Part shown: piece after piece, positions 1 to 61,969 of the stretch
Layout of the letters: each line of letters starts with the position of its first letter
Position numbering within the stretch: the stretch's first letter is position 1
Source of the DNA: Nesterenkonia marinintestina
GTDB lineage: Bacteria > Actinomycetota > Actinomycetes > Actinomycetales > Micrococcaceae
Reading direction: 5' to 3'
Assembly: GCF_025420485.1 (NCBI RefSeq)
Contig: NZ_JAOEFD010000014.1
Coordinates: forward strand, 1-61,969
Length of the DNA stretch: 61,969 nt
Position numbers and translations under genes: made by a program
Notes under the pieces: generated by a model
The model's database searches: none
Seen by the model: the letters and a program-made list of their open reading frames with translations, nothing else
Told to the model about the DNA's origin: nothing

Positions 1-29
1 CCCCCCCCCCCCCCCCGGGGGGGGGCCCC
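1..29. repeat. Homopolymer run C16-G9-C4 at window edge
   Basis: The first 29 bases are 16 C, 9 G and 4 C. Nothing coding or regulatory can be read here. Such a run at the very end of a sequence is most simply an assembly or sequencing artefact at a contig edge. Confidence 0.7.
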
Positions 30-31
30 AC

Positions 32-75
32 TGGTGCGACGGAGAGTTGTTCTCAGGCACCTCGGTGCCGCACCA
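32..75. other. Nested inverted repeats upstream of the M50-like gene
   Basis: GGCACC (56-61) and GGTGCC (64-69) form a tight hairpin. TGGTGCG (32-38) and CGCACCA (69-75) give an alternative longer stem. The element could be the terminator of a gene lost off the left edge or an operator for the gene at 108. No T-tract is present, so the role is open. Confidence 0.35.
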
Positions 76-107
76 TCGATCGAGGACCATGCCTGAGGAG
101 GGCGCAG

Positions 108-878
108 ATGATCGGTGAGGTGTTCGACGCCGTCGCACGGCGGTGGACCAGCGACGCCGTCGCCGACCCGCAGGTGGTGCTGATCCTCGCCGCGGCGGCC
201 ATGGCGGCCTCCTTCGTCCCGGTGCTGGCGAGGCTCTTCTCCCAGACGGGCACGATCGTCCACGAGATGGGACATGTGCTGGCCGCCTGGCTCACCGGCC
301 GACGGGTCAGCGGGATCCGCGTCCACAGCGACACCTCTGGTGTGACCCTCAGCCGCGGTCGCCCCCGCGGCCCGGGGATGCTCCTCACCGCTCTCGCGGG
401 CTATCCGGCACCGGCTCTGCTGGCGTGGGGACTCGCCGCCTCGGTCGGGACCGGCCATGCGGGGGCGGGGCTCACGCTCTACCAGGCGCTGCTGGTGATC
501 GCCCTGATGCTCAGCCGCAACGTGGTCGGAGTCCTGTCCTGCGCGGTCTCGCTCGTCGCCACCGGGCTGATCTGGTGGTACGCCACGGACGAGGTCGTCG
601 TCTACACCGTCGCGGTGCTCGCCGTGGTCTACGCGGTCGCCGCGGTCCGGGCCGTGCTGGGGCTCGCCGGCGTCCATGTGCGTGCCCTGACGGGGCGACG
701 GTCCCACCGAGGCCACCGAGGCCACCGAGGCCACCGAGCGGCGGAGCAGGCGCGGACCACGGACGCCGCCCTGGCCGCCCGCGCAAGCTCCCTGCCGCTG
801 CCGACGGCCGTCTGGCTGGTGCTGCTCCTCCTCGTCGTCGGGGTGGTCTCGGCCGCGGCGCTGTGGACTCTGACCTGA
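108..878 (+). CDS. M50B-like zinc metallopeptidase, membrane protein
   Basis: The 256-residue protein carries HEMGH at residues 52-56, the zinc-binding HExxH of the M50 site-2-protease group, inside a hydrophobic segment. Several more membrane segments follow (roughly residues 95-190 and 230-255). This matches the M50B-like proteins of actinobacteria, whose substrates are mostly unknown. Between the last two hydrophobic stretches lies a basic stretch with the tripeptide GHR repeated, produced by a 9-bp tandem repeat in the DNA. The start is supported by GAGGAGGG shortly before the ATG. It converges on purU. Family assignment is good; a specific substrate cannot be inferred. Confidence 0.75.
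   Translation: MIGEVFDAVARRWTSDAVADPQVVLILAAAAMAASFVPVLARLFSQTGTIVHEMGHVLAAWLTGRRVSGIRVHSDTSGVTLSRGRPRGPGMLLTALAGYPAPALLAWGLAASVGTGHAGAGLTLYQALLVIALMLSRNVVGVLSCAVSLVATGLIWWYATDEVVVYTVAVLAVVYAVAAVRAVLGLAGVHVRALTGRRSHRGHRGHRGHRAAEQARTTDAALAARASSLPLPTAVWLVLLLLVVGVVSAAALWTLT
704..738 (+). repeat. 9-bp tandem repeat, about four copies, inside the M50-like gene
   Basis: The unit CCACCGAGG is repeated three times exactly, followed by a partial fourth copy. It encodes repeated Gly-His-Arg in the basic loop of the M50-like protein. The unit length keeps the reading frame, so copy-number change would alter only loop length. Confidence 0.85.
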
Positions 879-894
879 CGGAGCATCAGCAGGC

Positions 895-1776
895 CTACCG
901 GAGCACCACCGTCTTGACCCCGTTGAGGAACACGCGCCCCTCACAGTGCCACCGCACCGCCTCCGAGAGCGCCCGGCATTCGGAGTCCCGACCCACGGCG
1001 ACGAGGTCCTCCGGCCCGTAGGTGTGGTCGACGTCCATCACCCGCTGGGAGATGATCGGGCCCTCGTCGAGTTCGTCGTTGACGTAGTGGGCGGTGGCTC
1101 CGACGGTCTTCACCCCGCGTTCGAAGGCCTGATGGTACGGCTTCGCCCCCTTGAACGACGGGAGGAACGAATGGTGGATGTTGATCGCTCGGCCGGAGAG
1201 CTCACGGGAGAGGTCGTCGGAGAGGATCTGCATGTAGCGGGCGAGCACCACCAGGTCCACCTCGAAGCGGGCGACGAGCTCCAGCAGCTGGGCCTCCGCC
1301 TGCGGCTTCGTGTCCGGGGTGACGGGCACGCAGAAGTACGGGATGCCGTGCCACTCGACCAGCTCGCGGTGGTCGGGATGGTTCGACACCACGGCTGCGA
1401 TCTCGGCGGGCAGATCGCCGATCCTGCACCGGTACAGCAGGTCGTTCAGGCAGTGGTCCGACTTCGAGGCCATGACCAGCAGACGGCGGCGCTGGCCGTG
1501 CGGTCGCAGATCCCACGTCGCCCCGACCTCCGTCGCGAGTTCGGTGAGCCCATCGCGGATCACCTGCTCCCGAGCCGCGACGTCGGGGGTCTCGGCGCCG
1601 TCGTCGGGGGAGAGCCGGACGTGGACGCGCAGGAAGAAGTGCTCGGTGTGCGGGTCGTCGAACTGCTTCAGCTCGACCACGTCGCCTCCCTGGGCGGCGA
1701 GCACGCCGGTCACCGCGTGGACGAGTCCCGGCCGCTCCGGGCTGTGGAAGGTGAGGATCATCTCCGCCGCGCTCAT
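895..1776 (-). CDS. purU: Formyltetrahydrofolate deformylase PurU
   Basis: PurU hydrolyses 10-formyl-THF to formate and THF. The 293-residue protein has an N-terminal ACT domain (about 1-85) and a C-terminal formyltransferase fold. The segment with INIHHSFLPSFKGAKPY carries the family asparagine and histidine, and a later Asp lies in the DELDEGPII stretch. It is the last gene of the soxB-D-A-G-purU operon and overlaps soxG by 4 bp. Sarcosine oxidase produces 5,10-methylene-THF, so PurU here most likely regenerates free THF by draining the one-carbon pool. A purU at the end of sox operons is seen in other bacteria and supports the assignment. Confidence 0.93.
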   Translation of the reverse strand: MSAAEMILTFHSPERPGLVHAVTGVLAAQGGDVVELKQFDDPHTEHFFLRVHVRLSPDDGAETPDVAAREQVIRDGLTELATEVGATWDLRPHGQRRRLLVMASKSDHCLNDLLYRCRIGDLPAEIAAVVSNHPDHRELVEWHGIPYFCVPVTPDTKPQAEAQLLELVARFEVDLVVLARYMQILSDDLSRELSGRAINIHHSFLPSFKGAKPYHQAFERGVKTVGATAHYVNDELDEGPIISQRVMDVDHTYGPEDLVAVGRDSECRALSEAVRWHCEGRVFLNGVKTVVLR

Positions 1777-2429
1777 CGGATCAGCTCCTCACCGGCGAAC
1801 TCCGCCATCCCGTCCAGCAGCCATCGGACCGTGTAGTCGGCGAACGAGGCGCGCGGGAGGATGCGGAAGACGTCCTCCCGGGTGCGGTGGACGATCGCCT
1901 GCACGGGCCCCAGCAGCGTAGAGGCTGCGGCCCCCGCGGGGAAGGCCCGCGGGTGCAGGTCCACGTGGCAGCCCTTCTCGAGCACGGAGCGGGCGCTGGG
2001 TCCAGTGAGCTCCAGGATCGTCCGATTCCCGGAGAGGTCCACGATCTGGCCGGGCATCCCGTCGAGCGCGCCCTCGATGCCGCGCACGTCGATCAGGCCT
2101 GCCAGGCCGGAGGGCTCCACGGCGAGGAACTCGTCCGGGGAGATCCAGATGACGTGGCGGCCCTCCGGATCCCCGGTGACGGTCTCTCCGGCCCTCGGCC
2201 CCGCCGGAAGGCCCACGCCCCAGGCCTCGGCCGCCGCGCGGCCCGAGGGCGCTCCCGGCTCCGCGCGGATCCCCAGCTGCACGGCGAAGGGGATCTCTCG
2301 GAGTCTGACCCCCCTGGGACCGTCGACGTCTCCGGCGCGCATCTGCTCGGTCAGGTGGGCGGCGGGGGAGCGGCGCAGGTCGGCAGGCGGGGCGGATGCC
2401 TGGTCGGCGGTCGTCTGGTCAGCCGTCAC
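1773..2429 (-). CDS. soxG: Sarcosine oxidase gamma subunit
   Basis: The 218-residue protein is the small gamma subunit of heterotetrameric sarcosine oxidase. Recognisable stretches include the block around VDLSGNRTILELTGPSAR and a C-terminal region ending SFADYTVRWLLDGM, both typical of SoxG and related to the GcvT fold. The first 30 residues are Ala/Thr/Gln-rich and probably disordered. It overlaps soxA by 11 bp at its start and purU by 4 bp at its end, so translation is likely coupled. SoxG has no known catalytic residues of its own and is needed for assembly of the complex. Confidence 0.9.
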   Translation of the reverse strand: MTADQTTADQASAPPADLRRSPAAHLTEQMRAGDVDGPRGVRLREIPFAVQLGIRAEPGAPSGRAAAEAWGVGLPAGPRAGETVTGDPEGRHVIWISPDEFLAVEPSGLAGLIDVRGIEGALDGMPGQIVDLSGNRTILELTGPSARSVLEKGCHVDLHPRAFPAGAAASTLLGPVQAIVHRTREDVFRILPRASFADYTVRWLLDGMAEFAGEELIR

Positions 2430-5373
2430 GACGGGTTCCTTCCGGGTCGAAGTGGACAGGGGAGGTGAGCTCCACGTCGACGAGCCTACCGTCGACCGGA
2501 CTGCGCACGACCTCGCCGATGCGGTTCCGCCCGTCCCACACCATGGCCAGGCCGAAGGGCCTCCCCAGCGCCGCGGAGCGGTAGGAGGAGGTGACGTGTC
2601 CGAGCATCGGCACGGGGCCCTCCTCCGGGGTGATCGGAGTCTGTGCTCCCACCAGCTGGGCTCCCTCCGGCAGCAGGGTCCGGCCGTCGGCGGGCAGCAC
2701 GCCGACCAGATGTTTGCGGTCCTGCCTCGCGGTGTCGGGGCGGGAGTGGGATCGGCGTCCGATGAAGTCCTCGGTCGTCGACACCGCCCATCCCATGCCC
2801 GCGTCCTGCGGGGTGACCGTCCCGTCGGTGTCCTGCCCGACGATGATCAGCCCCTTCTCGGCCCGCAGCACATGCATGGCCTCGGTGCCGTAGGGGGTGA
2901 TGTCGAAGGGTGCGCCGGCCTCCGCGATCAGCTCCCACGTCGCCAGGCCGCAGAAGTTCGCGACGTTGACCTCGAAGGCCAGTTCGCCGGAGAACGACAC
3001 GCGACAGATCCGTGCGGGGACCCCGTTGCGCAGCGTGGTCTCACGGAACGCCATGAAGCCGAACGCCTCGTTCGACACGTCCAGCTCCGGAGCGATGCGT
3101 GAGATGACTTCGCGGGACTTCGGCCCGACGACGGCGACGGTGCTCCACTGTTCGGTCACGGAGGTGAAGGCGACGTCGAGCTCCGGCCATTCGGTCTGGT
3201 GCCACTCCTCGAGCCAGTCCAGGACCGTGGCCGCGCCGCCTGTGGTGGTGGTCATCAGATACCGGTCGTCGGCGATGCGCAGGGTCACTCCGTCGTCGAA
3301 GATCATGCCGTCCGGCGTGCACATCAGGCCGTAGCGTCCCCTGCCGACCCGCAGCTTCGAGAAGACGCCGGTGTAGATGCGGTCGAGGAGCCGACCGGTG
3401 TCGGTCCCTCGGATCTCGATCTTCCCCAGGGTGGAGACGTCCTGGAAGCCCACCGACCCTCGGGCGGCCGCGCATTCGCGCAGCACTGCGGTCTCCATGT
3501 CCTCTCCGGTGCGCGGGTAGTACCGCGGCCGCTTCCACTGGCCCACGTCCTCGAAGACGGCTCCGTGGTCGGCGTGCCAGGAGTGGATGTTCGTGATCCG
3601 CGCCGGTTCGAAGAGCTCTCCGCGCCTCCGTCCTGCCAGTGCGGCGAAGGGCACCGGTGTGTAGGGGGCGCGGTAGGTGGTGGTGCCGACCTGCCCGGGG
3701 TGCCCCGCGCCGAGGACCGTGGCCAGCAGCCCGACCGTGTTGACTGCGCTGGTGCGGCCCTGGTCGTTGGCCGTGGAGATCGAGGTGTACCGCTTGACGT
3801 GCTCCACCGAACGCATTCCGGCTCCGACGGCACGCAGCGCGTCGGCCACCGTCTGGTCCCGCTGCATATCCACGAAGTGGGTCGACCACTCGGCGGGGTC
3901 CTGAGCGTCCGGTGCGCCGATCAGCCACAGGGCTCGTACCGGACCGTAGTCCAGATCGGCCCGGGGCCCGTCGGCCAGCGGGTCTCGGGTCTGCGGGGAA
4001 TCGCTCGGAGAGTCAGCCCCTTCGGCCCTGAAGCCGCAGGCCTCGGCGGCTCGCCGACCGGCCTCAGCTCCGGTGCGCAGCGCCCGACTCAGCGACCACG
4101 TGCCGGCCATCGCGCCGACGGTCTGCTGGCGCGCCACCGGTGCGGAGGGGACGAACGCGGCGAGTACGTCGTCCCAGGCGATGCCGCCCTGACGCTGACT
4201 GTGCAGATGCACCACGGGGGAGTGTCCTCCGGAGACGGCCAGGAGATCGGCGGAGAGCGTCTCGACGGAGCCGACCGGCACGTCGTCCCGGTCGAGGCGA
4301 TGCACGGTGACCGCGGTGAGACGTCCGGCGTCGCCGTCGCCGTCGCTTCCGGTCACGACGGCGTCGAAGATCCCGCGGACACCGGTGGCCTCCAGCACGG
4401 CGGCGGCACGCGGAGTCGCCTCCGGCCGGGAGTCGACCACGGCCACCGGAGGGGCTCCGGCCTCGGCGAGGTCCTCGAGCAAGCTGTAGACGGAGTCGTT
4501 GGTGGTGGCGACCACGATCTGCTCGCCGGCGAGGGCGGCGTACCGGTTCAGGTAGGTCCTCACGGCCTCGGCCAGCATGATCCCGGGCCGGTCGTCGTCG
4601 GCGAACATGAGCGGACGCTCGTGGGCACCGGCGGCCAGGATCACCTCGGCCGCCCGGATGTGCCACACCCGCTGACGCGAGACGCCCGGCCGCTCGGACG
4701 CCGGCAGGTGGTCGGTCCTGTTCTCGACGGCGACGACGTAGTTCGCGTCATAGCTGCCGACGGCGGTGGTCCGCGGCAGGTAGGTGAATTCTGCGGCCGT
4801 GCGGGCGTCGTCGACGGTCCGACGCGCCCAGGCGACGGCGTCGGTGGACTCGATCCGTTCACCGCGGGAGCTCAGCAGCGAGCCGCCCGGTGCCGGCTGC
4901 TCGTCCAGCAGCATGGTGCGGGCGCCCGAGGCGGCCGCCTGGGAGGCCGCGGCGATGCCTGCCGGGCCGGCGCCGACGACGAGGACGTCGGTGTGGACGC
5001 GTGTGTGGTCGTAGAGGGCGCCGTCCGGGGTCTCGTCGAGCCGGCCCAGCCCCTGCAGCCACGAGGCCCGCAGACCGTCGACGAGTTCGACGGTGGTGGC
5101 CGGGAGCATGGACTCCGCGGCGTGGCCCGGTGACCGCGGCTCGACGTGCAGCAGCGCATTCGGCTCCTCGACGCCGGCGCCCATGATCCCGCGGGCCCTG
5201 CCCAGGTACAGGGAGGGCCCGCAGGGGAGCTCGCCGGCGGCGACCATCGCGCTGGCGACGGTGTCTCCGGACAGGCCGGTGTGGGCCTCGCCGTCGAGGG
5301 TGAAGCTGTGCTCCGCGTCCCGGTCCACGCCGTAGCCGGGAGACCGGTCGATGCCGAGTCGACGGCTGGTCAT
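2419..5373 (-). CDS. soxA: Sarcosine oxidase alpha subunit
   Basis: This 984-residue subunit has the usual SoxA layout. The N-terminal domain resembles a ferredoxin-like hydrogen-cyanide-synthase alpha fold (about 1-100). An NAD-binding Rossmann domain follows with VLVVGAGPAGIAAA near residue 130, and a second nucleotide-binding part. The C-terminal GcvT-like THF-binding domain starts near residue 600 and includes EIRGTDTGRLLDRIYTG. In known enzymes this domain captures the methyl carbon as 5,10-methylene-THF after sarcosine oxidation in the beta subunit. The length is normal for the family. The gene overlaps soxD by 4 bp and soxG by 11 bp. Confidence 0.96.
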   Translation of the reverse strand: MTSRRLGIDRSPGYGVDRDAEHSFTLDGEAHTGLSGDTVASAMVAAGELPCGPSLYLGRARGIMGAGVEEPNALLHVEPRSPGHAAESMLPATTVELVDGLRASWLQGLGRLDETPDGALYDHTRVHTDVLVVGAGPAGIAAASQAAASGARTMLLDEQPAPGGSLLSSRGERIESTDAVAWARRTVDDARTAAEFTYLPRTTAVGSYDANYVVAVENRTDHLPASERPGVSRQRVWHIRAAEVILAAGAHERPLMFADDDRPGIMLAEAVRTYLNRYAALAGEQIVVATTNDSVYSLLEDLAEAGAPPVAVVDSRPEATPRAAAVLEATGVRGIFDAVVTGSDGDGDAGRLTAVTVHRLDRDDVPVGSVETLSADLLAVSGGHSPVVHLHSQRQGGIAWDDVLAAFVPSAPVARQQTVGAMAGTWSLSRALRTGAEAGRRAAEACGFRAEGADSPSDSPQTRDPLADGPRADLDYGPVRALWLIGAPDAQDPAEWSTHFVDMQRDQTVADALRAVGAGMRSVEHVKRYTSISTANDQGRTSAVNTVGLLATVLGAGHPGQVGTTTYRAPYTPVPFAALAGRRRGELFEPARITNIHSWHADHGAVFEDVGQWKRPRYYPRTGEDMETAVLRECAAARGSVGFQDVSTLGKIEIRGTDTGRLLDRIYTGVFSKLRVGRGRYGLMCTPDGMIFDDGVTLRIADDRYLMTTTTGGAATVLDWLEEWHQTEWPELDVAFTSVTEQWSTVAVVGPKSREVISRIAPELDVSNEAFGFMAFRETTLRNGVPARICRVSFSGELAFEVNVANFCGLATWELIAEAGAPFDITPYGTEAMHVLRAEKGLIIVGQDTDGTVTPQDAGMGWAVSTTEDFIGRRSHSRPDTARQDRKHLVGVLPADGRTLLPEGAQLVGAQTPITPEEGPVPMLGHVTSSYRSAALGRPFGLAMVWDGRNRIGEVVRSPVDGRLVDVELTSPVHFDPEGTRRDG

Positions 5374-5630
5374 CGCGACCCTCCCTCCGGAGTCAGGAAC
5401 TCATAGGTGACGGTGTCGCGGACGACGTCGAACCACTTGCGACAGCCTGCGGAGTGCTGCCAGCGCTCGGCGAAGGCTCCCGCCGGGTTGTCGCGGTAGA
5501 AGAGGAAGTGGGCCCAGGCGGCGTCGTCGAGCGCCTGAGGGTCCTCGGGGTAGGCCACGTGCGCCTGTCCTCCGTAGTGGAACTCCACCTCGTCACGCGG
5601 TCCGCAGTGCGGACAGGTGATCAGCAGCAT
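5370..5630 (-). CDS. soxD: Sarcosine oxidase delta subunit
   Basis: The 86-residue protein is the small zinc-binding delta subunit. Cys6, Cys9, His59 and Cys63 match the Cys3-His zinc site of SoxD. The family signature HFLFYRDNPAG is present at 41-51, as is WQHSAGCRKWF. It lies between soxB and soxA, the standard position, and its stop overlaps the soxA start by 4 bp. Confidence 0.95.
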   Translation of the reverse strand: MLLITCPHCGPRDEVEFHYGGQAHVAYPEDPQALDDAAWAHFLFYRDNPAGAFAERWQHSAGCRKWFDVVRDTVTYEFLTPEGGSR

Positions 5631-5657
5631 CGGGGTCTCCTAACCGGTGTGGGGAGG

Positions 5658-6875
5658 TCAGTGGGCGACGGCGGCGGCGCCGTGCTCGTCGATCAGGTGC
5701 CCGGTCTCGAACCGTTCCAGGACGAACGGGGCGTTCAGCGGGTGGGGTGCTCCGGTGGCGATGGTGTGGGCGAAGGTCAGCCCCGACGCCGGAGTCCCCT
5801 TGAATCCGCCGGTGCCCCAGCCGCAGTTCACATAGAGGCCGTCCACCTCGGTGGGGGAGATGATCGGGGACGCGTCCGGCGTGGTGTCCACGATGCCGCC
5901 CCATGTCCGGATGAGGTGCGCCCGGGCGAAGATCGGGAAGAGCTCGACGGCGGCCGCCATCTGGTCCTCGATGACGTGGAATCCTCCGCGCTGGCCGAAT
6001 CCGTTGTAGGAGTCCACGCCCGCCCCCATGACCAACTCTCCCTTATGAGCCTGTGAGACATAGACGTGGACGTGATTGGACATGACTACGGTGGGATGCA
6101 CCGGTTCGAAGAGCTCTGAGACCAGAGCCTGCAGCGGATGCGACTGGATCGGGAGCCGCACGCCTGCCAGTGCGGCGGCCTGCGAGGAGCGCCCGGCCAC
6201 GGCGAGCCCCACCGTCTCTGTGCTGATGCGACCGCGGGCGGTCTCCACGCCGACCACCCGATCGCCGTCCTTGTCGAAGCCGGTGACCTCGCAGTTCTGG
6301 ATGATGTCGACGCCCATCTCGTCGCAGCGCCGGGCCAGGGCCCAGGCGACATGGTCGTGCTTGGCGATGCCGGCCCGGGGCTGATAGGTGGCGCCCATCA
6401 CGGGGTAGCGGATCATGTCGTCGATGCTGATGATCGGACAGATCTCCCTGACCTGCAGCGGCTCCAGGAATTCGGCGTCCACCCCGTTGAGGTGGTTCGC
6501 GCCGACTCGGCGTCGGGAGTCGCGCACGTCCTGAAGGGTGTGGGCGAGGTTCAAGACGCCGCGCTGGGAGAACAGGAAGTCGTAGTCGAGCTCCGCCGGC
6601 AGCTCCTCCCAGAGCTTCAGCGACTTCTCGTAGATCGCGGCCGACTCGTCCCAGAGGTAGTTGGAGCGGATGATCGCCGTGTTCCTTGCCATGTTCCCAC
6701 CGGCCAGCCACCCCTTCTCCAGGACGGCGACGTCGGTGATCCCGTAGCGGGAGGCCAGATAGTACGCCGTGGCGAGTCCGTGGCCCCCGCCGCCGACGAT
6801 GACGACGTCGTAGCTGGACTTGGGCTCCGGGTTCCGCCAGAGGAAGTCGGGGTGCGGGGGAAGCATCTCTGCCAT
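5658..6875 (-). CDS. soxB: Sarcosine oxidase beta subunit, covalent flavoprotein
   Basis: SoxB is the catalytic subunit that oxidises sarcosine to glycine, using noncovalent FAD and covalent FMN. With the start at 6875 the protein is 405 residues. [18 protein letters not shown] (24-41) is the dinucleotide-binding motif. His173, in AKHDHVAWA, falls at the number reported for the covalent FMN histidine of corynebacterial enzymes. I chose the ATG at 6875 rather than one 33 bp upstream because GGAGG lies six bases before it and the protein then starts [11 protein letters not shown], as in homologues. It is the first gene of the sox operon and diverges from a GntR regulator across a palindromic operator. 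Confidence 0.96.
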
Positions 6876-6901
6876 CGGGCGCCTCCATCGACGGTCCGTG
6901 A

Positions 6902-6929
6902 TTGTCAACTGATATATCAGTTGTAGGCT
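6902..6929 (+). promoter_or_regulatory. Predicted promoter of the GntR gene
   Basis: TTGTCA at 6902-6907 and TAGGCT at 6924-6929 are separated by 16 bp and face the GntR gene. The spacer is almost filled by the palindrome at 6906-6923, so a bound repressor would block polymerase. Confidence 0.5.
6906..6923. promoter_or_regulatory. Perfect 18-bp palindromic operator between soxB and gntR
   Basis: CAACTGATATATCAGTTG is an exact inverted repeat with no mismatch. It sits in the intergenic region of the divergent soxB and GntR genes, about 30 bp upstream of the soxB start codon. Size and AT-rich centre suit a FCD-type GntR dimer. The likely reading is that the adjacent GntR protein controls both the sox operon and itself. 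Confidence 0.75.
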
Positions 6930-6997
6930 AGAGTCTAGGACAGCCGTTCTCGAGCTGACAAGGTTGCCGGTGCGAGGTGGTTCAGGAGGAGGAGATG

Positions 6998-7657
6998 ATG
7001 ACGATGTCCGTGGAGCCCTCCGTCGGGGCCGAGTCGATGGCGGACAGGGCCTACCATGCGCTGCGGCGACGACTCGTGTTCCTGGACCTCACTCCGGGCG
7101 CACCGATCGCGGAGAGCGCCCTGTCGGCGGAGCTCGGCGTCGGGCGCACTCCGCTGCGCGAGGCCCTGAAGCGACTCGAGGCTGACCACCTGGTGGTGAC
7201 CTTCGCCCGGCGGGGGACCTTCGCCTCAAGCGTCGACGTCGCCGAGCTCTCCGGCATCTCCGAGATGCGTCAGGCGCTGGTGCCGCTGGCGGCGCGCAAG
7301 GCCGCCCGGCAGCGGGGAGGAGGCGTCGCCGAGGAGCTCGCCCGGGAGACCGGGCGCCTGGAGGCCGGTCGGGGGACCGGTGGGGCCAGGGAGCTGCTCG
7401 AAGGGGACCTGCGCATCCACCGTCTCCTGAGCAGCGCGTCGGAGAACCTCTACCTCGAAGAGACCCTGGTGCGTCTGGACAGCCTGGTCACGCGTATGTG
7501 GTGTGCGATGCTCGACCGCATCCCACCCATGCAGGAGCACGTGCTGGAGCATGTGGCGCTGATCCGGGCGGTGCTCGACGGCGAGGAGGCTCGGGCGGAA
7601 CGGCTGGCCGGGGCCCACGTGGACCACTTCGACCGGGTGGTGCGCGAAGTCGTGTGA
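6998..7657 (+). CDS. GntR-family transcriptional regulator (FCD subfamily)
   Basis: The 219-residue protein has an N-terminal winged helix (about 10-75) with the GntR recognition region [18 protein letters not shown] helical FCD ligand domain (about 85-215) follows. Several in-frame starts exist (GTG 6977, ATG 6995, 6998, 7004); ATG 6998 best fits the strong AGGAGG at 6984-6989, eight bases upstream. It is transcribed away from soxB and converges on the dimethylglycine oxidase gene. Position suggests control of the sox operon, with sarcosine, a methylamine intermediate or glycine as possible ligand; the ligand is inference. Confidence 0.88.
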
Positions 7658-7689
7658 CACGCTCTCGGGCAGATCGTGCGGGGCGTGGA

Positions 7690-10209
7690 TCAGCTCCGCA
7701 TCCGGGAGCCTGAGGGGTCGAAGAGCCGGTCGGCGACCACATGCGCGCGCCAGCGGTCACCGAAGTGCTCCGTCAGCAGGGGCGTCCCCTCGGCGGCGAG
7801 CTCCGAGGGCACCCAGGCGTAGGCGATCGACTGTCCGACCGTGTGGCCCTGATCGGCGCTGGTCACATAGCCGACCGGCCCGTCGGAGCCGCGGGCGGGG
7901 TCGAACACCGGCTCGTGGCCCATCAGCACGTGGGTGGGGTCGTCGAGGGTCAGGCACGCCAGTCGGCGCGTGGGCAGGTCCGCACCGAGGGCGGCGAGCC
8001 GATCGGCCGCGGCCCCGCGGACCGCGAAGTCCAGGCCGGCCTCCGCCGGAGTGTGCTCCGGCGTCATGTCGGATCCCCAGAGTCGGAATCCCTTCTCGAG
8101 CCGCATGCTCTCGAATGCCCGGCGACCCACGGGAACGATGCCGAGGTCCCGGCCCGCGGCCATGATCTCGTCCCACAGGAACCGCCCGAACTCCGCGGGT
8201 GCGTAGATCTCCCACCCGAGCTCGCCGACGTAGCTCAGCCGCAGGGAGAGCACCGGCACCCCGGCGATCTGCAGCCGGCGGCAGCGATAGAAGCCGAACG
8301 CCTCACGCGAGACGTCCTCGTCGACCAGGCGCGACAGCACCTCCCGCGCCTGCGGACCCCACAGGCCCACCCCGCAGGAGCCGGTCGAGACGTCGGTGAT
8401 GCGGAGGTCGGCCCCGTGGGCCCGCATCTTCCGGCTCAGCCACGCCGCATCCTGATGCCCGTTGACGCCGAGATGGAACTCCTGGTCACCGGTCCGTGCG
8501 ATCGTCACGTCGGAGAGGATCCCGCCGCGGGGTCCGAGCATCAGCGCGTAGACGATGCTCCCCACCGATGTGCCGACGGGTCTGCTGAGCGCGCCCTCGT
8601 CGCTCAGCGCGGCGAAGAACTCCGAGGCACCGGCCCCGGAGACCTCCAGACGGGGGAGGGGCGTCATATCGACCAGACCAACGGATGCCCGCAGCCCGCG
8701 GACCTCCGCCGCGACCGCGGGATCCCAATGGCGGGCGGTCCACGGATCGCGCTCGGGTGCCGGCGCACCGTCGGACCCGTCGGTGTCCGCGCCGTACCAG
8801 AGCGGCCGCTCCCACCCGCCGGACGATTCGAAGACCGCGCCGAGGGCCTGCTGCCGTTCGTGGAACGGCGAGGTCCGCAGGCCGCGCATACGCAGGGTGG
8901 TGGCCTTCGGATGGACGATGTCATAGACCTCGTCGTAGGACTCTTCGCCCTGCTCGCGCGCCCATCGTCGTGTCACCACCGCAGGGTCGAACCGACTGAG
9001 GTCCAGGCCGTGGGTGTCGATCCCGGGATCACCGTGGACGATCCAGTCGGCCATGACCTGCCCGACGCCGGCGGACTGGGTGACCCAGACCGCCTGAGCC
9101 ATCCAGAGGCCCTCTGTGCCGGGCACGGGCCCCAGCAGCGGTCCCCCGTCGGGGGTGAACGAGAAGATCCCGTTGAAGCTGGCGTCCTCATCCAGATCGA
9201 CCGACCGCAGCGCCGGCAGCAGCCGTCGGGTCTCGTCCCACGTCGGCTGATAGTCCTCGCGGGTGAACGGGTGGATCGACGGTTGGACGCCGGTTCGGCG
9301 GGCCTCCTCGGGTGAGGCGATCTCCTCCGGCGCCACCGGCAGGGGCCGGTGCTCGTAGGCGCCGATGCAGATCCGGTCCCCCCACTCGCGCAGGTACATC
9401 GCGAAGTCCTGGTGGCGGAGCATCGGTCGTCCGACCTCCGTGCCCTCGTCGAGGTCGGTCACCGCCGGGGCGGGGAGGCTGAATCCGAATCCGTGCTCGA
9501 CCGGCACCATCGCGATGTCCAGGTCGAGCATCTCCCGAGCCGCCCCCGGACCCCAGAGGCCGGTGCAGCTCACCACCACGTCGGCGTCCAGGGTCTGAGG
9601 GTCGACGTCGCCGACGCCCACGGGGACGACGTCGACTCCCGTCACACGTCCGTGGTCGCGACGGATCGCGACGGCACGGGTGTCGGGCAGGATCGTCGCC
9701 CCGCCGGCCTCGGCGCGGCGGGCCTGGAATTCGACGGCGCGGACTCCCTTGACCACGGCGTCGTTGGGGGTGTGGAGGCCTCCTAGGACCAGGTCCGTGT
9801 CCAGGCCGGGCCACAGGCGGCCCACCTGTTCGGCCGACAGCAGTTCGGCCGGCACGCCCCATGATCTGGCGAGGCCGAGCCGACGGTGCAGCTCCCGCAG
9901 GCGTTCCGGCGTCGTCGCGATCTCGATGCCTCCGACGCGCTTCATGACCCACCCGTCGTCGACGGCGGCCCCGTCGAGCTTGTCCAGTGTGCGCCGAGCC
10001 AGTTCGGTCATGGCTCGATGCGGCGAGATCTGGAAGACGAAGCCGGGCGCATGGGAGCTGGAGCCGCCGGTGGCGTACAGGGGGCCCTGCTCCACGACGG
10101 TCACGTCCGTCCGTCCCCGGAGCACCAGCTCGTCGGCCAGTGCGGCTCCGACGACACCGAGGCCGATGATCACCACGCGGGAACCTTCGGGGAGACCACT
10201 CTGCGACAT
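7690..10209 (-). CDS. dmg: Dimethylglycine oxidase (FAD plus folate-binding domain)
   Basis: This 839-residue enzyme closely follows the layout of Arthrobacter globiformis dimethylglycine oxidase (about 830 residues). An N-terminal DAO-type FAD domain has VVIIGLGVVGAALADEL (12-28). GGSSSHAPGFVFQ places His53 at the position of the covalent flavin histidine. A His in VPVEHGFGFS and a Tyr in AMYLREWGDR match the family's active-site pair. The C-terminal half is a GcvT-type domain that binds THF and keeps the formaldehyde equivalent as methylene-THF. The product is sarcosine, the substrate of the neighbouring sox operon. AGGGAGGG precedes the ATG, and an operator-like repeat lies 15 bp further upstream. 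Sarcosine dehydrogenase is a less likely alternative. Confidence 0.88.
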   Translation of the reverse strand: MSQSGLPEGSRVVIIGLGVVGAALADELVLRGRTDVTVVEQGPLYATGGSSSHAPGFVFQISPHRAMTELARRTLDKLDGAAVDDGWVMKRVGGIEIATTPERLRELHRRLGLARSWGVPAELLSAEQVGRLWPGLDTDLVLGGLHTPNDAVVKGVRAVEFQARRAEAGGATILPDTRAVAIRRDHGRVTGVDVVPVGVGDVDPQTLDADVVVSCTGLWGPGAAREMLDLDIAMVPVEHGFGFSLPAPAVTDLDEGTEVGRPMLRHQDFAMYLREWGDRICIGAYEHRPLPVAPEEIASPEEARRTGVQPSIHPFTREDYQPTWDETRRLLPALRSVDLDEDASFNGIFSFTPDGGPLLGPVPGTEGLWMAQAVWVTQSAGVGQVMADWIVHGDPGIDTHGLDLSRFDPAVVTRRWAREQGEESYDEVYDIVHPKATTLRMRGLRTSPFHERQQALGAVFESSGGWERPLWYGADTDGSDGAPAPERDPWTARHWDPAVAAEVRGLRASVGLVDMTPLPRLEVSGAGASEFFAALSDEGALSRPVGTSVGSIVYALMLGPRGGILSDVTIARTGDQEFHLGVNGHQDAAWLSRKMRAHGADLRITDVSTGSCGVGLWGPQAREVLSRLVDEDVSREAFGFYRCRRLQIAGVPVLSLRLSYVGELGWEIYAPAEFGRFLWDEIMAAGRDLGIVPVGRRAFESMRLEKGFRLWGSDMTPEHTPAEAGLDFAVRGAAADRLAALGADLPTRRLACLTLDDPTHVLMGHEPVFDPARGSDGPVGYVTSADQGHTVGQSIAYAWVPSELAAEGTPLLTEHFGDRWRAHVVADRLFDPSGSRMRS

Positions 10210-10223
10210 CTGCCCTCCCTAGC

Positions 10224-10240
10224 GTTGCGGCTGGCGCAAC
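10224..10240. promoter_or_regulatory. Operator GTTGCG-N5-CGCAAC upstream of dmg
   Basis: GTTGCG (10224-10229) and CGCAAC (10235-10240) are exact inverted arms with a 5-bp centre, 15 bp upstream of the dmg start codon. The same architecture recurs at 11177-11193 in front of the Rieske operon. The IclR gene lies between the two sites, so IclR is the natural candidate binder. Confidence 0.7.
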
Positions 10241-10303
10241 GGCGTGTAGAAGATGCACTCACTCTAGAGAATGTGTGATCACCGACACAAGGGTGGCGGG
10301 CCG

Positions 10304-11083
10304 TCAGGCGGAGAAGTAGCCGAGTCGGGCCGCCAGCTGCGAAGCTTCGGCCGTCAGCAGTTCGGCCGTCTCGGCGAAGTGCGATTCGGGGAGTCGGAAG
10401 GACGGCGCCGTGGCCGACAGAGCGGCGACGACCTCGCCCTGCGGACCGTGCACCGGGACGGCCAGGGCATTGATGCCCTGCTCCCATTCGGCGACCGCGG
10501 AGGACCAGCCGCGGGCGCGGACGGCCTCCAGTTCGGCGCGCAGGAGCTCGGGATCCGTCATGGTCATGCCGGTGAAGTTCTCGAGGCCGCGGGCGACCAC
10601 CTCGTCGAGCGCCCCCTCGTCGGAGTGGGCCAGCAGGACCTTGCCCGTGGATGTGGCGTGCAGGGGCCCGCGCTGTCCGACGTACTGCCTGGTCAGCCCC
10701 ACCATCTGCTCACCCTGTGCCTGAGTGATCGTCACCGCTCCGCCCTCGGCGAGGATGGCGACGTTGACGGTCTCGTTGAGGCGCCGGGCCAATGCGGTGC
10801 AGCTGGACTGGGCGTCGCGGCTGAGGTCGATCCGCCCGGAGACCGAGCTCGCCAGGCGCAGGACGCCGAAGCTCAGCCGGTAGGACCCTCGGGCGGCCTC
10901 CTGCTCGACCAGGTCATGTGCCTCCAGGGTGCCCAGCAGGCGGAATGCGGTGGAGCGATGGACTCCCAGGCGCCGTGAGATCTCGCTGATGCTCGCGGAG
11001 GGCGTCTCGCTGAGCAGCTCCAGGATCGTCACGGCGCGCTCCACCGATTGGACTCCGCCGGCGCTTCCGGTCTTGGGGGGCAT
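10304..11083 (-). CDS. IclR-family transcriptional regulator
   Basis: The protein is 259 residues from the ATG at 11083, where AGGAAAGGGA lies about eight bases upstream; a longer frame from 11152 has no such site. The N-terminal winged helix (about 12-75) contains SASISEISRRLGVHRSTAFRLLGTLE. The C-terminal IclR effector domain (about 85-250) has the typical SxTGKVLLA stretch, here TSTGKVLLAH. It lies downstream of the dmg promoter region and diverges from the Rieske genes. Shared operator repeats suggest it controls both betaine and dimethylglycine oxidation. Whether it activates or represses cannot be told. Confidence 0.9.
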   Translation of the reverse strand: MPPKTGSAGGVQSVERAVTILELLSETPSASISEISRRLGVHRSTAFRLLGTLEAHDLVEQEAARGSYRLSFGVLRLASSVSGRIDLSRDAQSSCTALARRLNETVNVAILAEGGAVTITQAQGEQMVGLTRQYVGQRGPLHATSTGKVLLAHSDEGALDEVVARGLENFTGMTMTDPELLRAELEAVRARGWSSAVAEWEQGINALAVPVHGPQGEVVAALSATAPSFRLPESHFAETAELLTAEASQLAARLGYFSA

Positions 11084-11112
11084 GGGTTCGTCCCTTTCCT
11101 GCGGTGTGTCCC

Positions 11113-11143
11113 TTGACGTGATGCGCGTCACGGGTGGCATACT
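11113..11143 (+). promoter_or_regulatory. Predicted promoter of the Rieske operon
   Basis: TTGACG at 11113-11118 and an extended -10, TGG-CATACT (hexamer 11138-11143), point toward the Rieske ferredoxin gene. The spacer is 19 bp, longer than ideal, but the TGn extension compensates. The -35 lies inside an imperfect palindrome (11115-11130, TGACG...CGTCA). Confidence 0.45.
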
Positions 11144-11157
11144 CGGTCGCACCTGGT

Positions 11158-11193
11158 GTTGCGCATAAGACGAGCTGTTGCGCTATACACAAC
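11158..11193. promoter_or_regulatory. Operator: GTTGCG half site plus GTTGCG-N5-CACAAC
   Basis: GTTGCG occurs at 11158-11163 and again at 11177-11182. The second copy pairs with CACAAC (11188-11193) across 5 bp, the same geometry as the dmg site with one arm mismatch. The two copies of TGTTGCGC start 19 bp apart. The region would lie just downstream of the predicted start of the Rieske operon. Confidence 0.65.
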
Positions 11194-11214
11194 ACTACGA
11201 ATCGTCGGTGGTGA

Positions 11215-11568
11215 ATGCAAGTGGCGTTCAGGGCATGTTCCGTCCAAGACCTCACCGCGGGGGAGGGCCTCCGCATCGACTCGGTCAGTCCTCCCATCGC
11301 CGTCTTCCTCACGGAGGAGGGATCGGTGCACGCGGTGGACGACACCTGCACCCACCAGGACGCCTCCCTGGCCGCCGGCTGGGTGGAGGACTGCCGAGTG
11401 GAGTGTCCGCTGCATGAGAGCACCTTCTCACTGCTCAGCGGTGCGGTGGACCAACCGCCGGCGAAGCGGCCGGTGCGGGTGCATCACGTGACTCTCCACG
11501 GCGACGACGTGCTCGTAGAACTCTCGCAGGAGGCTCCGAACCTCCCTCCGGGGATGGGGACCGTATGA
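11215..11568 (+). CDS. Rieske [2Fe-2S] ferredoxin
   Basis: The 117-residue soluble protein has the Rieske cluster ligands Cys45-Thr-His47 and Cys64-Pro-Leu-His67. It resembles the ferredoxin components of three-component ring-hydroxylating oxygenases. It is followed, with a 4-bp overlap, by a FAD reductase and then a Rieske oxygenase, so it should carry electrons from the first to the second. The upstream SD is weak. This is an unusual partner for betaine demethylases, which commonly use a fused flavin-ferredoxin reductase (GbcB type). Confidence 0.9.
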   Translation: MQVAFRACSVQDLTAGEGLRIDSVSPPIAVFLTEEGSVHAVDDTCTHQDASLAAGWVEDCRVECPLHESTFSLLSGAVDQPPAKRPVRVHHVTLHGDDVLVELSQEAPNLPPGMGTV

Positions 11569-12827
11569 CGGTCCCGACGCTCGCCCCCGAAGGCCACCTG
11601 CTCATCGTCGGGGCCGGGCTGGCGGGGTATCACACCGCACGCGGGGTCCGCGCGCACGGTCACACCGGTCCCATCACGATCATCGGCGAAGAGCATCGGG
11701 CGGCCTACGACCGTCCTGCCCTGTCCAAGGCCTATCTCACCGGTGCGGCGGCCGAGGAGGACCTGCTCCTCGACGATCCGGAGGACCCGCTCGACGTCAC
11801 CTGGGTCAGCGGAGTCGGAGTGGTCGGCCTCCGGGCCGAGCCTCTGGGGGTGCACACCGACGACGGCGCGTTCCACACCGCCGACGCCGTCGTCATCACC
11901 ACGGGAGCATCCGCGCTGAGTCTCCCCTCCCTCGACTCCTCCGAGGACCGGGGCGGCTGCGCCCCGGCTCGGCCCTACGTGCTGCGGAACATGGAGGATG
12001 CGCTCGCACTGCGGGACACCCCGCTGCACGGGGCCGACGTCGTCGTGGTGGGCGGCGGATTCCTCGCACTCGAGTCCGCGGCCACCTGTGTCGCCCGCGG
12101 CGCAGGATCCGTCACTGTGGCCGCAGGTGAGGAGGACCCCGGCGCCCGACGCCTCGGGTCGCCGGTGGCTCGGGCCATCCGTTCGGCCCACGAGGCCCGG
12201 GGCATACGCTTCGCCCCCGGGGCCAGGGCGCAGGGGCTTCGTCGACGTCCGCCCTCAGACGGAGGTCCCCACTACGAGGTGCTGCTCGGCGACGGGGGAG
12301 TGCTCCCGGCCGACATCGTCATCTGCGCGATCGGCGCCGAGCCTCGTACCGAGTGGCTTCTGGACTCGTTCGTCCGTCTCTGCACACAGAGCGGTGCGGT
12401 GCTGTGCGACGACACCGGGGCGACATCGGTGCCCGGGGTGTACGCCGCAGGCGACTGCGCGCAGTGGGCCTCCCACTCCAGCGGGCTGCGACCGGTCGGT
12501 CACTGGCAGGAGGCCTTCGAGGAGGCGGCCGTCGTCGCCGCCGCACTGACCGGATCCGACCCCGTCCCGCTCCAGGAGCCGTACTTCTGGTCGGATCAGT
12601 TCGACCTCAGGATCCAGGGCGTCGGTCGGATCCACCTGGCCGATGATGTCACGGTCGTCGACGGCACCTCGGACGGTGGAGACCTGCTGGTGCACTACTC
12701 CCGGGACGGAGTGAACGTCGGAATCCTGGGGATCAACCGACTCCGCGACGTCACCCGTTGGCGCCGCGGCAGCCGGATCCGTCCCGCCTCGGCGGAGGCG
12801 CCCGGCCCCACCCCCGTCTCTGCCTGA
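11565..12827 (+). CDS. FAD-dependent NAD(P)H:ferredoxin reductase
   Basis: The 420-residue protein has two dinucleotide-binding motifs: HLLIVGAGLAGYHTARG for FAD (about 11-27) and VVVVGGGFLALESA for NAD(P)H (about 155-170). A third element, VPGVYAAGDCAQW, is typical of putidaredoxin-reductase-like enzymes. The C-terminal part matches the reductase C domain. It should reduce the preceding Rieske ferredoxin. Its start overlaps the ferredoxin stop, and the oxygenase begins 10 bp after its end, so all three are one operon. Confidence 0.92.
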   Translation: MTVPTLAPEGHLLIVGAGLAGYHTARGVRAHGHTGPITIIGEEHRAAYDRPALSKAYLTGAAAEEDLLLDDPEDPLDVTWVSGVGVVGLRAEPLGVHTDDGAFHTADAVVITTGASALSLPSLDSSEDRGGCAPARPYVLRNMEDALALRDTPLHGADVVVVGGGFLALESAATCVARGAGSVTVAAGEEDPGARRLGSPVARAIRSAHEARGIRFAPGARAQGLRRRPPSDGGPHYEVLLGDGGVLPADIVICAIGAEPRTEWLLDSFVRLCTQSGAVLCDDTGATSVPGVYAAGDCAQWASHSSGLRPVGHWQEAFEEAAVVAAALTGSDPVPLQEPYFWSDQFDLRIQGVGRIHLADDVTVVDGTSDGGDLLVHYSRDGVNVGILGINRLRDVTRWRRGSRIRPASAEAPGPTPVSA

Positions 12828-12837
12828 GGAGGGTCCC

Positions 12838-13989
12838 ATGATCATCGACCCCCTGGACCGACCCCTCCCCGGTGCCTCGCTTCATCCCACCCTCACCGGT
12901 GACGCCTACACGGACCCGGAGGTCTTCCGCGCCGAACAGGCCTCGATCTTCGAGACCATGTGGAACTGCGTGCTGCGAGCCGACGCCCTGCCGAGCCCGG
13001 GCCATTGGAGGACCGTGCAGGTCGGCAGGGAGGAGATCATCGTCGTCCGAAGCCGCAGCGCGGGCATCCGCGCCTACTACAACGTGTGCGCGCACCGCGG
13101 CATGAGGGTGTGCACCGGATATGAGGGCGTGAGCAGGAAGCTGCAGTGCGGCTACCACGCCTGGACGTACACCCTGGAGGGAGACCTCGCGGCGGCGCCG
13201 AACCTGACCTCCATGCCCGATGTGGACCGGGAGGACTACGGGCTGCGGCCGGTCCACGTCCGGGAGTGGCTCGGCTATGTGTGGGTCAGCCTGGCCGATG
13301 AGCCGCCGAACTTCGACCAGGAGGTGCTCGGGGAGGTGCGCACGCGGTTCGGTGAGGTCGAGTCGATCGACAACTACGGCATCGATCGGCTGCGGGTCGC
13401 GGAGTCGAAGACCTACGACGTGGGGGCGAACTGGAAGCTCATCATCGAGAACTTCATGGAGTGCTACCACTGCGCAACCATCCACCCGGAACTGACCGAG
13501 GTCATCCCTGAGTTCGCCGACGGTCTGGCCTCACAGCGCGCCGGCGGGGCGGTCCATGGATCGGGGTTCGGACAGGACGTCGCGGGGTTCACCGTCGACG
13601 GCTCGGAGTCGGGGCTCTCGGAGCTGCCCTCGATCGCACCCGATCAGGAACGCAGGTACTACGCCATCACGGTGAAGCCTCAGGTCTTCATCAACACCGT
13701 CCCGGACCATGTGATCGTCCATCGGATGACTCCGATCTCACCGGAGCGCACCGTCGTCGAGTGTGACTGGCTCTTCGCCGCCGAGGTCGTCGACCGTGTC
13801 GAGTCCGGGGAGCTCGACGTGGCGCGGTCGGTGGAGCTGTTCCACCGGGTCAACCTCCAGGACTTCGAGGCCTGCGAGCTCACACAGCCGTCGATGAGCT
13901 CGAAGGCGTATAAGGGCGGTGGGGCGCTGGTGCCCAGCGAGCACCACATCGGTGAGTTCCATGAGTGGTGGCGGCGAACACTCCGGTGA
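12838..13989 (+). CDS. Rieske oxygenase alpha subunit, probable glycine betaine demethylase
   Basis: The 383-residue protein has a Rieske domain with Cys84, His86, Cys104 and His107 and a catalytic domain with His211, His216 and Asp342 as likely mononuclear iron ligands. The family also contains GbcA-type glycine betaine monooxygenase and stachydrine demethylase. Location next to dimethylglycine and sarcosine oxidation genes makes betaine the best substrate guess: betaine plus O2 gives dimethylglycine and formaldehyde. No small beta subunit is present, as in GbcA-type homotrimers. A good SD, GAGGAGGG, precedes the ATG. Carnitine or proline betaine are alternative substrates. Confidence 0.78.
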   Translation: MIIDPLDRPLPGASLHPTLTGDAYTDPEVFRAEQASIFETMWNCVLRADALPSPGHWRTVQVGREEIIVVRSRSAGIRAYYNVCAHRGMRVCTGYEGVSRKLQCGYHAWTYTLEGDLAAAPNLTSMPDVDREDYGLRPVHVREWLGYVWVSLADEPPNFDQEVLGEVRTRFGEVESIDNYGIDRLRVAESKTYDVGANWKLIIENFMECYHCATIHPELTEVIPEFADGLASQRAGGAVHGSGFGQDVAGFTVDGSESGLSELPSIAPDQERRYYAITVKPQVFINTVPDHVIVHRMTPISPERTVVECDWLFAAEVVDRVESGELDVARSVELFHRVNLQDFEACELTQPSMSSKAYKGGGALVPSEHHIGEFHEWWRRTLR

Positions 13990-14020
13990 TCGAAGGTCGT
14001 CGTCTCCCAGATCTGACTCG

Positions 14021-15379
14021 TCACAGCAGCAGACTCAGGATCCAGACGGCGGCGAACGCCGTGACCCCCTGGACGGCAGAGGCCACGGTGATCGTGCGGT
14101 AGGCCGTGCCGACCGGGATGCGGCTCAGCTGGGACACGACCCAGAAGAACGAGTCGTTGGCGTGGGACACCATCATCGCCCCGGCACCCACGGCGAGGAC
14201 GGCCAGCACGGCCCCGGTGGAGCTTCCCAGGCCGAGGGCGTCCGTCAGGGGCGCCACCAGGGCGGAGCCGGTGATGATGGCGACCGTCGAGGATCCCTGA
14301 GCGGTCTTCAGCGCCGCGGCCACGAGGAACGGCACTGCGATGCCGATGCCGAGGTCGCTGAGCGTCTCGGCCAGGAAGTCCGTCAGAGGTGCCTCGTTGA
14401 GGACCGCCCCGAAGGAGGCACCGGCTCCGGTGATCAGGAGGATGGGCGCTGAGACGCGGATCGCCTCCGCCATCTGTTCGTTGAAGGTCTGGAGCTTACC
14501 GGTTCCTGAGAGCTGGGTGACGGCGATGAGCAGCCCGATGATCAGGGCGATGACCGGTGTGCCGAGGAACACCAGCGCATCGATGAGCAGCTCCGGCCCG
14601 CCGTCGATTCCGGGCAGCTGGACGAAGGACCCCACACAGATCAGCAGCAGGGGCACGCCGATGGGTGCGAACGCCGCCCCCGCGTTGGGCAGGCGTCCGT
14701 AGGAGGCGCGGAGCTCGTCGTAGTCGAGATCCTCGATGTCGTCGTCCTTGCCGGCGGGGAGCCGCTCGAAGTCCTTGTGGGAGAGTCGCGCGGCGAGGAG
14801 CAGGGCAGAACCGGCCGCAGCCGCGGAGACGACGAGGCCCAGCCCGACCACGAGGCCGAGCTGGTCCGTCACACCGAGTTCCCCGGCCGCCGCCAGCGGA
14901 CCTGGGGTGGGAGGCACCAGATTGTGGGTGGCGAACAGACCGGTCATCAGTGCGACCGACGTCGCCACAGCCGAGATCCCTGCCCGGGCTGTGACCGCCT
15001 TGCGCAGCGAATTCAGGATGACGTATCCCGAGTCGCAGAAGACCGGGATCGAGACGAGGTATCCGATCACCGACATGGTGAGGTTCGGGAATCGCGACCC
15101 GATCAGCCTGATCAGGGCGTCAGCCATGGCGATGGCCGCCCCGGACCGTTCGAGGATCACCCCGATCATCGTGCCGAGGACGATCACCAGCCCGATGTTG
15201 CCGAGCGTGCTGCCGAAGGCCTCGGTCACGACGTCGACGCTGTCGGTCAGGGGGATGCGGTACAGCAGCGCCGCCAGCAGCGCGGCGCCCAGCAGCGCCA
15301 GGAAGGGATTGACCTTCCACCGGGCGGTGACCAGGACGATTCCGGCCACCAGGGCCACAAGGATGAGCAGATCGACCAC
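14021..15379 (-). CDS. GntP-family gluconate:H+ symporter-like permease
   Basis: The 452-residue protein is hydrophobic throughout, with about 12 membrane segments, and carries the GntP family hallmark IPVFCDSGYVILNSLRK near residues 110-127 and THNLVPPTPGPLAAA near 150. Members take up gluconate, hydroxy acids or related anions. No gluconate kinase or dehydratase lies nearby, so the substrate is open. It converges on the Rieske oxygenase with only 31 bp between stops, and it diverges from the HAD gene. Confidence 0.9.
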   Translation of the reverse strand: MVDLLILVALVAGIVLVTARWKVNPFLALLGAALLAALLYRIPLTDSVDVVTEAFGSTLGNIGLVIVLGTMIGVILERSGAAIAMADALIRLIGSRFPNLTMSVIGYLVSIPVFCDSGYVILNSLRKAVTARAGISAVATSVALMTGLFATHNLVPPTPGPLAAAGELGVTDQLGLVVGLGLVVSAAAAGSALLLAARLSHKDFERLPAGKDDDIEDLDYDELRASYGRLPNAGAAFAPIGVPLLLICVGSFVQLPGIDGGPELLIDALVFLGTPVIALIIGLLIAVTQLSGTGKLQTFNEQMAEAIRVSAPILLITGAGASFGAVLNEAPLTDFLAETLSDLGIGIAVPFLVAAALKTAQGSSTVAIITGSALVAPLTDALGLGSSTGAVLAVLAVGAGAMMVSHANDSFFWVVSQLSRIPVGTAYRTITVASAVQGVTAFAAVWILSLLL

Positions 15380-15456
15380 GGGTCCCCTCCAGGAGTCGGT
15401 GCGGGTGAGTCGGTGGAGTGATCAGACTCACCGTCCGACAACGATAAGGTCTCCTC

Positions 15457-16080
15457 ATGATCGGACGCACGAACTCCGCGCTGACGACGGTGGTCTTCGA
15501 CCTCGGGAACGTCCTAGTCGGATGGGACCCGTACCTGCCCTTCGCGGATCACCTGACCCGCGCCGAATGGCGCGAAGCGGCCGACGCGGCCGGATTCGCA
15601 GCGCTGAACGTGCGGGCGGACGCGGGGGAGCGGATACACGACCTCGTCGATGAGGCGACGCGGCGCGACCCGGCGCACGGCAGGCTCCTGCGCGACTACT
15701 TCGACGGGTTCGCGGACTCGCTCACGGGTCCGGTGCCCGGTACGGCGTCGATCGTCGCGCGTCTGCGGGAGTCAGGGGTCAGACTCCTGGGGCTGACCAA
15801 CGCGTCGGCCGAGACGTACCCCCTCATGCGTGCTGCCGCCCCTGCGACGGATGAGTTGGAGCAGATCGTGGTCTCGGGGCGCGAAGGCCTGATCAAACCC
15901 GATGCGGAGATCTTCCGGCGCCTGACCGAGATCACCGGCGCGACGCCGCAGGAGTCCGTGTTCATCGACGATACGGAGGCCAACGTTCGGTCCGCCTCCG
16001 CATCGGGGTTCACCGGGATCCGATTCCGTGATGCCGAGCAGCTGGCGGCCGACCTGCGGGAGCTCGGTCTGCTGCGCTGA
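15457..16080 (+). CDS. HAD-superfamily phosphatase, YihX-like
   Basis: The 207-residue protein has HAD motif I as VVFDLGNVLVGWDP (10-23), with Gly in place of the usual second Asp spacing, as in YihX-type sugar phosphatases. Motif II is LLGLTNAS, Lys of motif III lies in EGLIKPDAEIF, and motif IV is VFIDDTEANV. A cap domain sits between motifs I and II. The function is probably small sugar-phosphate hydrolysis; the substrate cannot be read. The stop codon lies in a perfect 7-bp hairpin. Confidence 0.85.
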   Translation: MIGRTNSALTTVVFDLGNVLVGWDPYLPFADHLTRAEWREAADAAGFAALNVRADAGERIHDLVDEATRRDPAHGRLLRDYFDGFADSLTGPVPGTASIVARLRESGVRLLGLTNASAETYPLMRAAAPATDELEQIVVSGREGLIKPDAEIFRRLTEITGATPQESVFIDDTEANVRSASASGFTGIRFRDAEQLAADLRELGLLR

Positions 16081-16100
16081 GGCTGCGCTCGAGGCCTCAG
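16077..16100 (+). terminator. Hairpin at the end of the HAD gene
   Basis: CTGAGGC (16077-16083) and GCCTCAG (16094-16100) form a perfect 7-bp stem with a 10-nt loop that starts at the HAD stop codon. There is no T-tract, as is common for actinobacterial terminators. Confidence 0.45.
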
Positions 16101-16148
16101 ACCTCCCGGCGTCTCAGTCTCAGCCCGCCCCGCCCGCTCGACTGCGAC

Positions 16149-16352
16149 CTACTCGCCCGCGCAGTGGGGGCAGCAGTAGGTCTTCTCGCCGCGGTCCACG
16201 CCGTGACCGATGACCCGGCAGCCGCAGGCGGCGCAGGTCGGAGCCATGCGGTGGATCGCGCACTGGAAGCTGTCGAAGGTCAGGGTCTCACCGGCCTGGG
16301 TGACGGTGAATGCCTTCTCGTACTCGTTTCCGCACGTGGCGCAGGGTGTCAT
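16149..16352 (-). CDS. Small zinc-ribbon / metallothionein-like protein
   Basis: The 67-residue protein has three Cys/His groups: CATCG at the N-terminus, CAIH plus CAACGC in the middle, and YCCPHC near the C-terminus. Small proteins with this pattern are widespread in bacteria and usually annotated as metallothionein or conserved zinc-binding protein. It should bind zinc or other soft metals; a regulatory or storage role is unproven. It is downstream of, and on the same strand as, the aconitase gene, 43 bp away, and is probably co-transcribed. Confidence 0.75.
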   Translation of the reverse strand: MTPCATCGNEYEKAFTVTQAGETLTFDSFQCAIHRMAPTCAACGCRVIGHGVDRGEKTYCCPHCAGE

Positions 16353-16395
16353 GCAGCATCTCCTCGATATCGGTCGTTCGGATGTCGGCCGGGCG

Positions 16396-18339
16396 TCATC
16401 CCGCCGCGGCCGTCGACTGTGCGTACTGGGCGATGCGCCCGCCGGCGAGCACCATCTCCACCTGCCGCTCCGACAGCCGGTGCCTCAGCTGGACCTCGCG
16501 ATCGCCGATCTGTGCGGAGACCTCGTCCGAGGCACGGAGGGACTCGTGCAGTCCCCGCAGCGACAGCACGTCGTCCTGGGTGAGGGCGTCGTAGTCGGCC
16601 TCGTCGTCGAACTCCAGCGCCAGCACCCCGAAGTTGGCCAGATTCTGCCAATGGATGCGGGCGATCGACTTCGCCACGACCACGCGGAGTCCCAGGTATC
16701 GGGGCGCGACGACGGCGTGCTCGCGGGAGGACCCCTGCCCGTAGTTGGTCCCGCCCACTACGGCGTGGCCGCCGTCGGTCTCCACGGCCCGGGAGGAGTA
16801 GGTGTCGTCGACCTGGACGAACACGAACTCCGAGATCGCCGGGATGTTGCTGCGGTACGGCAGCACACGCGAGCCGGCCGGCATGATCTCGTCGGTGGAG
16901 ACGTCGTCACCGACCTTCAGAAGGATCGGCAGGTCCATCTCGTCCGGAATCGGGTCGAAGGTCGGAAGGGAGCGGATGTTCGAGCCCTTCACCAGCTCCA
17001 CGCGGCGAGCCTCCTCCGCGGGCAGGGGAGGGGTGAGCAGGTCCGGGCTGATGGTGAACGTCCCGGGCATCTGCACCTCGGGGTGCGCCATCTCCAGGTC
17101 GCGCGGATCGGTGATCTCGCCCGTCAGGGCGGCGGCCGCAGCGGTCTCGGGGGAGCACAGCCACACGGCGTCCTCATCGGTGCCGGATCGGCCGGGGAAG
17201 TTCCGCGGCATGGTGCGCAGACTGTTGCGTCCCACCGCCGGTGCCTGACCCATGCCGATGCAGCCCAGGCACCCGGACTGGTGCACTCTGGCGCCCGCGG
17301 CGATCATGTCGAACAGCCACCCCTCGCGGGCCAGATCCGCATACATCTCCCGAGAGGTGGGATTGACGTCCAGGGAGACGCGCTCATGCACGCGTCGCCC
17401 GGCAACAGCCTCGGCGACGACGGCGAAGTCGCGCAGCCCCGGGTTCGCGGAGGATCCCACGACGACCTGGAACACCTCCTCGCCTGCGGCCTCGCGCACG
17501 GGTCGAACGTTGCCGGGGGAGGAGGGTGCGGCGATCAGAGGTTCGAGCTGGGAGAGTTCGATGTGTTCGTGCACGTCGTACGCGGCGTCCTCATCGGCGA
17601 GGAGCTCGGTGAAGTCCTCGGCGCGGTCCCGTTCCGCCAAGTACGTCCGTACGGCGTCGTCGGCGGGGAACACCGAGGTGGTGGCACCGAGCTCGGCACC
17701 CATGTTGGCGATGACGTGGCGGTCCATCGCTGTCAGACCGACCAGCCCGTCGCCGTAGTATTCGATGATCCGGCCCGAACCGCCCGAGACTCCGTGGCGT
17801 CGCAGCAGCTCCAGGATCACGTCCTTGGCGGAGACCCACGGCGGCAGCTCACCGGTGAGCTCCACGCCCCAGATCTCCGGCATCGAGATGTAGAGCGGTT
17901 CGCCGGCCATGGCCATCGCGACTTCGAGGCCGCCGACGCCCACCGCGAGCATGCCCAGGGCTCCGGCCGCACACGTGTGGGAGTCTGCTCCGACCATCGT
18001 CAGTCCGGGCCGCCCGAAGTGTCCCTGATGCACGGGGTGTGAGACGCCGTTGCCGGCCCGGGAGAACCAGATCCCGTAGCGCTGGGCGGCCGACTGCAGG
18101 AACGCATGGTCCTCTGCGTTCTTCTCATCGGTCTGCAGCAGGTTGTGGTCCACGTACTGGACCGAGGTCTCCGTGCGCACCCGATCCAGCCCCATGGCTT
18201 CGAGCTCCAGCATGACCATCGTCCCTGTGGCGTCCTGGGTCAGGGTCTGGTCGATGCTCAGCGCGATCTCGCGGCCTCGGGTCATCTCGCCGGAGACGAG
18301 GTGATCTCCGATGAGCTTCTGTGCGACGTTCCGGCCCAT
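16396..18339 (-). CDS. Aconitate hydratase, short (about 650-residue) type
   Basis: The 647-residue enzyme interconverts citrate and isocitrate through cis-aconitate. [4Fe-4S] ligands are visible: the Cys in GADSHTCAAGALGML and the pair in SGCLGCIGMG. YVDHNLLQ near residue 60 is the substrate-side DHN motif. The swivel domain begins near LKVGDDVSTDEIMPAGSR and includes GTNYGQGSSREHAVVAPR. It is shorter than the roughly 900-residue AcnA typical of actinobacteria and resembles the mitochondrial/Aquifex type, so it may be a second aconitase. The ATG at 18339 is preferred because GGAGGG precedes it; a longer frame to 18414 starts with low-complexity sequence. Confidence 0.88.
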   Translation of the reverse strand: MGRNVAQKLIGDHLVSGEMTRGREIALSIDQTLTQDATGTMVMLELEAMGLDRVRTETSVQYVDHNLLQTDEKNAEDHAFLQSAAQRYGIWFSRAGNGVSHPVHQGHFGRPGLTMVGADSHTCAAGALGMLAVGVGGLEVAMAMAGEPLYISMPEIWGVELTGELPPWVSAKDVILELLRRHGVSGGSGRIIEYYGDGLVGLTAMDRHVIANMGAELGATTSVFPADDAVRTYLAERDRAEDFTELLADEDAAYDVHEHIELSQLEPLIAAPSSPGNVRPVREAAGEEVFQVVVGSSANPGLRDFAVVAEAVAGRRVHERVSLDVNPTSREMYADLAREGWLFDMIAAGARVHQSGCLGCIGMGQAPAVGRNSLRTMPRNFPGRSGTDEDAVWLCSPETAAAAALTGEITDPRDLEMAHPEVQMPGTFTISPDLLTPPLPAEEARRVELVKGSNIRSLPTFDPIPDEMDLPILLKVGDDVSTDEIMPAGSRVLPYRSNIPAISEFVFVQVDDTYSSRAVETDGGHAVVGGTNYGQGSSREHAVVAPRYLGLRVVVAKSIARIHWQNLANFGVLALEFDDEADYDALTQDDVLSLRGLHESLRASDEVSAQIGDREVQLRHRLSERQVEMVLAGGRIAQYAQSTAAAG

Positions 18340-18468
18340 ACCAGGCCCTCCTCGCCCTCGTCGTTCGACTGTGGATCCCCCTCCACCCTGCCCGAGCATG
18401 ACCGTTTGTGGCAAGGATCACGGGCCGCTGACCTGGGGCGATGCTGGGGTGCGGCCGCGGTGAGGTGC

Positions 18469-19695
18469 TCACCCCGGGGGAGTGAGCTGCAGGAGGCGGG
18501 CCTGGTCGCCGTCCTCGATGAGCCAGATGCTGCCGTCCGGCGCCTCGGCGACATCGCGGATCCTCGCGCCCATGTCCCAGATCTGCTGCTCCACGGCCTC
18601 GGTGCCGTCGAGCTCGACGCGGACCAGCGCCTTCCCGGAGAGTGCCCCCAGGAAGGCGTCCCCGGACCATCCGTCGAAGGCGTCGCCCTGATAGATCATG
18701 AGGCTGCCCGGCGAGATGCTGGGGGTCCATGAGACCTGCGGGGCGACGAAGCCGTCGTCGTCGGTGTGGTCCGGGATCTCCTCGCCCCCGTAGTGGGAGC
18801 CGTCGGAGGCCTCGGGCCACCCGTAGTTGCCGCCTTCTTCCAGGAGGTTGAGCTCATCACCTCCTGCGGGCCCCATCTCCGAGGACCACAGCCGGCCGTC
18901 GGGGGCGAACGCGATGCCGAGCGCGTTCCGGTGGCCGTAGCTCCAGATCTCCTCGGCGACGTCTGCGGAGACGTCCTCGTGGTCGGCGAAGGGATTGCCC
19001 GGCGCCGGGTCCCCGTCCGGCGTCAGCCGCATGGTCTTGCCGAGACCGCTGTCCAGATCCTGGGCGGGGTCCAGCTCCTGACGGTCGCCGGAGGTGACGA
19101 AGAGGTGCTCGCCGTCGGGGCTGATGGTCATCCGGTGGGCGAAGTGCCCGCTGCCGTCGGTCTTCGGCCGCTGCTCCCAGATGACCTCGAGGTCGTCCAG
19201 ACGTGCCGAGTCGTCCTCTTGGGAGAGCGAGGCTCTCCCGACCACGGCGCCGGTCCCGCCGCCCCCGGCCGTCACCCAGCTCAGATAGACCACTCCGTCG
19301 TCCTCGAAGTCCGGACCGACGATCACATCGCCGAGGCCGCCCTGACCGTCGACGACGATGTCGTCGGGCACCCCGGAGACGTGCACCTCCTCGGATCCGT
19401 CGGGTTCGCGCAGCAGCATCTCCCCGGTCCGGGTGGTCACGAGCATCCGGCCCGAGTCCGGGAGGAACTCGAGGGCCCAGGGGGAGTCGTAGGTCCCGTG
19501 CTCCGTGATCTCGAACGGTGCGTCCTCGGCCGAACCGGTCTCCGGCGAGGGTCCGCGTCCGTCCGCGTCGTCCGCTCCGTCGTCTGCTCCGCCGATGCCG
19601 CAGGCCGGGAGCAGCATGGTGAGTGCGCCGACGGTGAGGAGGCGGCGCACGGTTCGGCGGTCGTCTCGACCGATGCTGGGGTGCGGATCCGGCAT
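18469..19695 (-). CDS. PQQ-dependent glucose/sorbosone dehydrogenase-like lipoprotein
   Basis: From the ATG at 19695 the protein is 408 residues, with a basic N-terminus, a hydrophobic stretch and the lipobox LLPAC followed by G. It is therefore a surface lipoprotein with an acidic linker. The rest is a six-bladed beta-propeller of the soluble glucose dehydrogenase / L-sorbosone dehydrogenase family, with PWALEFLPDSGRMLVTTRTG, GHFAHRMTISPDGEHLF and GHRNALGIAFAPDGRLW visible. No PQQ synthesis genes are in the window, so activity may depend on external cofactor. Longer starts up to 19791 would overlap the divergent gene and hide the signal peptide. Confidence 0.85.
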   Translation of the reverse strand: MPDPHPSIGRDDRRTVRRLLTVGALTMLLPACGIGGADDGADDADGRGPSPETGSAEDAPFEITEHGTYDSPWALEFLPDSGRMLVTTRTGEMLLREPDGSEEVHVSGVPDDIVVDGQGGLGDVIVGPDFEDDGVVYLSWVTAGGGGTGAVVGRASLSQEDDSARLDDLEVIWEQRPKTDGSGHFAHRMTISPDGEHLFVTSGDRQELDPAQDLDSGLGKTMRLTPDGDPAPGNPFADHEDVSADVAEEIWSYGHRNALGIAFAPDGRLWSSEMGPAGGDELNLLEEGGNYGWPEASDGSHYGGEEIPDHTDDDGFVAPQVSWTPSISPGSLMIYQGDAFDGWSGDAFLGALSGKALVRVELDGTEAVEQQIWDMGARIRDVAEAPDGSIWLIEDGDQARLLQLTPPG

Positions 19696-19757
19696 GCTGT
19701 CACTGTACCGACCGTGCTCCCGATACGCGTCCGAGTCTGACCTGCGACGATGGGGGT

Positions 19758-20606
19758 ATGACATCTCCAGGGACGACGAACATGGACACACTCATCAGGG
19801 ATGCCCCCGTCGACGGGCCGCTCCGACGCTGGGGCGTGCTGATCGCGGTCCTGACCGCGATCGGTCTGGCCGCATGGGGCGCAGGAGCCTTCGGCGGGGA
19901 CTCGATCACCGAGGCCGCCGGGGGATGGCTCGACTCCGACTCCACCCCGCTCGCACCGGCGTCGGGCGCCTTCCGCATCTGGAGCGTCATCTATCTGGGC
20001 ATGCTGGGCTATGCGGTGTGGCGGCTCGCCTCGCGGGGACGGTCCCCTGCGCGGGCCCGCCGGGCGGATCCGTGGGTGGTCGGCTCGGCGCTGCTCAACG
20101 CCGCGTGGATCGGAGTGGTGCAGGCTGACCAGCTCGCACTCAGCCTCGCGGTGATCGTGGTCCTGCTGACGGTCCTGATCCGCCTCCATCTGCTGCTGGC
20201 CCGCACCACGGCGGAGGGACGCGTGGAGACGGTGCTCCTGGACGGCGTGTTCGGCCTCTACCTCGGCTGGGTGTGTGTCGCAGTGGTCGCCAACGCCTCC
20301 GCGCTGGGCGGCTCGCTGCTCGACCCGGAGCGCGCGATGGGCCCTGAGACATGGGTCGTGGCCACGGCGATCGGGGTGCTCATCGTCGTGGTGCTCCTGG
20401 CCCTGGCGCTGAGCGAACTGACAGGGCGCCGGCTGGCCCCGATCCTGGCGATCGCCTGGGGGACGGCCTGGATCGCCGTCGGACGACTGGAGGGACGCTT
20501 CGAGGATCTCATCCTGGTCATCGCCGCGGCAGCGGCGGCGGGCACCGCGCTGGTGGTCCCGTCCGTCCGTCGAGCAGCGCTCGGTCGACGTGCCATGAGT
20601 CGCTGA
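19758..20606 (+). CDS. TspO/MBR-related integral membrane protein
   Basis: The 282-residue protein has about eight hydrophobic segments. The blocks GAFRIWSVIYLGMLGYAVW and GVFGLYLGWVCVAVVANAS resemble tryptophan-rich sensory (TspO/MBR) proteins of actinobacteria, although classical TspO is only about 160 residues with five helices. It may be an extended TspO-like transporter or sensor. It diverges from the dehydrogenase lipoprotein gene; 62 bp separate the two starts. No ligand can be proposed. Confidence 0.65.
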   Translation: MTSPGTTNMDTLIRDAPVDGPLRRWGVLIAVLTAIGLAAWGAGAFGGDSITEAAGGWLDSDSTPLAPASGAFRIWSVIYLGMLGYAVWRLASRGRSPARARRADPWVVGSALLNAAWIGVVQADQLALSLAVIVVLLTVLIRLHLLLARTTAEGRVETVLLDGVFGLYLGWVCVAVVANASALGGSLLDPERAMGPETWVVATAIGVLIVVVLLALALSELTGRRLAPILAIAWGTAWIAVGRLEGRFEDLILVIAAAAAAGTALVVPSVRRAALGRRAMSR

Positions 20607-20660
20607 CCTGCGGCGATCCTCTCAGCAGTCGGCGCCCCGAGCGCGTAGGGTCACGGGCAT

Positions 20661-21707
20661 ATGGATCTCCGCGACCCGCGACTCCCCAGGTTCCCCGGCC
20701 TCCGTCGACCCGACGGCCGACGCCTCGGCATGCCGGGCGCGAGGCTGCTCGCCGTCACAGTCGTCGGTTCGCTGATGCTGAGCGCGTGCGGAGAGGGCGA
20801 GGGAACGACCGAGACTCAGACCGAGACGCAGACGCAGACGGAGGCGGAGGCTGAGGCGGAGTCGCCCGACGACGCCGTCGACGACGGCGTTGACTCGACC
20901 GACGCCGAACCCGCCGAGCTGCCCGGCGGCGGAGATACGCTCTTCCCCGACAGGCGATTCGTCGCCCTCTACGGCACTCCGGACGTCCCGGCGCTGGGGG
21001 CGCTCGGCGAGCAGGACGTCGATGAGGCCGTCGACCGGATCGAGGAGAAGGTCGCGGACTACCGGGAGCACAGCGAGGAGCCGGTGCAGCCGGCCTTCGA
21101 GATCATCACCACCGTGGCCACCGAAGCTCCGGGTCCCGATGGGAACTACACCAGCGAGATCGACCCGGAGACGCTGCGCCCCTGGGTCGACGCCGCCGCT
21201 GAGGCGGAGGTCTACGTCGTCCTGGACCTGCAGCCCGGACGCACCGACTTCCTCTCCCAGGCCAAGGCCTACGAAGACCTTCTGCGCGAGCCGCACGTCG
21301 GGCTCGCGCTCGATCCGGAGTGGCGGATCGGGCCGGGTCAGGTCCACGGGACGCAGATCGGGTCCGTGGACGCGGCGGAGATCAACGAGGTCTCGGACTG
21401 GCTCGCCGCACTCGTCGCGGAGCACGAGCTGCCCCAGAAGATGCTGGTGCTGCACCAGTTCACCGACGCCATGATCCGCGACCGGCAGGACGTCGACGCC
21501 TCCCACGACGAGCTGGCGATCACCCTGCACGCGGACGGACACGGAACTCCGGAGTCGAAGATGGAGACCTGGGAGCGTCTGCAGCGGGATCTGCCGGACG
21601 GGATCTGGATGGCGTGGAAGAATTTCCATCGTCAGGACAGTCCGACGTTCACGCCTCAGGAGACCTACGAGGTCGAACCCAAGCCCTGGTTCGTCTCCTA
21701 TCAGTGA
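20661..21707 (+). CDS. Lipoprotein of unknown function with acidic TETQ linker
   Basis: The 348-residue protein has an arginine-rich start, a hydrophobic stretch and the lipobox LMLSAC at about 40-45. A low-complexity linker of Thr, Glu and Gln follows (about 50-85). The remaining 260 residues look globular, alternating beta-type segments such as EVYVVLDLQPG and VGLALDPEWRIG with helices, which suggests a TIM-barrel fold as in glycoside hydrolase-like cell-wall proteins. I do not recognise a specific family. DPEW and WMAWKNFH could contain active-site residues, but this is speculation. Confidence 0.7.
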   Translation: MDLRDPRLPRFPGLRRPDGRRLGMPGARLLAVTVVGSLMLSACGEGEGTTETQTETQTQTEAEAEAESPDDAVDDGVDSTDAEPAELPGGGDTLFPDRRFVALYGTPDVPALGALGEQDVDEAVDRIEEKVADYREHSEEPVQPAFEIITTVATEAPGPDGNYTSEIDPETLRPWVDAAAEAEVYVVLDLQPGRTDFLSQAKAYEDLLREPHVGLALDPEWRIGPGQVHGTQIGSVDAAEINEVSDWLAALVAEHELPQKMLVLHQFTDAMIRDRQDVDASHDELAITLHADGHGTPESKMETWERLQRDLPDGIWMAWKNFHRQDSPTFTPQETYEVEPKPWFVSYQ

Positions 21708-21757
21708 CGCTGCGGACGCAGAGCGGGTCGAGCCCGATCGGGCGGACGGAGGGAACT

Positions 21758-22303
21758 ATGGTCAGCGCACAGAACACCGGGGCCGTCGAGAGGGCGACGG
21801 CTCGCCCGTGGGCGCAGTGGCTGAGCCTGCTCGACGAGGCCGGAGCGGCTCGGATGGGACACGCCGCCATCGCCGAGCTCGCCCTGGAGCACATGCCCGA
21901 GGACCTGAGGAATCCCGGGTGGTGGGCCCAGGGGGTGGCCATCGGATACGAGCAGGAGCGCGGACTGCGGGTCCCGGGCCAGGGTTCCGACGGCACGTTC
22001 AAGACGTCGGTCTCCCGCACCGTGGCCGAGGGTCCCGAGGAGGCCCGCGGCGCGTGGATCCGACTCATGGAGCAGGCCCCCGACCATCAGGGGGTCGCGG
22101 TGGCCGGTGAACCCTGGACCTCGGACACGGAGAAGCGGCTGTACTGGCGCGCCAAGCTCGACGACGGTTCGAAGGTCTCACTGAGCGCCGAAGGGAAGGG
22201 TGAGGGGCGGACGCTGCTGACCGTCACCCATGAGAAGCTCCACGGCCCTGAGGTCATCGACGGCTGGAAGGCCCACTGGAAGGGCGTCCTCGGACGCCTC
22301 TGA
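21758..22303 (+). CDS. DUF4287-type protein with SRPBCC-like C-terminal domain
   Basis: The 181-residue protein starts at the ATG preceded by GGAGGG (21748-21753). Its N-terminal half matches the DUF4287 pattern: a W-x-x-L-L-D-x-A-G motif followed by GWWAQGVAIGYEQERGLR. The C-terminal half (about 75-180), with DTEKRLYWRAKLDDGSK and LTVTHEKLHG, looks like a SRPBCC/AHSA1-type fold that binds small hydrophobic ligands. The biochemical role of this family is unknown. It follows the lipoprotein gene by 50 bp and converges on a GntR gene. Confidence 0.75.
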   Translation: MVSAQNTGAVERATARPWAQWLSLLDEAGAARMGHAAIAELALEHMPEDLRNPGWWAQGVAIGYEQERGLRVPGQGSDGTFKTSVSRTVAEGPEEARGAWIRLMEQAPDHQGVAVAGEPWTSDTEKRLYWRAKLDDGSKVSLSAEGKGEGRTLLTVTHEKLHGPEVIDGWKAHWKGVLGRL

Positions 22304-22315
22304 GTCGACGACTCC

Positions 22316-23134
22316 TCACTCGGGTCCGCTCTCAGGCCTCCCCATATGCGGAAGCTCCGACACGGCGAAGCGGATGTGCTGCTCGATGAGGGCGGCGGCC
22401 CGATCCGCATCCCCGGCCTCCACCGCGGCGAAGATCTCCCGGTGCTGGTCCAGCAGGCGCCCGCGCAGGTCCTCCCAGGACTCGCGTCGGTGGAATGCGT
22501 GCAGGATCTGGGCGCGCAGGGAGTTCCGGATGGCCGTGGTCAGGTCGGCCACGAGGCGGTTCCCGGCGGCCTCGGCGATCGCCACGTGGAAGTCGGTGTC
22601 GGCGTCGTTGAAGATCTCGCGGTCGGCCTCTGCGGACTCCATCCGGGAGAGCGTCTCACGCATCCGGTCCAGGTCGCCGTCGTCGGCGTTGTGTGCGGCC
22701 AGGCCCGCGGAGGCGCGCTCCAGGGCGATGCGCAGTTCGACGACGTCGCCGAGGGGGAAGTTGGCCAGCCCGACGTGCAGCCGCAGCAGGCGGGTCAGCG
22801 CAGTGCCCGGCATCGCCGTGATCACCGTTCCGGAGGAGGTGCCGGCGCCGACTCGGGACTCCAGGGCGCCGTGGCTCTCCAGGACTCGGATGGCCTCGCG
22901 GACCCCGGCGCGGCTGACCCTGAGCATCGCCGCGAGCTCCCTTTCGGGCGGCAGGGTGTCGCCGACCTTGAGCCGCCCGGCCATCACCTGCTCCTCGATG
23001 GCTTCGATCACCAGTTCGTGCGCCCGGGCCTTCGGGACCGGAGCCCAGGGCAGATCAGCGGTGCGCGCCGAGGACGAGGGGTCAGTGCCGGATGGATCGG
23101 TGCCGGGTGGATCCGTGTCAGAGCGGTCGGGCAT
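22316..23134 (-). CDS. lldR: GntR-family regulator (FCD), probable lactate regulator
   Basis: The 272-residue protein has a variable Asp/Pro/Ser/Thr-rich N-terminus with a repeated GTDPS motif. A GntR winged helix (about 38-105) with AMLRVSRAGVREAIRVLESHG and a helical FCD domain with the metal-binding His of TDFHVAIAEAAGNRL follow. It is transcribed divergently from lldD. A TGGTCAGACCA palindrome in between fits the TNGTNNNACNA pattern described for LldR of Corynebacterium glutamicum. Lactate as inducer is therefore likely but inferred. Confidence 0.8.
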   Translation of the reverse strand: MPDRSDTDPPGTDPSGTDPSSSARTADLPWAPVPKARAHELVIEAIEEQVMAGRLKVGDTLPPERELAAMLRVSRAGVREAIRVLESHGALESRVGAGTSSGTVITAMPGTALTRLLRLHVGLANFPLGDVVELRIALERASAGLAAHNADDGDLDRMRETLSRMESAEADREIFNDADTDFHVAIAEAAGNRLVADLTTAIRNSLRAQILHAFHRRESWEDLRGRLLDQHREIFAAVEAGDADRAAALIEQHIRFAVSELPHMGRPESGPE

Positions 23135-23187
23135 GGCACATTTCTACCACCGGCGGCGACGACGACGGAGCCGGGGCTCCCCACGCA

Positions 23188-23216
23188 TTGACCTGCGTCA
23201 CATCTGACTCTAAGCT
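23188..23216 (+). promoter_or_regulatory. Predicted promoter of lldD
   Basis: TTGACC (23188-23193) and TAAGCT (23211-23216) are separated by exactly 17 bp. The predicted start is near 23223, inside the palindromic operator. Confidence 0.65.
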
Positions 23217-23221
23217 CTCAT

Positions 23222-23232
23222 TGGTCAGACCA
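23222..23232. promoter_or_regulatory. LldR-type operator upstream of lldD
   Basis: TGGTCAGACCA is a palindrome with a single central base and matches TNGTNNNACNA at every fixed position. It covers the predicted transcription start of lldD, so binding of the divergent GntR protein would repress lldD. Confidence 0.7.
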
Positions 23233-23257
23233 TACAGTCGTCTAAGGAGCGTCGAGC

Positions 23258-24508
23258 ATGGTGAAGCGGCAGGTCCCGAATCCGAACGAGATCTTCGAGC
23301 TCATGCAGTTCAAGCGGCCGAGCCTGGACTTCACCGGGAACCGGCTCGCCGGGGCGCAGTCGATCCATGACCTGCGTCGCATCGCGAAGCGTCGGACCCC
23401 GGCGGCGGCGTTCGACTACACCGACGGCTCCGCCGACCGGGAGATCTCTCTGACCCGGGCCCGTCAGGCCTTCGAAGACGTGGAGTTCCACCCCGGTGTC
23501 CTCGCCGACGTCTCCTCTCTGGACATGACCACGCAGGTGCTGGGGCAGAGCTCGGCCCTGCCCTTCGGCATCGCGCCCACCGGGTTCACCCGACTCATGC
23601 AGACTGAGGGAGAGGTGGCCGGCGCCGGCGCCGCGGCCGAGGCCGGGATCCCCTTCAGCCTCTCGACGCTGGGCACCACCTCCATCGAGGCGGTCCGCGA
23701 GGCCGCGCCGAACGGACGGCTGTGGTTCCAGCTCTATGTGATGCGTGACCGCTCCATCTCCTACAGCCTCGTGGAGCGTGCGGCGCAGGCCGGATATGAC
23801 ACCCTGCTGTTCACCGTGGACACCCCCATCGCCGGCAATCGGATGCGCGACAAGCGCAACGGCTTCTCCATCCCGCCGCAGCTGACCGCGAAGACCGTGC
23901 TGAACGCGATCCCGCGCCCCTGGTGGTGGTTCGACTTCCTGACCACACCGCCGCTGGAGTTCGCCTCGCTGACCTCGACCGGCGGAACGGTCGGGGAGTT
24001 GCTGAACAGTGCGATGGACCCCTCGATCGACTACGAGGATCTGCAGGAGATCCGCGAGCTGTGGCCCGGGAAGATCGTCATCAAGGGGGTCCAGACCCTC
24101 GCCGACGCCAGGAAGCTCGCCGACCTCGGCGTCGACTCGATCCTGCTGTCGAACCACGGGGGACGTCAGCTCGACTCGGCGCCCGTGCCGTTCCACCTGC
24201 TGCCCGACGTGGTCCGAGAAGTCGGCGACGAGGTCGAGGTCATGGTGGACACCGGGATCATGCACGGCGCCGACATCGTCGCCTCGCTCGCGCTCGGTGC
24301 GAAGTTCACCCTCGTCGGGCGGGCCTACCTCTACGGCCTCATGGCCGGCGGACGTCGCGGTGTGGATCGGATGATCGAGATCCTCTCCGGCGAGGTCGAG
24401 CGCACCATGAAGCTGCTGCAGGTCCACTCGGTGGAGGAGCTCGAGCCTCGCCACGTCACCCAGCTGCGTTCGCTGGTGCCGATGGAGTCGCGGGTCTCAG
24501 CTCGGTGA
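23258..24508 (+). CDS. lldD: L-lactate dehydrogenase (FMN, quinone-linked)
   Basis: The 416-residue FMN enzyme belongs to the alpha-hydroxy-acid oxidase family. It oxidises L-lactate to pyruvate and passes electrons to the quinone pool. [13 protein letters not shown] (about 298-310) holds the catalytic His and the substrate-binding Arg. [12 protein letters not shown] and the Tyr in [10 protein letters not shown] are other conserved points. SD AAGGAG lies eight bases before the ATG. It is controlled, on sequence evidence, by the divergent GntR protein. Its 3' end overlaps the convergent M23 peptidase gene by 12 bp. Confidence 0.92.
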
Positions 24509-25390
24509 CTCTCCCATCCATGGGGTGGTGAACACCTCACCCATCGGCGGCATGTCCTTGATCGCGGACTTCTCGGGCTCGGACACGGCCTCGGCCAGGC
24601 GGGCGTCGAGCTCGCCGGTCAGGATCACGTCGTGCCAGGCGAGCTTCATGCCGGCGGCGACCCGCAGGCGCGAGCTGTCCATCAGCTGGACGTGGAGGTG
24701 GGGCTCGGAGCTGCTGCCGCTGTTGCCGATGCGGCCGAGGACCTCGCCGACTCGGATGCGGTCGCCGACCTCGACCGTCGCCGACCCCCGCCGCAGGTGG
24801 GCGTAGGCCGCCACGGTGCCGTCGCCGTGGTCGACGATGATGTGGTTGCCGAGCAGCGCCGACGGGCCGAAGAGGCTGCGCAGGACCGCCTCGACGGTCA
24901 GCATCATCAGACGCGTCGGCCACGTATTGCGCGCCCGATGATCGCCGGCGCCCGAGCGGCACCGCACGACGGTGCCCGTGGCCATGGCGTGGATCGGTTC
25001 GCCGAAGCTCTCGTAGTCGGTCGGCGCCGAACCGCGCAGGCCCCACCGGACCAGAGGGGGCGTGGCGTCGGTCGAGGGGCGGAGCACGTCCACCGCGCAC
25101 CACTGACCCAGCGCGCGGGTGCCGTGGCTGGGAAGCCGTTGGCCCGGGGTGTTGACCGAGGTCCACTCGCCGCGGACGGGGCAGCTCATCAGCTGCAGGT
25201 CATGGGGCTTCGCCCGCGGTGCGGTGACCAGACCGACTGCTGAGAGTCCGACGGCTCCGATGACGGAGGGCACCCACCAGATCGAGTCCGGGACCGTGAG
25301 CAGGCCCGCGAGGTCGCCGACGACGACGGCCAGACCCACTACGAGCAGCAGCCCCCACAGGGGGCGCAGTCCTGCGATGATCCGGCGCAT
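24497..25390 (-). CDS. M23-family (LytM-type) peptidase, membrane-anchored
   Basis: The 297-residue protein has two N-terminal membrane segments (about 10-60). An M23 domain follows, with [19 protein letters not shown] and [11 protein letters not shown], which contain the His and HLH zinc ligands of lysostaphin-type peptidases. The expected role is trimming of peptidoglycan cross-links or activation of amidases. A possible HxxxD first ligand set is less clear than in well-studied members, so activity is probable but not certain. Its end overlaps lldD by 12 bp tail to tail. Confidence 0.82.
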
Positions 25391-25518
25391 CCTCGGTTCC
25401 CTCGGCTCGGCGTGCGGTGCGCCGGGAGTGTGTTTCGGGCGCGCGCCGCGCCCCTGAGGCTACCGTGAGGCCCGTGCCTCGGAGGAATCTCGGCACGGCT
25501 CGCCTCTAGACTGGCGCG

Positions 25519-26577
25519 GTGCGCGGATTCGACCTGAAGGCCTTTCGGCGGGAGCGGCGTCGATCCATGCCCGGAATCGTGCTCGCGTTCGTCATCGGGG
25601 TGGGGTCCTACGTTCTGGCCGACCGGTACATCCCGGGCGTCTCGGGGATCCTGCTGGCCATCGTGATCGGTATCGCCGTGCGTTCGTTCGGCTGGGTGCC
25701 GTGGTGGGCCGAGGTCGGGCTGAAGCTCTCGGCCAAGACCCTGCTGCGTCTCGGCATCGTGCTGTTCGGCCTCCAGCTGGTCCTCGGCGACATCCTCGCG
25801 CTGGGGTGGGAGGTAGTCACCGTCGTCGTGATCACCGTGGTGGCCAGCTTCTTCGGCACTTGGGCCGCGGCACGGATGCTGCGACTGGGGGGCTCCGATG
25901 CCATCATGCTCGCCACCGGCACCTCGATCTGCGGAGCCTCTGCGGTGGCCGGTGCGGCCGCGGCGCTGGACCGCGGCGACGGGAAGGACCGCAGCGGGCG
26001 AGACCTCGACTCCGGAGTCGCGGCCGCGATCGCCGTGGTGACGCTCTGGGGCACGGTGGCGATGCTGTCCCTGCCGTTCCTCGCCGGACCGCTGGGTCTG
26101 GACCAGCACACCGCGGGGGTGTGGATCGGAGCCGGAGTCCACGAGGTCGGGCAGGTGGTCGCCGCCGGCGGCATCGCCGGAGCGACGGCGATGAGCGTCG
26201 CAGTCACGGTGAAGCTCGCACGTGTGGTGCTTCTCGCTCCTGCCGTGGCCGGAATCAGCCTGTGGTCGGGTCGGCGGAGCGCCGGGGGGTCCGTCTCGGG
26301 GACCACGGGGTCTCGTCCTCCGATCGTGCCCGGGTTCGTCCTCGGATTCCTGGCCGCCGTGCTGTTCGCGACGTTCGTCGGCGTGCCCGACGCGGCCGCG
26401 GGCTACCTCGAGACCGCCGCAACCCTGCTGCTGAGCGTGGCCATGGCGGCGGTGGGGACCGGCGTCGACCTCCCGGCTCTGCTGCGCCGCGGTGGCCCGG
26501 CGCTGGTGGCGGGACTGATGGGCACGCTGGTGACCGTCGGCGTCGCGCTGGGCGCCGTACTGGTCCTGGTGGCGTGA
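25519..26577 (+). CDS. YeiH/UPF0324-family putative sulfate exporter
   Basis: The 352-residue protein begins at a GTG and has about ten membrane segments. SAKTLLRLGIVLFGLQLVLG and ATGTSICGASAVAGAAAALD are signature blocks of the YeiH (PSE) family. Members are annotated as putative sulfate exporters, with little direct proof. No sulfur genes lie close by. It is upstream of the radical SAM gene but separated from it by a LexA-box-like element, so the two are probably regulated independently. Confidence 0.85.
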   Translation: MRGFDLKAFRRERRRSMPGIVLAFVIGVGSYVLADRYIPGVSGILLAIVIGIAVRSFGWVPWWAEVGLKLSAKTLLRLGIVLFGLQLVLGDILALGWEVVTVVVITVVASFFGTWAAARMLRLGGSDAIMLATGTSICGASAVAGAAAALDRGDGKDRSGRDLDSGVAAAIAVVTLWGTVAMLSLPFLAGPLGLDQHTAGVWIGAGVHEVGQVVAAGGIAGATAMSVAVTVKLARVVLLAPAVAGISLWSGRRSAGGSVSGTTGSRPPIVPGFVLGFLAAVLFATFVGVPDAAAGYLETAATLLLSVAMAAVGTGVDLPALLRRGGPALVAGLMGTLVTVGVALGAVLVLVA

Positions 26578-26606
26578 CCCGCCGGCGCGCGAGGCGTCGA
26601 CAGTCG

Positions 26607-26624
26607 TTCGAAACTGTGTTCGAA
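26607..26624. promoter_or_regulatory. Probable LexA (SOS) box upstream of the radical SAM gene
   Basis: TTCGAA-N6-TTCGAA forms an exact inverted repeat. The inner 16 bp, TCGAAACTGTGTTCGA, match the actinobacterial LexA consensus TCGAAC-N4-GTTCGA with one mismatch. It lies seven bases before the start codon and would overlap the -10 region of a leaderless transcript. Confidence 0.72.
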
Positions 26625-26631
26625 TGGACTC

Positions 26632-27648
26632 ATGCGGTGGGAACAGCAGAAGCTCGACGACGACGGTGCCGCCCTGCTCTCCCTCAGGGGCATGATCCGC
26701 ACTGTGACCACCCCGGACTTCGAGGGAGTCTCCTTCCACGAGATCGCCTGCCGCACGGCCCTGAACAAGGTGCCGGTGCAGTCGTCGATGCCGTTCCGCT
26801 GGACGATCAACACGACCCGCGGATGCCTCCACCGGTGCGTCTACTGCTTCGCCCGCAAGACCCATGAGTACTTGGACCTCGATGCGGGCCGAGACTTCGA
26901 CACCCAGATCATCGTGAAGACCAATGTGGTCCAGGTGCTGCGCGCCGAACTGGCCAAGCCGTCGTGGTCCCGTGAGCATGTGGCGCTGGGGACGAACTCG
27001 GACCCCTATATGCGGGCCGAAGGGCGCTACCGACTGATGCCCGGGATCATCACCGCGCTGGCGGAATCCGGCACTCCCTTCTCGATCCTGACCAAAGGCC
27101 CGCTGCTGCGACGGGACCTGCCGCTGCTGAAGGAGGCCGCACAGCAGGTGTCGGTCTCGGTGGCCGTGTCCTTGGCGATGGTGACCCCCGAGCTCCAACA
27201 GGCCGTCGAGCCGGGCACCCCGGACCCGCGGGCGAGGTTGGGGCTGATCGGCGCGATCGCCGATGCCGGACTCGACTGTCAGGTCCTGGCGATGCCCATC
27301 CTGCCGCGGCTGACCGACTCGCAGGAGCACCTCGACGCCCTCCACGGGGCCTTGGCCGAGGCTGGTGCCCGCGACGTCACCACAGGTGCTCTGCATCTGC
27401 GTCCCGGGGCACGGGAGTGGTTCCTGGCCTGGCTGGCGGCGCACCGTCCACACCTGGTGGGGCCCTATCGGCGGCTCTACCGCGGCGGCAGCTACGCCCA
27501 CTCGGACTACCGGAGGTCATTGGCCCGACGCGCGGCGCTCGCCCGCGAGCGGCACGGTTTCGGCGACGGCGCGGATCCGATGTGGCGTGGTCGCTCGACG
27601 CCGGAGCCCGTCGTCTCCGAGGTCGGCCCGCAGCCTGCCCTGTTCTGA
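26632..27648 (+). CDS. Radical SAM protein, Rv2578c family
   Basis: The 338-residue protein has Cys65, Cys69 and Cys72 in GCLHRCVYCFAR, the CxxxCxxC [4Fe-4S] motif of radical SAM enzymes. The MRWEQQ start and PFRWTINTTRGC block match the Rv2578c family of intein-free, SplB-like DNA-repair-associated proteins in actinobacteria. There is no Shine-Dalgarno sequence before the ATG, so the mRNA is probably leaderless. The upstream palindrome suggests DNA damage induction. A photoproduct-lyase-like or other DNA repair function is possible but unproven. Confidence 0.85.
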   Translation: MRWEQQKLDDDGAALLSLRGMIRTVTTPDFEGVSFHEIACRTALNKVPVQSSMPFRWTINTTRGCLHRCVYCFARKTHEYLDLDAGRDFDTQIIVKTNVVQVLRAELAKPSWSREHVALGTNSDPYMRAEGRYRLMPGIITALAESGTPFSILTKGPLLRRDLPLLKEAAQQVSVSVAVSLAMVTPELQQAVEPGTPDPRARLGLIGAIADAGLDCQVLAMPILPRLTDSQEHLDALHGALAEAGARDVTTGALHLRPGAREWFLAWLAAHRPHLVGPYRRLYRGGSYAHSDYRRSLARRAALARERHGFGDGADPMWRGRSTPEPVVSEVGPQPALF

Positions 27649-27785
27649 CCGACTGCACGTGACCACTCCGCGGAGCCTTCGCATCGCCCTGAAGCATGTG
27701 CGGCAGGTCGTCACAGAACCTCAGGACCGCTGTACGGGTGAGAGCCGAGGAAGACTCCCCGGGGTCATCGTGGCAGGGTGGAGAC

Positions 27786-29573
27786 ATGTTCTCCCATGCA
27801 ACGGACCAGACCACGCGCCCGAGTCTGACGGGCAGCTTCGGAATGTCGGCCTCGACGCACTGGTCGACGACGGCGACCTGCCAATCGGTCCTGGAGCGAG
27901 GGGGCAACGCCTTCGACGCCGCCGTCGCCGGGGCATTCGTCCTGCACCTGGTGGAGCCGCACCTCAACGGACCCGGCGGAGACATGACCGGTCTCTTCGT
28001 CGCTGCGGAGGCCCCGAGCGAGCCTCACGTGCTCATGGGGCAGGGCCCGGCGCCGGCAGGTGCCACGATCGAGCACTACAGGTCCCTCGGCCTCGAAGAC
28101 GTCCCAGGCGCCGGAGGTCTCGCCGCCGCCGTGCCCGGAGCGGTCGACGCCTGGCTGCTGCTCCTGCGTGACCGCGGGACCTGGCGACTGACCGAGGTGC
28201 TCGGCTATGCGATCGAGGTCGCCGAGCAGGGACATCCGATCCTTCCGCAGGCCTCCGCTGCGGTGGCCCACGTCGCCGAGCTGTTCACCGACCACTGGCC
28301 GACCTCGGCCGAACGCTGGCTGGCCGACGGTTCGGCACCGGCACCGGGAACGATCATCACCAATCCCGCGTACGCGGCCGTGATGCGCCGCCTGACGGCA
28401 GTCTCCGACGGTGCGGACGGGCGAGAGTCGGGGATCGACGCCGCTCGTCGCGCCTGGAAGGAGGACATCGTCGGGCCGGCCGTCGAACGGTTCTTCTCCC
28501 ACGCGCACCGTCATGCCGACGGCGGTGACTACCCCGGGGTCATGACCGCGGCGGACGTGGCAGAGTTCTCCGCGACCACGGAGGCCCCCGCGACGATCCG
28601 ATTCCGGGGTCACACCATCGCCAAGACCGGAGCCTGGGGTCAGGGCCCGATCATGCTGCAGACTCTGACGCTGCTCGAGCACTACGACGACGCGGAGCTG
28701 GACCCGGGCACCGCGGACGGCATCCACCGGATCCTCGAAGCCATGAAGCTGGCCCTGGCCGACCGCGACGTGTACTACTGCGACGGGGAGGTCCCGCTCG
28801 AGGAGCTGCTCGGGGCCGAGGCGGTCGCCGAGCGTCGGAAGCTCATCGGAGAGCGCGCGTCGTCGGAGTTCCGGCCCAGCGAGCTGCCCGGAGGGACGGT
28901 CTGGCGCCCGCCCCTGGTCCGTGAGGATGAGGTCGCCGCCGGAGCTGGGGCGGGGGAGCCCACCGTCGCGAAGTCGGGGGCCCGCCGGGGTGACACCAGC
29001 CACCTCGACGTCGTCGACCGGTGGGGGAACATGGTCTCCGCGACTCCGTCCGGCGGATGGCTGCAGTCCTCCCCGACGATCCCGGAGCTCGGATTCTGCC
29101 TGGGCACACGTCTGCAGATGACCTGGTTGGACGAGGAGTCGCCCGCGGCCCTTCGGCCCGGAGTCCGGCCTCGGACGACCCTGTCTCCGACGATGGTGCT
29201 GCGCGACGGGCAGCCGATCATCGCGCTGGGGACACCGGGAGGGGACCAGCAGGACCAGTGGCAGATTCCGATGCTCCTGCGGCTGCTCCTCGGCGGACAC
29301 AGCGCGCAGCAGTCCATCGACGCGCCGACGTTCCACACCACGCATATGGTCGGCTCCTTCTGGCCCCGCACCTGGGATCCGGCGGGGGTGGTCGTCGAGG
29401 ACAGGATCGGTGATGAGGTCATCTCCGAGCTGGAGTCCCGTGGGCACCGGGTGACCCGGGCCGGGGACTGGGCCCTGGGACGACTCTCCTGCGTGACCCG
29501 TGATCCTGCGACCGGACATCTGTCGGCGGGGGCGAACCCCCGCGGCGCACAGGGTTACGCCGCCGGTCGATGA
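27786..29573 (+). CDS. ggt: Gamma-glutamyltransferase / glutathione hydrolase family
   Basis: The protein is 595 residues from the ATG at 27786; a GTGGAG sequence precedes it. It belongs to the self-processing Ntn-hydrolase family that cleaves gamma-glutamyl bonds. The likely nucleophile Thr is in GDTSHLDVVDRWGNMVS, where precursor cleavage would free the small subunit. The N-terminal block ERGGNAFDAAVAGAF and PHLNGPGGDM are typical. I see no clear signal peptide, so it may be cytoplasmic or belong to the actinobacterial branch with other gamma-glutamyl or amide substrates. Confidence 0.85.
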   Translation: MFSHATDQTTRPSLTGSFGMSASTHWSTTATCQSVLERGGNAFDAAVAGAFVLHLVEPHLNGPGGDMTGLFVAAEAPSEPHVLMGQGPAPAGATIEHYRSLGLEDVPGAGGLAAAVPGAVDAWLLLLRDRGTWRLTEVLGYAIEVAEQGHPILPQASAAVAHVAELFTDHWPTSAERWLADGSAPAPGTIITNPAYAAVMRRLTAVSDGADGRESGIDAARRAWKEDIVGPAVERFFSHAHRHADGGDYPGVMTAADVAEFSATTEAPATIRFRGHTIAKTGAWGQGPIMLQTLTLLEHYDDAELDPGTADGIHRILEAMKLALADRDVYYCDGEVPLEELLGAEAVAERRKLIGERASSEFRPSELPGGTVWRPPLVREDEVAAGAGAGEPTVAKSGARRGDTSHLDVVDRWGNMVSATPSGGWLQSSPTIPELGFCLGTRLQMTWLDEESPAALRPGVRPRTTLSPTMVLRDGQPIIALGTPGGDQQDQWQIPMLLRLLLGGHSAQQSIDAPTFHTTHMVGSFWPRTWDPAGVVVEDRIGDEVISELESRGHRVTRAGDWALGRLSCVTRDPATGHLSAGANPRGAQGYAAGR

Positions 29574-29620
29574 GGTGTCACGGTCATGCGCCGTCGTCGA
29601 GGCAGTGATGTACTGAAGCC

Positions 29621-29953
29621 ATGACTGTTGTGAAGATCAACGCGATCACCGTGCCGGAGGATTCGGGAGACGAGCTGGGGAAGCGGTTCGCCGCCCGCCG
29701 GAGTTCGATGGCCGGGACGCCGGGCTTCGAAGGCTTCGAGCTGCTCCAGCCGAACGACGGCCGGAACACCTGGCTGGTCGTCACCCGCTGGGCCTCTGAG
29801 GAGGACTTCGAGGCGTGGAAGTCGTCGCAGGACTTCGCACGCGCCCACGGACAGTCCTCGGACGCAGGGGCGAAGGGCGGCGGTGACGGACCTCAGAAGC
29901 CCGTCGGCATGTCTGCAGAGCTGTGGAGCTACGAGATTTCGGTGACCGGCTAG
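29621..29953 (+). CDS. Antibiotic-biosynthesis-monooxygenase-fold heme oxygenase, MhuD/IsdG-like
   Basis: The 110-residue protein has the ferredoxin-like ABM fold. Asn7, Trp66 and His76 coincide with the catalytic Asn, Trp and His of IsdG/MhuD heme-degrading monooxygenases, and GFEGFELLQP and WLVVTRWASEEDFEAWKSS are family blocks. It would open heme to release iron, with MhuD- or IsdG-type products. No heme uptake genes adjoin it. It is followed by tRNA-Arg. Confidence 0.82.
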   Translation: MTVVKINAITVPEDSGDELGKRFAARRSSMAGTPGFEGFELLQPNDGRNTWLVVTRWASEEDFEAWKSSQDFARAHGQSSDAGAKGGGDGPQKPVGMSAELWSYEISVTG

Positions 29954-30012
29954 CGGCTGGTAATCTGGATCGGTCGGCGGACGGCGCGTGGAGCGCCGAC
30001 ACCGGCTGACGT

Positions 30013-30085
30013 GCCTCCTTAGCTCAGGGGATAGAGCGTCTGCCTCCGGAGCAGAAGGTCGTAGGTTCGAATCCTACAGGGGGTA
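30013..30085 (+). tRNA. tRNA-Arg (anticodon CCG)
   Basis: The 73-nt sequence folds as a cloverleaf. The acceptor stem pairs GCCTCCT with AGGGGGT, the D arm is GCTC/GAGC, and the anticodon stem TCTGC/GCAGA carries the loop CTCCGGA, giving anticodon CCG. The T arm is GTAGG/CCTAC with the loop TTCGAAT. The discriminator is A, and CCA is not encoded. Anticodon CCG reads CGG, a common arginine codon in this high-GC genome. Confidence 0.96.
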
Positions 30086-30092
30086 CTTCGTG

Positions 30093-30130
30093 AAGTGCCG
30101 GGACATCGTTCACTCGATGTCCCGGCACTT
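30093..30130. terminator. Perfect 16-bp hairpin after tRNA-Arg, shared with selO
   Basis: The arms at 30093-30108 and 30115-30130 are exact complements over 16 bp with a 6-nt loop. The stem ends with AAG/CTT and is followed by TTCTC. It lies between the tRNA and the 3' end of the convergent selO gene and can act in both directions. Confidence 0.88.
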
Positions 30131-30186
30131 TCTCGTGACGGGCCCCCATGCCGCCGGGGGAGACGTGCTGAACGGGGGACCGGCGC

Positions 30187-31692
30187 TCAGGTTCCGCAGA
30201 ACGTCCGGTACGGCCCGAAGCTCTCCGGCGCGGGCAGAGCGTACCGTTCCAGGCCCGGACGCTCGGTGTACGGATCCGTGACCGCCTCGAGCAGTCGTGT
30301 GAACGGTTCCATGTCACCGGCCTCCCCAGCATCGAGAGCCTCCTCGACGAGATGGTTGCGGGGGATGTAGATCGGGTTGCACCGCCGCATGAGCTCGGTC
30401 TCCGGCTCGAGCCCTCGCCAGGACTCGAGCCACGCTGCGAAGTCGGGGACGTCGGTGAGCATCTCGGCGACCACTCCGGCATTCGGCCCGGCCGCTGCGT
30501 CTCTCGGCTGCGCCTCTGCATCGGCCAGGCCGCGGAAGAAGCTCGTGTAGTCGACCTCATGCTTCTGGAGCATGGTGGGGAGCGCGTCCATCACATCGGC
30601 CGCGGCCTTCTGAGACACCGTCTCGCCGAGCCCGAGCTTGTGCCGCATGCCTGCAGTCCACGCCGCACTGTACTGGGTGCGGAACCTCCCGAGCGCCTCC
30701 TGGGCTGCGCCCACTGCAGACTCCTCGTCCTCGCCGAGCAGGGGAAGCAGCGCCTCGGCGAACCGAGCGAGATTCCATTCGGCGATGAGCGGCTGATTCG
30801 CGAAGGCATACCGACCGCCGGTGTCGATCGAGCTGTAGACCGTCGACGGATCGAAGGCGTCCATGAACGCACAGGGTCCGTAGTCGATGGTCTCCCCGGA
30901 GATCGTCATGTTGTCGGTGTTCATCACACCGTGGACGAAGCCCACCAGCATCCACTGCGCCACCAAGTCCGCCTGGACGGAGACGACGCGCTCGAACAGT
31001 CCGAGGTGGGGTTCGGAGTCCTCCCGCGCCTGCGGGTGGAGGTGATCGATCGCGTGGTCGGCGAGCCGGCGCAGAAGCGCCTCGTCACCGGACAGCTGTG
31101 CGAACTGGAAGCTGCCCACCCGCACATGGCTGCGGGCGACGCGGGCGAGCACTGCGCCCGGCAGCACCCGTTCGCGGTGCACCCGGGCTCCGGTCGCGAC
31201 CACCGAGAGCGCTCGGGTGGTGGGGATTCCGAGTGCGTGCATCGCCTCGCTGACGAGGTACTCCCGCAGCATCGGACCGACCGCGGCGAAGCCGTCCCCG
31301 CCGCGGGCGAAGGGAGTCCGTCCGGACCCCTTGAGGTGGATGTCGTGCGGCTCGCCGTCGGGTCCCTGCACCTCTCCGAGCAGCAGTGCCCGCCCGTCGC
31401 CGAGGCGCGGATTGAGCGTACCGAACTGGTGTCCGACGTAGGCCTGGGCCACCGGCTGCGCTCCCGTCGGGGGCGCTGTCCCGGTCAGCAGTCCCAGCCC
31501 GGCCTCCGAGCCGCTCCCGTCGGGTCCGCGGAGGATTTCTGGGTCGAATCCGAGTTCGGCGGCCAGGGAATCGTTGAGCACGAGGAGCCTGGGTTCGGGA
31601 GGCTCCGCCGCCTGCCACGGAACCGTCAGCTCCGGGAGATCATCGACGAACCGGCTCGTCAGCCGGGTGGTCTGCTGGGACGACCCGCTCAT
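30187..31692 (-). CDS. selO: Protein adenylyltransferase SelO (YdiU/UPF0061)
   Basis: SelO is a pseudokinase-fold enzyme that transfers AMP to protein Ser, Thr or Tyr residues and is linked to redox stress. The 501-residue protein shows the family blocks [57 protein letters not shown] and [14 protein letters not shown]. The residues NTDNM and DYGP correspond to the inverted active site. I start at ATG 31692; a GTG nine bases upstream (31701) lies directly on the GGAGGGGG sequence and is less likely. In many bacteria the C-terminus ends with a Cys or Sec; here it ends [10 protein letters not shown]. Confidence 0.93.
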
Positions 31693-31866
31693 GGGGATCA
31701 CACCCCCTCCATCGCGTGACGCCGTGCGTCAGTCGACGCCGACTCGGACGGGCCAGTCTACGTCAGCGATCCCTCAGGCGTGTAGGGCCGGCCATCGGCC
31801 ACCTCGTGCGCACGATGAAGATGTCCGCACACCTCACGACCGAGGGCCGGAACTCTTCTGAGTCCA

Positions 31867-32463
31867 GTGACCATGATGACGCGGATGCCCCCACCCCTTG
31901 GGGTGTCACCGCGTCGCTCAGGATCCTGTGGACTGGATCGGTTCGAGGAGACGCCGAGTGAGGTCTCCGACGTCCCCGTCGTCGGGGGGACCCGCCGCCA
32001 GACCCTCCAGCTCCGGCCGGACGCCGGACTCGATGTGGACTCGTGTCCGCTGCTCGGAGCATGGTCGACCAAGCGCCGCATCGGGAAGACGATGACCAGC
32101 GCGGCGCTGCGCCTCTCGCCGCCTGCGGGCCGGCGCGCTGAACCCCCCCGCCTGCTGTTCATCGGTGCCGCCGCCGTCCTGCTGATGATCGGCTGGCTGA
32201 TCTTCAGCAACATCCTCTGGGACACCCTGCGTCGCAGGACCTTCGCCAGCGTCGTGCTGCTCTACAACCTCTCCACCGTGCTGACCCTGCTGATCTGTGT
32301 GGCCGCACTCTACTTCGTGCTGGTGATGCTCATCCTCGTCGGCGGTGTGGTGGTGATCGACTTTGAGTTCATGCGATCGGTGATCGGCGACCAGGCCGAT
32401 TGGCGGAACTAGCTGGACATCGCGTGGCTGAGTGCGGCGATGGGTGTGGTCGCCGTCGCCTTC
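31867..32463 (+). pseudogene. Actinobacterial membrane protein, interrupted by an amber codon and truncated
   Basis: The reading frame around 31960-32410 encodes DSCPLLGAWSTKRRIGK, ALRLSPPAGRR, two or more membrane segments with SVVLLYNLSTVLTLLICVAAL, and a following soluble part. This matches an uncharacterised actinobacterial membrane protein that normally continues with a conserved AWLSxSMGTVAGALGS-type end. Here TAG at 32410-32412 interrupts the frame. The next codons in the same frame still read LDIAWLSAAMGVVAVAFG, so the stop is a nonsense mutation. The frame then runs into a G10 tract at 32464-32473 and SDR sequence. The N-terminus also looks shortened. Limits are approximate. Confidence 0.7.
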
Positions 32464-32473
32464 GGGGGGGGGG
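32464..32473 (+). repeat. G10 tract at a gene-fusion junction
   Basis: Ten consecutive G residues mark the point where the end of the broken membrane protein meets the truncated SDR gene. Long G runs are prone to slippage and could mark the deletion scar, or could themselves contain a sequencing error. Confidence 0.8.
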
Positions 32474-32912
32474 AAGACGCGGACGTGGCCCTGGACCACA
32501 TGGACGAGGAGCAGGACGACGCCGAACAGTCTCGTCGCTGGGTCAAGGAGGCCGGCCGCACGGCGGTCCGGGTGCCCGGGGACCTCCGTGATGAGGAGAC
32601 GGCCCGACGAGTCGTGGACGAGGCAGCGGGTCAGCTGGGTGGACTCGACGTGCTGGTCATCAACGTCAGCTCCATCCAGTCCTACGACCCTTCGGTCCCT
32701 CTGATCGACTACGCCGCCACCAAGGCGGCGCTGAACAACTTCACGGTCAACTTCGTCGAGGAGCTGGGGCCACAGGGCATCCGAGTGAACGCGGTCGCGC
32801 CGGACAGCCGGCCGAGGTCGCAGGCGCCTTCGTGTTTCTGGCCAGCTCCACGGAAGCGTCCTGCGGCTCCGGTTCGGTCATAGGCGTCACCGGTGTCAGG
32901 CCTGTGTTCTGA
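32474..32912 (+). pseudogene. Short-chain dehydrogenase remnant with two internal deletions
   Basis: The frame begins mid-gene with EDADVALDHMDEEQDDAEQ, so the N-terminal TGxxxGIG nucleotide-binding part is missing. LGGLDVLVIN is joined directly to VSSIQSYDP, skipping about 50 codons that would hold the NNAG motif and the central helices. The Ser and the YAATK pair of the active site remain. After NAVAPD the frame changes: the sequence from about 32802 reads GQPAEVAGAFVFLASSTEA and ends VIGVTGVRPVF with TGA at 32910-32912, one frame away, after losing about 35 codons. This is the YghA-like SDR type. It cannot encode an active enzyme. Confidence 0.85.
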
Positions 32913-32927
32913 AGGGTTCGACACCGC

Positions 32928-34290
32928 TCAGCGACGGAGCGTCGTCGCCGCCCGTTCGCCGATCATCACCGACGGCGCATTGGTATTGCCCGTGGGCACC
33001 TGCGGCATGATGGACGCGTCCGCCACGAAGAGGTCGTCCACACCGTGGACGGCGAACGTCGTCGGATCCACGACGGAATGCTCGTCCCGACCCATCCGAC
33101 AGGTGCCGACCTGATGGTGGTAGGTCACCACAGAGCCTCGCACGTAGTCCTCGAGCTGGGCATCGGAGACCTGCGGTCCCGGGTACAGCTCCCGGGGACC
33201 CCAGGGCGCGAGGGCCTCGGCCCGACCGATCTGCCGGCACTGACGCACCGACGCGACCAGGGCGTCGACGTCGCGCCGATCCTGCAGGGCGCCCAGGTCG
33301 ACGCTGATCGGATCGGACGGCTCCGGGCCGGTGAGCCGCACCTGACCCCGTGAGTGCGGGCGCACCAGGCCTCCCTGCAGGGTGAACCCGTTCTCCGCCA
33401 CCGGCTCCTGCGGCGGCCGGGCGTCCTGGGCGTACATCGGCACCGAGAAGAAGATCGGCTGGGTGTCCGGGACCGGCAGCCCGGGATCCGAGCGGTCGAA
33501 GAAGTGGACTTCGGCGACGGTCACCTCACCCTCGGGCACGGGGGCGTCGTCGGTGGTGAACACGACCGGGGAGAGCAGGTGGTCGTGCAGGTTCCGTCCG
33601 ACGCCGGGCAGATCGTGCACCGATTCCACCCCCACCTCGCGCAGCTCGCCGGCGGGCCCGACCCCGGAGCGCAGCAGCAGCTCCGGGGAGTTCAGCGCGC
33701 CGGCGGCGAGCACGATCCGATCCGCCGTCAGCTCGCGCACCCCATGGGCGTCGCTCACCTGCACCCCGACCGCCCGCCGCCCGTCGAACAGGATCCGCCG
33801 GACCTGGAGGTCGGTGCGGATCGTCAGATCCGGGTGGTCGGCGACCGGTTTCAGGTAGGCCCGCCAGGTGTTGAAGCGGCGCCCGTCACGGATCGTCAGC
33901 TGCATGCGGGAGACGCCGTCGACGGTCCCGGAGTTGTAGTCCGGATTCAGCGGGATCCGCGTCTGGCGGCAGGCTTCGACGAGGTCCTCCATCAGGGGGT
34001 TCCGCGGGAAGTGTGCGACCACGTCGAGGAGCCCGTCTCCGCCCCGGGTCTCCGAGGCTCCGTCGTCGAAGGTCTCGATCTCCCGGAAGACGGGCAGCAC
34101 GTCGTCCCAGGACCACCCCTCGCAGCCGAAGTCGCCGGCCCAGGTGTCGTAGTCCCAACGGTCCCCGCGCACCCAGATCCCGGCGTTGAGGGCGTGCGAG
34201 CCGCCCATCACACGTCCACGGGGCAGGTGGATCCGTCGTCCTGCGGCGTCCTCCTCCGACGGCGTCGTGTGACACCGATCGTAATGTGGA
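32928..34290 (-). pseudogene. GMC oxidoreductase lacking its N-terminal FAD-binding part
   Basis: The sequence from about residue YDRCHTTPSEEDAAGRR onward is a good GMC (choline or alcohol oxidase type) protein. LPRGRVMGGSHALNAGIWVRG, VLAAGALNSPELLLRSGVG, TYHHQVGTCRMG and the end ADASIMPQVPTGNTNAPSVMIG are present, including the His and Asn active-site positions. The first 80 or so residues, with the GxGxxG FAD motif, are absent. An open frame continues to 34382, but that stretch (MPVQHSVGRARR...) is basic and unrelated. Only about 130 bp remain before the next gene, too little for the missing part. I read it as a 5'-deleted pseudogene rather than a variant enzyme. Confidence 0.8.
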
Positions 34291-34423
34291 CGGCAGCCGC
34301 TGGGGAGGTTCTGCGGCCCGCGGGGGCGACCGCCGTGCCGACGAACTCGTCGGGCCCGTCCGACGCTATGCTGAACGGGCATCGCCGCACCTCAGCACGC
34401 CGAACCACCCTCGGGGGAGCCCC

Positions 34424-35560
34424 ATGGAGACCCGTGAGACCTCGCAGTCTCCCGGCGCCGGGCCACACGTCGACGATGCCCGCGGACGTGTCGGCCGGAC
34501 GTCGCCGGCCTCGGGCTGGATCGGAGTGGGCATCCTGACCACGATCCTGGTCCTGGGACTGGGCTGGTCCAAGTGGATCCCCTACGTCGACCGGATCGCC
34601 GAGCTGAGCGTCGATGCCGTGTGGGACGCAGAGATCATCTTCGCCGCCGCGGGGGAGACTCCGAGCCTCGGCGGGGCGTGGGACTTCACACTCCTCTACT
34701 TCGCGGCCGTGTGGAAGGCCCTGGTGGTGGCGATGCTCGCCGCCGCCGCCATCGACGCGCTCGTCCCCCGGGACTGGCTGGTGCGGCTGCTCAACCGGGC
34801 GAGCAGCCTGGGGCAGGCGATGGTCGGTGCGGTCGTCTCGCTGCCCAGCATGATGTGCACGTGCTGCGCGGCGCCTGTGGCCGCCGGACTGCGCCGTTCG
34901 GGAGTCTCCACGGGGGCGGCGATGGCGTACTGGGTCGGCAATCCGCTGCTCAATCCGGCGGTGCTGGTGTTCCTGCTGTTCGTGCTGCCCTGGGAGTTCG
35001 GCGTCGTCCGCCTGGTCGTCGGGATCGCCGTCACGGTCGGTGCCGCGGCACTGATAGGACGTCTGCTCGGGCGCTCCGCCCGCGCCGCGGCCCCGGTCGC
35101 CGACCCGCAGGGCCTCGGGCAGTCCGCGACCGACGTCGAGGATCCGCCGACCCCGTCCGACCTGCCGGGACGGTACGTCCGCTCGTTGGGCCGCTTCGCA
35201 CGCATCATGCTGCCGGAGCACCTGCTGCTGGTCTTCCTCATGGGCCTGCTGTTGCCGTGGCTGACCGGTCTCTACGGCCTGGAGGCGCAGATCGGCGCCG
35301 CCGCCATCCTGCTCGCAGCCGTGGTGGGCATGCTGCTGGTCATCCCCACCGGCGGTGAGATTCCCGTGATCATCGGCCTCACCGCCGTCGGAGTCGGCGC
35401 CGGCACGGCCGGGGCGCTGCTGGTGACGCTGCCGGCGCTGAGCCTGCCGTCGATCATCATGGTCGGCAAGTACCTGGGCTGGCGGGCCACCTCCGCCATG
35501 GCCGCGGCCGTCGTCGTAGGAGGGATCCTCTCGGGAGCAGCCATGCTGGTGCTGGTCTGA
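34424..35560 (+). CDS. DUF318/UPF0718-type permease (ArsP-like)
   Basis: The 378-residue protein has about eight to ten membrane segments. SLPSMMCTCCAAPVAAGLRR, with its adjacent cysteines, and YWVGNPLLNPAVLVFLLF are hallmarks of the DUF318 permease family. ArsP in this family exports organoarsenicals; other members are unassigned. No arsenic genes are nearby. The ATG at 34424 has GGGGGAG six bases upstream, and the N-terminal 35 residues are polar. It converges on a PAP2 gene with 6 bp between stops. Confidence 0.82.
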   Translation: METRETSQSPGAGPHVDDARGRVGRTSPASGWIGVGILTTILVLGLGWSKWIPYVDRIAELSVDAVWDAEIIFAAAGETPSLGGAWDFTLLYFAAVWKALVVAMLAAAAIDALVPRDWLVRLLNRASSLGQAMVGAVVSLPSMMCTCCAAPVAAGLRRSGVSTGAAMAYWVGNPLLNPAVLVFLLFVLPWEFGVVRLVVGIAVTVGAAALIGRLLGRSARAAAPVADPQGLGQSATDVEDPPTPSDLPGRYVRSLGRFARIMLPEHLLLVFLMGLLLPWLTGLYGLEAQIGAAAILLAAVVGMLLVIPTGGEIPVIIGLTAVGVGAGTAGALLVTLPALSLPSIIMVGKYLGWRATSAMAAAVVVGGILSGAAMLVLV

Positions 35561-35566
35561 GGCTTC

Positions 35567-36271
35567 TCAGCCGCACGCCGACGCAGACGGGGCGTCCTCT
35601 CCGCGGGGCTCGGACTCCTCGATCCTCCGCCTAGGCTCCTCGCCGGTCAGGGGAACGATCACCGTGCGGCGCAGGGGCGGAGAGGCGATGAGCACCGCGG
35701 CGATGACGACGGTGAGACCGAGCCCGGCCCCGGCGACCACGTCGTGGGGATAGTGGTGCCCGGCGAGGACGCGACCGGCTCCCGTAGCCGCCGCCAGGGG
35801 CGCGGCCGCCCAGGCCCAACGGGGTGCGGACGCCACGACGGCGGCGGCGAGCGCGACGGCGATCACTGTGTGGTTGCTCGGATACGCCATGCTCTCCGCC
35901 CCTGGACAGGTCGCCACCTCGACGGCGTAGGCCCGGCAGGGTCGGTCGGCTGCGATCAGCGCCTTGGCCGCTTCGGAGAGCGCATAGGCGATCACCGCGC
36001 CGAGGCCTCCGGCGGCCAGTCGGGCGAGCGGCGAGCTGAGGCGACGCATCAGCAGCCAAGCCGCCAGGGCGCACCAGAGCACCACCAGGCTGATCAGCGT
36101 GACCTCCGATGTGTGGTGCGCCTCGGTCGTGGCCTCCAGGTCGATCGCCGCCTGAGCGACGAGGCTGCTCCGCCCGCCGCCCTCGCGCAGCGCCCAGACG
36201 GTCCCGAGGCCGAGCGCCAGCAGCAGAGCGGCGCTCACAGACCTCACGGCGAAGGAAGACAGAGGGATCAC
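35567..36271 (-). CDS. PAP2-family membrane phosphatase
   Basis: The 234-residue integral membrane protein carries the three PAP2 motifs: KALIAADRP (KxxxxxxRP), YPSNHT (PSGH-type with Asn) and GRVLAGHHYPHDVVAG (SRxxxxxHxxxD-type). Such enzymes dephosphorylate lipid phosphates, including undecaprenyl pyrophosphate, at the outer face of the membrane. It diverges from the UvrA paralogue across 135 bp. The substrate is not known. Confidence 0.88.
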   Translation of the reverse strand: MIPLSSFAVRSVSAALLLALGLGTVWALREGGGRSSLVAQAAIDLEATTEAHHTSEVTLISLVVLWCALAAWLLMRRLSSPLARLAAGGLGAVIAYALSEAAKALIAADRPCRAYAVEVATCPGAESMAYPSNHTVIAVALAAAVVASAPRWAWAAAPLAAATGAGRVLAGHHYPHDVVAGAGLGLTVVIAAVLIASPPLRRTVIVPLTGEEPRRRIEESEPRGEDAPSASACG

Positions 36272-36406
36272 CTGCGTCGGAACTGGGAGGAGAAGCGGGC
36301 GAACGGGCCACTCTACCCGGTGTTCATCGAAGGTTCACAGCGCATTCACCACCCACCTGGACTACGCTTGGCTCGACTCCGTCCCACCGGACCGCCAGGA
36401 GACCCT

Positions 36407-38770
36407 GTGACCGCCACACGCCACACCGCCGACAGCCACGACTGGATCGAAGTGCACGGCGCCCGGGAGAACAACCTGCGTGAGGTCACCCTGCGGATCC
36501 CCAAGCGGCGGCTCACCGTGTTCACCGGGGTGTCCGGCTCCGGCAAGTCCTCGTTGGTGTTCGGCACCATCGCCGCGGAGTCCCAGCGGATGATCAACGA
36601 GACGTACTCGGCGTTCGTGCAGGGCTTCATGCCCACCATCGGTCGGCCCGACGTCGACACCCTGGAGGGCCTGACCACCGCCATCATCGTCGACCAGGAG
36701 CGTATGGCCTCGAACCCGCGCTCCGCCGTCGGCACCGCCACGGACGCCAACGCCATGCTGCGGATCCTCTACAGCCGCCTGGCCGAGCCCCGCCTCGGAA
36801 CCACCAATGCGTACTCCTTCAACGTCGCGTCGGTTCAGGCCTCCGGGTCCATCACAGTGGACAGGGGGGAGGCCTCCACCACCGAGGTCACCCGCTTCTC
36901 CCGGGCCGGAGGCATGTGCCCGCGATGTGAGGGGCTCGGCCGGATCAGCGACCTCGACCTCGGCCAGATCTACGACGAGTCCAAGTCCCTGGACGAGGGC
37001 GCGATCACCGTGCCCGGGTACAAGCCCGGGGGATGGGCGGTGAAGTACTACGCCGAGTCCGGTCTCCTCGACCCGGACAAGCCCATCCGGGACTACACCC
37101 CGCAGGAGCTCGACGACTTCCTGCACAGGGAGCCGACGAAGATGAAGTTCCGGGGCATCAACACCACCTATGAGGGCCTGGTCCCACGCATCCGGAAGTC
37201 CATGCTCACCAAGGACCGTGAGGACATGCAGCCCCACATCCGAGAGTTCGTCGACCGCGCGGTGACCTTCGTCCCCTGCCCGGACTGCGACGGCACCCGA
37301 CTCAACGGGGCAGCCCGCTCCTCGCTGATCGACGGGCGCTCCATCGCCGACGTCTGCCGCATGCAGGTCAGCGACCTCGCCGGATGGGTCCGCGGGATCG
37401 ACGACCCCGGCGTCGCCCCGCTGCGCGACGGGCTGCTGCACATCCTCGACTCCTTCGTGGCCATCGGTCTGGGCTACCTGTCCCTGGACCGCCCCACCGG
37501 GACCCTGTCCGGGGGAGAGGCCCAGAGGATCAAGATGATCCGGCATCTGGGCTCCTCCCTGACCGACGTCACCTACGTCTTCGACGAACCCTCCACCGGG
37601 CTGCACCCCCACGACATCGCCCGGATGAACGAGCTGCTGGTGCAGCTGCGGGACAAGGGGAACACGGTCCTCGTCGTCGAGCACAAGCCCGAGATCATCG
37701 CCATCGCCGACCACGTGGTCGACCTCGGCCCCCACGCCGGTGAGCGAGGCGGCACCATCACGTACCAGGGCGACCTGCAGGGGCTGCGCGGCTCGGACAC
37801 CCTGACCGGCCGCCACCTGGGTGATCGGGCCGCCCTGAAGGAGACGGTGCGCAGTCCCACCGGAGTGCTGGAGATCCGCGGAGCGGCCGCACACAACCTG
37901 CGCGACGTCGACGTCGACGTGCCCCTGGGAGTGCTCACCGTAATCACAGGGGTGGCCGGCTCGGGGAAGTCCACACTGATCGGCACCGGGATCTCTCCGC
38001 GTGAGGGCGTGGTGACCGTGGACCAGACCTCCATCCGCGGCTCGCGGCGTTCGAACCCCGCCACCTACACCGGGATGCTCGAGCCCATCCGCAAGGCCTT
38101 CGCGAAGGCCAACGGGGTCCGGCCCGGCCTGTTCAGCGCCAACTCCGAGGGCGCCTGCCCGATCTGCAGCGGCGCGGGGGTGATCTATACGGATCTGGCC
38201 ATGATGGCCGCCGCGGCCACCCCCTGCGAGGAGTGCGGGGGGCGGCGGTTCCAGCCCGAGGTCCTGGACTACACCTACGGCGGCAGGAACATCGCCGACG
38301 TGCTCGACCTCTCCGTCGAGGAGGCGCTGGCGCACTTCTCGTCACCGGAGGCCTCGCTGCCGGCGGCGACGAAGGTGCTCACCCGCCTCGCCGACGTCGG
38401 CCTGGGCTACATCCGGCTGGGCCAGCCGCTGACCACCCTCTCCGGCGGAGAGCGCCAGAGGCTCAAGCTCGCTGTCCGCATGGCCGAGAAGGGCGGGATC
38501 TACGTCCTCGACGAACCCACCACCGGGCTGCACCTGGCCGACGTCGACCAGCTCCTGCGGCTGCTGGACTCACTGGTCGACGCCGGCAAGACGGTCATCG
38601 TGATCGAGCACCACCAGGCGGTGATGGCCCACGCCGACCACATCATCGACGTGGGCCCGGGTGCCGGCCACGACGGCGGACGGGTCGTCTTCGAGGGCGC
38701 TCCGTCGCAGCTGATCGAGGACCCGAGGACGCTGACGGGCCGACACCTGGCCGAGCACCTCAGTCGCTGA
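36407..38770 (+). CDS. UvrA paralogue (UvrA2/DrrC type ABC ATPase)
   Basis: The 787-residue protein has two ABC ATPase modules. The first has [10 protein letters not shown] and [18 protein letters not shown] with [11 protein letters not shown]. The second has [10 protein letters not shown] and [17 protein letters not shown] with [12 protein letters not shown]. Zinc-finger cysteines are visible in [26 protein letters not shown] and CEECGGRRF. It is shorter than true UvrA (about 950 residues), as in the UvrA2 and DrrC group linked to resistance against DNA-binding drugs. The GTG at 36407 has AGGAGA upstream. No UvrB partner is here. Its end overlaps the convergent nucleotidase gene by 11 bp. 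Confidence 0.88.
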
Positions 38771-40733
38771 GGGACACCGGGAGGACCGCCTCGGTGCCTC
38801 CGGCGTCGGCGCGGACGACGAGCTCGCCCTCACCTGAGGCGGCCTGGTCGGGGATCGTCACCGTCGGCGCGGCCGTCCCCGAGCCGTCGTCGACGGTGTA
38901 CTCCGCCGAACCGATCTCGGTCTCCTCATCACCGTCACGCCATACGACGATGACCTCGGACACCTGAGGTGCGCCGAGGCTCATGCTGTGCATCGAGCCC
39001 ACCTCGAAGCTGATCTCGTCGCCCGGGGCGAACTCCTCGTCGGGCTCCACGCCTCGGAACTCCACGGCCCGCAATGCGTAGTCGGGCGCGATCTCATCCT
39101 GCTCCGCGAGGTGGTCGGGCCAGACCTCCGTATCGATGACTTCGGTCTCCTCACGGTCCTCCGTCTCCGTGAACGCGGTGAACCCGTCGCCCCCACCGGC
39201 GAGGAACTCCCCGACGCCGACGGTCAGGACGTCGTCCTCAGCCACGGGCTCGTCCCGGAACCGCAGCGACGTGATCCGATCTCCCTCCTCGGCCTCGGAG
39301 TCGAAGGTGTAGCGCAGGTCGGAGGAGACGCCGAACTGCTGATAGCCGTCCTCCCCCCACTGCTGCTCGAGCACCTCGCGCAGCTGCTCACCGGTCATCT
39401 CGAGAGCGACCAGCCGATTGTTGAACGGCACGGCGTCGACCGCGTCGCGCAGCGTGGTCTCCCCACCTTCGTCGCGGATGTCGTCACGCAGCCCGCCGGC
39501 GTTGATCAGGCCCACGTCGATGCTCAGCTCCTCCGGCCAGGCGTCCGCGTCCTGATGGAAGTCCGCCACCAGGCTGCCGATGGTCGACTGCAGGGTCCGG
39601 TCGTCCCCGTGGCCGGACGCCTCGGTGTCCCACACGCCGTCGACGTACTCGGCGTCCTCGGCGGACCAGCCGGTGGTGATGTCTCCGTCCTGAGCGGTGA
39701 GCACCTCGTCGCCCACCTCGGCGGCGTACTCGTCGGCGTCGGCGACGACCTCCTGCGTCGCGGCGAACCGCTCCTGCTCCGCACACTCGTCGGTGTCGGT
39801 CTCATCGGTGGGCAGCAGCTCCGGCTCCGAGGCGGTGACCTCACCGTCCTCGACGCTCAGCGTCGCCGCCCCGAGGTTCTCCCCGTTCGACCCGGTCTGC
39901 ATCACCGCCAGACCGTCGGTCTCGTAGGCGTAGGCGTTGTGGGTATGCCCCTCGAGGACCAGATCGACCAGGTCGCCGAGCTCCTCGTGGACTCGGACCG
40001 ACCAGTCGTCCTCCGGGACCTCGCCGGTGTCCAGGTCCTCGGGGGAGCCCTGATGCACCGAGAGGACGACGACGTCGGCGTCCTCGAGCTCCTCCTCGAT
40101 CACCTCGACGGCCGAGTCGATCGGATCCCGGAACTCGACGTCCTCGACGCCCTCCGGCACCACGAGCTCCGGCGTCTCGGCGGTGACCGCGCCGACCACC
40201 GCGACGTCCAGCCCGTCGACGTCGTAGATCTCGTACGGAGAGGCGGCCCGGTCCTCGGAGTCGGCCTCGAACAGGTTCGCCGCGAGGAAGTCGAAGTCCG
40301 CCTCCGGTTCGAGACGATCGGTGATGTCCTCGTAGCCCTGGTCGAACTCATGGTTGCCCAGTGCGGCCGCGTCCAGCTCTATGGCGTTGTAGAGGTCCAG
40401 GGTCGGCTGGTCGTCCTGGACCGCCGATTCGAACTGGCTGGCCCCGACGTCGTCGCCGGCGGAGATCACCAGGTTCTCCGGGTGCTCCTCGCGAGCCTGC
40501 TCCACCGTGCAGGCCAAGGCCTCGGCGGAGTCCATGGAGCCGTGGAAGTCGTTGAACCCCAGGACGGTGACCTCACCCTCGCCGCCCCCGTCGCTCGTCT
40601 CCTCAGCAGTATCCTCAGCGGTGCCGTCGGCGGGGTCTTCGGTGTCCTTATCATCCGTGGGCTCCGAGGAGCAGGCGGTGGAGGCCAGTGCGGCGAGGAC
40701 GATGATCGACAGGGCGTGCCGGGTGCGGGGCAT
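38760..40733 (-). CDS. 5'-nucleotidase/2',3'-cyclic phosphodiesterase-type lipoprotein, strongly acidic
   Basis: From ATG 40733 (GGAGG seven bases upstream) the protein is 657 residues. It begins with a basic, hydrophobic signal and the lipobox ASTAC, so it should be anchored outside the cell. The metallophosphatase motifs [25 protein letters not shown] and [10 protein letters not shown] are present in order, and the C-terminal nucleotidase substrate domain starts near 385. It would hydrolyse extracellular nucleotides or nucleotide sugars to nucleosides and phosphate. The protein is very rich in Asp and Glu, including a long acidic linker after the lipobox, a feature seen in secreted proteins of halotolerant bacteria. 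Confidence 0.9.
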
Positions 40734-40918
40734 GGGTCTCCTCCGAAGAGTCGGCGCGTAACGGGGGCCACCTCCCACCGTAGGCGGGGGAGGCGGAGCT
40801 GCGGGGTCCGACGGGGCCGACGTTCACCGCGTCGTCGGCCGATGGTCACCCGCGGTCGGTCCGACCGAGCTGACCGGGGCGACCTCGGACCGGATCTGAG
40901 GCGGAGGCCCACAGACCG

Positions 40919-40924
40919 TAGACT
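40919..40924 (+). promoter_or_regulatory. Possible -10 element of argS
   Basis: TAGACT ends six bases before the argS GTG. No Shine-Dalgarno sequence lies between, so the argS mRNA may start at the GTG itself (leaderless). No convincing -35 is visible. Confidence 0.4.
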
Positions 40925-40930
40925 GTTCCG

Positions 40931-42583
40931 GTGACTCCAGAAGAACTCTCCGCCGAAGTGATCCGTGTGCTCTCCGAGGCCGTCGAGGCCGGCGAGCTGA
41001 CCCTCGAGGTCCCCGAGACGGTCGTCGTCGAGCGGCCGAAGGACCGCGCGCACGGAGACTGGGCCACCACCGTCGCCATGCAGCTGGCCGGACGCGCCGG
41101 CATGCCGCCCCGCGACCTGGCAGAGATCCTCGCCGCTCGTCTGGGCGGGGTCGAGGGTGTCACCGGTGTGGACGTGGCCGGCCCCGGCTTCATCAACATC
41201 ACCCTCGACGCCGCCGCCGTCGGCGAGCTGGCACGGACCATCGTCGAGTCGGGCGAGGACTACGGGCACAACCGGAGCATGGCCGGGCGCGTGATCAACC
41301 TCGAGTTCGTCTCCGCCAACCCCACCGGGCCCCTGCACCTGGGGCACACCCGGTGGGCCGCGCTGGGCGACGCCCTGTCCCGCGTGCTGCGCGCCTGTGG
41401 GGCCGAGGTCACCGACGAGTACTACATCAACGACGCCGGCAGTCAGATGGACATCTTCGCCCGCTCGGTCCTCGCGCGCATCCGGGGCGAGGAGCTGCCC
41501 GAGGGCGGATACCCGGGCGAGTACGTCGCCGGACTCGCCGACGAGGTCCTCGCCCAGCGGGCCGACGTCGCGGACATGGACCCCGGGGAGGCCCTGCCGG
41601 TGGTCAGGGACCTCGCCTACGAAGCCCAGCTCGCGCAGATCCGCGGAACCCTGCTCGACTTCGGCGTGACCTTCGACGTCTACTTCTCGGAGCAGAGCCT
41701 GCACCGTGAGGGACGCCTCGAGGAGGCGGTGGCCACGCTGCGGGAGCAGGGGCACATCGACGACCGCGACGGCGCGGTCTGGCTGCGCACCACAGACTTC
41801 GGTGACGACAAGGACCGCGTCCTCATCAAGGCCGACGGCGAACCGACGTACTTCGCCGCCGACGCCGCGTACTACCTCTCCAAGCGCGAACGCGGATTTG
41901 CGGAGAAGATCTACCTGCTCGGCGCCGACCACCACGGCTATGTGGCCCGACTGAAGGCCATCGCCGCCTGTGCCGGAGACGACCCGGAGCAGAACATCGA
42001 GATCCTCATCGGCCAGCTGATCTCCGTCTCCGGCGCGCGGCTGTCCAAACGCGCAGGCAACATGATCGAGCTGACCGAGCTCATCGAATGGCTCGGCGCC
42101 GACGCCCTGCGCTACACCCTGGCGCGTTCTCCGGCCGATTCGCCGCTGGACATCGACCCGGAGCTGCTGCGCTCGCGGACCAACGACAACCCCGTCTTCT
42201 ACGTCCAATACGCCCACGCACGCGCCTGCGCGGCCGCCCGCAACGCCGCCGACCACGGCGTGGGCCACGGTGCGCCCGGCGCCGGCTTCGACGCCGGACT
42301 GCTCAGCGCACCCGAGGAGGAGGAGCTGCTCGCTCGTCTGGGCCGCTTCCCCTCCGTCGTCGCCGGCGCCGCCGAGATGCGCGAGCCCCACCGCATCGCC
42401 CGCCACCTGGAGGGCGTCGCCGCGGCCTACCACTCCTGGTACGCGACCTGCCGCATGGTGCCGCGCGCCGGTGAGGAGATCACCGACACCAACCGGACCC
42501 GCCTCTGGCTCAACGACGCCACCGTGCAGGTGCTGCGCAACGGGCTGGCGATGCTCGGCGTCTCGGCCCCGGAGAAGATGTGA
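40931..42583 (+). CDS. argS: Arginyl-tRNA synthetase
   Basis: ArgS charges tRNA-Arg. The 550-residue class I enzyme has the HIGH-type motif in PTGPLHLGHTRWAALGD and a KMSKS-equivalent LSKRAGN near residue 372. The N-terminal Add1 domain and C-terminal DALR domain, with HARACAAARNAAD, are in place. The start is a GTG without an SD. It begins the conserved argS-lysA-hom-thrC-thrB block and is followed by lysA with a 1-bp overlap (TGATG). Confidence 0.96.
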   Translation: MTPEELSAEVIRVLSEAVEAGELTLEVPETVVVERPKDRAHGDWATTVAMQLAGRAGMPPRDLAEILAARLGGVEGVTGVDVAGPGFINITLDAAAVGELARTIVESGEDYGHNRSMAGRVINLEFVSANPTGPLHLGHTRWAALGDALSRVLRACGAEVTDEYYINDAGSQMDIFARSVLARIRGEELPEGGYPGEYVAGLADEVLAQRADVADMDPGEALPVVRDLAYEAQLAQIRGTLLDFGVTFDVYFSEQSLHREGRLEEAVATLREQGHIDDRDGAVWLRTTDFGDDKDRVLIKADGEPTYFAADAAYYLSKRERGFAEKIYLLGADHHGYVARLKAIAACAGDDPEQNIEILIGQLISVSGARLSKRAGNMIELTELIEWLGADALRYTLARSPADSPLDIDPELLRSRTNDNPVFYVQYAHARACAAARNAADHGVGHGAPGAGFDAGLLSAPEEEELLARLGRFPSVVAGAAEMREPHRIARHLEGVAAAYHSWYATCRMVPRAGEEITDTNRTRLWLNDATVQVLRNGLAMLGVSAPEKM

Positions 42584-44055
42584 TGCACGGACAGCCGCAG
42601 GAACAAGCCCACGGACAGCCGACCCACGGAGCACCCGCTCCCCACCCGCTCGCCCCGGACTGGCTGAGCCCGATCACCGACTCGGCGGGCCTGGAGCACC
42701 ACCTGCTGCCCGCCGACGCCCACCGCGACGACGACGGCGTGCTCACCGTCGGGGGAGTCGACGTCGCCTCGCTCGCCGAGGAGCATGGGACTCCGCTCTA
42801 CGTCCTCAGCGAGTCCGACTTCCGCGCACGGGCCCGAGCCTTCCGCGAGGCGTTCGGCCGCGCGTTCGCCCCGGAGACCGAGGTCGACGTCTTCTACGCC
42901 GGCAAGGCGTTCCTGTCGACCCAGGTCGTGGCCTGGGCCGTCGAGGAGGGCCTCTGCGTGGACACCTCCACCGGCGGGGAGCTCGCCGTCGCCCTGGCCG
43001 GCGGTGCGGACCCGGCACGTCTGGGCCTGCACGGGAACAACAAGTCCGACGACGAGATCCGCAGGGCCCTGGATGCCGGGATCGGGCGGATCATCGCCGA
43101 CTCCCTGGACGAGCTGGAGCGCATCGAGACGATCGCCGAGCAGATGCGGACCCGCGCTCCGGTGATGCTCCGGCTGACCCCCGGGGTGCACGCCTCCACG
43201 CACGAGTACATCGCCACCGCCCACGAGGACCAGAAGTTCGGCCTCTCGATGGCCCGAGACTCGGGACCCTCGGTCGCTGAGCGTGCGGCCGCGGCGGCGC
43301 TGGACTCCGAACACATCGACCTGCGCGGTCTGCACTGCCACATCGGCTCCCAGATCTTCGAACCCACAGGGTTCGAGGTCGCCGCACGTCGGCTCATCGA
43401 GCTGGTGGCCGACATCCGTCGGGACCACGGCGTGGAACTGGCGGAGCTCGACCTCGGCGGCGGCCACGGGATCGCCTACACCGAGGCCGACGACCCGCGC
43501 CGGCCCGAAGACATCGCCGAGGCCCTGGCCGCCACGGTGAAGACCGCGTGCGCCGAGGCGGACCTGCGGGTGCCTCGCATCTCCATCGAGCCCGGCCGTG
43601 CGATCGTCGGTCCGGCGGGCTTCACCCTCTACCGGGTCGGGGTGCAGAAGGACGTCGGAGTGGACGCGCCCGACGGCTCCACAGCGACTCGCCGCTACGT
43701 CGCGGTCGACGGAGGGATGAGCGACAACGCCCGCGGGGTCCTCTACGGGGCCGACTACTCCGCCGTGCTGGCCGGTCGCAAGGTCGTCGGAGACCACCGG
43801 CTGTCTCGGATCGTGGGCAAACACTGCGAGTCCGGAGACATCGTCGTGCGCGACGTATACTTGCCTGCGGCGACGGTGCGGGGCGATCTGCTGGCCGTCC
43901 CGGCCACCGGGGCCTACTGCCACTCCCTGGCGAGCAACTACAACTGGCTGCCGCGGCCGGCGGTGGTGGCGGTGGCCGAGGGAGCCGCGCGGACGCTGAT
44001 CCGTCGGGAGACCGAGGACGAGATGCTCTCCCGGGACACCGGCTGGACCGCCTAG
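42583..44055 (+). CDS. lysA: Diaminopimelate decarboxylase
   Basis: LysA makes lysine from meso-diaminopimelate. The 490-residue PLP enzyme has the cofactor lysine in DVFYAGKAFLS. Other alanine-racemase-fold markers are GLHCHIGSQIFE, LDLGGGHGIAY and the C-terminal GAYCHSLASNYNWLPRP. The N-terminus carries an extra His/Pro/Gln-rich stretch. The ATG at 42583 overlaps the argS stop; a GTG three bases earlier is possible. The argS-lysA pair is a classic actinobacterial unit. Confidence 0.96.
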   Translation: MHGQPQEQAHGQPTHGAPAPHPLAPDWLSPITDSAGLEHHLLPADAHRDDDGVLTVGGVDVASLAEEHGTPLYVLSESDFRARARAFREAFGRAFAPETEVDVFYAGKAFLSTQVVAWAVEEGLCVDTSTGGELAVALAGGADPARLGLHGNNKSDDEIRRALDAGIGRIIADSLDELERIETIAEQMRTRAPVMLRLTPGVHASTHEYIATAHEDQKFGLSMARDSGPSVAERAAAAALDSEHIDLRGLHCHIGSQIFEPTGFEVAARRLIELVADIRRDHGVELAELDLGGGHGIAYTEADDPRRPEDIAEALAATVKTACAEADLRVPRISIEPGRAIVGPAGFTLYRVGVQKDVGVDAPDGSTATRRYVAVDGGMSDNARGVLYGADYSAVLAGRKVVGDHRLSRIVGKHCESGDIVVRDVYLPAATVRGDLLAVPATGAYCHSLASNYNWLPRPAVVAVAEGAARTLIRRETEDEMLSRDTGWTA

Positions 44056-44122
44056 CCGCGGCCGCATCCCTCTCCGCATAACTCCTTATACAGACCACAT
44101 CCACATCACTACGGAGGGTACG

Positions 44123-45469
44123 ATGCCCAGCCCACAGGACCAGCTCACGATCGGCCTGCTCGGCGCCGGAAGCGTCGGATCCCAGGTGGCCCGGGCCCTG
44201 GTGGAGGAGCGTGCCCACATCAGCGCGCGGGTGGGGGCCGACGTGCGCCTGGCCGGCGTGGCCGTGCGCGACGTCGACAGCCCACGGGACTGGCGCATCC
44301 CCGGTGAGCTGCTCACCACCGACGCCGAGGGGCTCGTGGACCGGGTCGACGTCGTCGTCGAACTCATCGGCGGCATGGACCCGGCCGCCGACCTCATCAC
44401 CCGTGCGCTGCGCCGGGGCGCCGCCGTGGTCACCGGGAACAAGGCGCTGCTCGCGGCCCGCGGAGCCGAGCTGGCCGCCGCGGCCGCGGAGTCGGGGGCA
44501 CCGCTGCTCTATGAGGCCTCGGTCGGCGGTGCGATCCCGATCCTGCGGCCCATCCAGGAGTCCCTCTCCGGTGACCGGATCACGAAGATCATGGGCATCG
44601 TCAACGGCACCACCAACTACATCCTCGACCAGATGGACTCCACCGGTGCGCCGTTCGACTCCTCGCTGCAGGAGGCCCAGCGGCTCGGCTACGCGGAGGC
44701 GGACCCCACCGCCGACGTCGAGGGCCACGACGCCGCGGCCAAGGCCGCGATCCTGGGGAACCTCGCCTTCCACTCGCCCTTCACCATCGACGACGTCCAC
44801 TGCGAGGGCATCCGCGAGGTCACCGCCGACGACATCGAGGCGGCGGCCGCCTCCGGCTACGTCATCAAGCTCCTGGCCATCGCCGAGCGGCTCGACGGCG
44901 AGGACGGTCCCGCCGGTGCGGTGCTGCGTGTGCACCCCACCCTGCTGCCCCGCCACCACCCGTTGGCCAGCGTCCGCGGCGCGTTCAACGCGGTGTTCGT
45001 GGTCGCGGAGAACGCCGGCGAGCTCATGTTCTACGGCCAGGGCGCCGGCGGCCAGCCCACCTCATCGGCCGTCCTGGGCGACCTGGTCACCGCGGCGCGC
45101 CAGCTGCGCGGCGGCACCACCGTCACCCCGGCCGGGCCGGCCGAGGACTCGGGGTCGCTGCCGGCCCTGAGCATCGACCAGGCCCACACCCAGTACTACG
45201 TCGACATGACCGTGGACGAGCGCGAGGGCGTCATCGCCGAGATCGCGCGGGTCTTCGCCGACCACCACGTGTCCATCGAATCGATGAGGCAGCCCGGCGC
45301 CGTGACACTCACCGGTGAGGTCGAGGCCGCCGCCGACGACGGCGTCACGGTGCAGATCGTCACCCACATCGCCCAGGAGCGTGCCCTGGCCGCGACCGTG
45401 GAGGCGCTGCGCGACCTCGAGGTGGTGGAGTCCATCGACTCCGTCATCCGGGTCGACGTCGACCGCTGA
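44123..45469 (+). CDS. hom: Homoserine dehydrogenase
   Basis: The enzyme reduces aspartate semialdehyde to homoserine at the branch point of threonine and methionine synthesis. The 448-residue protein has an NAD(P) motif [15 protein letters not shown] and [10 protein letters not shown]. The catalytic core is [17 protein letters not shown] and [13 protein letters not shown]-terminal ACT domain (about 350-445), [19 protein letters not shown], is where threonine feedback would act. GGAGGG lies before the ATG. A short gap after lysA (67 bp) contains TATACA, a possible -10, so it may have its own promoter. Confidence 0.95.
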
Positions 45470-45501
45470 CACCGACACTGACACCGACCCTGAGACCGCA
45501 C
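45466..45501 (+). repeat. 12-bp tandem repeat, about three copies, between hom and thrC
   Basis: CTGACACCGACA is followed by CTGACACCGACC and the diverged CTGAGACCGCAC. The first copy contains the hom stop codon. Length changes here would not affect either protein. Confidence 0.75.
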
Positions 45502-45548
45502 CCAGTCCGCACTCCGACCCCGTCCTACCAGCGAGGAGGCCCTCCGCC

Positions 45549-46649
45549 GTGGCGCATCAGTGGCGCGGAGTCATCCGCGAATACGCAGACCGTCTGCCCT
45601 TCGACGACGATGCGCGCATCATCACCCTGGGCGAGGGCGGCACCCCGCTGGTCCGCGCACCGGCGCTCTCCGAGCTCATCGACGGTCAGGTGCACCTGAA
45701 GGTCGAGGGCATGAACCCGACGGGTTCGTTCAAGGACCGTGGCATGACGGCGGCGATCACCGCCGCGGTGGCCGACGGAGCCGAGGCCGTGGTCTGCGCC
45801 TCGACGGGGAACACCTCAGCCTCCGCCGCCGCCTACGCCACACAGGCCGGGCTGACCTGCGCGGTGCTGGTCCCCAACGGAAAGATCGCCATGGGCAAGC
45901 TGTCCCAGGCCATCGCCCACGGCGCCGAGCTCATCCAGGTCGACGGCAACTTCGACGGCTGCCTCGACGTGGCGCGCAAGCTCTCGGAGGCCTACCCGGT
46001 ATTCCTCGTGAACTCGGTGAACCCCGCCCGCATCGAAGGACAGAAGACCGCCGCCTTCGAGGTGGTCGACGCCCTCGGTCGGGCACCGGACCTCCATCTG
46101 CTGCCTGTGGGCAATGCCGGCAACATCACCGCCTACTGGCGGGGATACCGGGAGTACTCGGAGACGTGGACCCATCCGCTCAGCGGCGCAGAGCTGGCCC
46201 CGGTGTCCGAAGGGCGGCCTGTGATGTGGGGCTTCCAGGCCGCCGGTGCCGCACCGCTGGTCGCCGGTCACCCCATCACCGAGCCGGACACCGTCGCCAC
46301 GGCGATCCGAATCGGCAATCCGGCCTCCTGGGAGCAGGCGGAGGCCGCCCGGGATGACTCCGGAGGGATCATCGAGTCGGTGACCGACGACGAGATCCTC
46401 ACCGCACATCGGTGGCTGTCTTCCAAGGAGGGCGTCTTCGTCGAGCCGGCCTCCGCGTCCGGGGTCGCCGGCCTGCTGAAGAAGCATGCGGCCGGAGAGG
46501 TCTCCGCCGGTCTGACGGTCGTCATCACAGTCACCGGTCACGGCCTGAAGGACCCTGACTGGGCGCTGCGCAACGCCGACGGCAGCGACATCACGCCCAC
46601 CCACCTGCCGCAGGACGCCGAAGTCATCGCGCGTCAGCTGGGACTGTGA
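45549..46649 (+). CDS. thrC: Threonine synthase
   Basis: ThrC converts O-phosphohomoserine to threonine. The 366-residue PLP enzyme has the cofactor lysine in [11 protein letters not shown] and the phosphate loop [13 protein letters not shown]. It belongs to the short ThrC class found in actinobacteria. It starts at the GTG at 45549, nine bases after AGGAGG (45534-45539); upstream in-frame sequence is the repeat-rich spacer. thrB follows 2 bp after its stop. Confidence 0.95.
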
Positions 46650-46651
46650 CC

Positions 46652-47638
46652 ATGCTCCACACCGACGATGCGGCGGCCGAGAGCGAGCTGCCCGACCCCG
46701 TGGCCGGACCGACGGCCTTCCGGGTCAGTGTGCCGGCGACCTCGGCCAATCTGGGCCCCGGATACGACTGCATGGGGCTGGCGCTCGAGCTCAGGGACGT
46801 CGTCGACGTCGAAGCGCGCCCGCGGTCCGACGCCCGGCAGGCCTCCGTGTCGGTGGACGTGGTCGGGGAGTCCGCCGAGGACCTGCCCACCGATGCGACG
46901 CATCTGATCGTCGTGCTCATCGCTCGGATCCTGCGGAGCCGAGGGTTCCGCCTGCCGGACCTGTCGCTGCGGGCGACCAACAGCATCCCGCACGGCCGTG
47001 GACTGGGATCCTCCGCGGCGGCCGCCGCCTGCGCGGTGACTGCGGCCGCCGAGCTGCTCCCCGACGGGCTGAGCCCGGACGAGCAGCTCCAGATCGGTGC
47101 ACGGTTCGAGGGTCATCCGGACAACTACGTCCCGGCGCTGCGAGGGGGAGCGGCGGTGTCCTGGGAGCAGGACGGACACTTCGACGGAGCGCCCCTCCGC
47201 CTGGATCCGGGTGTCCGGGCCGTGGCGGCGATCCCTGACTTCCGTCAGTCCACGGCGGCCGCACGGGTCTCGCTGCCCGATACGGTCCCTCACGCCGAGG
47301 CCGCGGCGAATTCGGCCCGCGCGGCTCTGCTCGTCCATGCGCTGACCGCCGAACCGTCCCGGCTCTGCGACGCGACGGCGGACCTGCTCCACCAGGAGCA
47401 GCGCCGCCCGCACTTCCCCTCCTCCATGGCGCTGGTCGACCGGCTCCGGGGCGAGGGGCACGCGGCGGTGATCTCCGGTGCCGGTCCGACCGTGCTGGTC
47501 CTGGCCGACGGCGACGACGCCGCTGAGTCCGCCCTGACCGCACTGGAGGGCTTCGGGGGACTCGCCGGACAGCACTGGCGGCGCCTGCGACTGCCGATCA
47601 GCACCTCAGGTGCTACAGTGGAGCGGTACCCACGGTGA
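46652..47638 (+). CDS. thrB: Homoserine kinase
   Basis: ThrB phosphorylates homoserine for ThrC. The 328-residue GHMP kinase has VPATSANLGPGYDCMG, the ATP motif PHGRGLGSSAAAAACAV and the C-terminal AVISGAGPTVLVLADG. A GTG at 46646 overlaps the thrC stop, but the ATG at 46652 is preferred. Neither has a strong SD, so translation is probably coupled to thrC. Its last 25 bp hold the predicted rho promoter. Confidence 0.95.
   Translation: MLHTDDAAAESELPDPVAGPTAFRVSVPATSANLGPGYDCMGLALELRDVVDVEARPRSDARQASVSVDVVGESAEDLPTDATHLIVVLIARILRSRGFRLPDLSLRATNSIPHGRGLGSSAAAAACAVTAAAELLPDGLSPDEQLQIGARFEGHPDNYVPALRGGAAVSWEQDGHFDGAPLRLDPGVRAVAAIPDFRQSTAAARVSLPDTVPHAEAAANSARAALLVHALTAEPSRLCDATADLLHQEQRRPHFPSSMALVDRLRGEGHAAVISGAGPTVLVLADGDDAAESALTALEGFGGLAGQHWRRLRLPISTSGATVERYPR
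47611..47626 (+). promoter_or_regulatory. Predicted rho promoter (extended -10)
   Basis: TGC-TACAGT (hexamer 47614-47619) is an extended -10 located within the end of thrB. The 13-mer TACAGTGGAGCGG (47614-47626) is repeated exactly at 54505-54517 upstream of the atp genes. The -35 region (CTGCCG at 47591-47596) is poor. Confidence 0.5.
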
Positions 47639-47976
47639 TCGCCGCGGTTCCCGACAGCGTCGGGGGCGGCGGGAGGATCGGGTTCTCTCCGACTTCGCTC
47701 CGGCCGAGCACCGTGCAGTTCTTCGCGCGTACAGCGCATCTCTCTGTGTGACTGCGGCGCTCCGCCCTGAGCCTGATCGGGCCGGGACCGCATCGCATCT
47801 CGTCGCGGACCGCTCTGCGGCGAGGAGTTCGCATCACGACACCGCGCGGGAACTCCGGAAGAGACGGCGGCCATCTGAGGAGCCGCCGCACACACGATGC
47901 GGGATCCGCGACGTCGCGCCGCCCATGCGGCACCGGCAGAAGTCGATCCCGCCCGACGAGGGGGAAGGAATCCTTC
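47639..47976 (+). promoter_or_regulatory. Long structured rho leader
   Basis: The 338 bp between thrB and rho contain no convincing gene. Several hairpins can be seen: CCGC-TCT-GCGG (47810-47820), GGAGTTC/GAACTCC (47824-47830 with 47850-47856), CGGCGGC/GCCGCCG (47865-47871 with 47882-47888), and GAAGG-AAT-CCTTC (47964-47976). The last hides the rho Shine-Dalgarno and touches the GTG. Such a leader suits autoregulation of Rho by premature termination or translational control, which is known for rho in other bacteria. Confidence 0.65.
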
Positions 47977-49968
47977 GTGACCGAAACCACCACTGAGGCC
48001 GCCCAGGCGCAGGAGACCACCGGCACCGAGCAGAACTCCGGTCTGGCGGGACTCAAGCTCGCCCAGCTGCAGGCCCTGGCCTCGCAGCTCGGCATCACCG
48101 GCGGCTCGCGGATGCGCAAGTCGGCTCTGGTCGACGCGATCTCCGCCCATCAGCGCGGCGGCGCCGTCGCCGAGCGCGAGGAGCGAGCACGCAAGAAGGC
48201 CGACCAGCAGAAGTCTGATCAGCAGAAGTCTGACCAGCAGGACTACCAGGACTCCTCCGGCCAGTCCCGTCAGGGAGACGGCTCCTCGGGCGCCGACGCC
48301 TCGGACGACCGTCAGTCCCGGGACAAGGGTCGCGGAGGCGGTCGCGGTCGGGGCGACGGGGGCCAGCAGAAGGAGCAGGCCGGTGACCAGTCCCAGGATC
48401 AGAGCCGGGGCAGGGACCAGTCCAAGGGGCAGGACCAGCAGCAGTCGAAGGGCCAGTCCGACAAGGGCGACAAGAACGACCGCGGCGACAAGAACGACCG
48501 CGGAGGCCGCGGCCGCAACGACCGCGGCGACAAGGGCGGCAACGACCGCGGCGACAAGGGCGGCAATGACCGCGGCGACAAGGGCGGCAACGACGGGCAG
48601 GGCGGTCAGAAGAACCGCGACGACCGACCCCGCGGCGGCAAGGGCAACGACGGCAAGGGCAACGACGGCCGGGGCGGCGACGGCCGGGGCGGCGACGGTC
48701 GGGGCGGCGACGACGGCGACGGCCGCGGACGCAACCGTCGCAGCCGCAACCGCAACGATCGCAACAACCGTCGTCGCGGACGCGGCGGACCGGACGTCGA
48801 CGACACCGAGATCACCGAGGACGACGTCCTGCTTCCGGTGGCCGGCATCCTCGACGTCCTCGACAACTACGCGTTCCTGCGGACCTCGGGATACCTCTCC
48901 GGCCCGAACGACGTCTACGTCTCGCTGGCCCAGGTCAAGCGCTATAACCTGCGCAAGGGCGACGCCGTCCACGGCCACATCCGTGCTCCGCGGGAGGGCG
49001 AGAACCAGAACAAGAAGCAGAAGTTCTCGGCCCTGGTGAAGCTCGACGCGGTCAACGGCCGTCCCGCCGACCAGAACGACCAGCGCGTGGACTTCGGCAA
49101 GCTGGTGCCCCTCTATCCGCAGGACCGCCTGCGCCTGGAGGGCGACCCGAAGAACATCGGTCCGCGGGTCATCGACCTCGTCGCGCCGATCGGCAAGGGG
49201 CAGCGTGGTCTGATCGTCTCGCCGCCGAAGGCCGGCAAGACGATCATCCTGCAGTCCCTGGCCCAGTCCATCAAGGCGAACAACCCCGAGGTGCACCTGA
49301 TGATGGTGCTCGTGGACGAGCGCCCCGAAGAGGTCACCGACATGCAGCGGACCGTCGACGGTGAGGTCATCGCATCCACCTTCGACCGTCCGGCCGACGA
49401 CCACACCACCGTGGCCGAGCTGGCCATCGAGCGTGCCAAGCGTCTGGTCGAGCTCGGTAAGGACGTCGTCGTGCTTCTCGACTCGATGACCCGCCTGGGT
49501 CGTGCCTACAACCAGGCGGCACCGGCCTCGGGCCGCATCCTCTCCGGCGGTGTCGACGCCTCAGCCCTGTACCCGCCCAAGCGGTTCTTCGGCGCGGCGC
49601 GGAACATCGAGGACGGCGGCTCGCTGACCATCCTCGCGACCGCCCTGGTCGAGACCGGGTCCAAGATGGACGAGGTCATCTTCGAGGAGTTCAAGGGCAC
49701 CGGCAACATGGAGCTTCGCCTGTCCCGTCAGCTGGCTGACCGCCGCATCTTCCCGGCCGTCGACGTCAACGCCTCGTCGACGCGTCGCGAGGAGAACCTG
49801 CTCTCGGCCGAGGAGATCAGGATCATGTGGAAGCTGCGCCGCGTCCTCTCCGGCCTCGAGCCGCAGCAGGGCCTCGAGCTGCTGATCAACAAGCTCAAGG
49901 ACACCGGCTCCAACGCCGAGTTCCTGCTCCTGGCCAATAAGACGACCCTCGGCGACGGCAAGGGCTAG
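47977..49968 (+). CDS. rho: Transcription termination factor Rho with long disordered insertion
   Basis: Rho is the hexameric RNA helicase that ends transcription. The 663-residue protein has a SAP-like Rho_N motif [16 protein letters not shown] near residue 24. A long Gln/Asp/Gly/Arg/Asn-rich insertion spans about 60-270. The RNA-binding OSB fold starts near [19 protein letters not shown], and the ATPase domain has Walker [13 protein letters not shown] (about 415) and the Q-loop and R-loop region to the end. Actinobacterial Rho proteins have such insertions, which in known cases add RNA binding. The start is a GTG. A 12-bp-stem hairpin follows the stop. Confidence 0.96.
48517..48588 (+). repeat. 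24-bp tandem repeat, three copies, in rho
   Basis: Three consecutive 24-bp units encode NDRGDKGG each; the third differs by one silent base (AAT for AAC). Related shorter repeats lie just upstream (GDKNDR, twice) and near 48205-48240 (SDQQK). The repeats lie wholly within the disordered insertion. Confidence 0.9.
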
Positions 49969-49984
49969 CACCGCCGAGACCCCT

Positions 49985-50032
49985 CCGACGACGGCGTCCC
50001 GCACCGCTCTGCGGCCGGGGCGCCGTCGTCGG
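49985..50032 (+). terminator. Long hairpin after rho
   Basis: CCGACGACGGCG (49985-49996) and CGCCGTCGTCGG (50021-50032) are perfect 12-bp arms. The 24-nt loop contains a smaller CCGC-TCT-GCGG hairpin. No T-tract follows. It lies in the 118-bp gap between rho and prfA. Confidence 0.7.
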
Positions 50033-50086
50033 CGTCGTCCGTGCTCCGCATCCCCGGTCCCCGACCGTCGAGGAAGGTCACACTCC

Positions 50087-51232
50087 ATGGCTGAAGGCCA
50101 CGACCCCGTCCTGCAGAGGCGGCTCTTCGACTCCGTCGACGCGCTGCTGACCGAGCATGCCCAGCTTCAGCGGCGACTGGCCGAGCCGGAGGTCCATGCC
50201 GACCAGGCGCTGGCACGTCGGCTCGGGCGTCGCTACGCCCAGCTCAACGCCGTCGCCGAGGCCCACGGCACCTGGCGACGGCTGAGCGACGACCTCGAGG
50301 CGGCGCGCGAGTTGGGGGAGGAGGACCCCGAGTTCGCCGAGGAGGTCCCCGCCCTGGCGGAGGCGCAGTCGGAGGCGGAGGAGCGGCTCGTGCGGCGGCT
50401 CATCCCGCCGGACGAGCACGACTCACGCGACGTGATCCTCGAGGTCAAGGGCGGCGCCGGCGGCGATGAGGCGGCGCTGTTCGCCGCAGATCTCCTGCGC
50501 ATGTACACCCGGTACGCCGACTCCAAGGGCTGGAAGACCGAGATCCTGTCCGCGACGCCCTCGGACCTCGGCGGCTACCGCGACGTCCAGATGTCGGTCC
50601 GATGTGCGGCGACGGATCCGGCCGACGGGGTCTGGGCGCATCTGAAGTTCGAAGGCGGGGTCCACCGGGTCCAGCGCGTGCCCGAGACCGAGTCCCAGGG
50701 ACGGATCCACACCTCCGCCGCCGCAGTGCTCGTCCTGCCCGAGGTCGAGGAGCCCGAAGAGCTCGAGATCCGGCAGAACGACCTCAAGATCGACGTCTAC
50801 CGGTCCTCAGGGCCCGGCGGTCAGTCGGTCAACACCACCGATTCCGCGGTGCGCATCACCCATCTGCCCACCGGCATCGTGGTGGCGATGCAGAACGAGA
50901 AGTCCCAGCTGCAGAACCGGGAGGCCGCCATGCGCGTGCTGCGCTCCCGGCTGCTGGCGCACCAGCAGGACCAGCGGGACGCCGAGGATGCGGAAGTGCG
51001 CGCCTCCCAGGTCAGGACCATGGACCGCTCCGAGCGCATCCGCACGTACAACTACCCGGAGAACCGGATCGCCGACCACCGCACCGGCTACAAGGCCTAC
51101 AACCTCGATGCGGTCGTCGACGGCGACCTCGACGCCGTGCTCGAGTCCTGCCGCGCCATGGACGAGGCCGAACGCCTCGCCGCACTGACGCGGTCCGCCG
51201 AGGGCGCCGACGACGAGCTCGGTGCCCCGTGA
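50087..51232 (+). CDS. prfA: Peptide chain release factor 1
   Basis: RF1 reads UAG and UAA stop codons and triggers peptide release. The 381-residue protein has the GGQ motif at residues 244-246, in [17 protein letters not shown]. An N-terminal helical domain and the stop-codon recognition region surround it. It is somewhat longer than the usual 355-360 residues, mainly in the N-terminal helical region. GAGGAAGG lies upstream of the ATG. It overlaps prmC by 4 bp, and PrmC methylates the Gln of its GGQ motif. Confidence 0.96.
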
Positions 51233-52158
51233 GCGGAGGGAATCTGGACGATCTGACCCCCGACGCGCTGCGGCGGCTGACCGAGGCCGGTGTCCCGACT
51301 CCGCGGGCCGACCTCGAACTGCTCATCGCCCACGTGCTGGGCGTCTCGCGGGGTGAGGCCGCGGCGGCCGTCGTCGCCGGACGGCGGGTCACCGAGGAGC
51401 AGGTCGGACGTCTGACCGACCTGGTGGACGACCGCTCCCGGCGGATCCCGCTTCAGCACCTGACCGGTCTGGCCCCCTTCCGAGGCCTCGAGCTGCGCGT
51501 GGGCCCCGGAGTGTTCGTGCCCCGCCCGGAGACCGAGCAGGTCGCACAGCTCGCCCTCGACCGCCTCGCGGCCCTCGCCCCGCCGACACCGCGGGTGATC
51601 GATCTCGGCACCGGCTCCGGGGCGCTGGCCGCGGCGATCGCCGCTGAGGTGCCCGACGCGGAGGTCCACGCGGTCGAGGTCTCGCCGCAGGCGGCGGCCT
51701 GGGCTCGGATGAACCTCGAGCCGCTGGGCGTCAGAGTCCACGAGGATGACCTGCGGACTCTGCCCCAGACCTGGGACGCCACCTTCGACGTCGTCGTCTC
51801 CAACCCGCCCTACATCCCGCCCGGAATGGTCCCCCGCGCCCCCGAGGTCCGAGACCATGACCCGCAGACTGCCCTCTACGGAGGCGGTGAGGACGGACTC
51901 GCGATGCCTCGGGCGACGATCGCCGCCGCCCGGCGTCTGCTGAGACCCGGCGGCTGGTTCGTCCTCGAACACGCCGAGGCGCAGGCCGCACCGCTGCGGG
52001 AGCACCTGCGTCGGCACCGGGACCTGGACGAGGTCACCACCCACAGAGACCTGACGGGCCGCGACCGGGCGACCAGCGCCGTGGTGCGCACGCCCACCAC
52101 CTCCGAGCCGACCCCCGTGCAGGCCCCCGTGCAGGCCTCCGAGACCGTGGGAGAATGA
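51229..52158 (+). CDS. prmC: Release factor glutamine methyltransferase
   Basis: PrmC (HemK) methylates the Gln in the GGQ motif of release factors. The 309-residue protein starts at a GTG overlapping the prfA stop. Its N-terminal helical domain is followed by [15 protein letters not shown] and the SAM-binding motif [25 protein letters not shown] is the catalytic NPPY. The C-terminus has a short extra tail with a repeated VQAP. The prfA-prmC arrangement is standard. Confidence 0.94.
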
Positions 52159-52856
52159 CGACCGTGAGCCGGATCCTGACCTGTGAGACCGAAGACCGCC
52201 GCGCCGAGGCCGTGTCCGCCGCCGTTCAGACCGTCCGGACGGGGGACTGCCTGGTGCTGCCCACCGACACCGTCTACGGCGTGGGGGCCGATGCGTTCTC
52301 CCCGCAGGCGGTGCGCGTGCTCCTCGCGGCCAAGGGGCGCGGACGCTCGATGCCCCCGCCGGTGCTCATCGGATCGCTGGCGGTGCTGCGGGCCCTGGCC
52401 GAGGAGGTCGACGACCGGGCCGAACGGCTCGCCGAGACCTTCTGGCCGGGGGCGCTGAGCCTGATCCTCCCCGCCCAGCCTTCGCTGGCGTGGGACCTGG
52501 GCGAGACCCGGGGCACCGTGGCGCTGCGGATGCCCGCCGACGACCTCGCCCTGGACCTCCTGGGCCGCACGGGTCCGCTGGCCGTGTCATCGGCCAACCG
52601 CACGGGCTCGCCGGCCGCGACCACGGCCGCAGAGGCCCATGACATGCTGGGGGACTCCGTGGAGCTCTACCTCGACGACGGTCCGCGGAACACGGTGAGC
52701 CCCTCGACGATCGTGGACTGCACGGTCTCGCCGCTGCGGGTCGTGCGTGAGGGAGCGATCTCCGTCGCCGAACTGCGCACCGTGGTGCCCGACCTCCTGG
52801 GACTGGACGAGGAGCCGCACCAGAGTCGGGAGGAGGCCGCCGAGGGCGGCGGCTGA
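52155..52856 (+). CDS. L-threonylcarbamoyladenylate synthase (Sua5/YrdC/TsaC)
   Basis: The enzyme makes threonylcarbamoyl-AMP for the t6A modification of tRNAs that read ANN codons. The 233-residue protein has the YrdC-domain blocks VLPTDTVYGVGADAF, KGRGRSMPPPVLI and PLAVSSANRTGSPAATTA. It is the short, TsaC-like form without the long Sua5 C-terminal domain. It overlaps prmC by 4 bp. Threonine used here is made by the upstream thr genes, though the linkage is probably only positional. Confidence 0.93.
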   Translation: MTTVSRILTCETEDRRAEAVSAAVQTVRTGDCLVLPTDTVYGVGADAFSPQAVRVLLAAKGRGRSMPPPVLIGSLAVLRALAEEVDDRAERLAETFWPGALSLILPAQPSLAWDLGETRGTVALRMPADDLALDLLGRTGPLAVSSANRTGSPAATTAAEAHDMLGDSVELYLDDGPRNTVSPSTIVDCTVSPLRVVREGAISVAELRTVVPDLLGLDEEPHQSREEAAEGGG

Positions 52857-52871
52857 GCCCTCGCACCGGTC

Positions 52872-54044
52872 ATGATCTACTTCCTCATCGTGCTCACCGT
52901 CTCGGCGGTGGTGACCTACGTCGCCACGCCGATGGTCCGCGCCGCGGCCCTGACGCTGGGCGTCTGCACGGCGCCGCGCACCCGTGACGTGCACCGGGGG
53001 CCGATGCCGCGATGGGGAGGGGCGGCCCTGTTCCTGGGCATGGTCCTCGGGCTGGCCGCGGCCTCGACCATCCCCTACCTGTCGGGGATCTTCGCCGACC
53101 TCACCCCCGTTCGCGGGGTGTTCGCCGCTATGGTGGTGACGCTGCTGACGGGCCTGGCCGACGACGCCTGGGACATCCACTGGGCTCTGAAGCTGGGCGG
53201 TCAGGTGGCCGCCGCCGTGCTGCTGGTCGTCCACGGCGTGCAGCTAGAAGTGATGCCGGTCGGATGGTTCGGCGTCGGCGACGGGATCCTGCAGGCCGTG
53301 CTGACGGTGCTGGTGGTGGTGGCCACCATCAACGCCTTCAACTTCATCGACGGGCTCGACGGGTTGGCCGCCGGGGTGGCGGCCATCGGCGGATCGGCCT
53401 TCTTCATCTACAGCTACCAGCTCACGCTGACGATCAACGAGTTCGACGCCTCCAACCTGGTCACCCTCCTGATGGCCGTGCTCGTCGGCTCCTGCCTCGG
53501 CTTCCTGCCGCACAACTTCCATCCCTCCCGGATCTTCATGGGCGACACCGGGGCGATGCTCATCGGGCTGGTCATGGCCGCCGGCACCCTGGCCGTCACC
53601 GCCGACCTCGGCCAGCTCGACACCAGCTTCCGCTTCCGCAACGTGCCCGCCTATATGCCGATCCTGCTCCCGCTGGCGGTGACCCTGCTGCCGCTGCTGG
53701 ATCTGCTGCTGGCCGTCGTGCGCCGCACGGCGAAGGGAATCTCCCCCTTCACGCCCGACCGCGGTCACCTGCACCATAAACTCCTCGACGGCGGCTATTC
53801 GCATCCGCAGACGGTCCTGCTGCTCTATCTGTGGGCCGCTCTGTTCGCAATCGGCACGGTGTCCTTCAACTTCCTGCCCGGATGGCTCGTGGCCCTGGGG
53901 ATGATGCTGAGTCTCGGAGGGGCGATCCTCCTGACCCTGGGACCCTGGCTGCGCCTCCGGGCGCAGCGGCTGAACAGGGCCGCCGCCCAGCGCGCCCTGG
54001 TGGAGCGGCGCCGCGCCGACCGACGCCGGGAGGGGACCCGATGA
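52872..54044 (+). CDS. wecA: Undecaprenyl/decaprenyl-phosphate GlcNAc-1-phosphate transferase (WecA/MraY family)
   Basis: The enzyme attaches a sugar-1-phosphate, most likely GlcNAc-1-P, to a polyprenyl phosphate and starts wall polymer synthesis. The 390-residue integral membrane protein has about 11 helices. Family motifs are TGLADDAWDIHW, NAFNFIDGLDGLAAG, PSRIFMGDTGAMLIG and GHLHHKLLDGG. In M. tuberculosis the gene at this place (rfe, Rv1302) starts arabinogalactan linkage-unit synthesis. It overlaps atpI by 4 bp. Confidence 0.93.
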   Translation: MIYFLIVLTVSAVVTYVATPMVRAAALTLGVCTAPRTRDVHRGPMPRWGGAALFLGMVLGLAAASTIPYLSGIFADLTPVRGVFAAMVVTLLTGLADDAWDIHWALKLGGQVAAAVLLVVHGVQLEVMPVGWFGVGDGILQAVLTVLVVVATINAFNFIDGLDGLAAGVAAIGGSAFFIYSYQLTLTINEFDASNLVTLLMAVLVGSCLGFLPHNFHPSRIFMGDTGAMLIGLVMAAGTLAVTADLGQLDTSFRFRNVPAYMPILLPLAVTLLPLLDLLLAVVRRTAKGISPFTPDRGHLHHKLLDGGYSHPQTVLLLYLWAALFAIGTVSFNFLPGWLVALGMMLSLGGAILLTLGPWLRLRAQRLNRAAAQRALVERRRADRRREGTR

Positions 54045-54466
54045 GTCCGACTCGGCACCAGGACCTCAAGCAGACCGGCTGGCGCCTCGTGCTCCTGTGG
54101 GCCATGACCGCCGGGACGCTGGCGACGGCGGCGGCGGCCGGACTGGGCCTGGTCGTCGGCGGAGACCAGTCGGCGATGAGCGCCGCCGCCGGGGGAGGGG
54201 CGGTCGTCGTGCTCTCGGGCCTGACGCTGCTGCTGGTGGACCTGGCCGAGCGGCACGTCCCCCAGCTGAGCATCGCCGCGTTCTTCCTCGGATTCCTGCT
54301 CAAGGTGGCGGCCTTCCTGCTCGCATTCAGCGTGCCCGAGCCGCCCTCCTGGGCCGAACCGGCGTGGGCGGTGTGCACCGGGGTCGCGGTGCTGGTGATC
54401 TGGCAGATCGCCCAGGTGCGGGCCTTCGCCCGCATGCGCCTGACCGTCGTGCCGCAGCAGGACTGA
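54041..54466 (+). CDS. atpI: AtpI-like membrane protein (ATP synthase protein I)
   Basis: The 141-residue protein has four membrane segments separated by short loops and sits directly before the atp operon. GGGAGGGG precedes its ATG, which overlaps the wecA stop. AtpI proteins help assemble the c-ring or supply ions; the sequence itself is poorly conserved, so the call rests on topology and position. The region after it holds two putative promoters for atpB. Confidence 0.78.
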   Translation: MSPTRHQDLKQTGWRLVLLWAMTAGTLATAAAAGLGLVVGGDQSAMSAAAGGGAVVVLSGLTLLLVDLAERHVPQLSIAAFFLGFLLKVAAFLLAFSVPEPPSWAEPAWAVCTGVAVLVIWQIAQVRAFARMRLTVVPQQD

Positions 54467-54492
54467 GCCGCGGGGCGGATGCCGAGGATTTC

Positions 54493-54559
54493 TACGTGAC
54501 GTAGTACAGTGGAGCGGGCGCACCGCCATGCCGTGTGTCACGGCGGACTTTGGTAGGAT
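54493..54559 (+). promoter_or_regulatory. Promoter region of the atp operon
   Basis: Two -10 elements are visible: TACAGT (54505-54510, within the 13-mer shared with rho) and the extended TGG-TAGGAT (54554-54559). A TACGT-G-ACGTA palindrome (54493-54503) lies just before the first. GCCGTG-TGT-CACGGC (54530-54544), a 6-bp-stem hairpin or operator, lies between the two. Confidence 0.55.
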
Positions 54560-54683
54560 TCACAAGGATCGCGCCCGGCAGGGTCACCGCCTGCCTGATG
54601 AGACGCCCTGAGAGACGGACCCGATCCGACTCACGATGCCCGGGGCCTGTGCCCACTCACGGACACCGCAGAGAGGACCAGCG

Positions 54684-55496
54684 TTGCATTCGCTCGTGCC
54701 CGTCGCCGCCGCAGAAGAAGGCGGTTTCCAGCCCCCCACGATCAGCGAGACCCATCTCCCGGACATCCTGCCGTGGATGGCCGAGTGGGGGACCGGCTTC
54801 GGCAAGCAGATGCTGATGGTCGTGCTCTCGATCATCGTGATCTCGTGGTTCTTCACCTTCGCGATCCGCAGGGGTGCGCTGGTGCCCTCCCGCGTGCAGT
54901 ACTTCGGCGAGTCCTGCTACGCCTTCGCCCGCAACACGCTGGGCCGCGAGATCCTCGGTGAGAAGCACTTCAAGCCGTGGGTCCCCTTCATCTTCACCGT
55001 GTTCTTCTTCGTCCTGGTGAACAACCTCGTCGGCGCGGTCCCGCTGCTGCAGCTCCCCTCGTTCTCGCACGTCGGCGCGGCCTACGCGATGGCCGGCATC
55101 GTCTGGTTCACCTGGGTCGGAGTCGGGATCAGGCTCCACGGTCTGCGCTACTTCAAGCTGGCCACCGTGCCCAGCGGAGTCCCCGGCTGGCTGCTGCCGC
55201 TCCTGGTGCCGATCGAGATCCTGTCGAACTTCGTCATCCGGCCGATCACCCACTCGCTGCGTCTGATGGCCGTGATGCTCGCGGGCCACATCATCGTGAT
55301 GCTCGCCGGCTCGGGCGCCGAGTTCCTCATCGTCCAGCAGGACTCCCTGGGGATGAACGCCACCGGCGTGCTCGTCCTGTTCGGCTTCGTCCCGCTGTAC
55401 TTCCTCGAGCTCATCATGATGGTCCTCCAGGCGTTCGTCTTCGCCCTGCTGACCGCCATCTACATCCAAGGCGCGATCGAAGCGGACGCGCACTGA
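54684..55496 (+). CDS. atpB: ATP synthase Fo subunit a
   Basis: Subunit a forms the proton half-channels. The 270-residue protein has five to six membrane segments and the essential arginine in HSLRLMAVMLAGHIIVML. VPFIFTVFFFVLVNNLVG is another family block. I choose the TTG at 54684, with GAGAGG seven bases upstream; an in-frame ATG 48 bp earlier would add a polar, proline-rich piece without SD. The operon order is a, c, b, delta, alpha, gamma, beta, epsilon. Confidence 0.93.
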   Translation: MHSLVPVAAAEEGGFQPPTISETHLPDILPWMAEWGTGFGKQMLMVVLSIIVISWFFTFAIRRGALVPSRVQYFGESCYAFARNTLGREILGEKHFKPWVPFIFTVFFFVLVNNLVGAVPLLQLPSFSHVGAAYAMAGIVWFTWVGVGIRLHGLRYFKLATVPSGVPGWLLPLLVPIEILSNFVIRPITHSLRLMAVMLAGHIIVMLAGSGAEFLIVQQDSLGMNATGVLVLFGFVPLYFLELIMMVLQAFVFALLTAIYIQGAIEADAH

Positions 55497-55516
55497 CGGT
55501 GCGCCGCGGCGCACCG
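55497..55516. repeat. Perfect 20-bp palindrome immediately after atpB
   Basis: CGGTGCGCCGCGGCGCACCG is its own exact complement and begins at the base after the atpB stop codon. As RNA it would form a very stable hairpin at the start of the 150-bp atpB-atpE gap. A second stem, CCCGGT/ACCGGG (55603-55608 with 55616-55621), lies just before the atpE SD. Confidence 0.9.
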
Positions 55517-55646
55517 CACACCTGAAGATTTGCGGCGGGCAGGGCTGTCCTCCGCAGTACGACGTCTGACCGGCACGCTCGGGCAGGCAACGACCCAGAA
55601 GACCCGGTGACCACCACCGGGCCAACACAGAAAGTGAGAGAGTGAC

Positions 55647-55853
55647 ATGGTTGGATCTCTGAACCTGATCGGACTCGGTGTCGCCGGCCTCGGTTCCGCC
55701 ATCGCCATCGGCCTGATCTTCGCCGCCTACATCAACGGTGTGGCGCGTCAGCCGGAGGCCCAGCGGGTCCTGCAGCCGATCGCCATCCTCGGATTCGCTC
55801 TGGCAGAGGCCGTCTTCATCCTCGCGATCGTCTTCGCGTTCGTCATCAACTGA
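55647..55853 (+). CDS. atpE: ATP synthase Fo subunit c
   Basis: The 68-residue hairpin of two membrane helices makes the rotor ring. The loop is [14 protein letters not shown] and the proton-binding glutamate is Glu54 in [11 protein letters not shown] do not see the polar ligand set of Na+-binding rings, so a proton-driven ring is expected. It is the target type of bedaquiline-class drugs in mycobacteria. The GTGAGAGAG stretch before the ATG serves as SD. Confidence 0.96.
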
Positions 55854-55940
55854 CGTCACGACGGACCACGTCGGTGCGAGGAGGCCCTCGTCGAGCGCCT
55901 GCCGCGCCGCAGACCACAGAACTAAGGAAATGGTGAACAC

Positions 55941-56501
55941 ATGATCAGGGCAGAGATGCTCCGCGCCGCCGGCGAGGACGCCAACCCTCTGGTTCCCGCA
56001 TTCTGGGAGATCATCGCCGCGCTCCTCGGCTTCGCCGTGCTGTTCTTCGTCGTCGTCAAGTTCATCGCCCCGGCCTTCGAGAAGGCCTACCAGGACCGTC
56101 GCCAGGCGATCGAGGGCGGCCTCGAGGAGGCCGAGAAGGCCCGGTCCGAGGCCGAGGCGATGAAGGCCGAGTACGAGAAGAACCTGGCCGAGTCCCGCGC
56201 CGAGGCCTCCCGCGTCCGCGAAGAGGCCCGGGCGGAGGGTGCACAGATCGTCGCCGAGCACAAGGAGAAGGCGGCCGCCGAGGCGGCGCGCATCACCGAG
56301 CAGGCTCAGCATCAGATCGCCGCCGAGCGCCAGCAGGCGGCGGCCTCGCTGCGCCACGACGTCGGGTCCCTGGCCACCGATCTGGCCGGCCGCATCGTCG
56401 GCGAGGCGCTGGAGGACGACGCCCGTTCGCAGCGGGTGGTCGACCGCTTCCTGGCCGACCTGGATGCTGAGCAGGCCAACACCTCGGGGGCCGCGCACTG
56501 A
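55941..56501 (+). CDS. atpF: ATP synthase Fo subunit b
   Basis: The 186-residue peripheral stalk subunit has one N-terminal membrane helix (about 20-42). A long charged, Ala/Glu/Arg-rich coiled coil follows, with KAYQDRRQAIEGGLEEAEKA. It is separate from the delta subunit, unlike in mycobacteria where a b-delta fusion exists. AAGGAAA precedes the ATG by about ten bases, and the gene overlaps atpH by one base (TGATG). Confidence 0.94.
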   Translation: MIRAEMLRAAGEDANPLVPAFWEIIAALLGFAVLFFVVVKFIAPAFEKAYQDRRQAIEGGLEEAEKARSEAEAMKAEYEKNLAESRAEASRVREEARAEGAQIVAEHKEKAAAEAARITEQAQHQIAAERQQAAASLRHDVGSLATDLAGRIVGEALEDDARSQRVVDRFLADLDAEQANTSGAAH

Positions 56502-57310
56502 TGGCGGCGGTGACCAGCGAATCCCTGTCGACGGTGCGCCGCGACCAGGAGCAGACCGTCCGGTCGGCGGACCTGACCGTCGCCCGGCAGCTGTTCGAGG
56601 CCCTCGACGTGCTCGACTCCTCGGCCGCACTGCGCCGTGCGCTGACCGATCCCGCCCGCGAGGCGGAGGAGCGCGCCGGCCTGGTCCGGGAGCTCTTCGG
56701 CGGTCGGGCCGATCAGGGTGCGGTCACCCTGCTGGAGGCTCTGGCCTCCCAGCGGTGGAGCCGAGAGCGCGACCTCGGCGACGCGGTCGAGGTCATCGCA
56801 GTGGACGTGGTGGCCGTCGGCGGCGAGCGTGAGGGGCTGGTCGGTCTGGAGGCCCTCGAGTCGAGCCTGCTCGAGCTCCGTCGGGCCGTGATGTCCTCCC
56901 ACGAGCTCCAGCGTGCGATGACCGACCAGCAGGCGAGCTCCGAGGCCAAGCTCCGGCTGGCCGCCGCGCTCTCCCGCGACGCCTCGGACGAGGCCCGGCT
57001 GCTCATCGACCGTGCGGTGACCTCGCCCCGCGGACTGCGTCCCGAGGCGCTGATCGAGCGCTTCGCCGAGCAGATCGCCCAGCGGCAGCAGCGGTGGATC
57101 GCTCAGGTCACCGTCGCGAAGAGCCTCGACCAGACCTACCGCGACCGGCTCTCGGCCGGACTCAACCGCTACTTCGGCCGCGACCTGAAGCTCGACGTCG
57201 TGGTCGACCCTTCGGTGGTCGGCGGCATCCGCGTGCAGGTCGGCGACGAGGTGGTCGACTCCACCGTGTCGTCGAAGGTCGGCGAGCTCCGTCGGAGGAT
57301 GGCCCGCTGA
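56501..57310 (+). CDS. atpH: ATP synthase F1 subunit delta
   Basis: Delta links the peripheral stalk to the top of F1. The 269-residue protein is longer than the 175-residue E. coli subunit, as is common in actinobacteria. The C-terminal consensus region DLKLDVVVDPSVVGGIRVQVGDEVVDSTV is recognisable (about 229-257). Internal blocks with LRPEALIERFAEQIAQRQQ are helical. It lies between atpF and atpA, its usual position. Confidence 0.93.
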   Translation: MAAVTSESLSTVRRDQEQTVRSADLTVARQLFEALDVLDSSAALRRALTDPAREAEERAGLVRELFGGRADQGAVTLLEALASQRWSRERDLGDAVEVIAVDVVAVGGEREGLVGLEALESSLLELRRAVMSSHELQRAMTDQQASSEAKLRLAAALSRDASDEARLLIDRAVTSPRGLRPEALIERFAEQIAQRQQRWIAQVTVAKSLDQTYRDRLSAGLNRYFGRDLKLDVVVDPSVVGGIRVQVGDEVVDSTVSSKVGELRRRMAR

Positions 57311-57397
57311 GGCGGCGTCCTCACCACCATGAGAAGACCCAGCAAGAACCCTTCGGCCGCCCAGCGGCCATGACACTACAGAGAGCAGGGACCGCAG

Positions 57398-59020
57398 ATG
57401 GCCGATCTGACCATCAACGCTGACGACGTCCGCAATGCTTTGAACGAGTTCGCGGCGTCCTACGACCCGTCCGGCGCCGAGCGCGTCGAGGTCGGGCGCG
57501 TGATCTCCGCGTCCGACGGCATCGCCCGCGTCGAGGGGCTCCCCTCGACCATGGCCAACGAGCTCCTCCGCTTCGCCGACGGCACCCTGGGCCTCGCCCA
57601 GGACCTCGACACCCGTGAGATCGGCGTGGTCGTGCTGGGCGAGTTCACCGGCATCGAGGAGGGCCAGGAGGTCCACCGCACCGGAGAGGTCCTCTCCGTG
57701 CCGGTCGGTGACGAGTTCCTGGGCCGTGTGGTCGACCCGCTCGGCGCACCGATCGACGACCTCGGCGACATCGACCCGGAGGGGCGCCGCGCCCTGGAGC
57801 TGCAGGCCCCCTCGGTGGTCCAGCGTCAGTCGGTCGGTGAGCCGCTGCAGACCGGCATGAAGGCGATCGACGCGATGATCCCGATCGGTCGGGGTCAGCG
57901 TCAGCTGATCATCGGCGACCGCCAGACCGGCAAGACCGCCATCGGCATCGACGCCATCCTGAACCAGAAGGAGAACTGGGAGACCGGAGACGTAGACAAG
58001 CAGGTGCGCTGCATCTACGTCGCCGTCGGGCAGAAGGCCTCGACGATCGCCTCGGTGCGTCAGACGCTGGAGGAGAACGGCGCGCTGGAGTACACCACCA
58101 TCGTGGCCGCCCCCGCCTCGGACCCGGCGGGAGTCAAGTACCTCGCTCCGTTCGCCGGCTCGGCCATCGGCCAGCACTGGATGTACGGCGGCAAGCACGT
58201 CCTCATCATCTTCGACGACCTGTCCAAGCAGGCCGAGGCCTACCGTGCGGTGTCCCTGCTGCTGCGTCGTCCCCCGGGACGTGAGGCGTTCCCCGGCGAC
58301 GTCTTCTACCTCCACTCCCGTCTGCTGGAGCGCTGCGCGAAGCTCTCCGACGAGATGGGCGCCGGTTCGATGACCGGTCTGCCGATCGTCGAGACCAAGG
58401 CCAACGACGTCTCGGCGTTCATCCCGACCAACGTCATCTCCATCACCGACGGCCAGATCTTCCTGCAGTCGGACCTCTTCAACGCCAACCAGCGTCCCGC
58501 GGTCGACGTCGGAATCTCCGTCTCGCGCGTCGGCGGCTCCGCGCAGGTCAAGGCCATGAAGAAGGTGGCCGGCACGCTCAAGCTGGACCTCGCGCAGTAC
58601 CGCGACATGCAGGCCTTCGCGATGTTCGCCTCCGACCTGGACCCGGCCACGCGCCAGCAGCTGGTCCGCGGTGAGCGTCAGACCGAGCTGCTCAAGCAGG
58701 GCCAGTACTCGCCGATGCCGGTCGAGGAGCAGGTCGTCTCCATCTGGGCCGGCGCCAACGGACACCTGGACGAGATCGAGACCGCCGACGTCAAGCGCTT
58801 CGAGACCGAGTGGATCGAGCACCTGCGCCGTCGCACCGACGTCCTGCAGGTGCTGGCCTCCACCGGCAAGCTGGAGGACGACACGCTGAACACCCTCAAC
58901 GAGGCCGTGGAGGCGTTCAAGCGCGACTTCTACGCTGAGGAGAAGCAGTCGATCGTCGGCAACGAGCAGACCGAGGCGCTGTCCGAAGACGACATCGACC
59001 AGGAAGAGATCGGCCGCTGA
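57398..59020 (+). CDS. atpA: ATP synthase F1 subunit alpha
   Basis: Alpha is the non-catalytic nucleotide-binding subunit of F1. The 540-residue protein has Walker [16 protein letters not shown] near residue 170, and [12 protein letters not shown]-type sequence around 367-380 ([18 protein letters not shown]), which includes the arginine finger. The C-terminus has an acidic tail. It starts after AGAGAGCAGGGACC and is followed by a 104-bp gap with a strong branched hairpin before atpG. Confidence 0.97.
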
Positions 59021-59028
59021 TCGGTCGT

Positions 59029-59096
59029 CCTCAGCCGTTCCGTCGGTCGGCGGGTGCGGCGTCGGACACTCCGACGTCGCGGCCCGCCGGCTGAGG
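59029..59096 (+). other. Branched hairpin between atpA and atpG
   Basis: CCTCAGCCG (59029-59037) pairs with CGGCTGAGG (59088-59096). Inside, GCGGG (59050-59054) pairs with CCCGC (59083-59087), and CGTCGGA (59060-59066) pairs with TCCGACG (59070-59076). The whole gap is thus folded RNA. It could stabilise or cut the message to set different amounts of alpha and gamma. Confidence 0.75.
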
Positions 59097-59124
59097 GAGC
59101 CGATCACCTCAGGGAAGGACAAGC

Positions 59125-60012
59125 ATGGGAGCCCAGATTCGGGTCTACCGCCAGAAGATCGCATCGACGTCGTCGATGAAGAAGATCTTCAAGGCGATGG
59201 AGCTGATCGCCACCTCGCGCATCGGCAAGGCGCGCAGCAGGGTGCAGGCCTCTCTGCCCTACGCAGAGGCCATCACCCGCGCCGTCTCGGCCGTCGCGTC
59301 CCACAACGAGATCGAGCACGTGCTCACCCAGAAGGCTGAGCGTCCGACCCGGGCCGCCGTGCTGATCATGACCTCGGACCGCGGTCTGGCCGGGGCGTAC
59401 TCCACCAACGTCCTCAAGCGCGGCGAGCAGCTGCTCGCCCTGCTGCGCGAGGAGGGCAAGGAGGTCCGTCCCTACCTGTACGGTCGGAAGGCTCAGGCCT
59501 ACTTCGACTTCCGTGAGCGGGAGTACGACCAGGTGTGGACGGGGAACACCGACAACCCTGCGCTCGAGCGGGCGCGTGAGATCGGCGACGAGCTGGTCGG
59601 CCGCTTCGTCCAGCCGACCGACGACGGCGGAGTCGACGAGCTCTACCTGGTCTACACCGAGTTCGAGTCGATGGTGAAGCAGGACCCGGTCGTGCGCCGC
59701 ATGCTGCCCCTGGCCCTGGTCGACGACGACGGCGAGTCCGCAGTGCGTGCGGAGTACGACTTCGAGCCCGGACCGGAGGAGGTGCTCGATGCGCTGCTGC
59801 CGCGGTACGTCGAGTCCCGCCTGTACACCGCGATGCTCGAGGCTTCGGCCTCCGAGCTGGCGGCGCGCCAGCGGGCGATGAAGTCCGCGGCCGACAACGC
59901 CGACGAACTCATCCGCAAGTACACCCTGCTGCGCAACAACGCGCGCCAGGCCGAGATCACCCAGGAGCTCTCGGAGCTCATCGGTGGAGCGGACGCGCTG
60001 GCCAACAGCTGA
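59125..60012 (+). CDS. atpG: ATP synthase F1 subunit gamma
   Basis: Gamma is the central rotor shaft of F1. The 295-residue protein begins with the conserved [25 protein letters not shown] coiled-coil region and ends with [25 protein letters not shown], the second coiled-coil helix. The middle has the Rossmann-like domain with [19 protein letters not shown]. An actinobacterial length is seen. AGGGAAGG lies eight bases before the ATG. Confidence 0.95.
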
Positions 60013-60063
60013 TCCACCGGGTCGGAGCGCGGCGGCCTCGGACCCGACGAAGACAACGATTGA

Positions 60064-61554
<1,491 letters not shown>

Positions 61555-61641
61555 TCCTCCGTCGGTCGGCCTCCCGCCGCAGAGCGGGGGAGCCGGACCG
61601 ATCGGATCTCCTCCTGATCAACCAGAGAAGGACTGTTCATC

Positions 61642-61908
61642 ATGGCTGAACTCGACGTCGAGGTCGTCTCACAGGACCGAGCGGTGTGGTCCGGAGCCGC
61701 CAAGGCCATCCGCGGCCGCACCATCGAAGGTGACATCGGGATCCTGCCCGGACACACTCCGGTGCTCGCGCTGCTCGCGGAGGGCGAGCTCATGATCGAG
61801 CCCACCTCCGGCTCTCCGGTGACGGCGAACATCGACGGCGGTTTCTTCTCGGTCGACTCCGACCGGGTGACCATCGTCGCCGACGACGCCGAAGTCACCT
61901 CGGGCTGA
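61642..61908 (+). CDS. atpC: ATP synthase F1 subunit epsilon (short form)
   Basis: Epsilon regulates F1 and helps couple it to the c-ring. The 88-residue protein contains the N-terminal beta sandwich, with GDIGILPGHTPVLALLAEGEL and the end VTIVADDAEVTSG. It stops where the usual C-terminal helical hairpin would begin (full epsilon is about 130 residues). This short form, common in Micrococcales, lacks the helices that inhibit ATP hydrolysis by extending. AGAAGGA lies upstream of the ATG. It ends the atp operon within the window. Confidence 0.93.
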   Translation: MAELDVEVVSQDRAVWSGAAKAIRGRTIEGDIGILPGHTPVLALLAEGELMIEPTSGSPVTANIDGGFFSVDSDRVTIVADDAEVTSG

Positions 61909-61969
61909 CACCCGGCACCTCTCACTCCGCGCGCACGGCCGCCGTCGGAGGACCCGCCTGAGGGCGGAG

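What the first reader, a model, noticed from the sequence alone, without database searches (positions are those of the whole stretch)
895..13989. A compact locus that seems to encode the entire oxidative route from glycine betaine to glycine
Rieske oxygenase, ferredoxin and reductase, dimethylglycine oxidase, four-subunit sarcosine oxidase and purU lie within 13 kb with two local regulators. The pathway steps are known from the named families; the link of the Rieske oxygenase to betaine is inferred from position. No betaine transporter and no glyA are in the locus.
Basis: partly seen in the sequence, partly recalled or inferred. Interest (0 to 1): 0.7.

Follow-up and report, generated by a model that had tools for sequence, protein, structure and literature searches.

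The report
Betaine-to-glycine locus with unusual first enzyme
One 13-kb stretch of a Nesterenkonia-like bacterium's genome looks able to strip all three methyl groups from glycine betaine, and the enzyme for the first step appears to be a widespread but unnamed type that stands in for the known betaine demethylase.

Summary
In detail: window 895-13989 holds purU, soxGADB, a GntR regulator, dimethylglycine oxidase (DMGO), an IclR regulator and a ferredoxin / FAD-reductase / Rieske-oxygenase operon. In a sample of 197 family genomes the oxygenase occurs only with DMGO homologues (36 of 36). Of 103 DMGO genomes, 26 have only this oxygenase, 56 only a GbcA/Stc2-like one, 10 both, 11 neither. In Arthrobacter globiformis it lies 7 kb from the gene of the solved DMGO. 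A shared motif (TGTTGC-N7-GCAACA) precedes both the oxygenase operon and DMGO in many actinobacteria. The genome shows no BHMT-type or MttB-type family. The oxygenase is not GbcA: 210 bits against a cut-off of 670, outside the GbcA/Stc2 clade, three-component electron supply, and Phe where the betaine demethylases have Asn; a published rule ties an aromatic there to carnitine, choline and benzalkonium oxygenases. Best reading: a distinct three-component Rieske betaine demethylase heading a known pathway. Eight full-text searches showed no description of it; Meskys 2001 could not be read.

The parts
895..1776 (-). purU, formyltetrahydrofolate deformylase
   Evidence: TIGR00655 310.6 bits over cut-off 285.95
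1773..2429 (-). soxG, sarcosine oxidase gamma subunit
   Evidence: TIGR01375 128.3 bits (cut-off 143.95), Pfam SoxG over cut-off
2419..5373 (-). soxA, sarcosine oxidase alpha subunit
   Evidence: TIGR01372 1160 bits (cut-off 1164); residues 4-984 match PDB 1vrq_A
5370..5630 (-). soxD, sarcosine oxidase delta subunit
   Evidence: TIGR01374 124.5 bits over cut-off 116.5
5658..6875 (-). soxB, sarcosine oxidase beta subunit (ORF opens at a TTG at 6908; an ATG at 6875 fits PDB 1vrq_B better)
   Evidence: TIGR01373 606 bits over cut-off; PDB 1vrq_B 8e-228 from residue 13 of the long ORF
6906..6923 (.). perfect 18-bp palindrome CAACTGATATATCAGTTG, candidate GntR operator of the sox-purU operon
   Evidence: two related palindromes near glyA in one relative, held twice as L044 and L172
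6977..7657 (+). GntR/FCD transcription regulator, divergent from sox-purU
   Evidence: Pfam GntR and FCD over cut-off
7690..10209 (-). dimethylglycine oxidase (DAO + FAO_M + GCV_T + GCV_T_C)
   Evidence: PDB 1pj5 3.4e-207 over residues 10-838; Pfam
10223..10241 (.). candidate IclR operator CGTTGC-N7-GCAACG, 13 bp before the DMGO start
   Evidence: read from the sequence printed, one base off the pattern searched; exact pattern matches stand 2-35 bp before DMGO in L040, L041, L044, L045, L048, L067
10304..11083 (-). IclR-family regulator (ORF opens at a GTG at 11152; the ATG at 11083 looks likelier)
   Evidence: Pfam HTH_IclR and IclR_C over cut-off; nearest NCBIfam BhcR, 166.7 bits, below cut-off 350
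11113..11143 (+). possible promoter of the Rieske operon (TTGACG, 19 nt, CATACT)
   Evidence: read; in the alignment TTGAC is in 15 of 15 rows and CATAC or GATAC in 9 of 15; the consensus scan did not list it
11157..11194 (.). candidate IclR operator: TGTTGCGC half site plus TGTTGC-N7-ACAACA (core 11176-11194), 20 bp before the ferredoxin start
11215..11568 (+). Rieske-type [2Fe-2S] ferredoxin
   Evidence: Pfam Rieske; NF007422 120.1 bits over cut-off 113
11565..12827 (+). FAD-dependent ferredoxin reductase (HcaD-like)
   Evidence: Pyr_redox_2 and Reductase_C; HcaD model 184 bits, below cut-off 450
12838..13989 (+). Rieske oxygenase, proposed glycine betaine demethylase
   Evidence: Pfam Rieske and Ring_hydroxyl_A; C84 H86 C104 H107 F206 E208 C209 H211 C212 H216 D342 invariant in 20 aligned sequences and tabulated

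Best explanation
The locus encodes complete oxidative demethylation of glycine betaine to glycine. Step 1: NADH to FAD reductase to Rieske ferredoxin to the oxygenase, whose mononuclear iron oxidises an N-methyl group of betaine, giving dimethylglycine and formaldehyde. Step 2: DMGO converts dimethylglycine to sarcosine, passing the methyl carbon to tetrahydrofolate. Step 3: SoxBDAG converts sarcosine to glycine in the same way. PurU returns excess formyl-tetrahydrofolate to tetrahydrofolate plus formate. IclR controls steps 1 and 2 through sites before ferredoxin and DMGO; GntR controls step 3 and purU through a palindrome before soxB. The oxygenase belongs to a lineage outside the GbcA/Stc2 clade, has a three-component electron supply, and stands in for GbcAB. 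Shown here: gene content, co-occurrence, alternation with the GbcA/Stc2-like oxygenase, shared motif. Inferred: substrate and chemistry of step 1, which regulator binds which site, sign of regulation. Chemistry of steps 2 and 3 and of PurU is established for the families (recalled).
For: Oxygenase only in genomes with a DMGO homologue: 36 of 36, against 103 of 197 overall (lists); 10 of 10 in a phylum sample where 82 of 396 have DMGO (two of the ten were in the family set, seven are one genus). Among 103 DMGO genomes: 56 only the GbcA/Stc2-like type, 26 only the window type, 10 both, 11 neither; within-genus shuffle expects 13.7 with both, p 0.006; six genera hold species with only one and species with only the other. 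Within 15 kb of DMGO in 33 of 36 genomes. In A. globiformis 7 kb from the gene of the solved DMGO. Motif: 35 sites in 1.48 Mb of 80 named loci against mean 0.24 and maximum 3 for 58 permuted motifs; 28 of 35 lie before a mapped pathway gene, among them ferredoxin, oxygenase and DMGO; 6 of the 35 were among the regions from which I drew the motif, leaving 29 sites and 22 before pathway genes. Priestia plasmid: 42% identical oxygenase beside a DMGO-like gene, a solA-annotated oxidase and a BCCT transporter, with gcv, sdaA and glyA further on. Own genome: one Ring_hydroxyl_A protein, no PF02574, no MttB. Group V marks Glu208 and CxxC present.
Against: No enzyme or growth data. F206 is the kind of residue that PMC7948474 ties to carnitine, choline and benzalkonium oxygenases; betaine and stachydrine demethylases have Asn there (passages). 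Ten genomes carry both oxygenases, so the two may differ in substrate. Several Streptomyces carry two window-type copies. A. globiformis has two DMGO genes near the oxygenase. Eleven DMGO genomes have neither oxygenase, 3 of them among the 9 DMGO genomes of the window's own genus. Of 80 named loci, 12 show no DMGO, sarcosine oxidase or purU at the coverage asked (8 of these are shorter than 13 kb). Genomes are related, so the counts are not independent.
Confidence: 0.8

Rival explanations
1. The oxygenase acts on choline or carnitine (group Va chemistry), and betaine enters the pathway by another enzyme.
For: F206 matches the group Va signature. A clade of the window type with E. coli YeaW is not rejected (p 0.35).
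Against: Neither reaction as described for group Va yields dimethylglycine, yet the gene is tied to DMGO in 36 of 36 family genomes and by a shared motif. The genome shows no second Ring_hydroxyl_A protein, BHMT-type or MttB-type protein. No GbcB/YeaX-type reductase was detected in 80 of 80 named loci (distant queries); one unnamed locus, L175 of genome G110, does have a YeaX-like gene (36%) about 3 kb from the oxygenase.
Confidence: 0.1
2. The oxygenase demethylates a different N-methyl quaternary amine whose product feeds DMGO or sarcosine oxidase; betaine is at most a side substrate.
For: Ten genomes hold both oxygenase types; duplicate copies in Streptomyces. The closest solved structure by sequence is 3vca, the stachydrine demethylase Stc2 (the name is recalled).
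Against: 66 of 66 genomes with the GbcA/Stc2-like type and 36 of 36 with the window type have DMGO, and the two tend to exclude each other within genera. The Priestia locus places a relative next to a BCCT transporter.
Confidence: 0.08
3. An aromatic-ring dioxygenase that happens to lie beside sarcosine genes.
For: Annotation of the Priestia relative: 'aromatic ring-hydroxylating dioxygenase subunit alpha'; ferredoxin and reductase resemble HcaC/HcaD.
Against: It has the bridging Glu and CxxC of group V; three more distant Rieske oxygenases of the family (L160, L162, L164) have Asp and no CxxC. No second oxygenase subunit gene lies in the operon. The linkage recurs across orders.
Confidence: 0.02

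Closest known systems
GbcAB / BmoAB glycine betaine monooxygenase (Pseudomonas, Chromohalobacter, Vibrio natriegens)
   Same: Proposed reaction, Rieske oxygenase of group V, clustering with soxBDAG and purU (V. natriegens, passages of PMC12093977).
   Different: Outside the GbcA/Stc2 clade, NF058607 score 210 against 670, Phe206 in place of Asn, ferredoxin plus FAD reductase in place of one GbcB reductase.
Stachydrine demethylase Stc2 (PDB 3vca; name recalled)
   Same: Best solved match by sequence (4.3e-52), N-demethylation of a betaine, CxxC and bridging Glu.
   Different: Asn at the pocket position; groups with the GbcA-like clade, not with the window type.
Carnitine monooxygenase CntA / E. 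coli YeaW
   Same: Aromatic residue at the pocket position, bridging Glu, CxxC.
   Different: YeaX/CntB reductase; cleaves carnitine to trimethylamine; no dimethylglycine or sarcosine genes in the 6-kb E. coli stretch seen.
Arthrobacter dmg/sox gene clusters (Meskys et al. 2001, seen only as a reference in PMC3534580)
   Same: DMGO, soxBDAG and purU in related actinobacteria.
   Different: PMC3534580 (passages) lists growth of Arthrobacter sp. Rue61a on betaine with the gene route 'incomplete'; either oxygenase type discussed here could fill that gap, not checked in that strain. Whether Meskys et al. saw the oxygenase is unknown to me.
BHMT and MtgBCDE betaine demethylation routes (passages of PMC12478193)
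   Same: Same first step.
   Different: Methyltransferases; no PF02574 or PF06253 match in this genome. That MtgB belongs to PF06253 is recalled.

Membership tests
GbcA/BmoA glycine betaine monooxygenase | NCBIfam NF058607 score of at least 670 | tested here: not met
   210.2 bits in two stretches, the best covering residues 19-229
GbcA/BmoA glycine betaine monooxygenase | Asn at the CntA Y203 position (group Vb, PMC7948474) | tested here: not met
   Phe206 in the window and in 110 of 110 relatives of its type examined (29 unnamed, 80 named, Nonomuraea; some genomes are in both sets); Asn in 7 of 7 GbcA-like rows, Stc2 and Paracoccus
GbcA/BmoA glycine betaine monooxygenase | GbcB/YeaX-type single reductase partner | tested here: not met
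   Rieske ferredoxin and FAD reductase in the operon. No such reductase detected in 80 of 80 named loci, one YeaX-like gene in the unnamed locus L175, and one GbcB-like gene in each of the two GbcA-like loci checked, L168 and L169; queries are distant, about 30% identity
GbcA/BmoA glycine betaine monooxygenase | demethylates betaine | not testable with these tools
   inferred from genomic association only
Group V Rieske oxygenase (quaternary amines) | Rieske CxH/CxxH, His-His-Asp iron site, bridging Glu, CxxC beside the iron | tested here: met
   C84 H86 C104 H107 E208 C209 H211 C212 H216 D342
Carnitine/choline monooxygenase (group Va) | aromatic residue at position 203 | tested here: met
   Phe206
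Carnitine/choline monooxygenase (group Va) | shared clade with CntA/YeaW | tested here: inconclusive
   AU test of the clade p 0.35; the best tree differs, with weak support
Dimethylglycine oxidase | full-length match and DAO-FAO_M-GCV_T-GCV_T_C architecture | tested here: met
Heterotetrameric sarcosine oxidase | four subunits BDAG in one operon | tested here: met
   soxB and soxD over cut-off, soxA and soxG under theirs, near end-to-end matches to solved A and B
PurU | TIGR00655 over cut-off | tested here: met
   310.6 against 285.95 bits

The most novel reading that the evidence does not exclude
A further enzyme for aerobic betaine demethylation, beside GbcAB, BHMT and MtgBCDE: a three-component Rieske demethylase spread through Actinomycetota and with a relative in Priestia, of a lineage outside the GbcA/Stc2 clade, that holds betaine with the aromatic pocket residue so far tied to carnitine, choline and benzalkonium oxygenases. 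It would have been exchanged repeatedly with the GbcA-like enzyme, under a conserved IclR regulon, and would break the published Va/Vb substrate rule.
Probability: 0.65. Interest if true: 0.65.

Novelty: new variant of a known kind. Interest (0 to 1): 0.55.

Why it matters
Betaine is a major osmolyte and nutrient in saline and soil habitats. PMC12478193 (2025, passages) speaks of aerobic bacteria that use betaine but lack GbcAB; PMC3534580 (passages) lists an Arthrobacter that grows on betaine with an incomplete gene route. Current models leave this oxygenase unnamed: its best NCBIfam hit is far below the cut-off, and the Priestia relative is labelled an aromatic-ring dioxygenase. If it is the demethylase, betaine use becomes predictable in many more actinobacteria, and the rule that one pocket residue separates demethylases from hydroxylases in group V needs revision.

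Tried and rejected
Rejected: the plus-strand ORF 10271-10978 as the second regulator (no family match; the IclR gene lies on the other strand). Filing the oxygenase as GbcA (three tested features not met). Aromatic dioxygenase reading (group V residues, linkage). GntP permease 14021-15379 as the betaine transporter: the gntP query gave matches of 30% identity or more only in loci of the window's own genome (many unnamed loci there are only about 4 kb).

Led nowhere: the place of the oxygenase relative to YeaW and Stc2 is unresolved (support 42/0; p 0.35 and 0.20). An AU rejection at p 0.0014 arose because a row of the Stc2 side (L163) was left out of the tested group, so I do not use it. The promoter scan listed one site, near soxB. 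A phage search gave only distant oxygenases (9 records, under 60% identity). Papers by Meskys 2001 and Shao 2018 are not held.

Not tested: glyA in this genome; which regulator binds which motif; the second oxygenase type in the phylum-wide sample (no searches left).

Control read off: of 12 family genomes with another Rieske oxygenase matching the GbcA model at 1e-30 but neither type discussed, 3 have DMGO.
Full report
What is there. The window lies in a 2.58 Mb, 99.7% complete genome. The nearest named relatives of its oxygenase are from Nesterenkonia and other Micrococcaceae, so the organism is probably of or near that genus (inference). Window 895-13989 holds three groups of genes: purU-soxG-soxA-soxD-soxB (minus strand, overlapping or closely spaced) with a divergent GntR/FCD regulator; dimethylglycine oxidase (DMGO) with an IclR regulator upstream on the same strand; and, divergent from IclR, ferredoxin, FAD reductase and Rieske oxygenase.

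Are the known parts what they seem? DMGO aligns over residues 10-838 with the solved A. globiformis enzyme. SoxA and SoxB align nearly end to end with the solved tetrameric sarcosine oxidase. PurU passes its cut-off. SoxA and SoxG fall under their NCBIfam cut-offs, SoxA by 4 bits.

The oxygenase. Its best curated model is GbcA, at 210 bits against a cut-off of 670. The closest solved proteins by sequence are 3vca (4.3e-52; Stc2, name recalled), 4qup, 3n0q (labelled a putative aromatic-ring hydroxylating dioxygenase) and carnitine monooxygenase 6y8j (7.3e-39). It has the group V marks: Glu208 and the C209-x-x-C212 pair beside the iron ligands H211, H216 and D342. At the position that PMC7948474 uses to split group V it has Phe. 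In that paper an aromatic residue marks carnitine, choline and benzalkonium oxygenases and Asn marks betaine and stachydrine demethylases (passages). The Phe is present in 110 of 110 relatives of this type examined (29 unnamed, 80 named, Nonomuraea; the sets overlap in part) and in the Priestia protein; the GbcA-like, Stc2 and Paracoccus rows have Asn. A tree of 26 chosen rows puts GbcA-like, Stc2 and Paracoccus rows together at 100/99, and with one further row (L163) at 99/99, apart from the window type; where YeaW belongs is unresolved.

Who carries it. In a sample of 197 genomes of the family, the window type occurs in 36, a GbcA/Stc2-like type (376-412 bits to NF058607, none over the cut-off) in 66, and a DMGO homologue (E at most 1e-80, which may let in paralogues) in 103. 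I set aside one weak match of another type (G152, 36% identity) before counting. Both types occur only where a DMGO homologue does (36 of 36 and 66 of 66). Among the 103, 56 have only the GbcA-like type, 26 only the window type, 10 both and 11 neither. Six genera contain species of each exclusive kind; shuffling labels within genera gives 13.7 double carriers expected against 10 seen, p 0.006. Related genomes are not independent, so the plain Fisher value (2.7e-8) should not be taken at face value. In the window's own genus, 6 of 9 DMGO genomes have the window type and 3 have neither. Of 12 genomes with some other Rieske oxygenase and neither type, 3 have DMGO (read off). In a phylum-wide draw of 396 genomes, 10 have the window type and 10 of 10 have DMGO (E at most 1e-120), against 82 overall; two of the ten (the window's own genome and G009) were in the family set and seven are one genus. 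These searches score only the best few candidates of each genome.

Where it lies. It is within 15 kb of DMGO in 33 of 36 family genomes, the GbcA-like type in 53 of 66. The named set is the best 80 of 587 confirmed stretches, itself a capped list, and holds some pairs from one genome. Of these 80, DMGO is mapped in 41, tetrameric sarcosine oxidase in 29, a monomeric sarcosine-oxidase-like gene in 11 (0 of 11 with the tetrameric one), purU in 37, IclR in 70, ferredoxin in 59, FAD reductase in 62, a GbcB/YeaX-type reductase in none. Twelve show no DMGO, sarcosine oxidase or purU; 8 of these are shorter than 13 kb, and in two of the four long ones (L061 purU, L085 DMGO at the edge), with laxer limits, listed a match. 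By contrast the two GbcA-like loci examined carry a GbcB-like reductase with purU and DMGO nearby (L168, L169). One unnamed window-type locus (L175) has a YeaX-like gene about 3 kb away besides its ferredoxin and FAD reductase. In A. globiformis NBRC 12137 the oxygenase lies 7 kb from a gene whose product is 100% identical over 139 residues to the solved DMGO, with a second DMGO paralogue 3 kb away on the other side. On a Priestia megaterium plasmid a 42% identical oxygenase lies between a DMGO-like gene, a gene annotated solA, and a BCCT transporter, with gcv, sdaA and glyA further on.

Regulation. The IclR-ferredoxin intergenic region carries TGTTGC-N7-ACAACA at 11176-11194, 20 bp before the ferredoxin start. 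The pattern [TC]GTTGC-N7-[GA]CAACA is present in 12 of 15 such regions (window and 14 loci, 13 of the sequences distinct). Across 1.48 Mb of the 80 named loci it occurs 35 times, against a mean of 0.24 and a maximum of 3 for 58 permuted versions. Of the 35, 28 lie from 300 bp before to 40 bp inside the start of a mapped pathway gene: ferredoxin 15, IclR 9, DMGO 9, oxygenase 3, reductase 1, some sites serving two genes. Six of the 35 were in regions from which I drew the motif; without them 22 of 29 lie before pathway genes. In the window the exact pattern occurs once; a near match, one base off, lies at 10223-10241, 13 bp before DMGO (sequence). So steps 1 and 2 appear to share one regulator, presumably this IclR; the place near the start codon suggests repression (inference). 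A perfect palindrome at 6906-6923 before soxB, with two related ones near glyA in one relative held twice (L044, L172), is the candidate GntR site.

Alternative routes in this genome. One Ring_hydroxyl_A protein, this one; no PF02574 protein (the control rang in 9 of 14 genomes) and no MttB family protein (control in 1 of 14). Four BCCT transporters are present elsewhere, one about 2 kb from a choline-dehydrogenase-like GMC gene, and an L-serine dehydratase, so uptake and downstream use are plausible.

How it most likely works. NADH, FAD reductase, ferredoxin and oxygenase remove the first methyl of betaine as formaldehyde; DMGO and SoxBDAG remove the other two onto tetrahydrofolate; PurU recycles the cofactor and releases formate. 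The chemistry of the last steps is known for the families (recalled); that of the first is inferred.

What is known and what is new. The pathway and its clustering are known (V. natriegens, passages of PMC12093977; Arthrobacter sp. Rue61a, passages of PMC3534580). PMC12478193 (passages) names GbcAB, BHMT and MtgBCDE for the first step. PMC11945447 (passages) lists KEGG-labelled bmoA and bmoB in a Paenarthrobacter, presumably the GbcA-like type; PMC2991359 (passages) reports the genes for two of the three betaine steps as not identified in an Arthrobacter. In eight full-text searches, of which I saw listings and, for some papers, passages, I saw no description of this three-component type. Most subscription papers, including Meskys 2001 and Shao 2018, are not held, so prior description cannot be excluded. 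The finding is ordinary as a pathway and of interest for its first enzyme.

Noticed in passing
L062 and L075 (Streptomyces scabiei); L060 and L074; L068 and L093: Three Streptomyces carry two window-type oxygenases about 22-24 kb apart, one copy near sox genes and the other directly behind a ferredoxin and reductase; the split of roles is unexplained.
   Followed up: partly
L087:12264-16092: In A. globiformis a MoeA-like gene and an FdhF/YdeP-type oxidoreductase (formate dehydrogenase-like) lie inside the cluster, a possible sink for the formate that PurU releases.
   Followed up: partly
G042:C16:43338-44522 and G178:C11:17641-18825: Two genomes of the same genus seem to have an insertion of roughly 20 residues in the oxygenase after about residue 153, frame open.
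   Followed up: no
window 32928-34382: GMC oxidoreductase resembling choline dehydrogenase (368 bits, cut-off 605), about 19 kb from the locus.
   Followed up: partly
window 14021-15379: GntP-family permease convergent with the oxygenase; not matched beside the oxygenase in the relatives.
   Followed up: partly
window 16396-18414 and 18469-19791: An aconitase-family protein of 672 residues and a glucose/sorbosone dehydrogenase-family protein follow the locus.
   Followed up: no
GbcA-like oxygenases of the family, for example L120-L149: The 72 places of this type in 66 genomes score 376-412 bits to the GbcA model, under its cut-off of 670, so that model would also leave these unnamed.
   Followed up: partly
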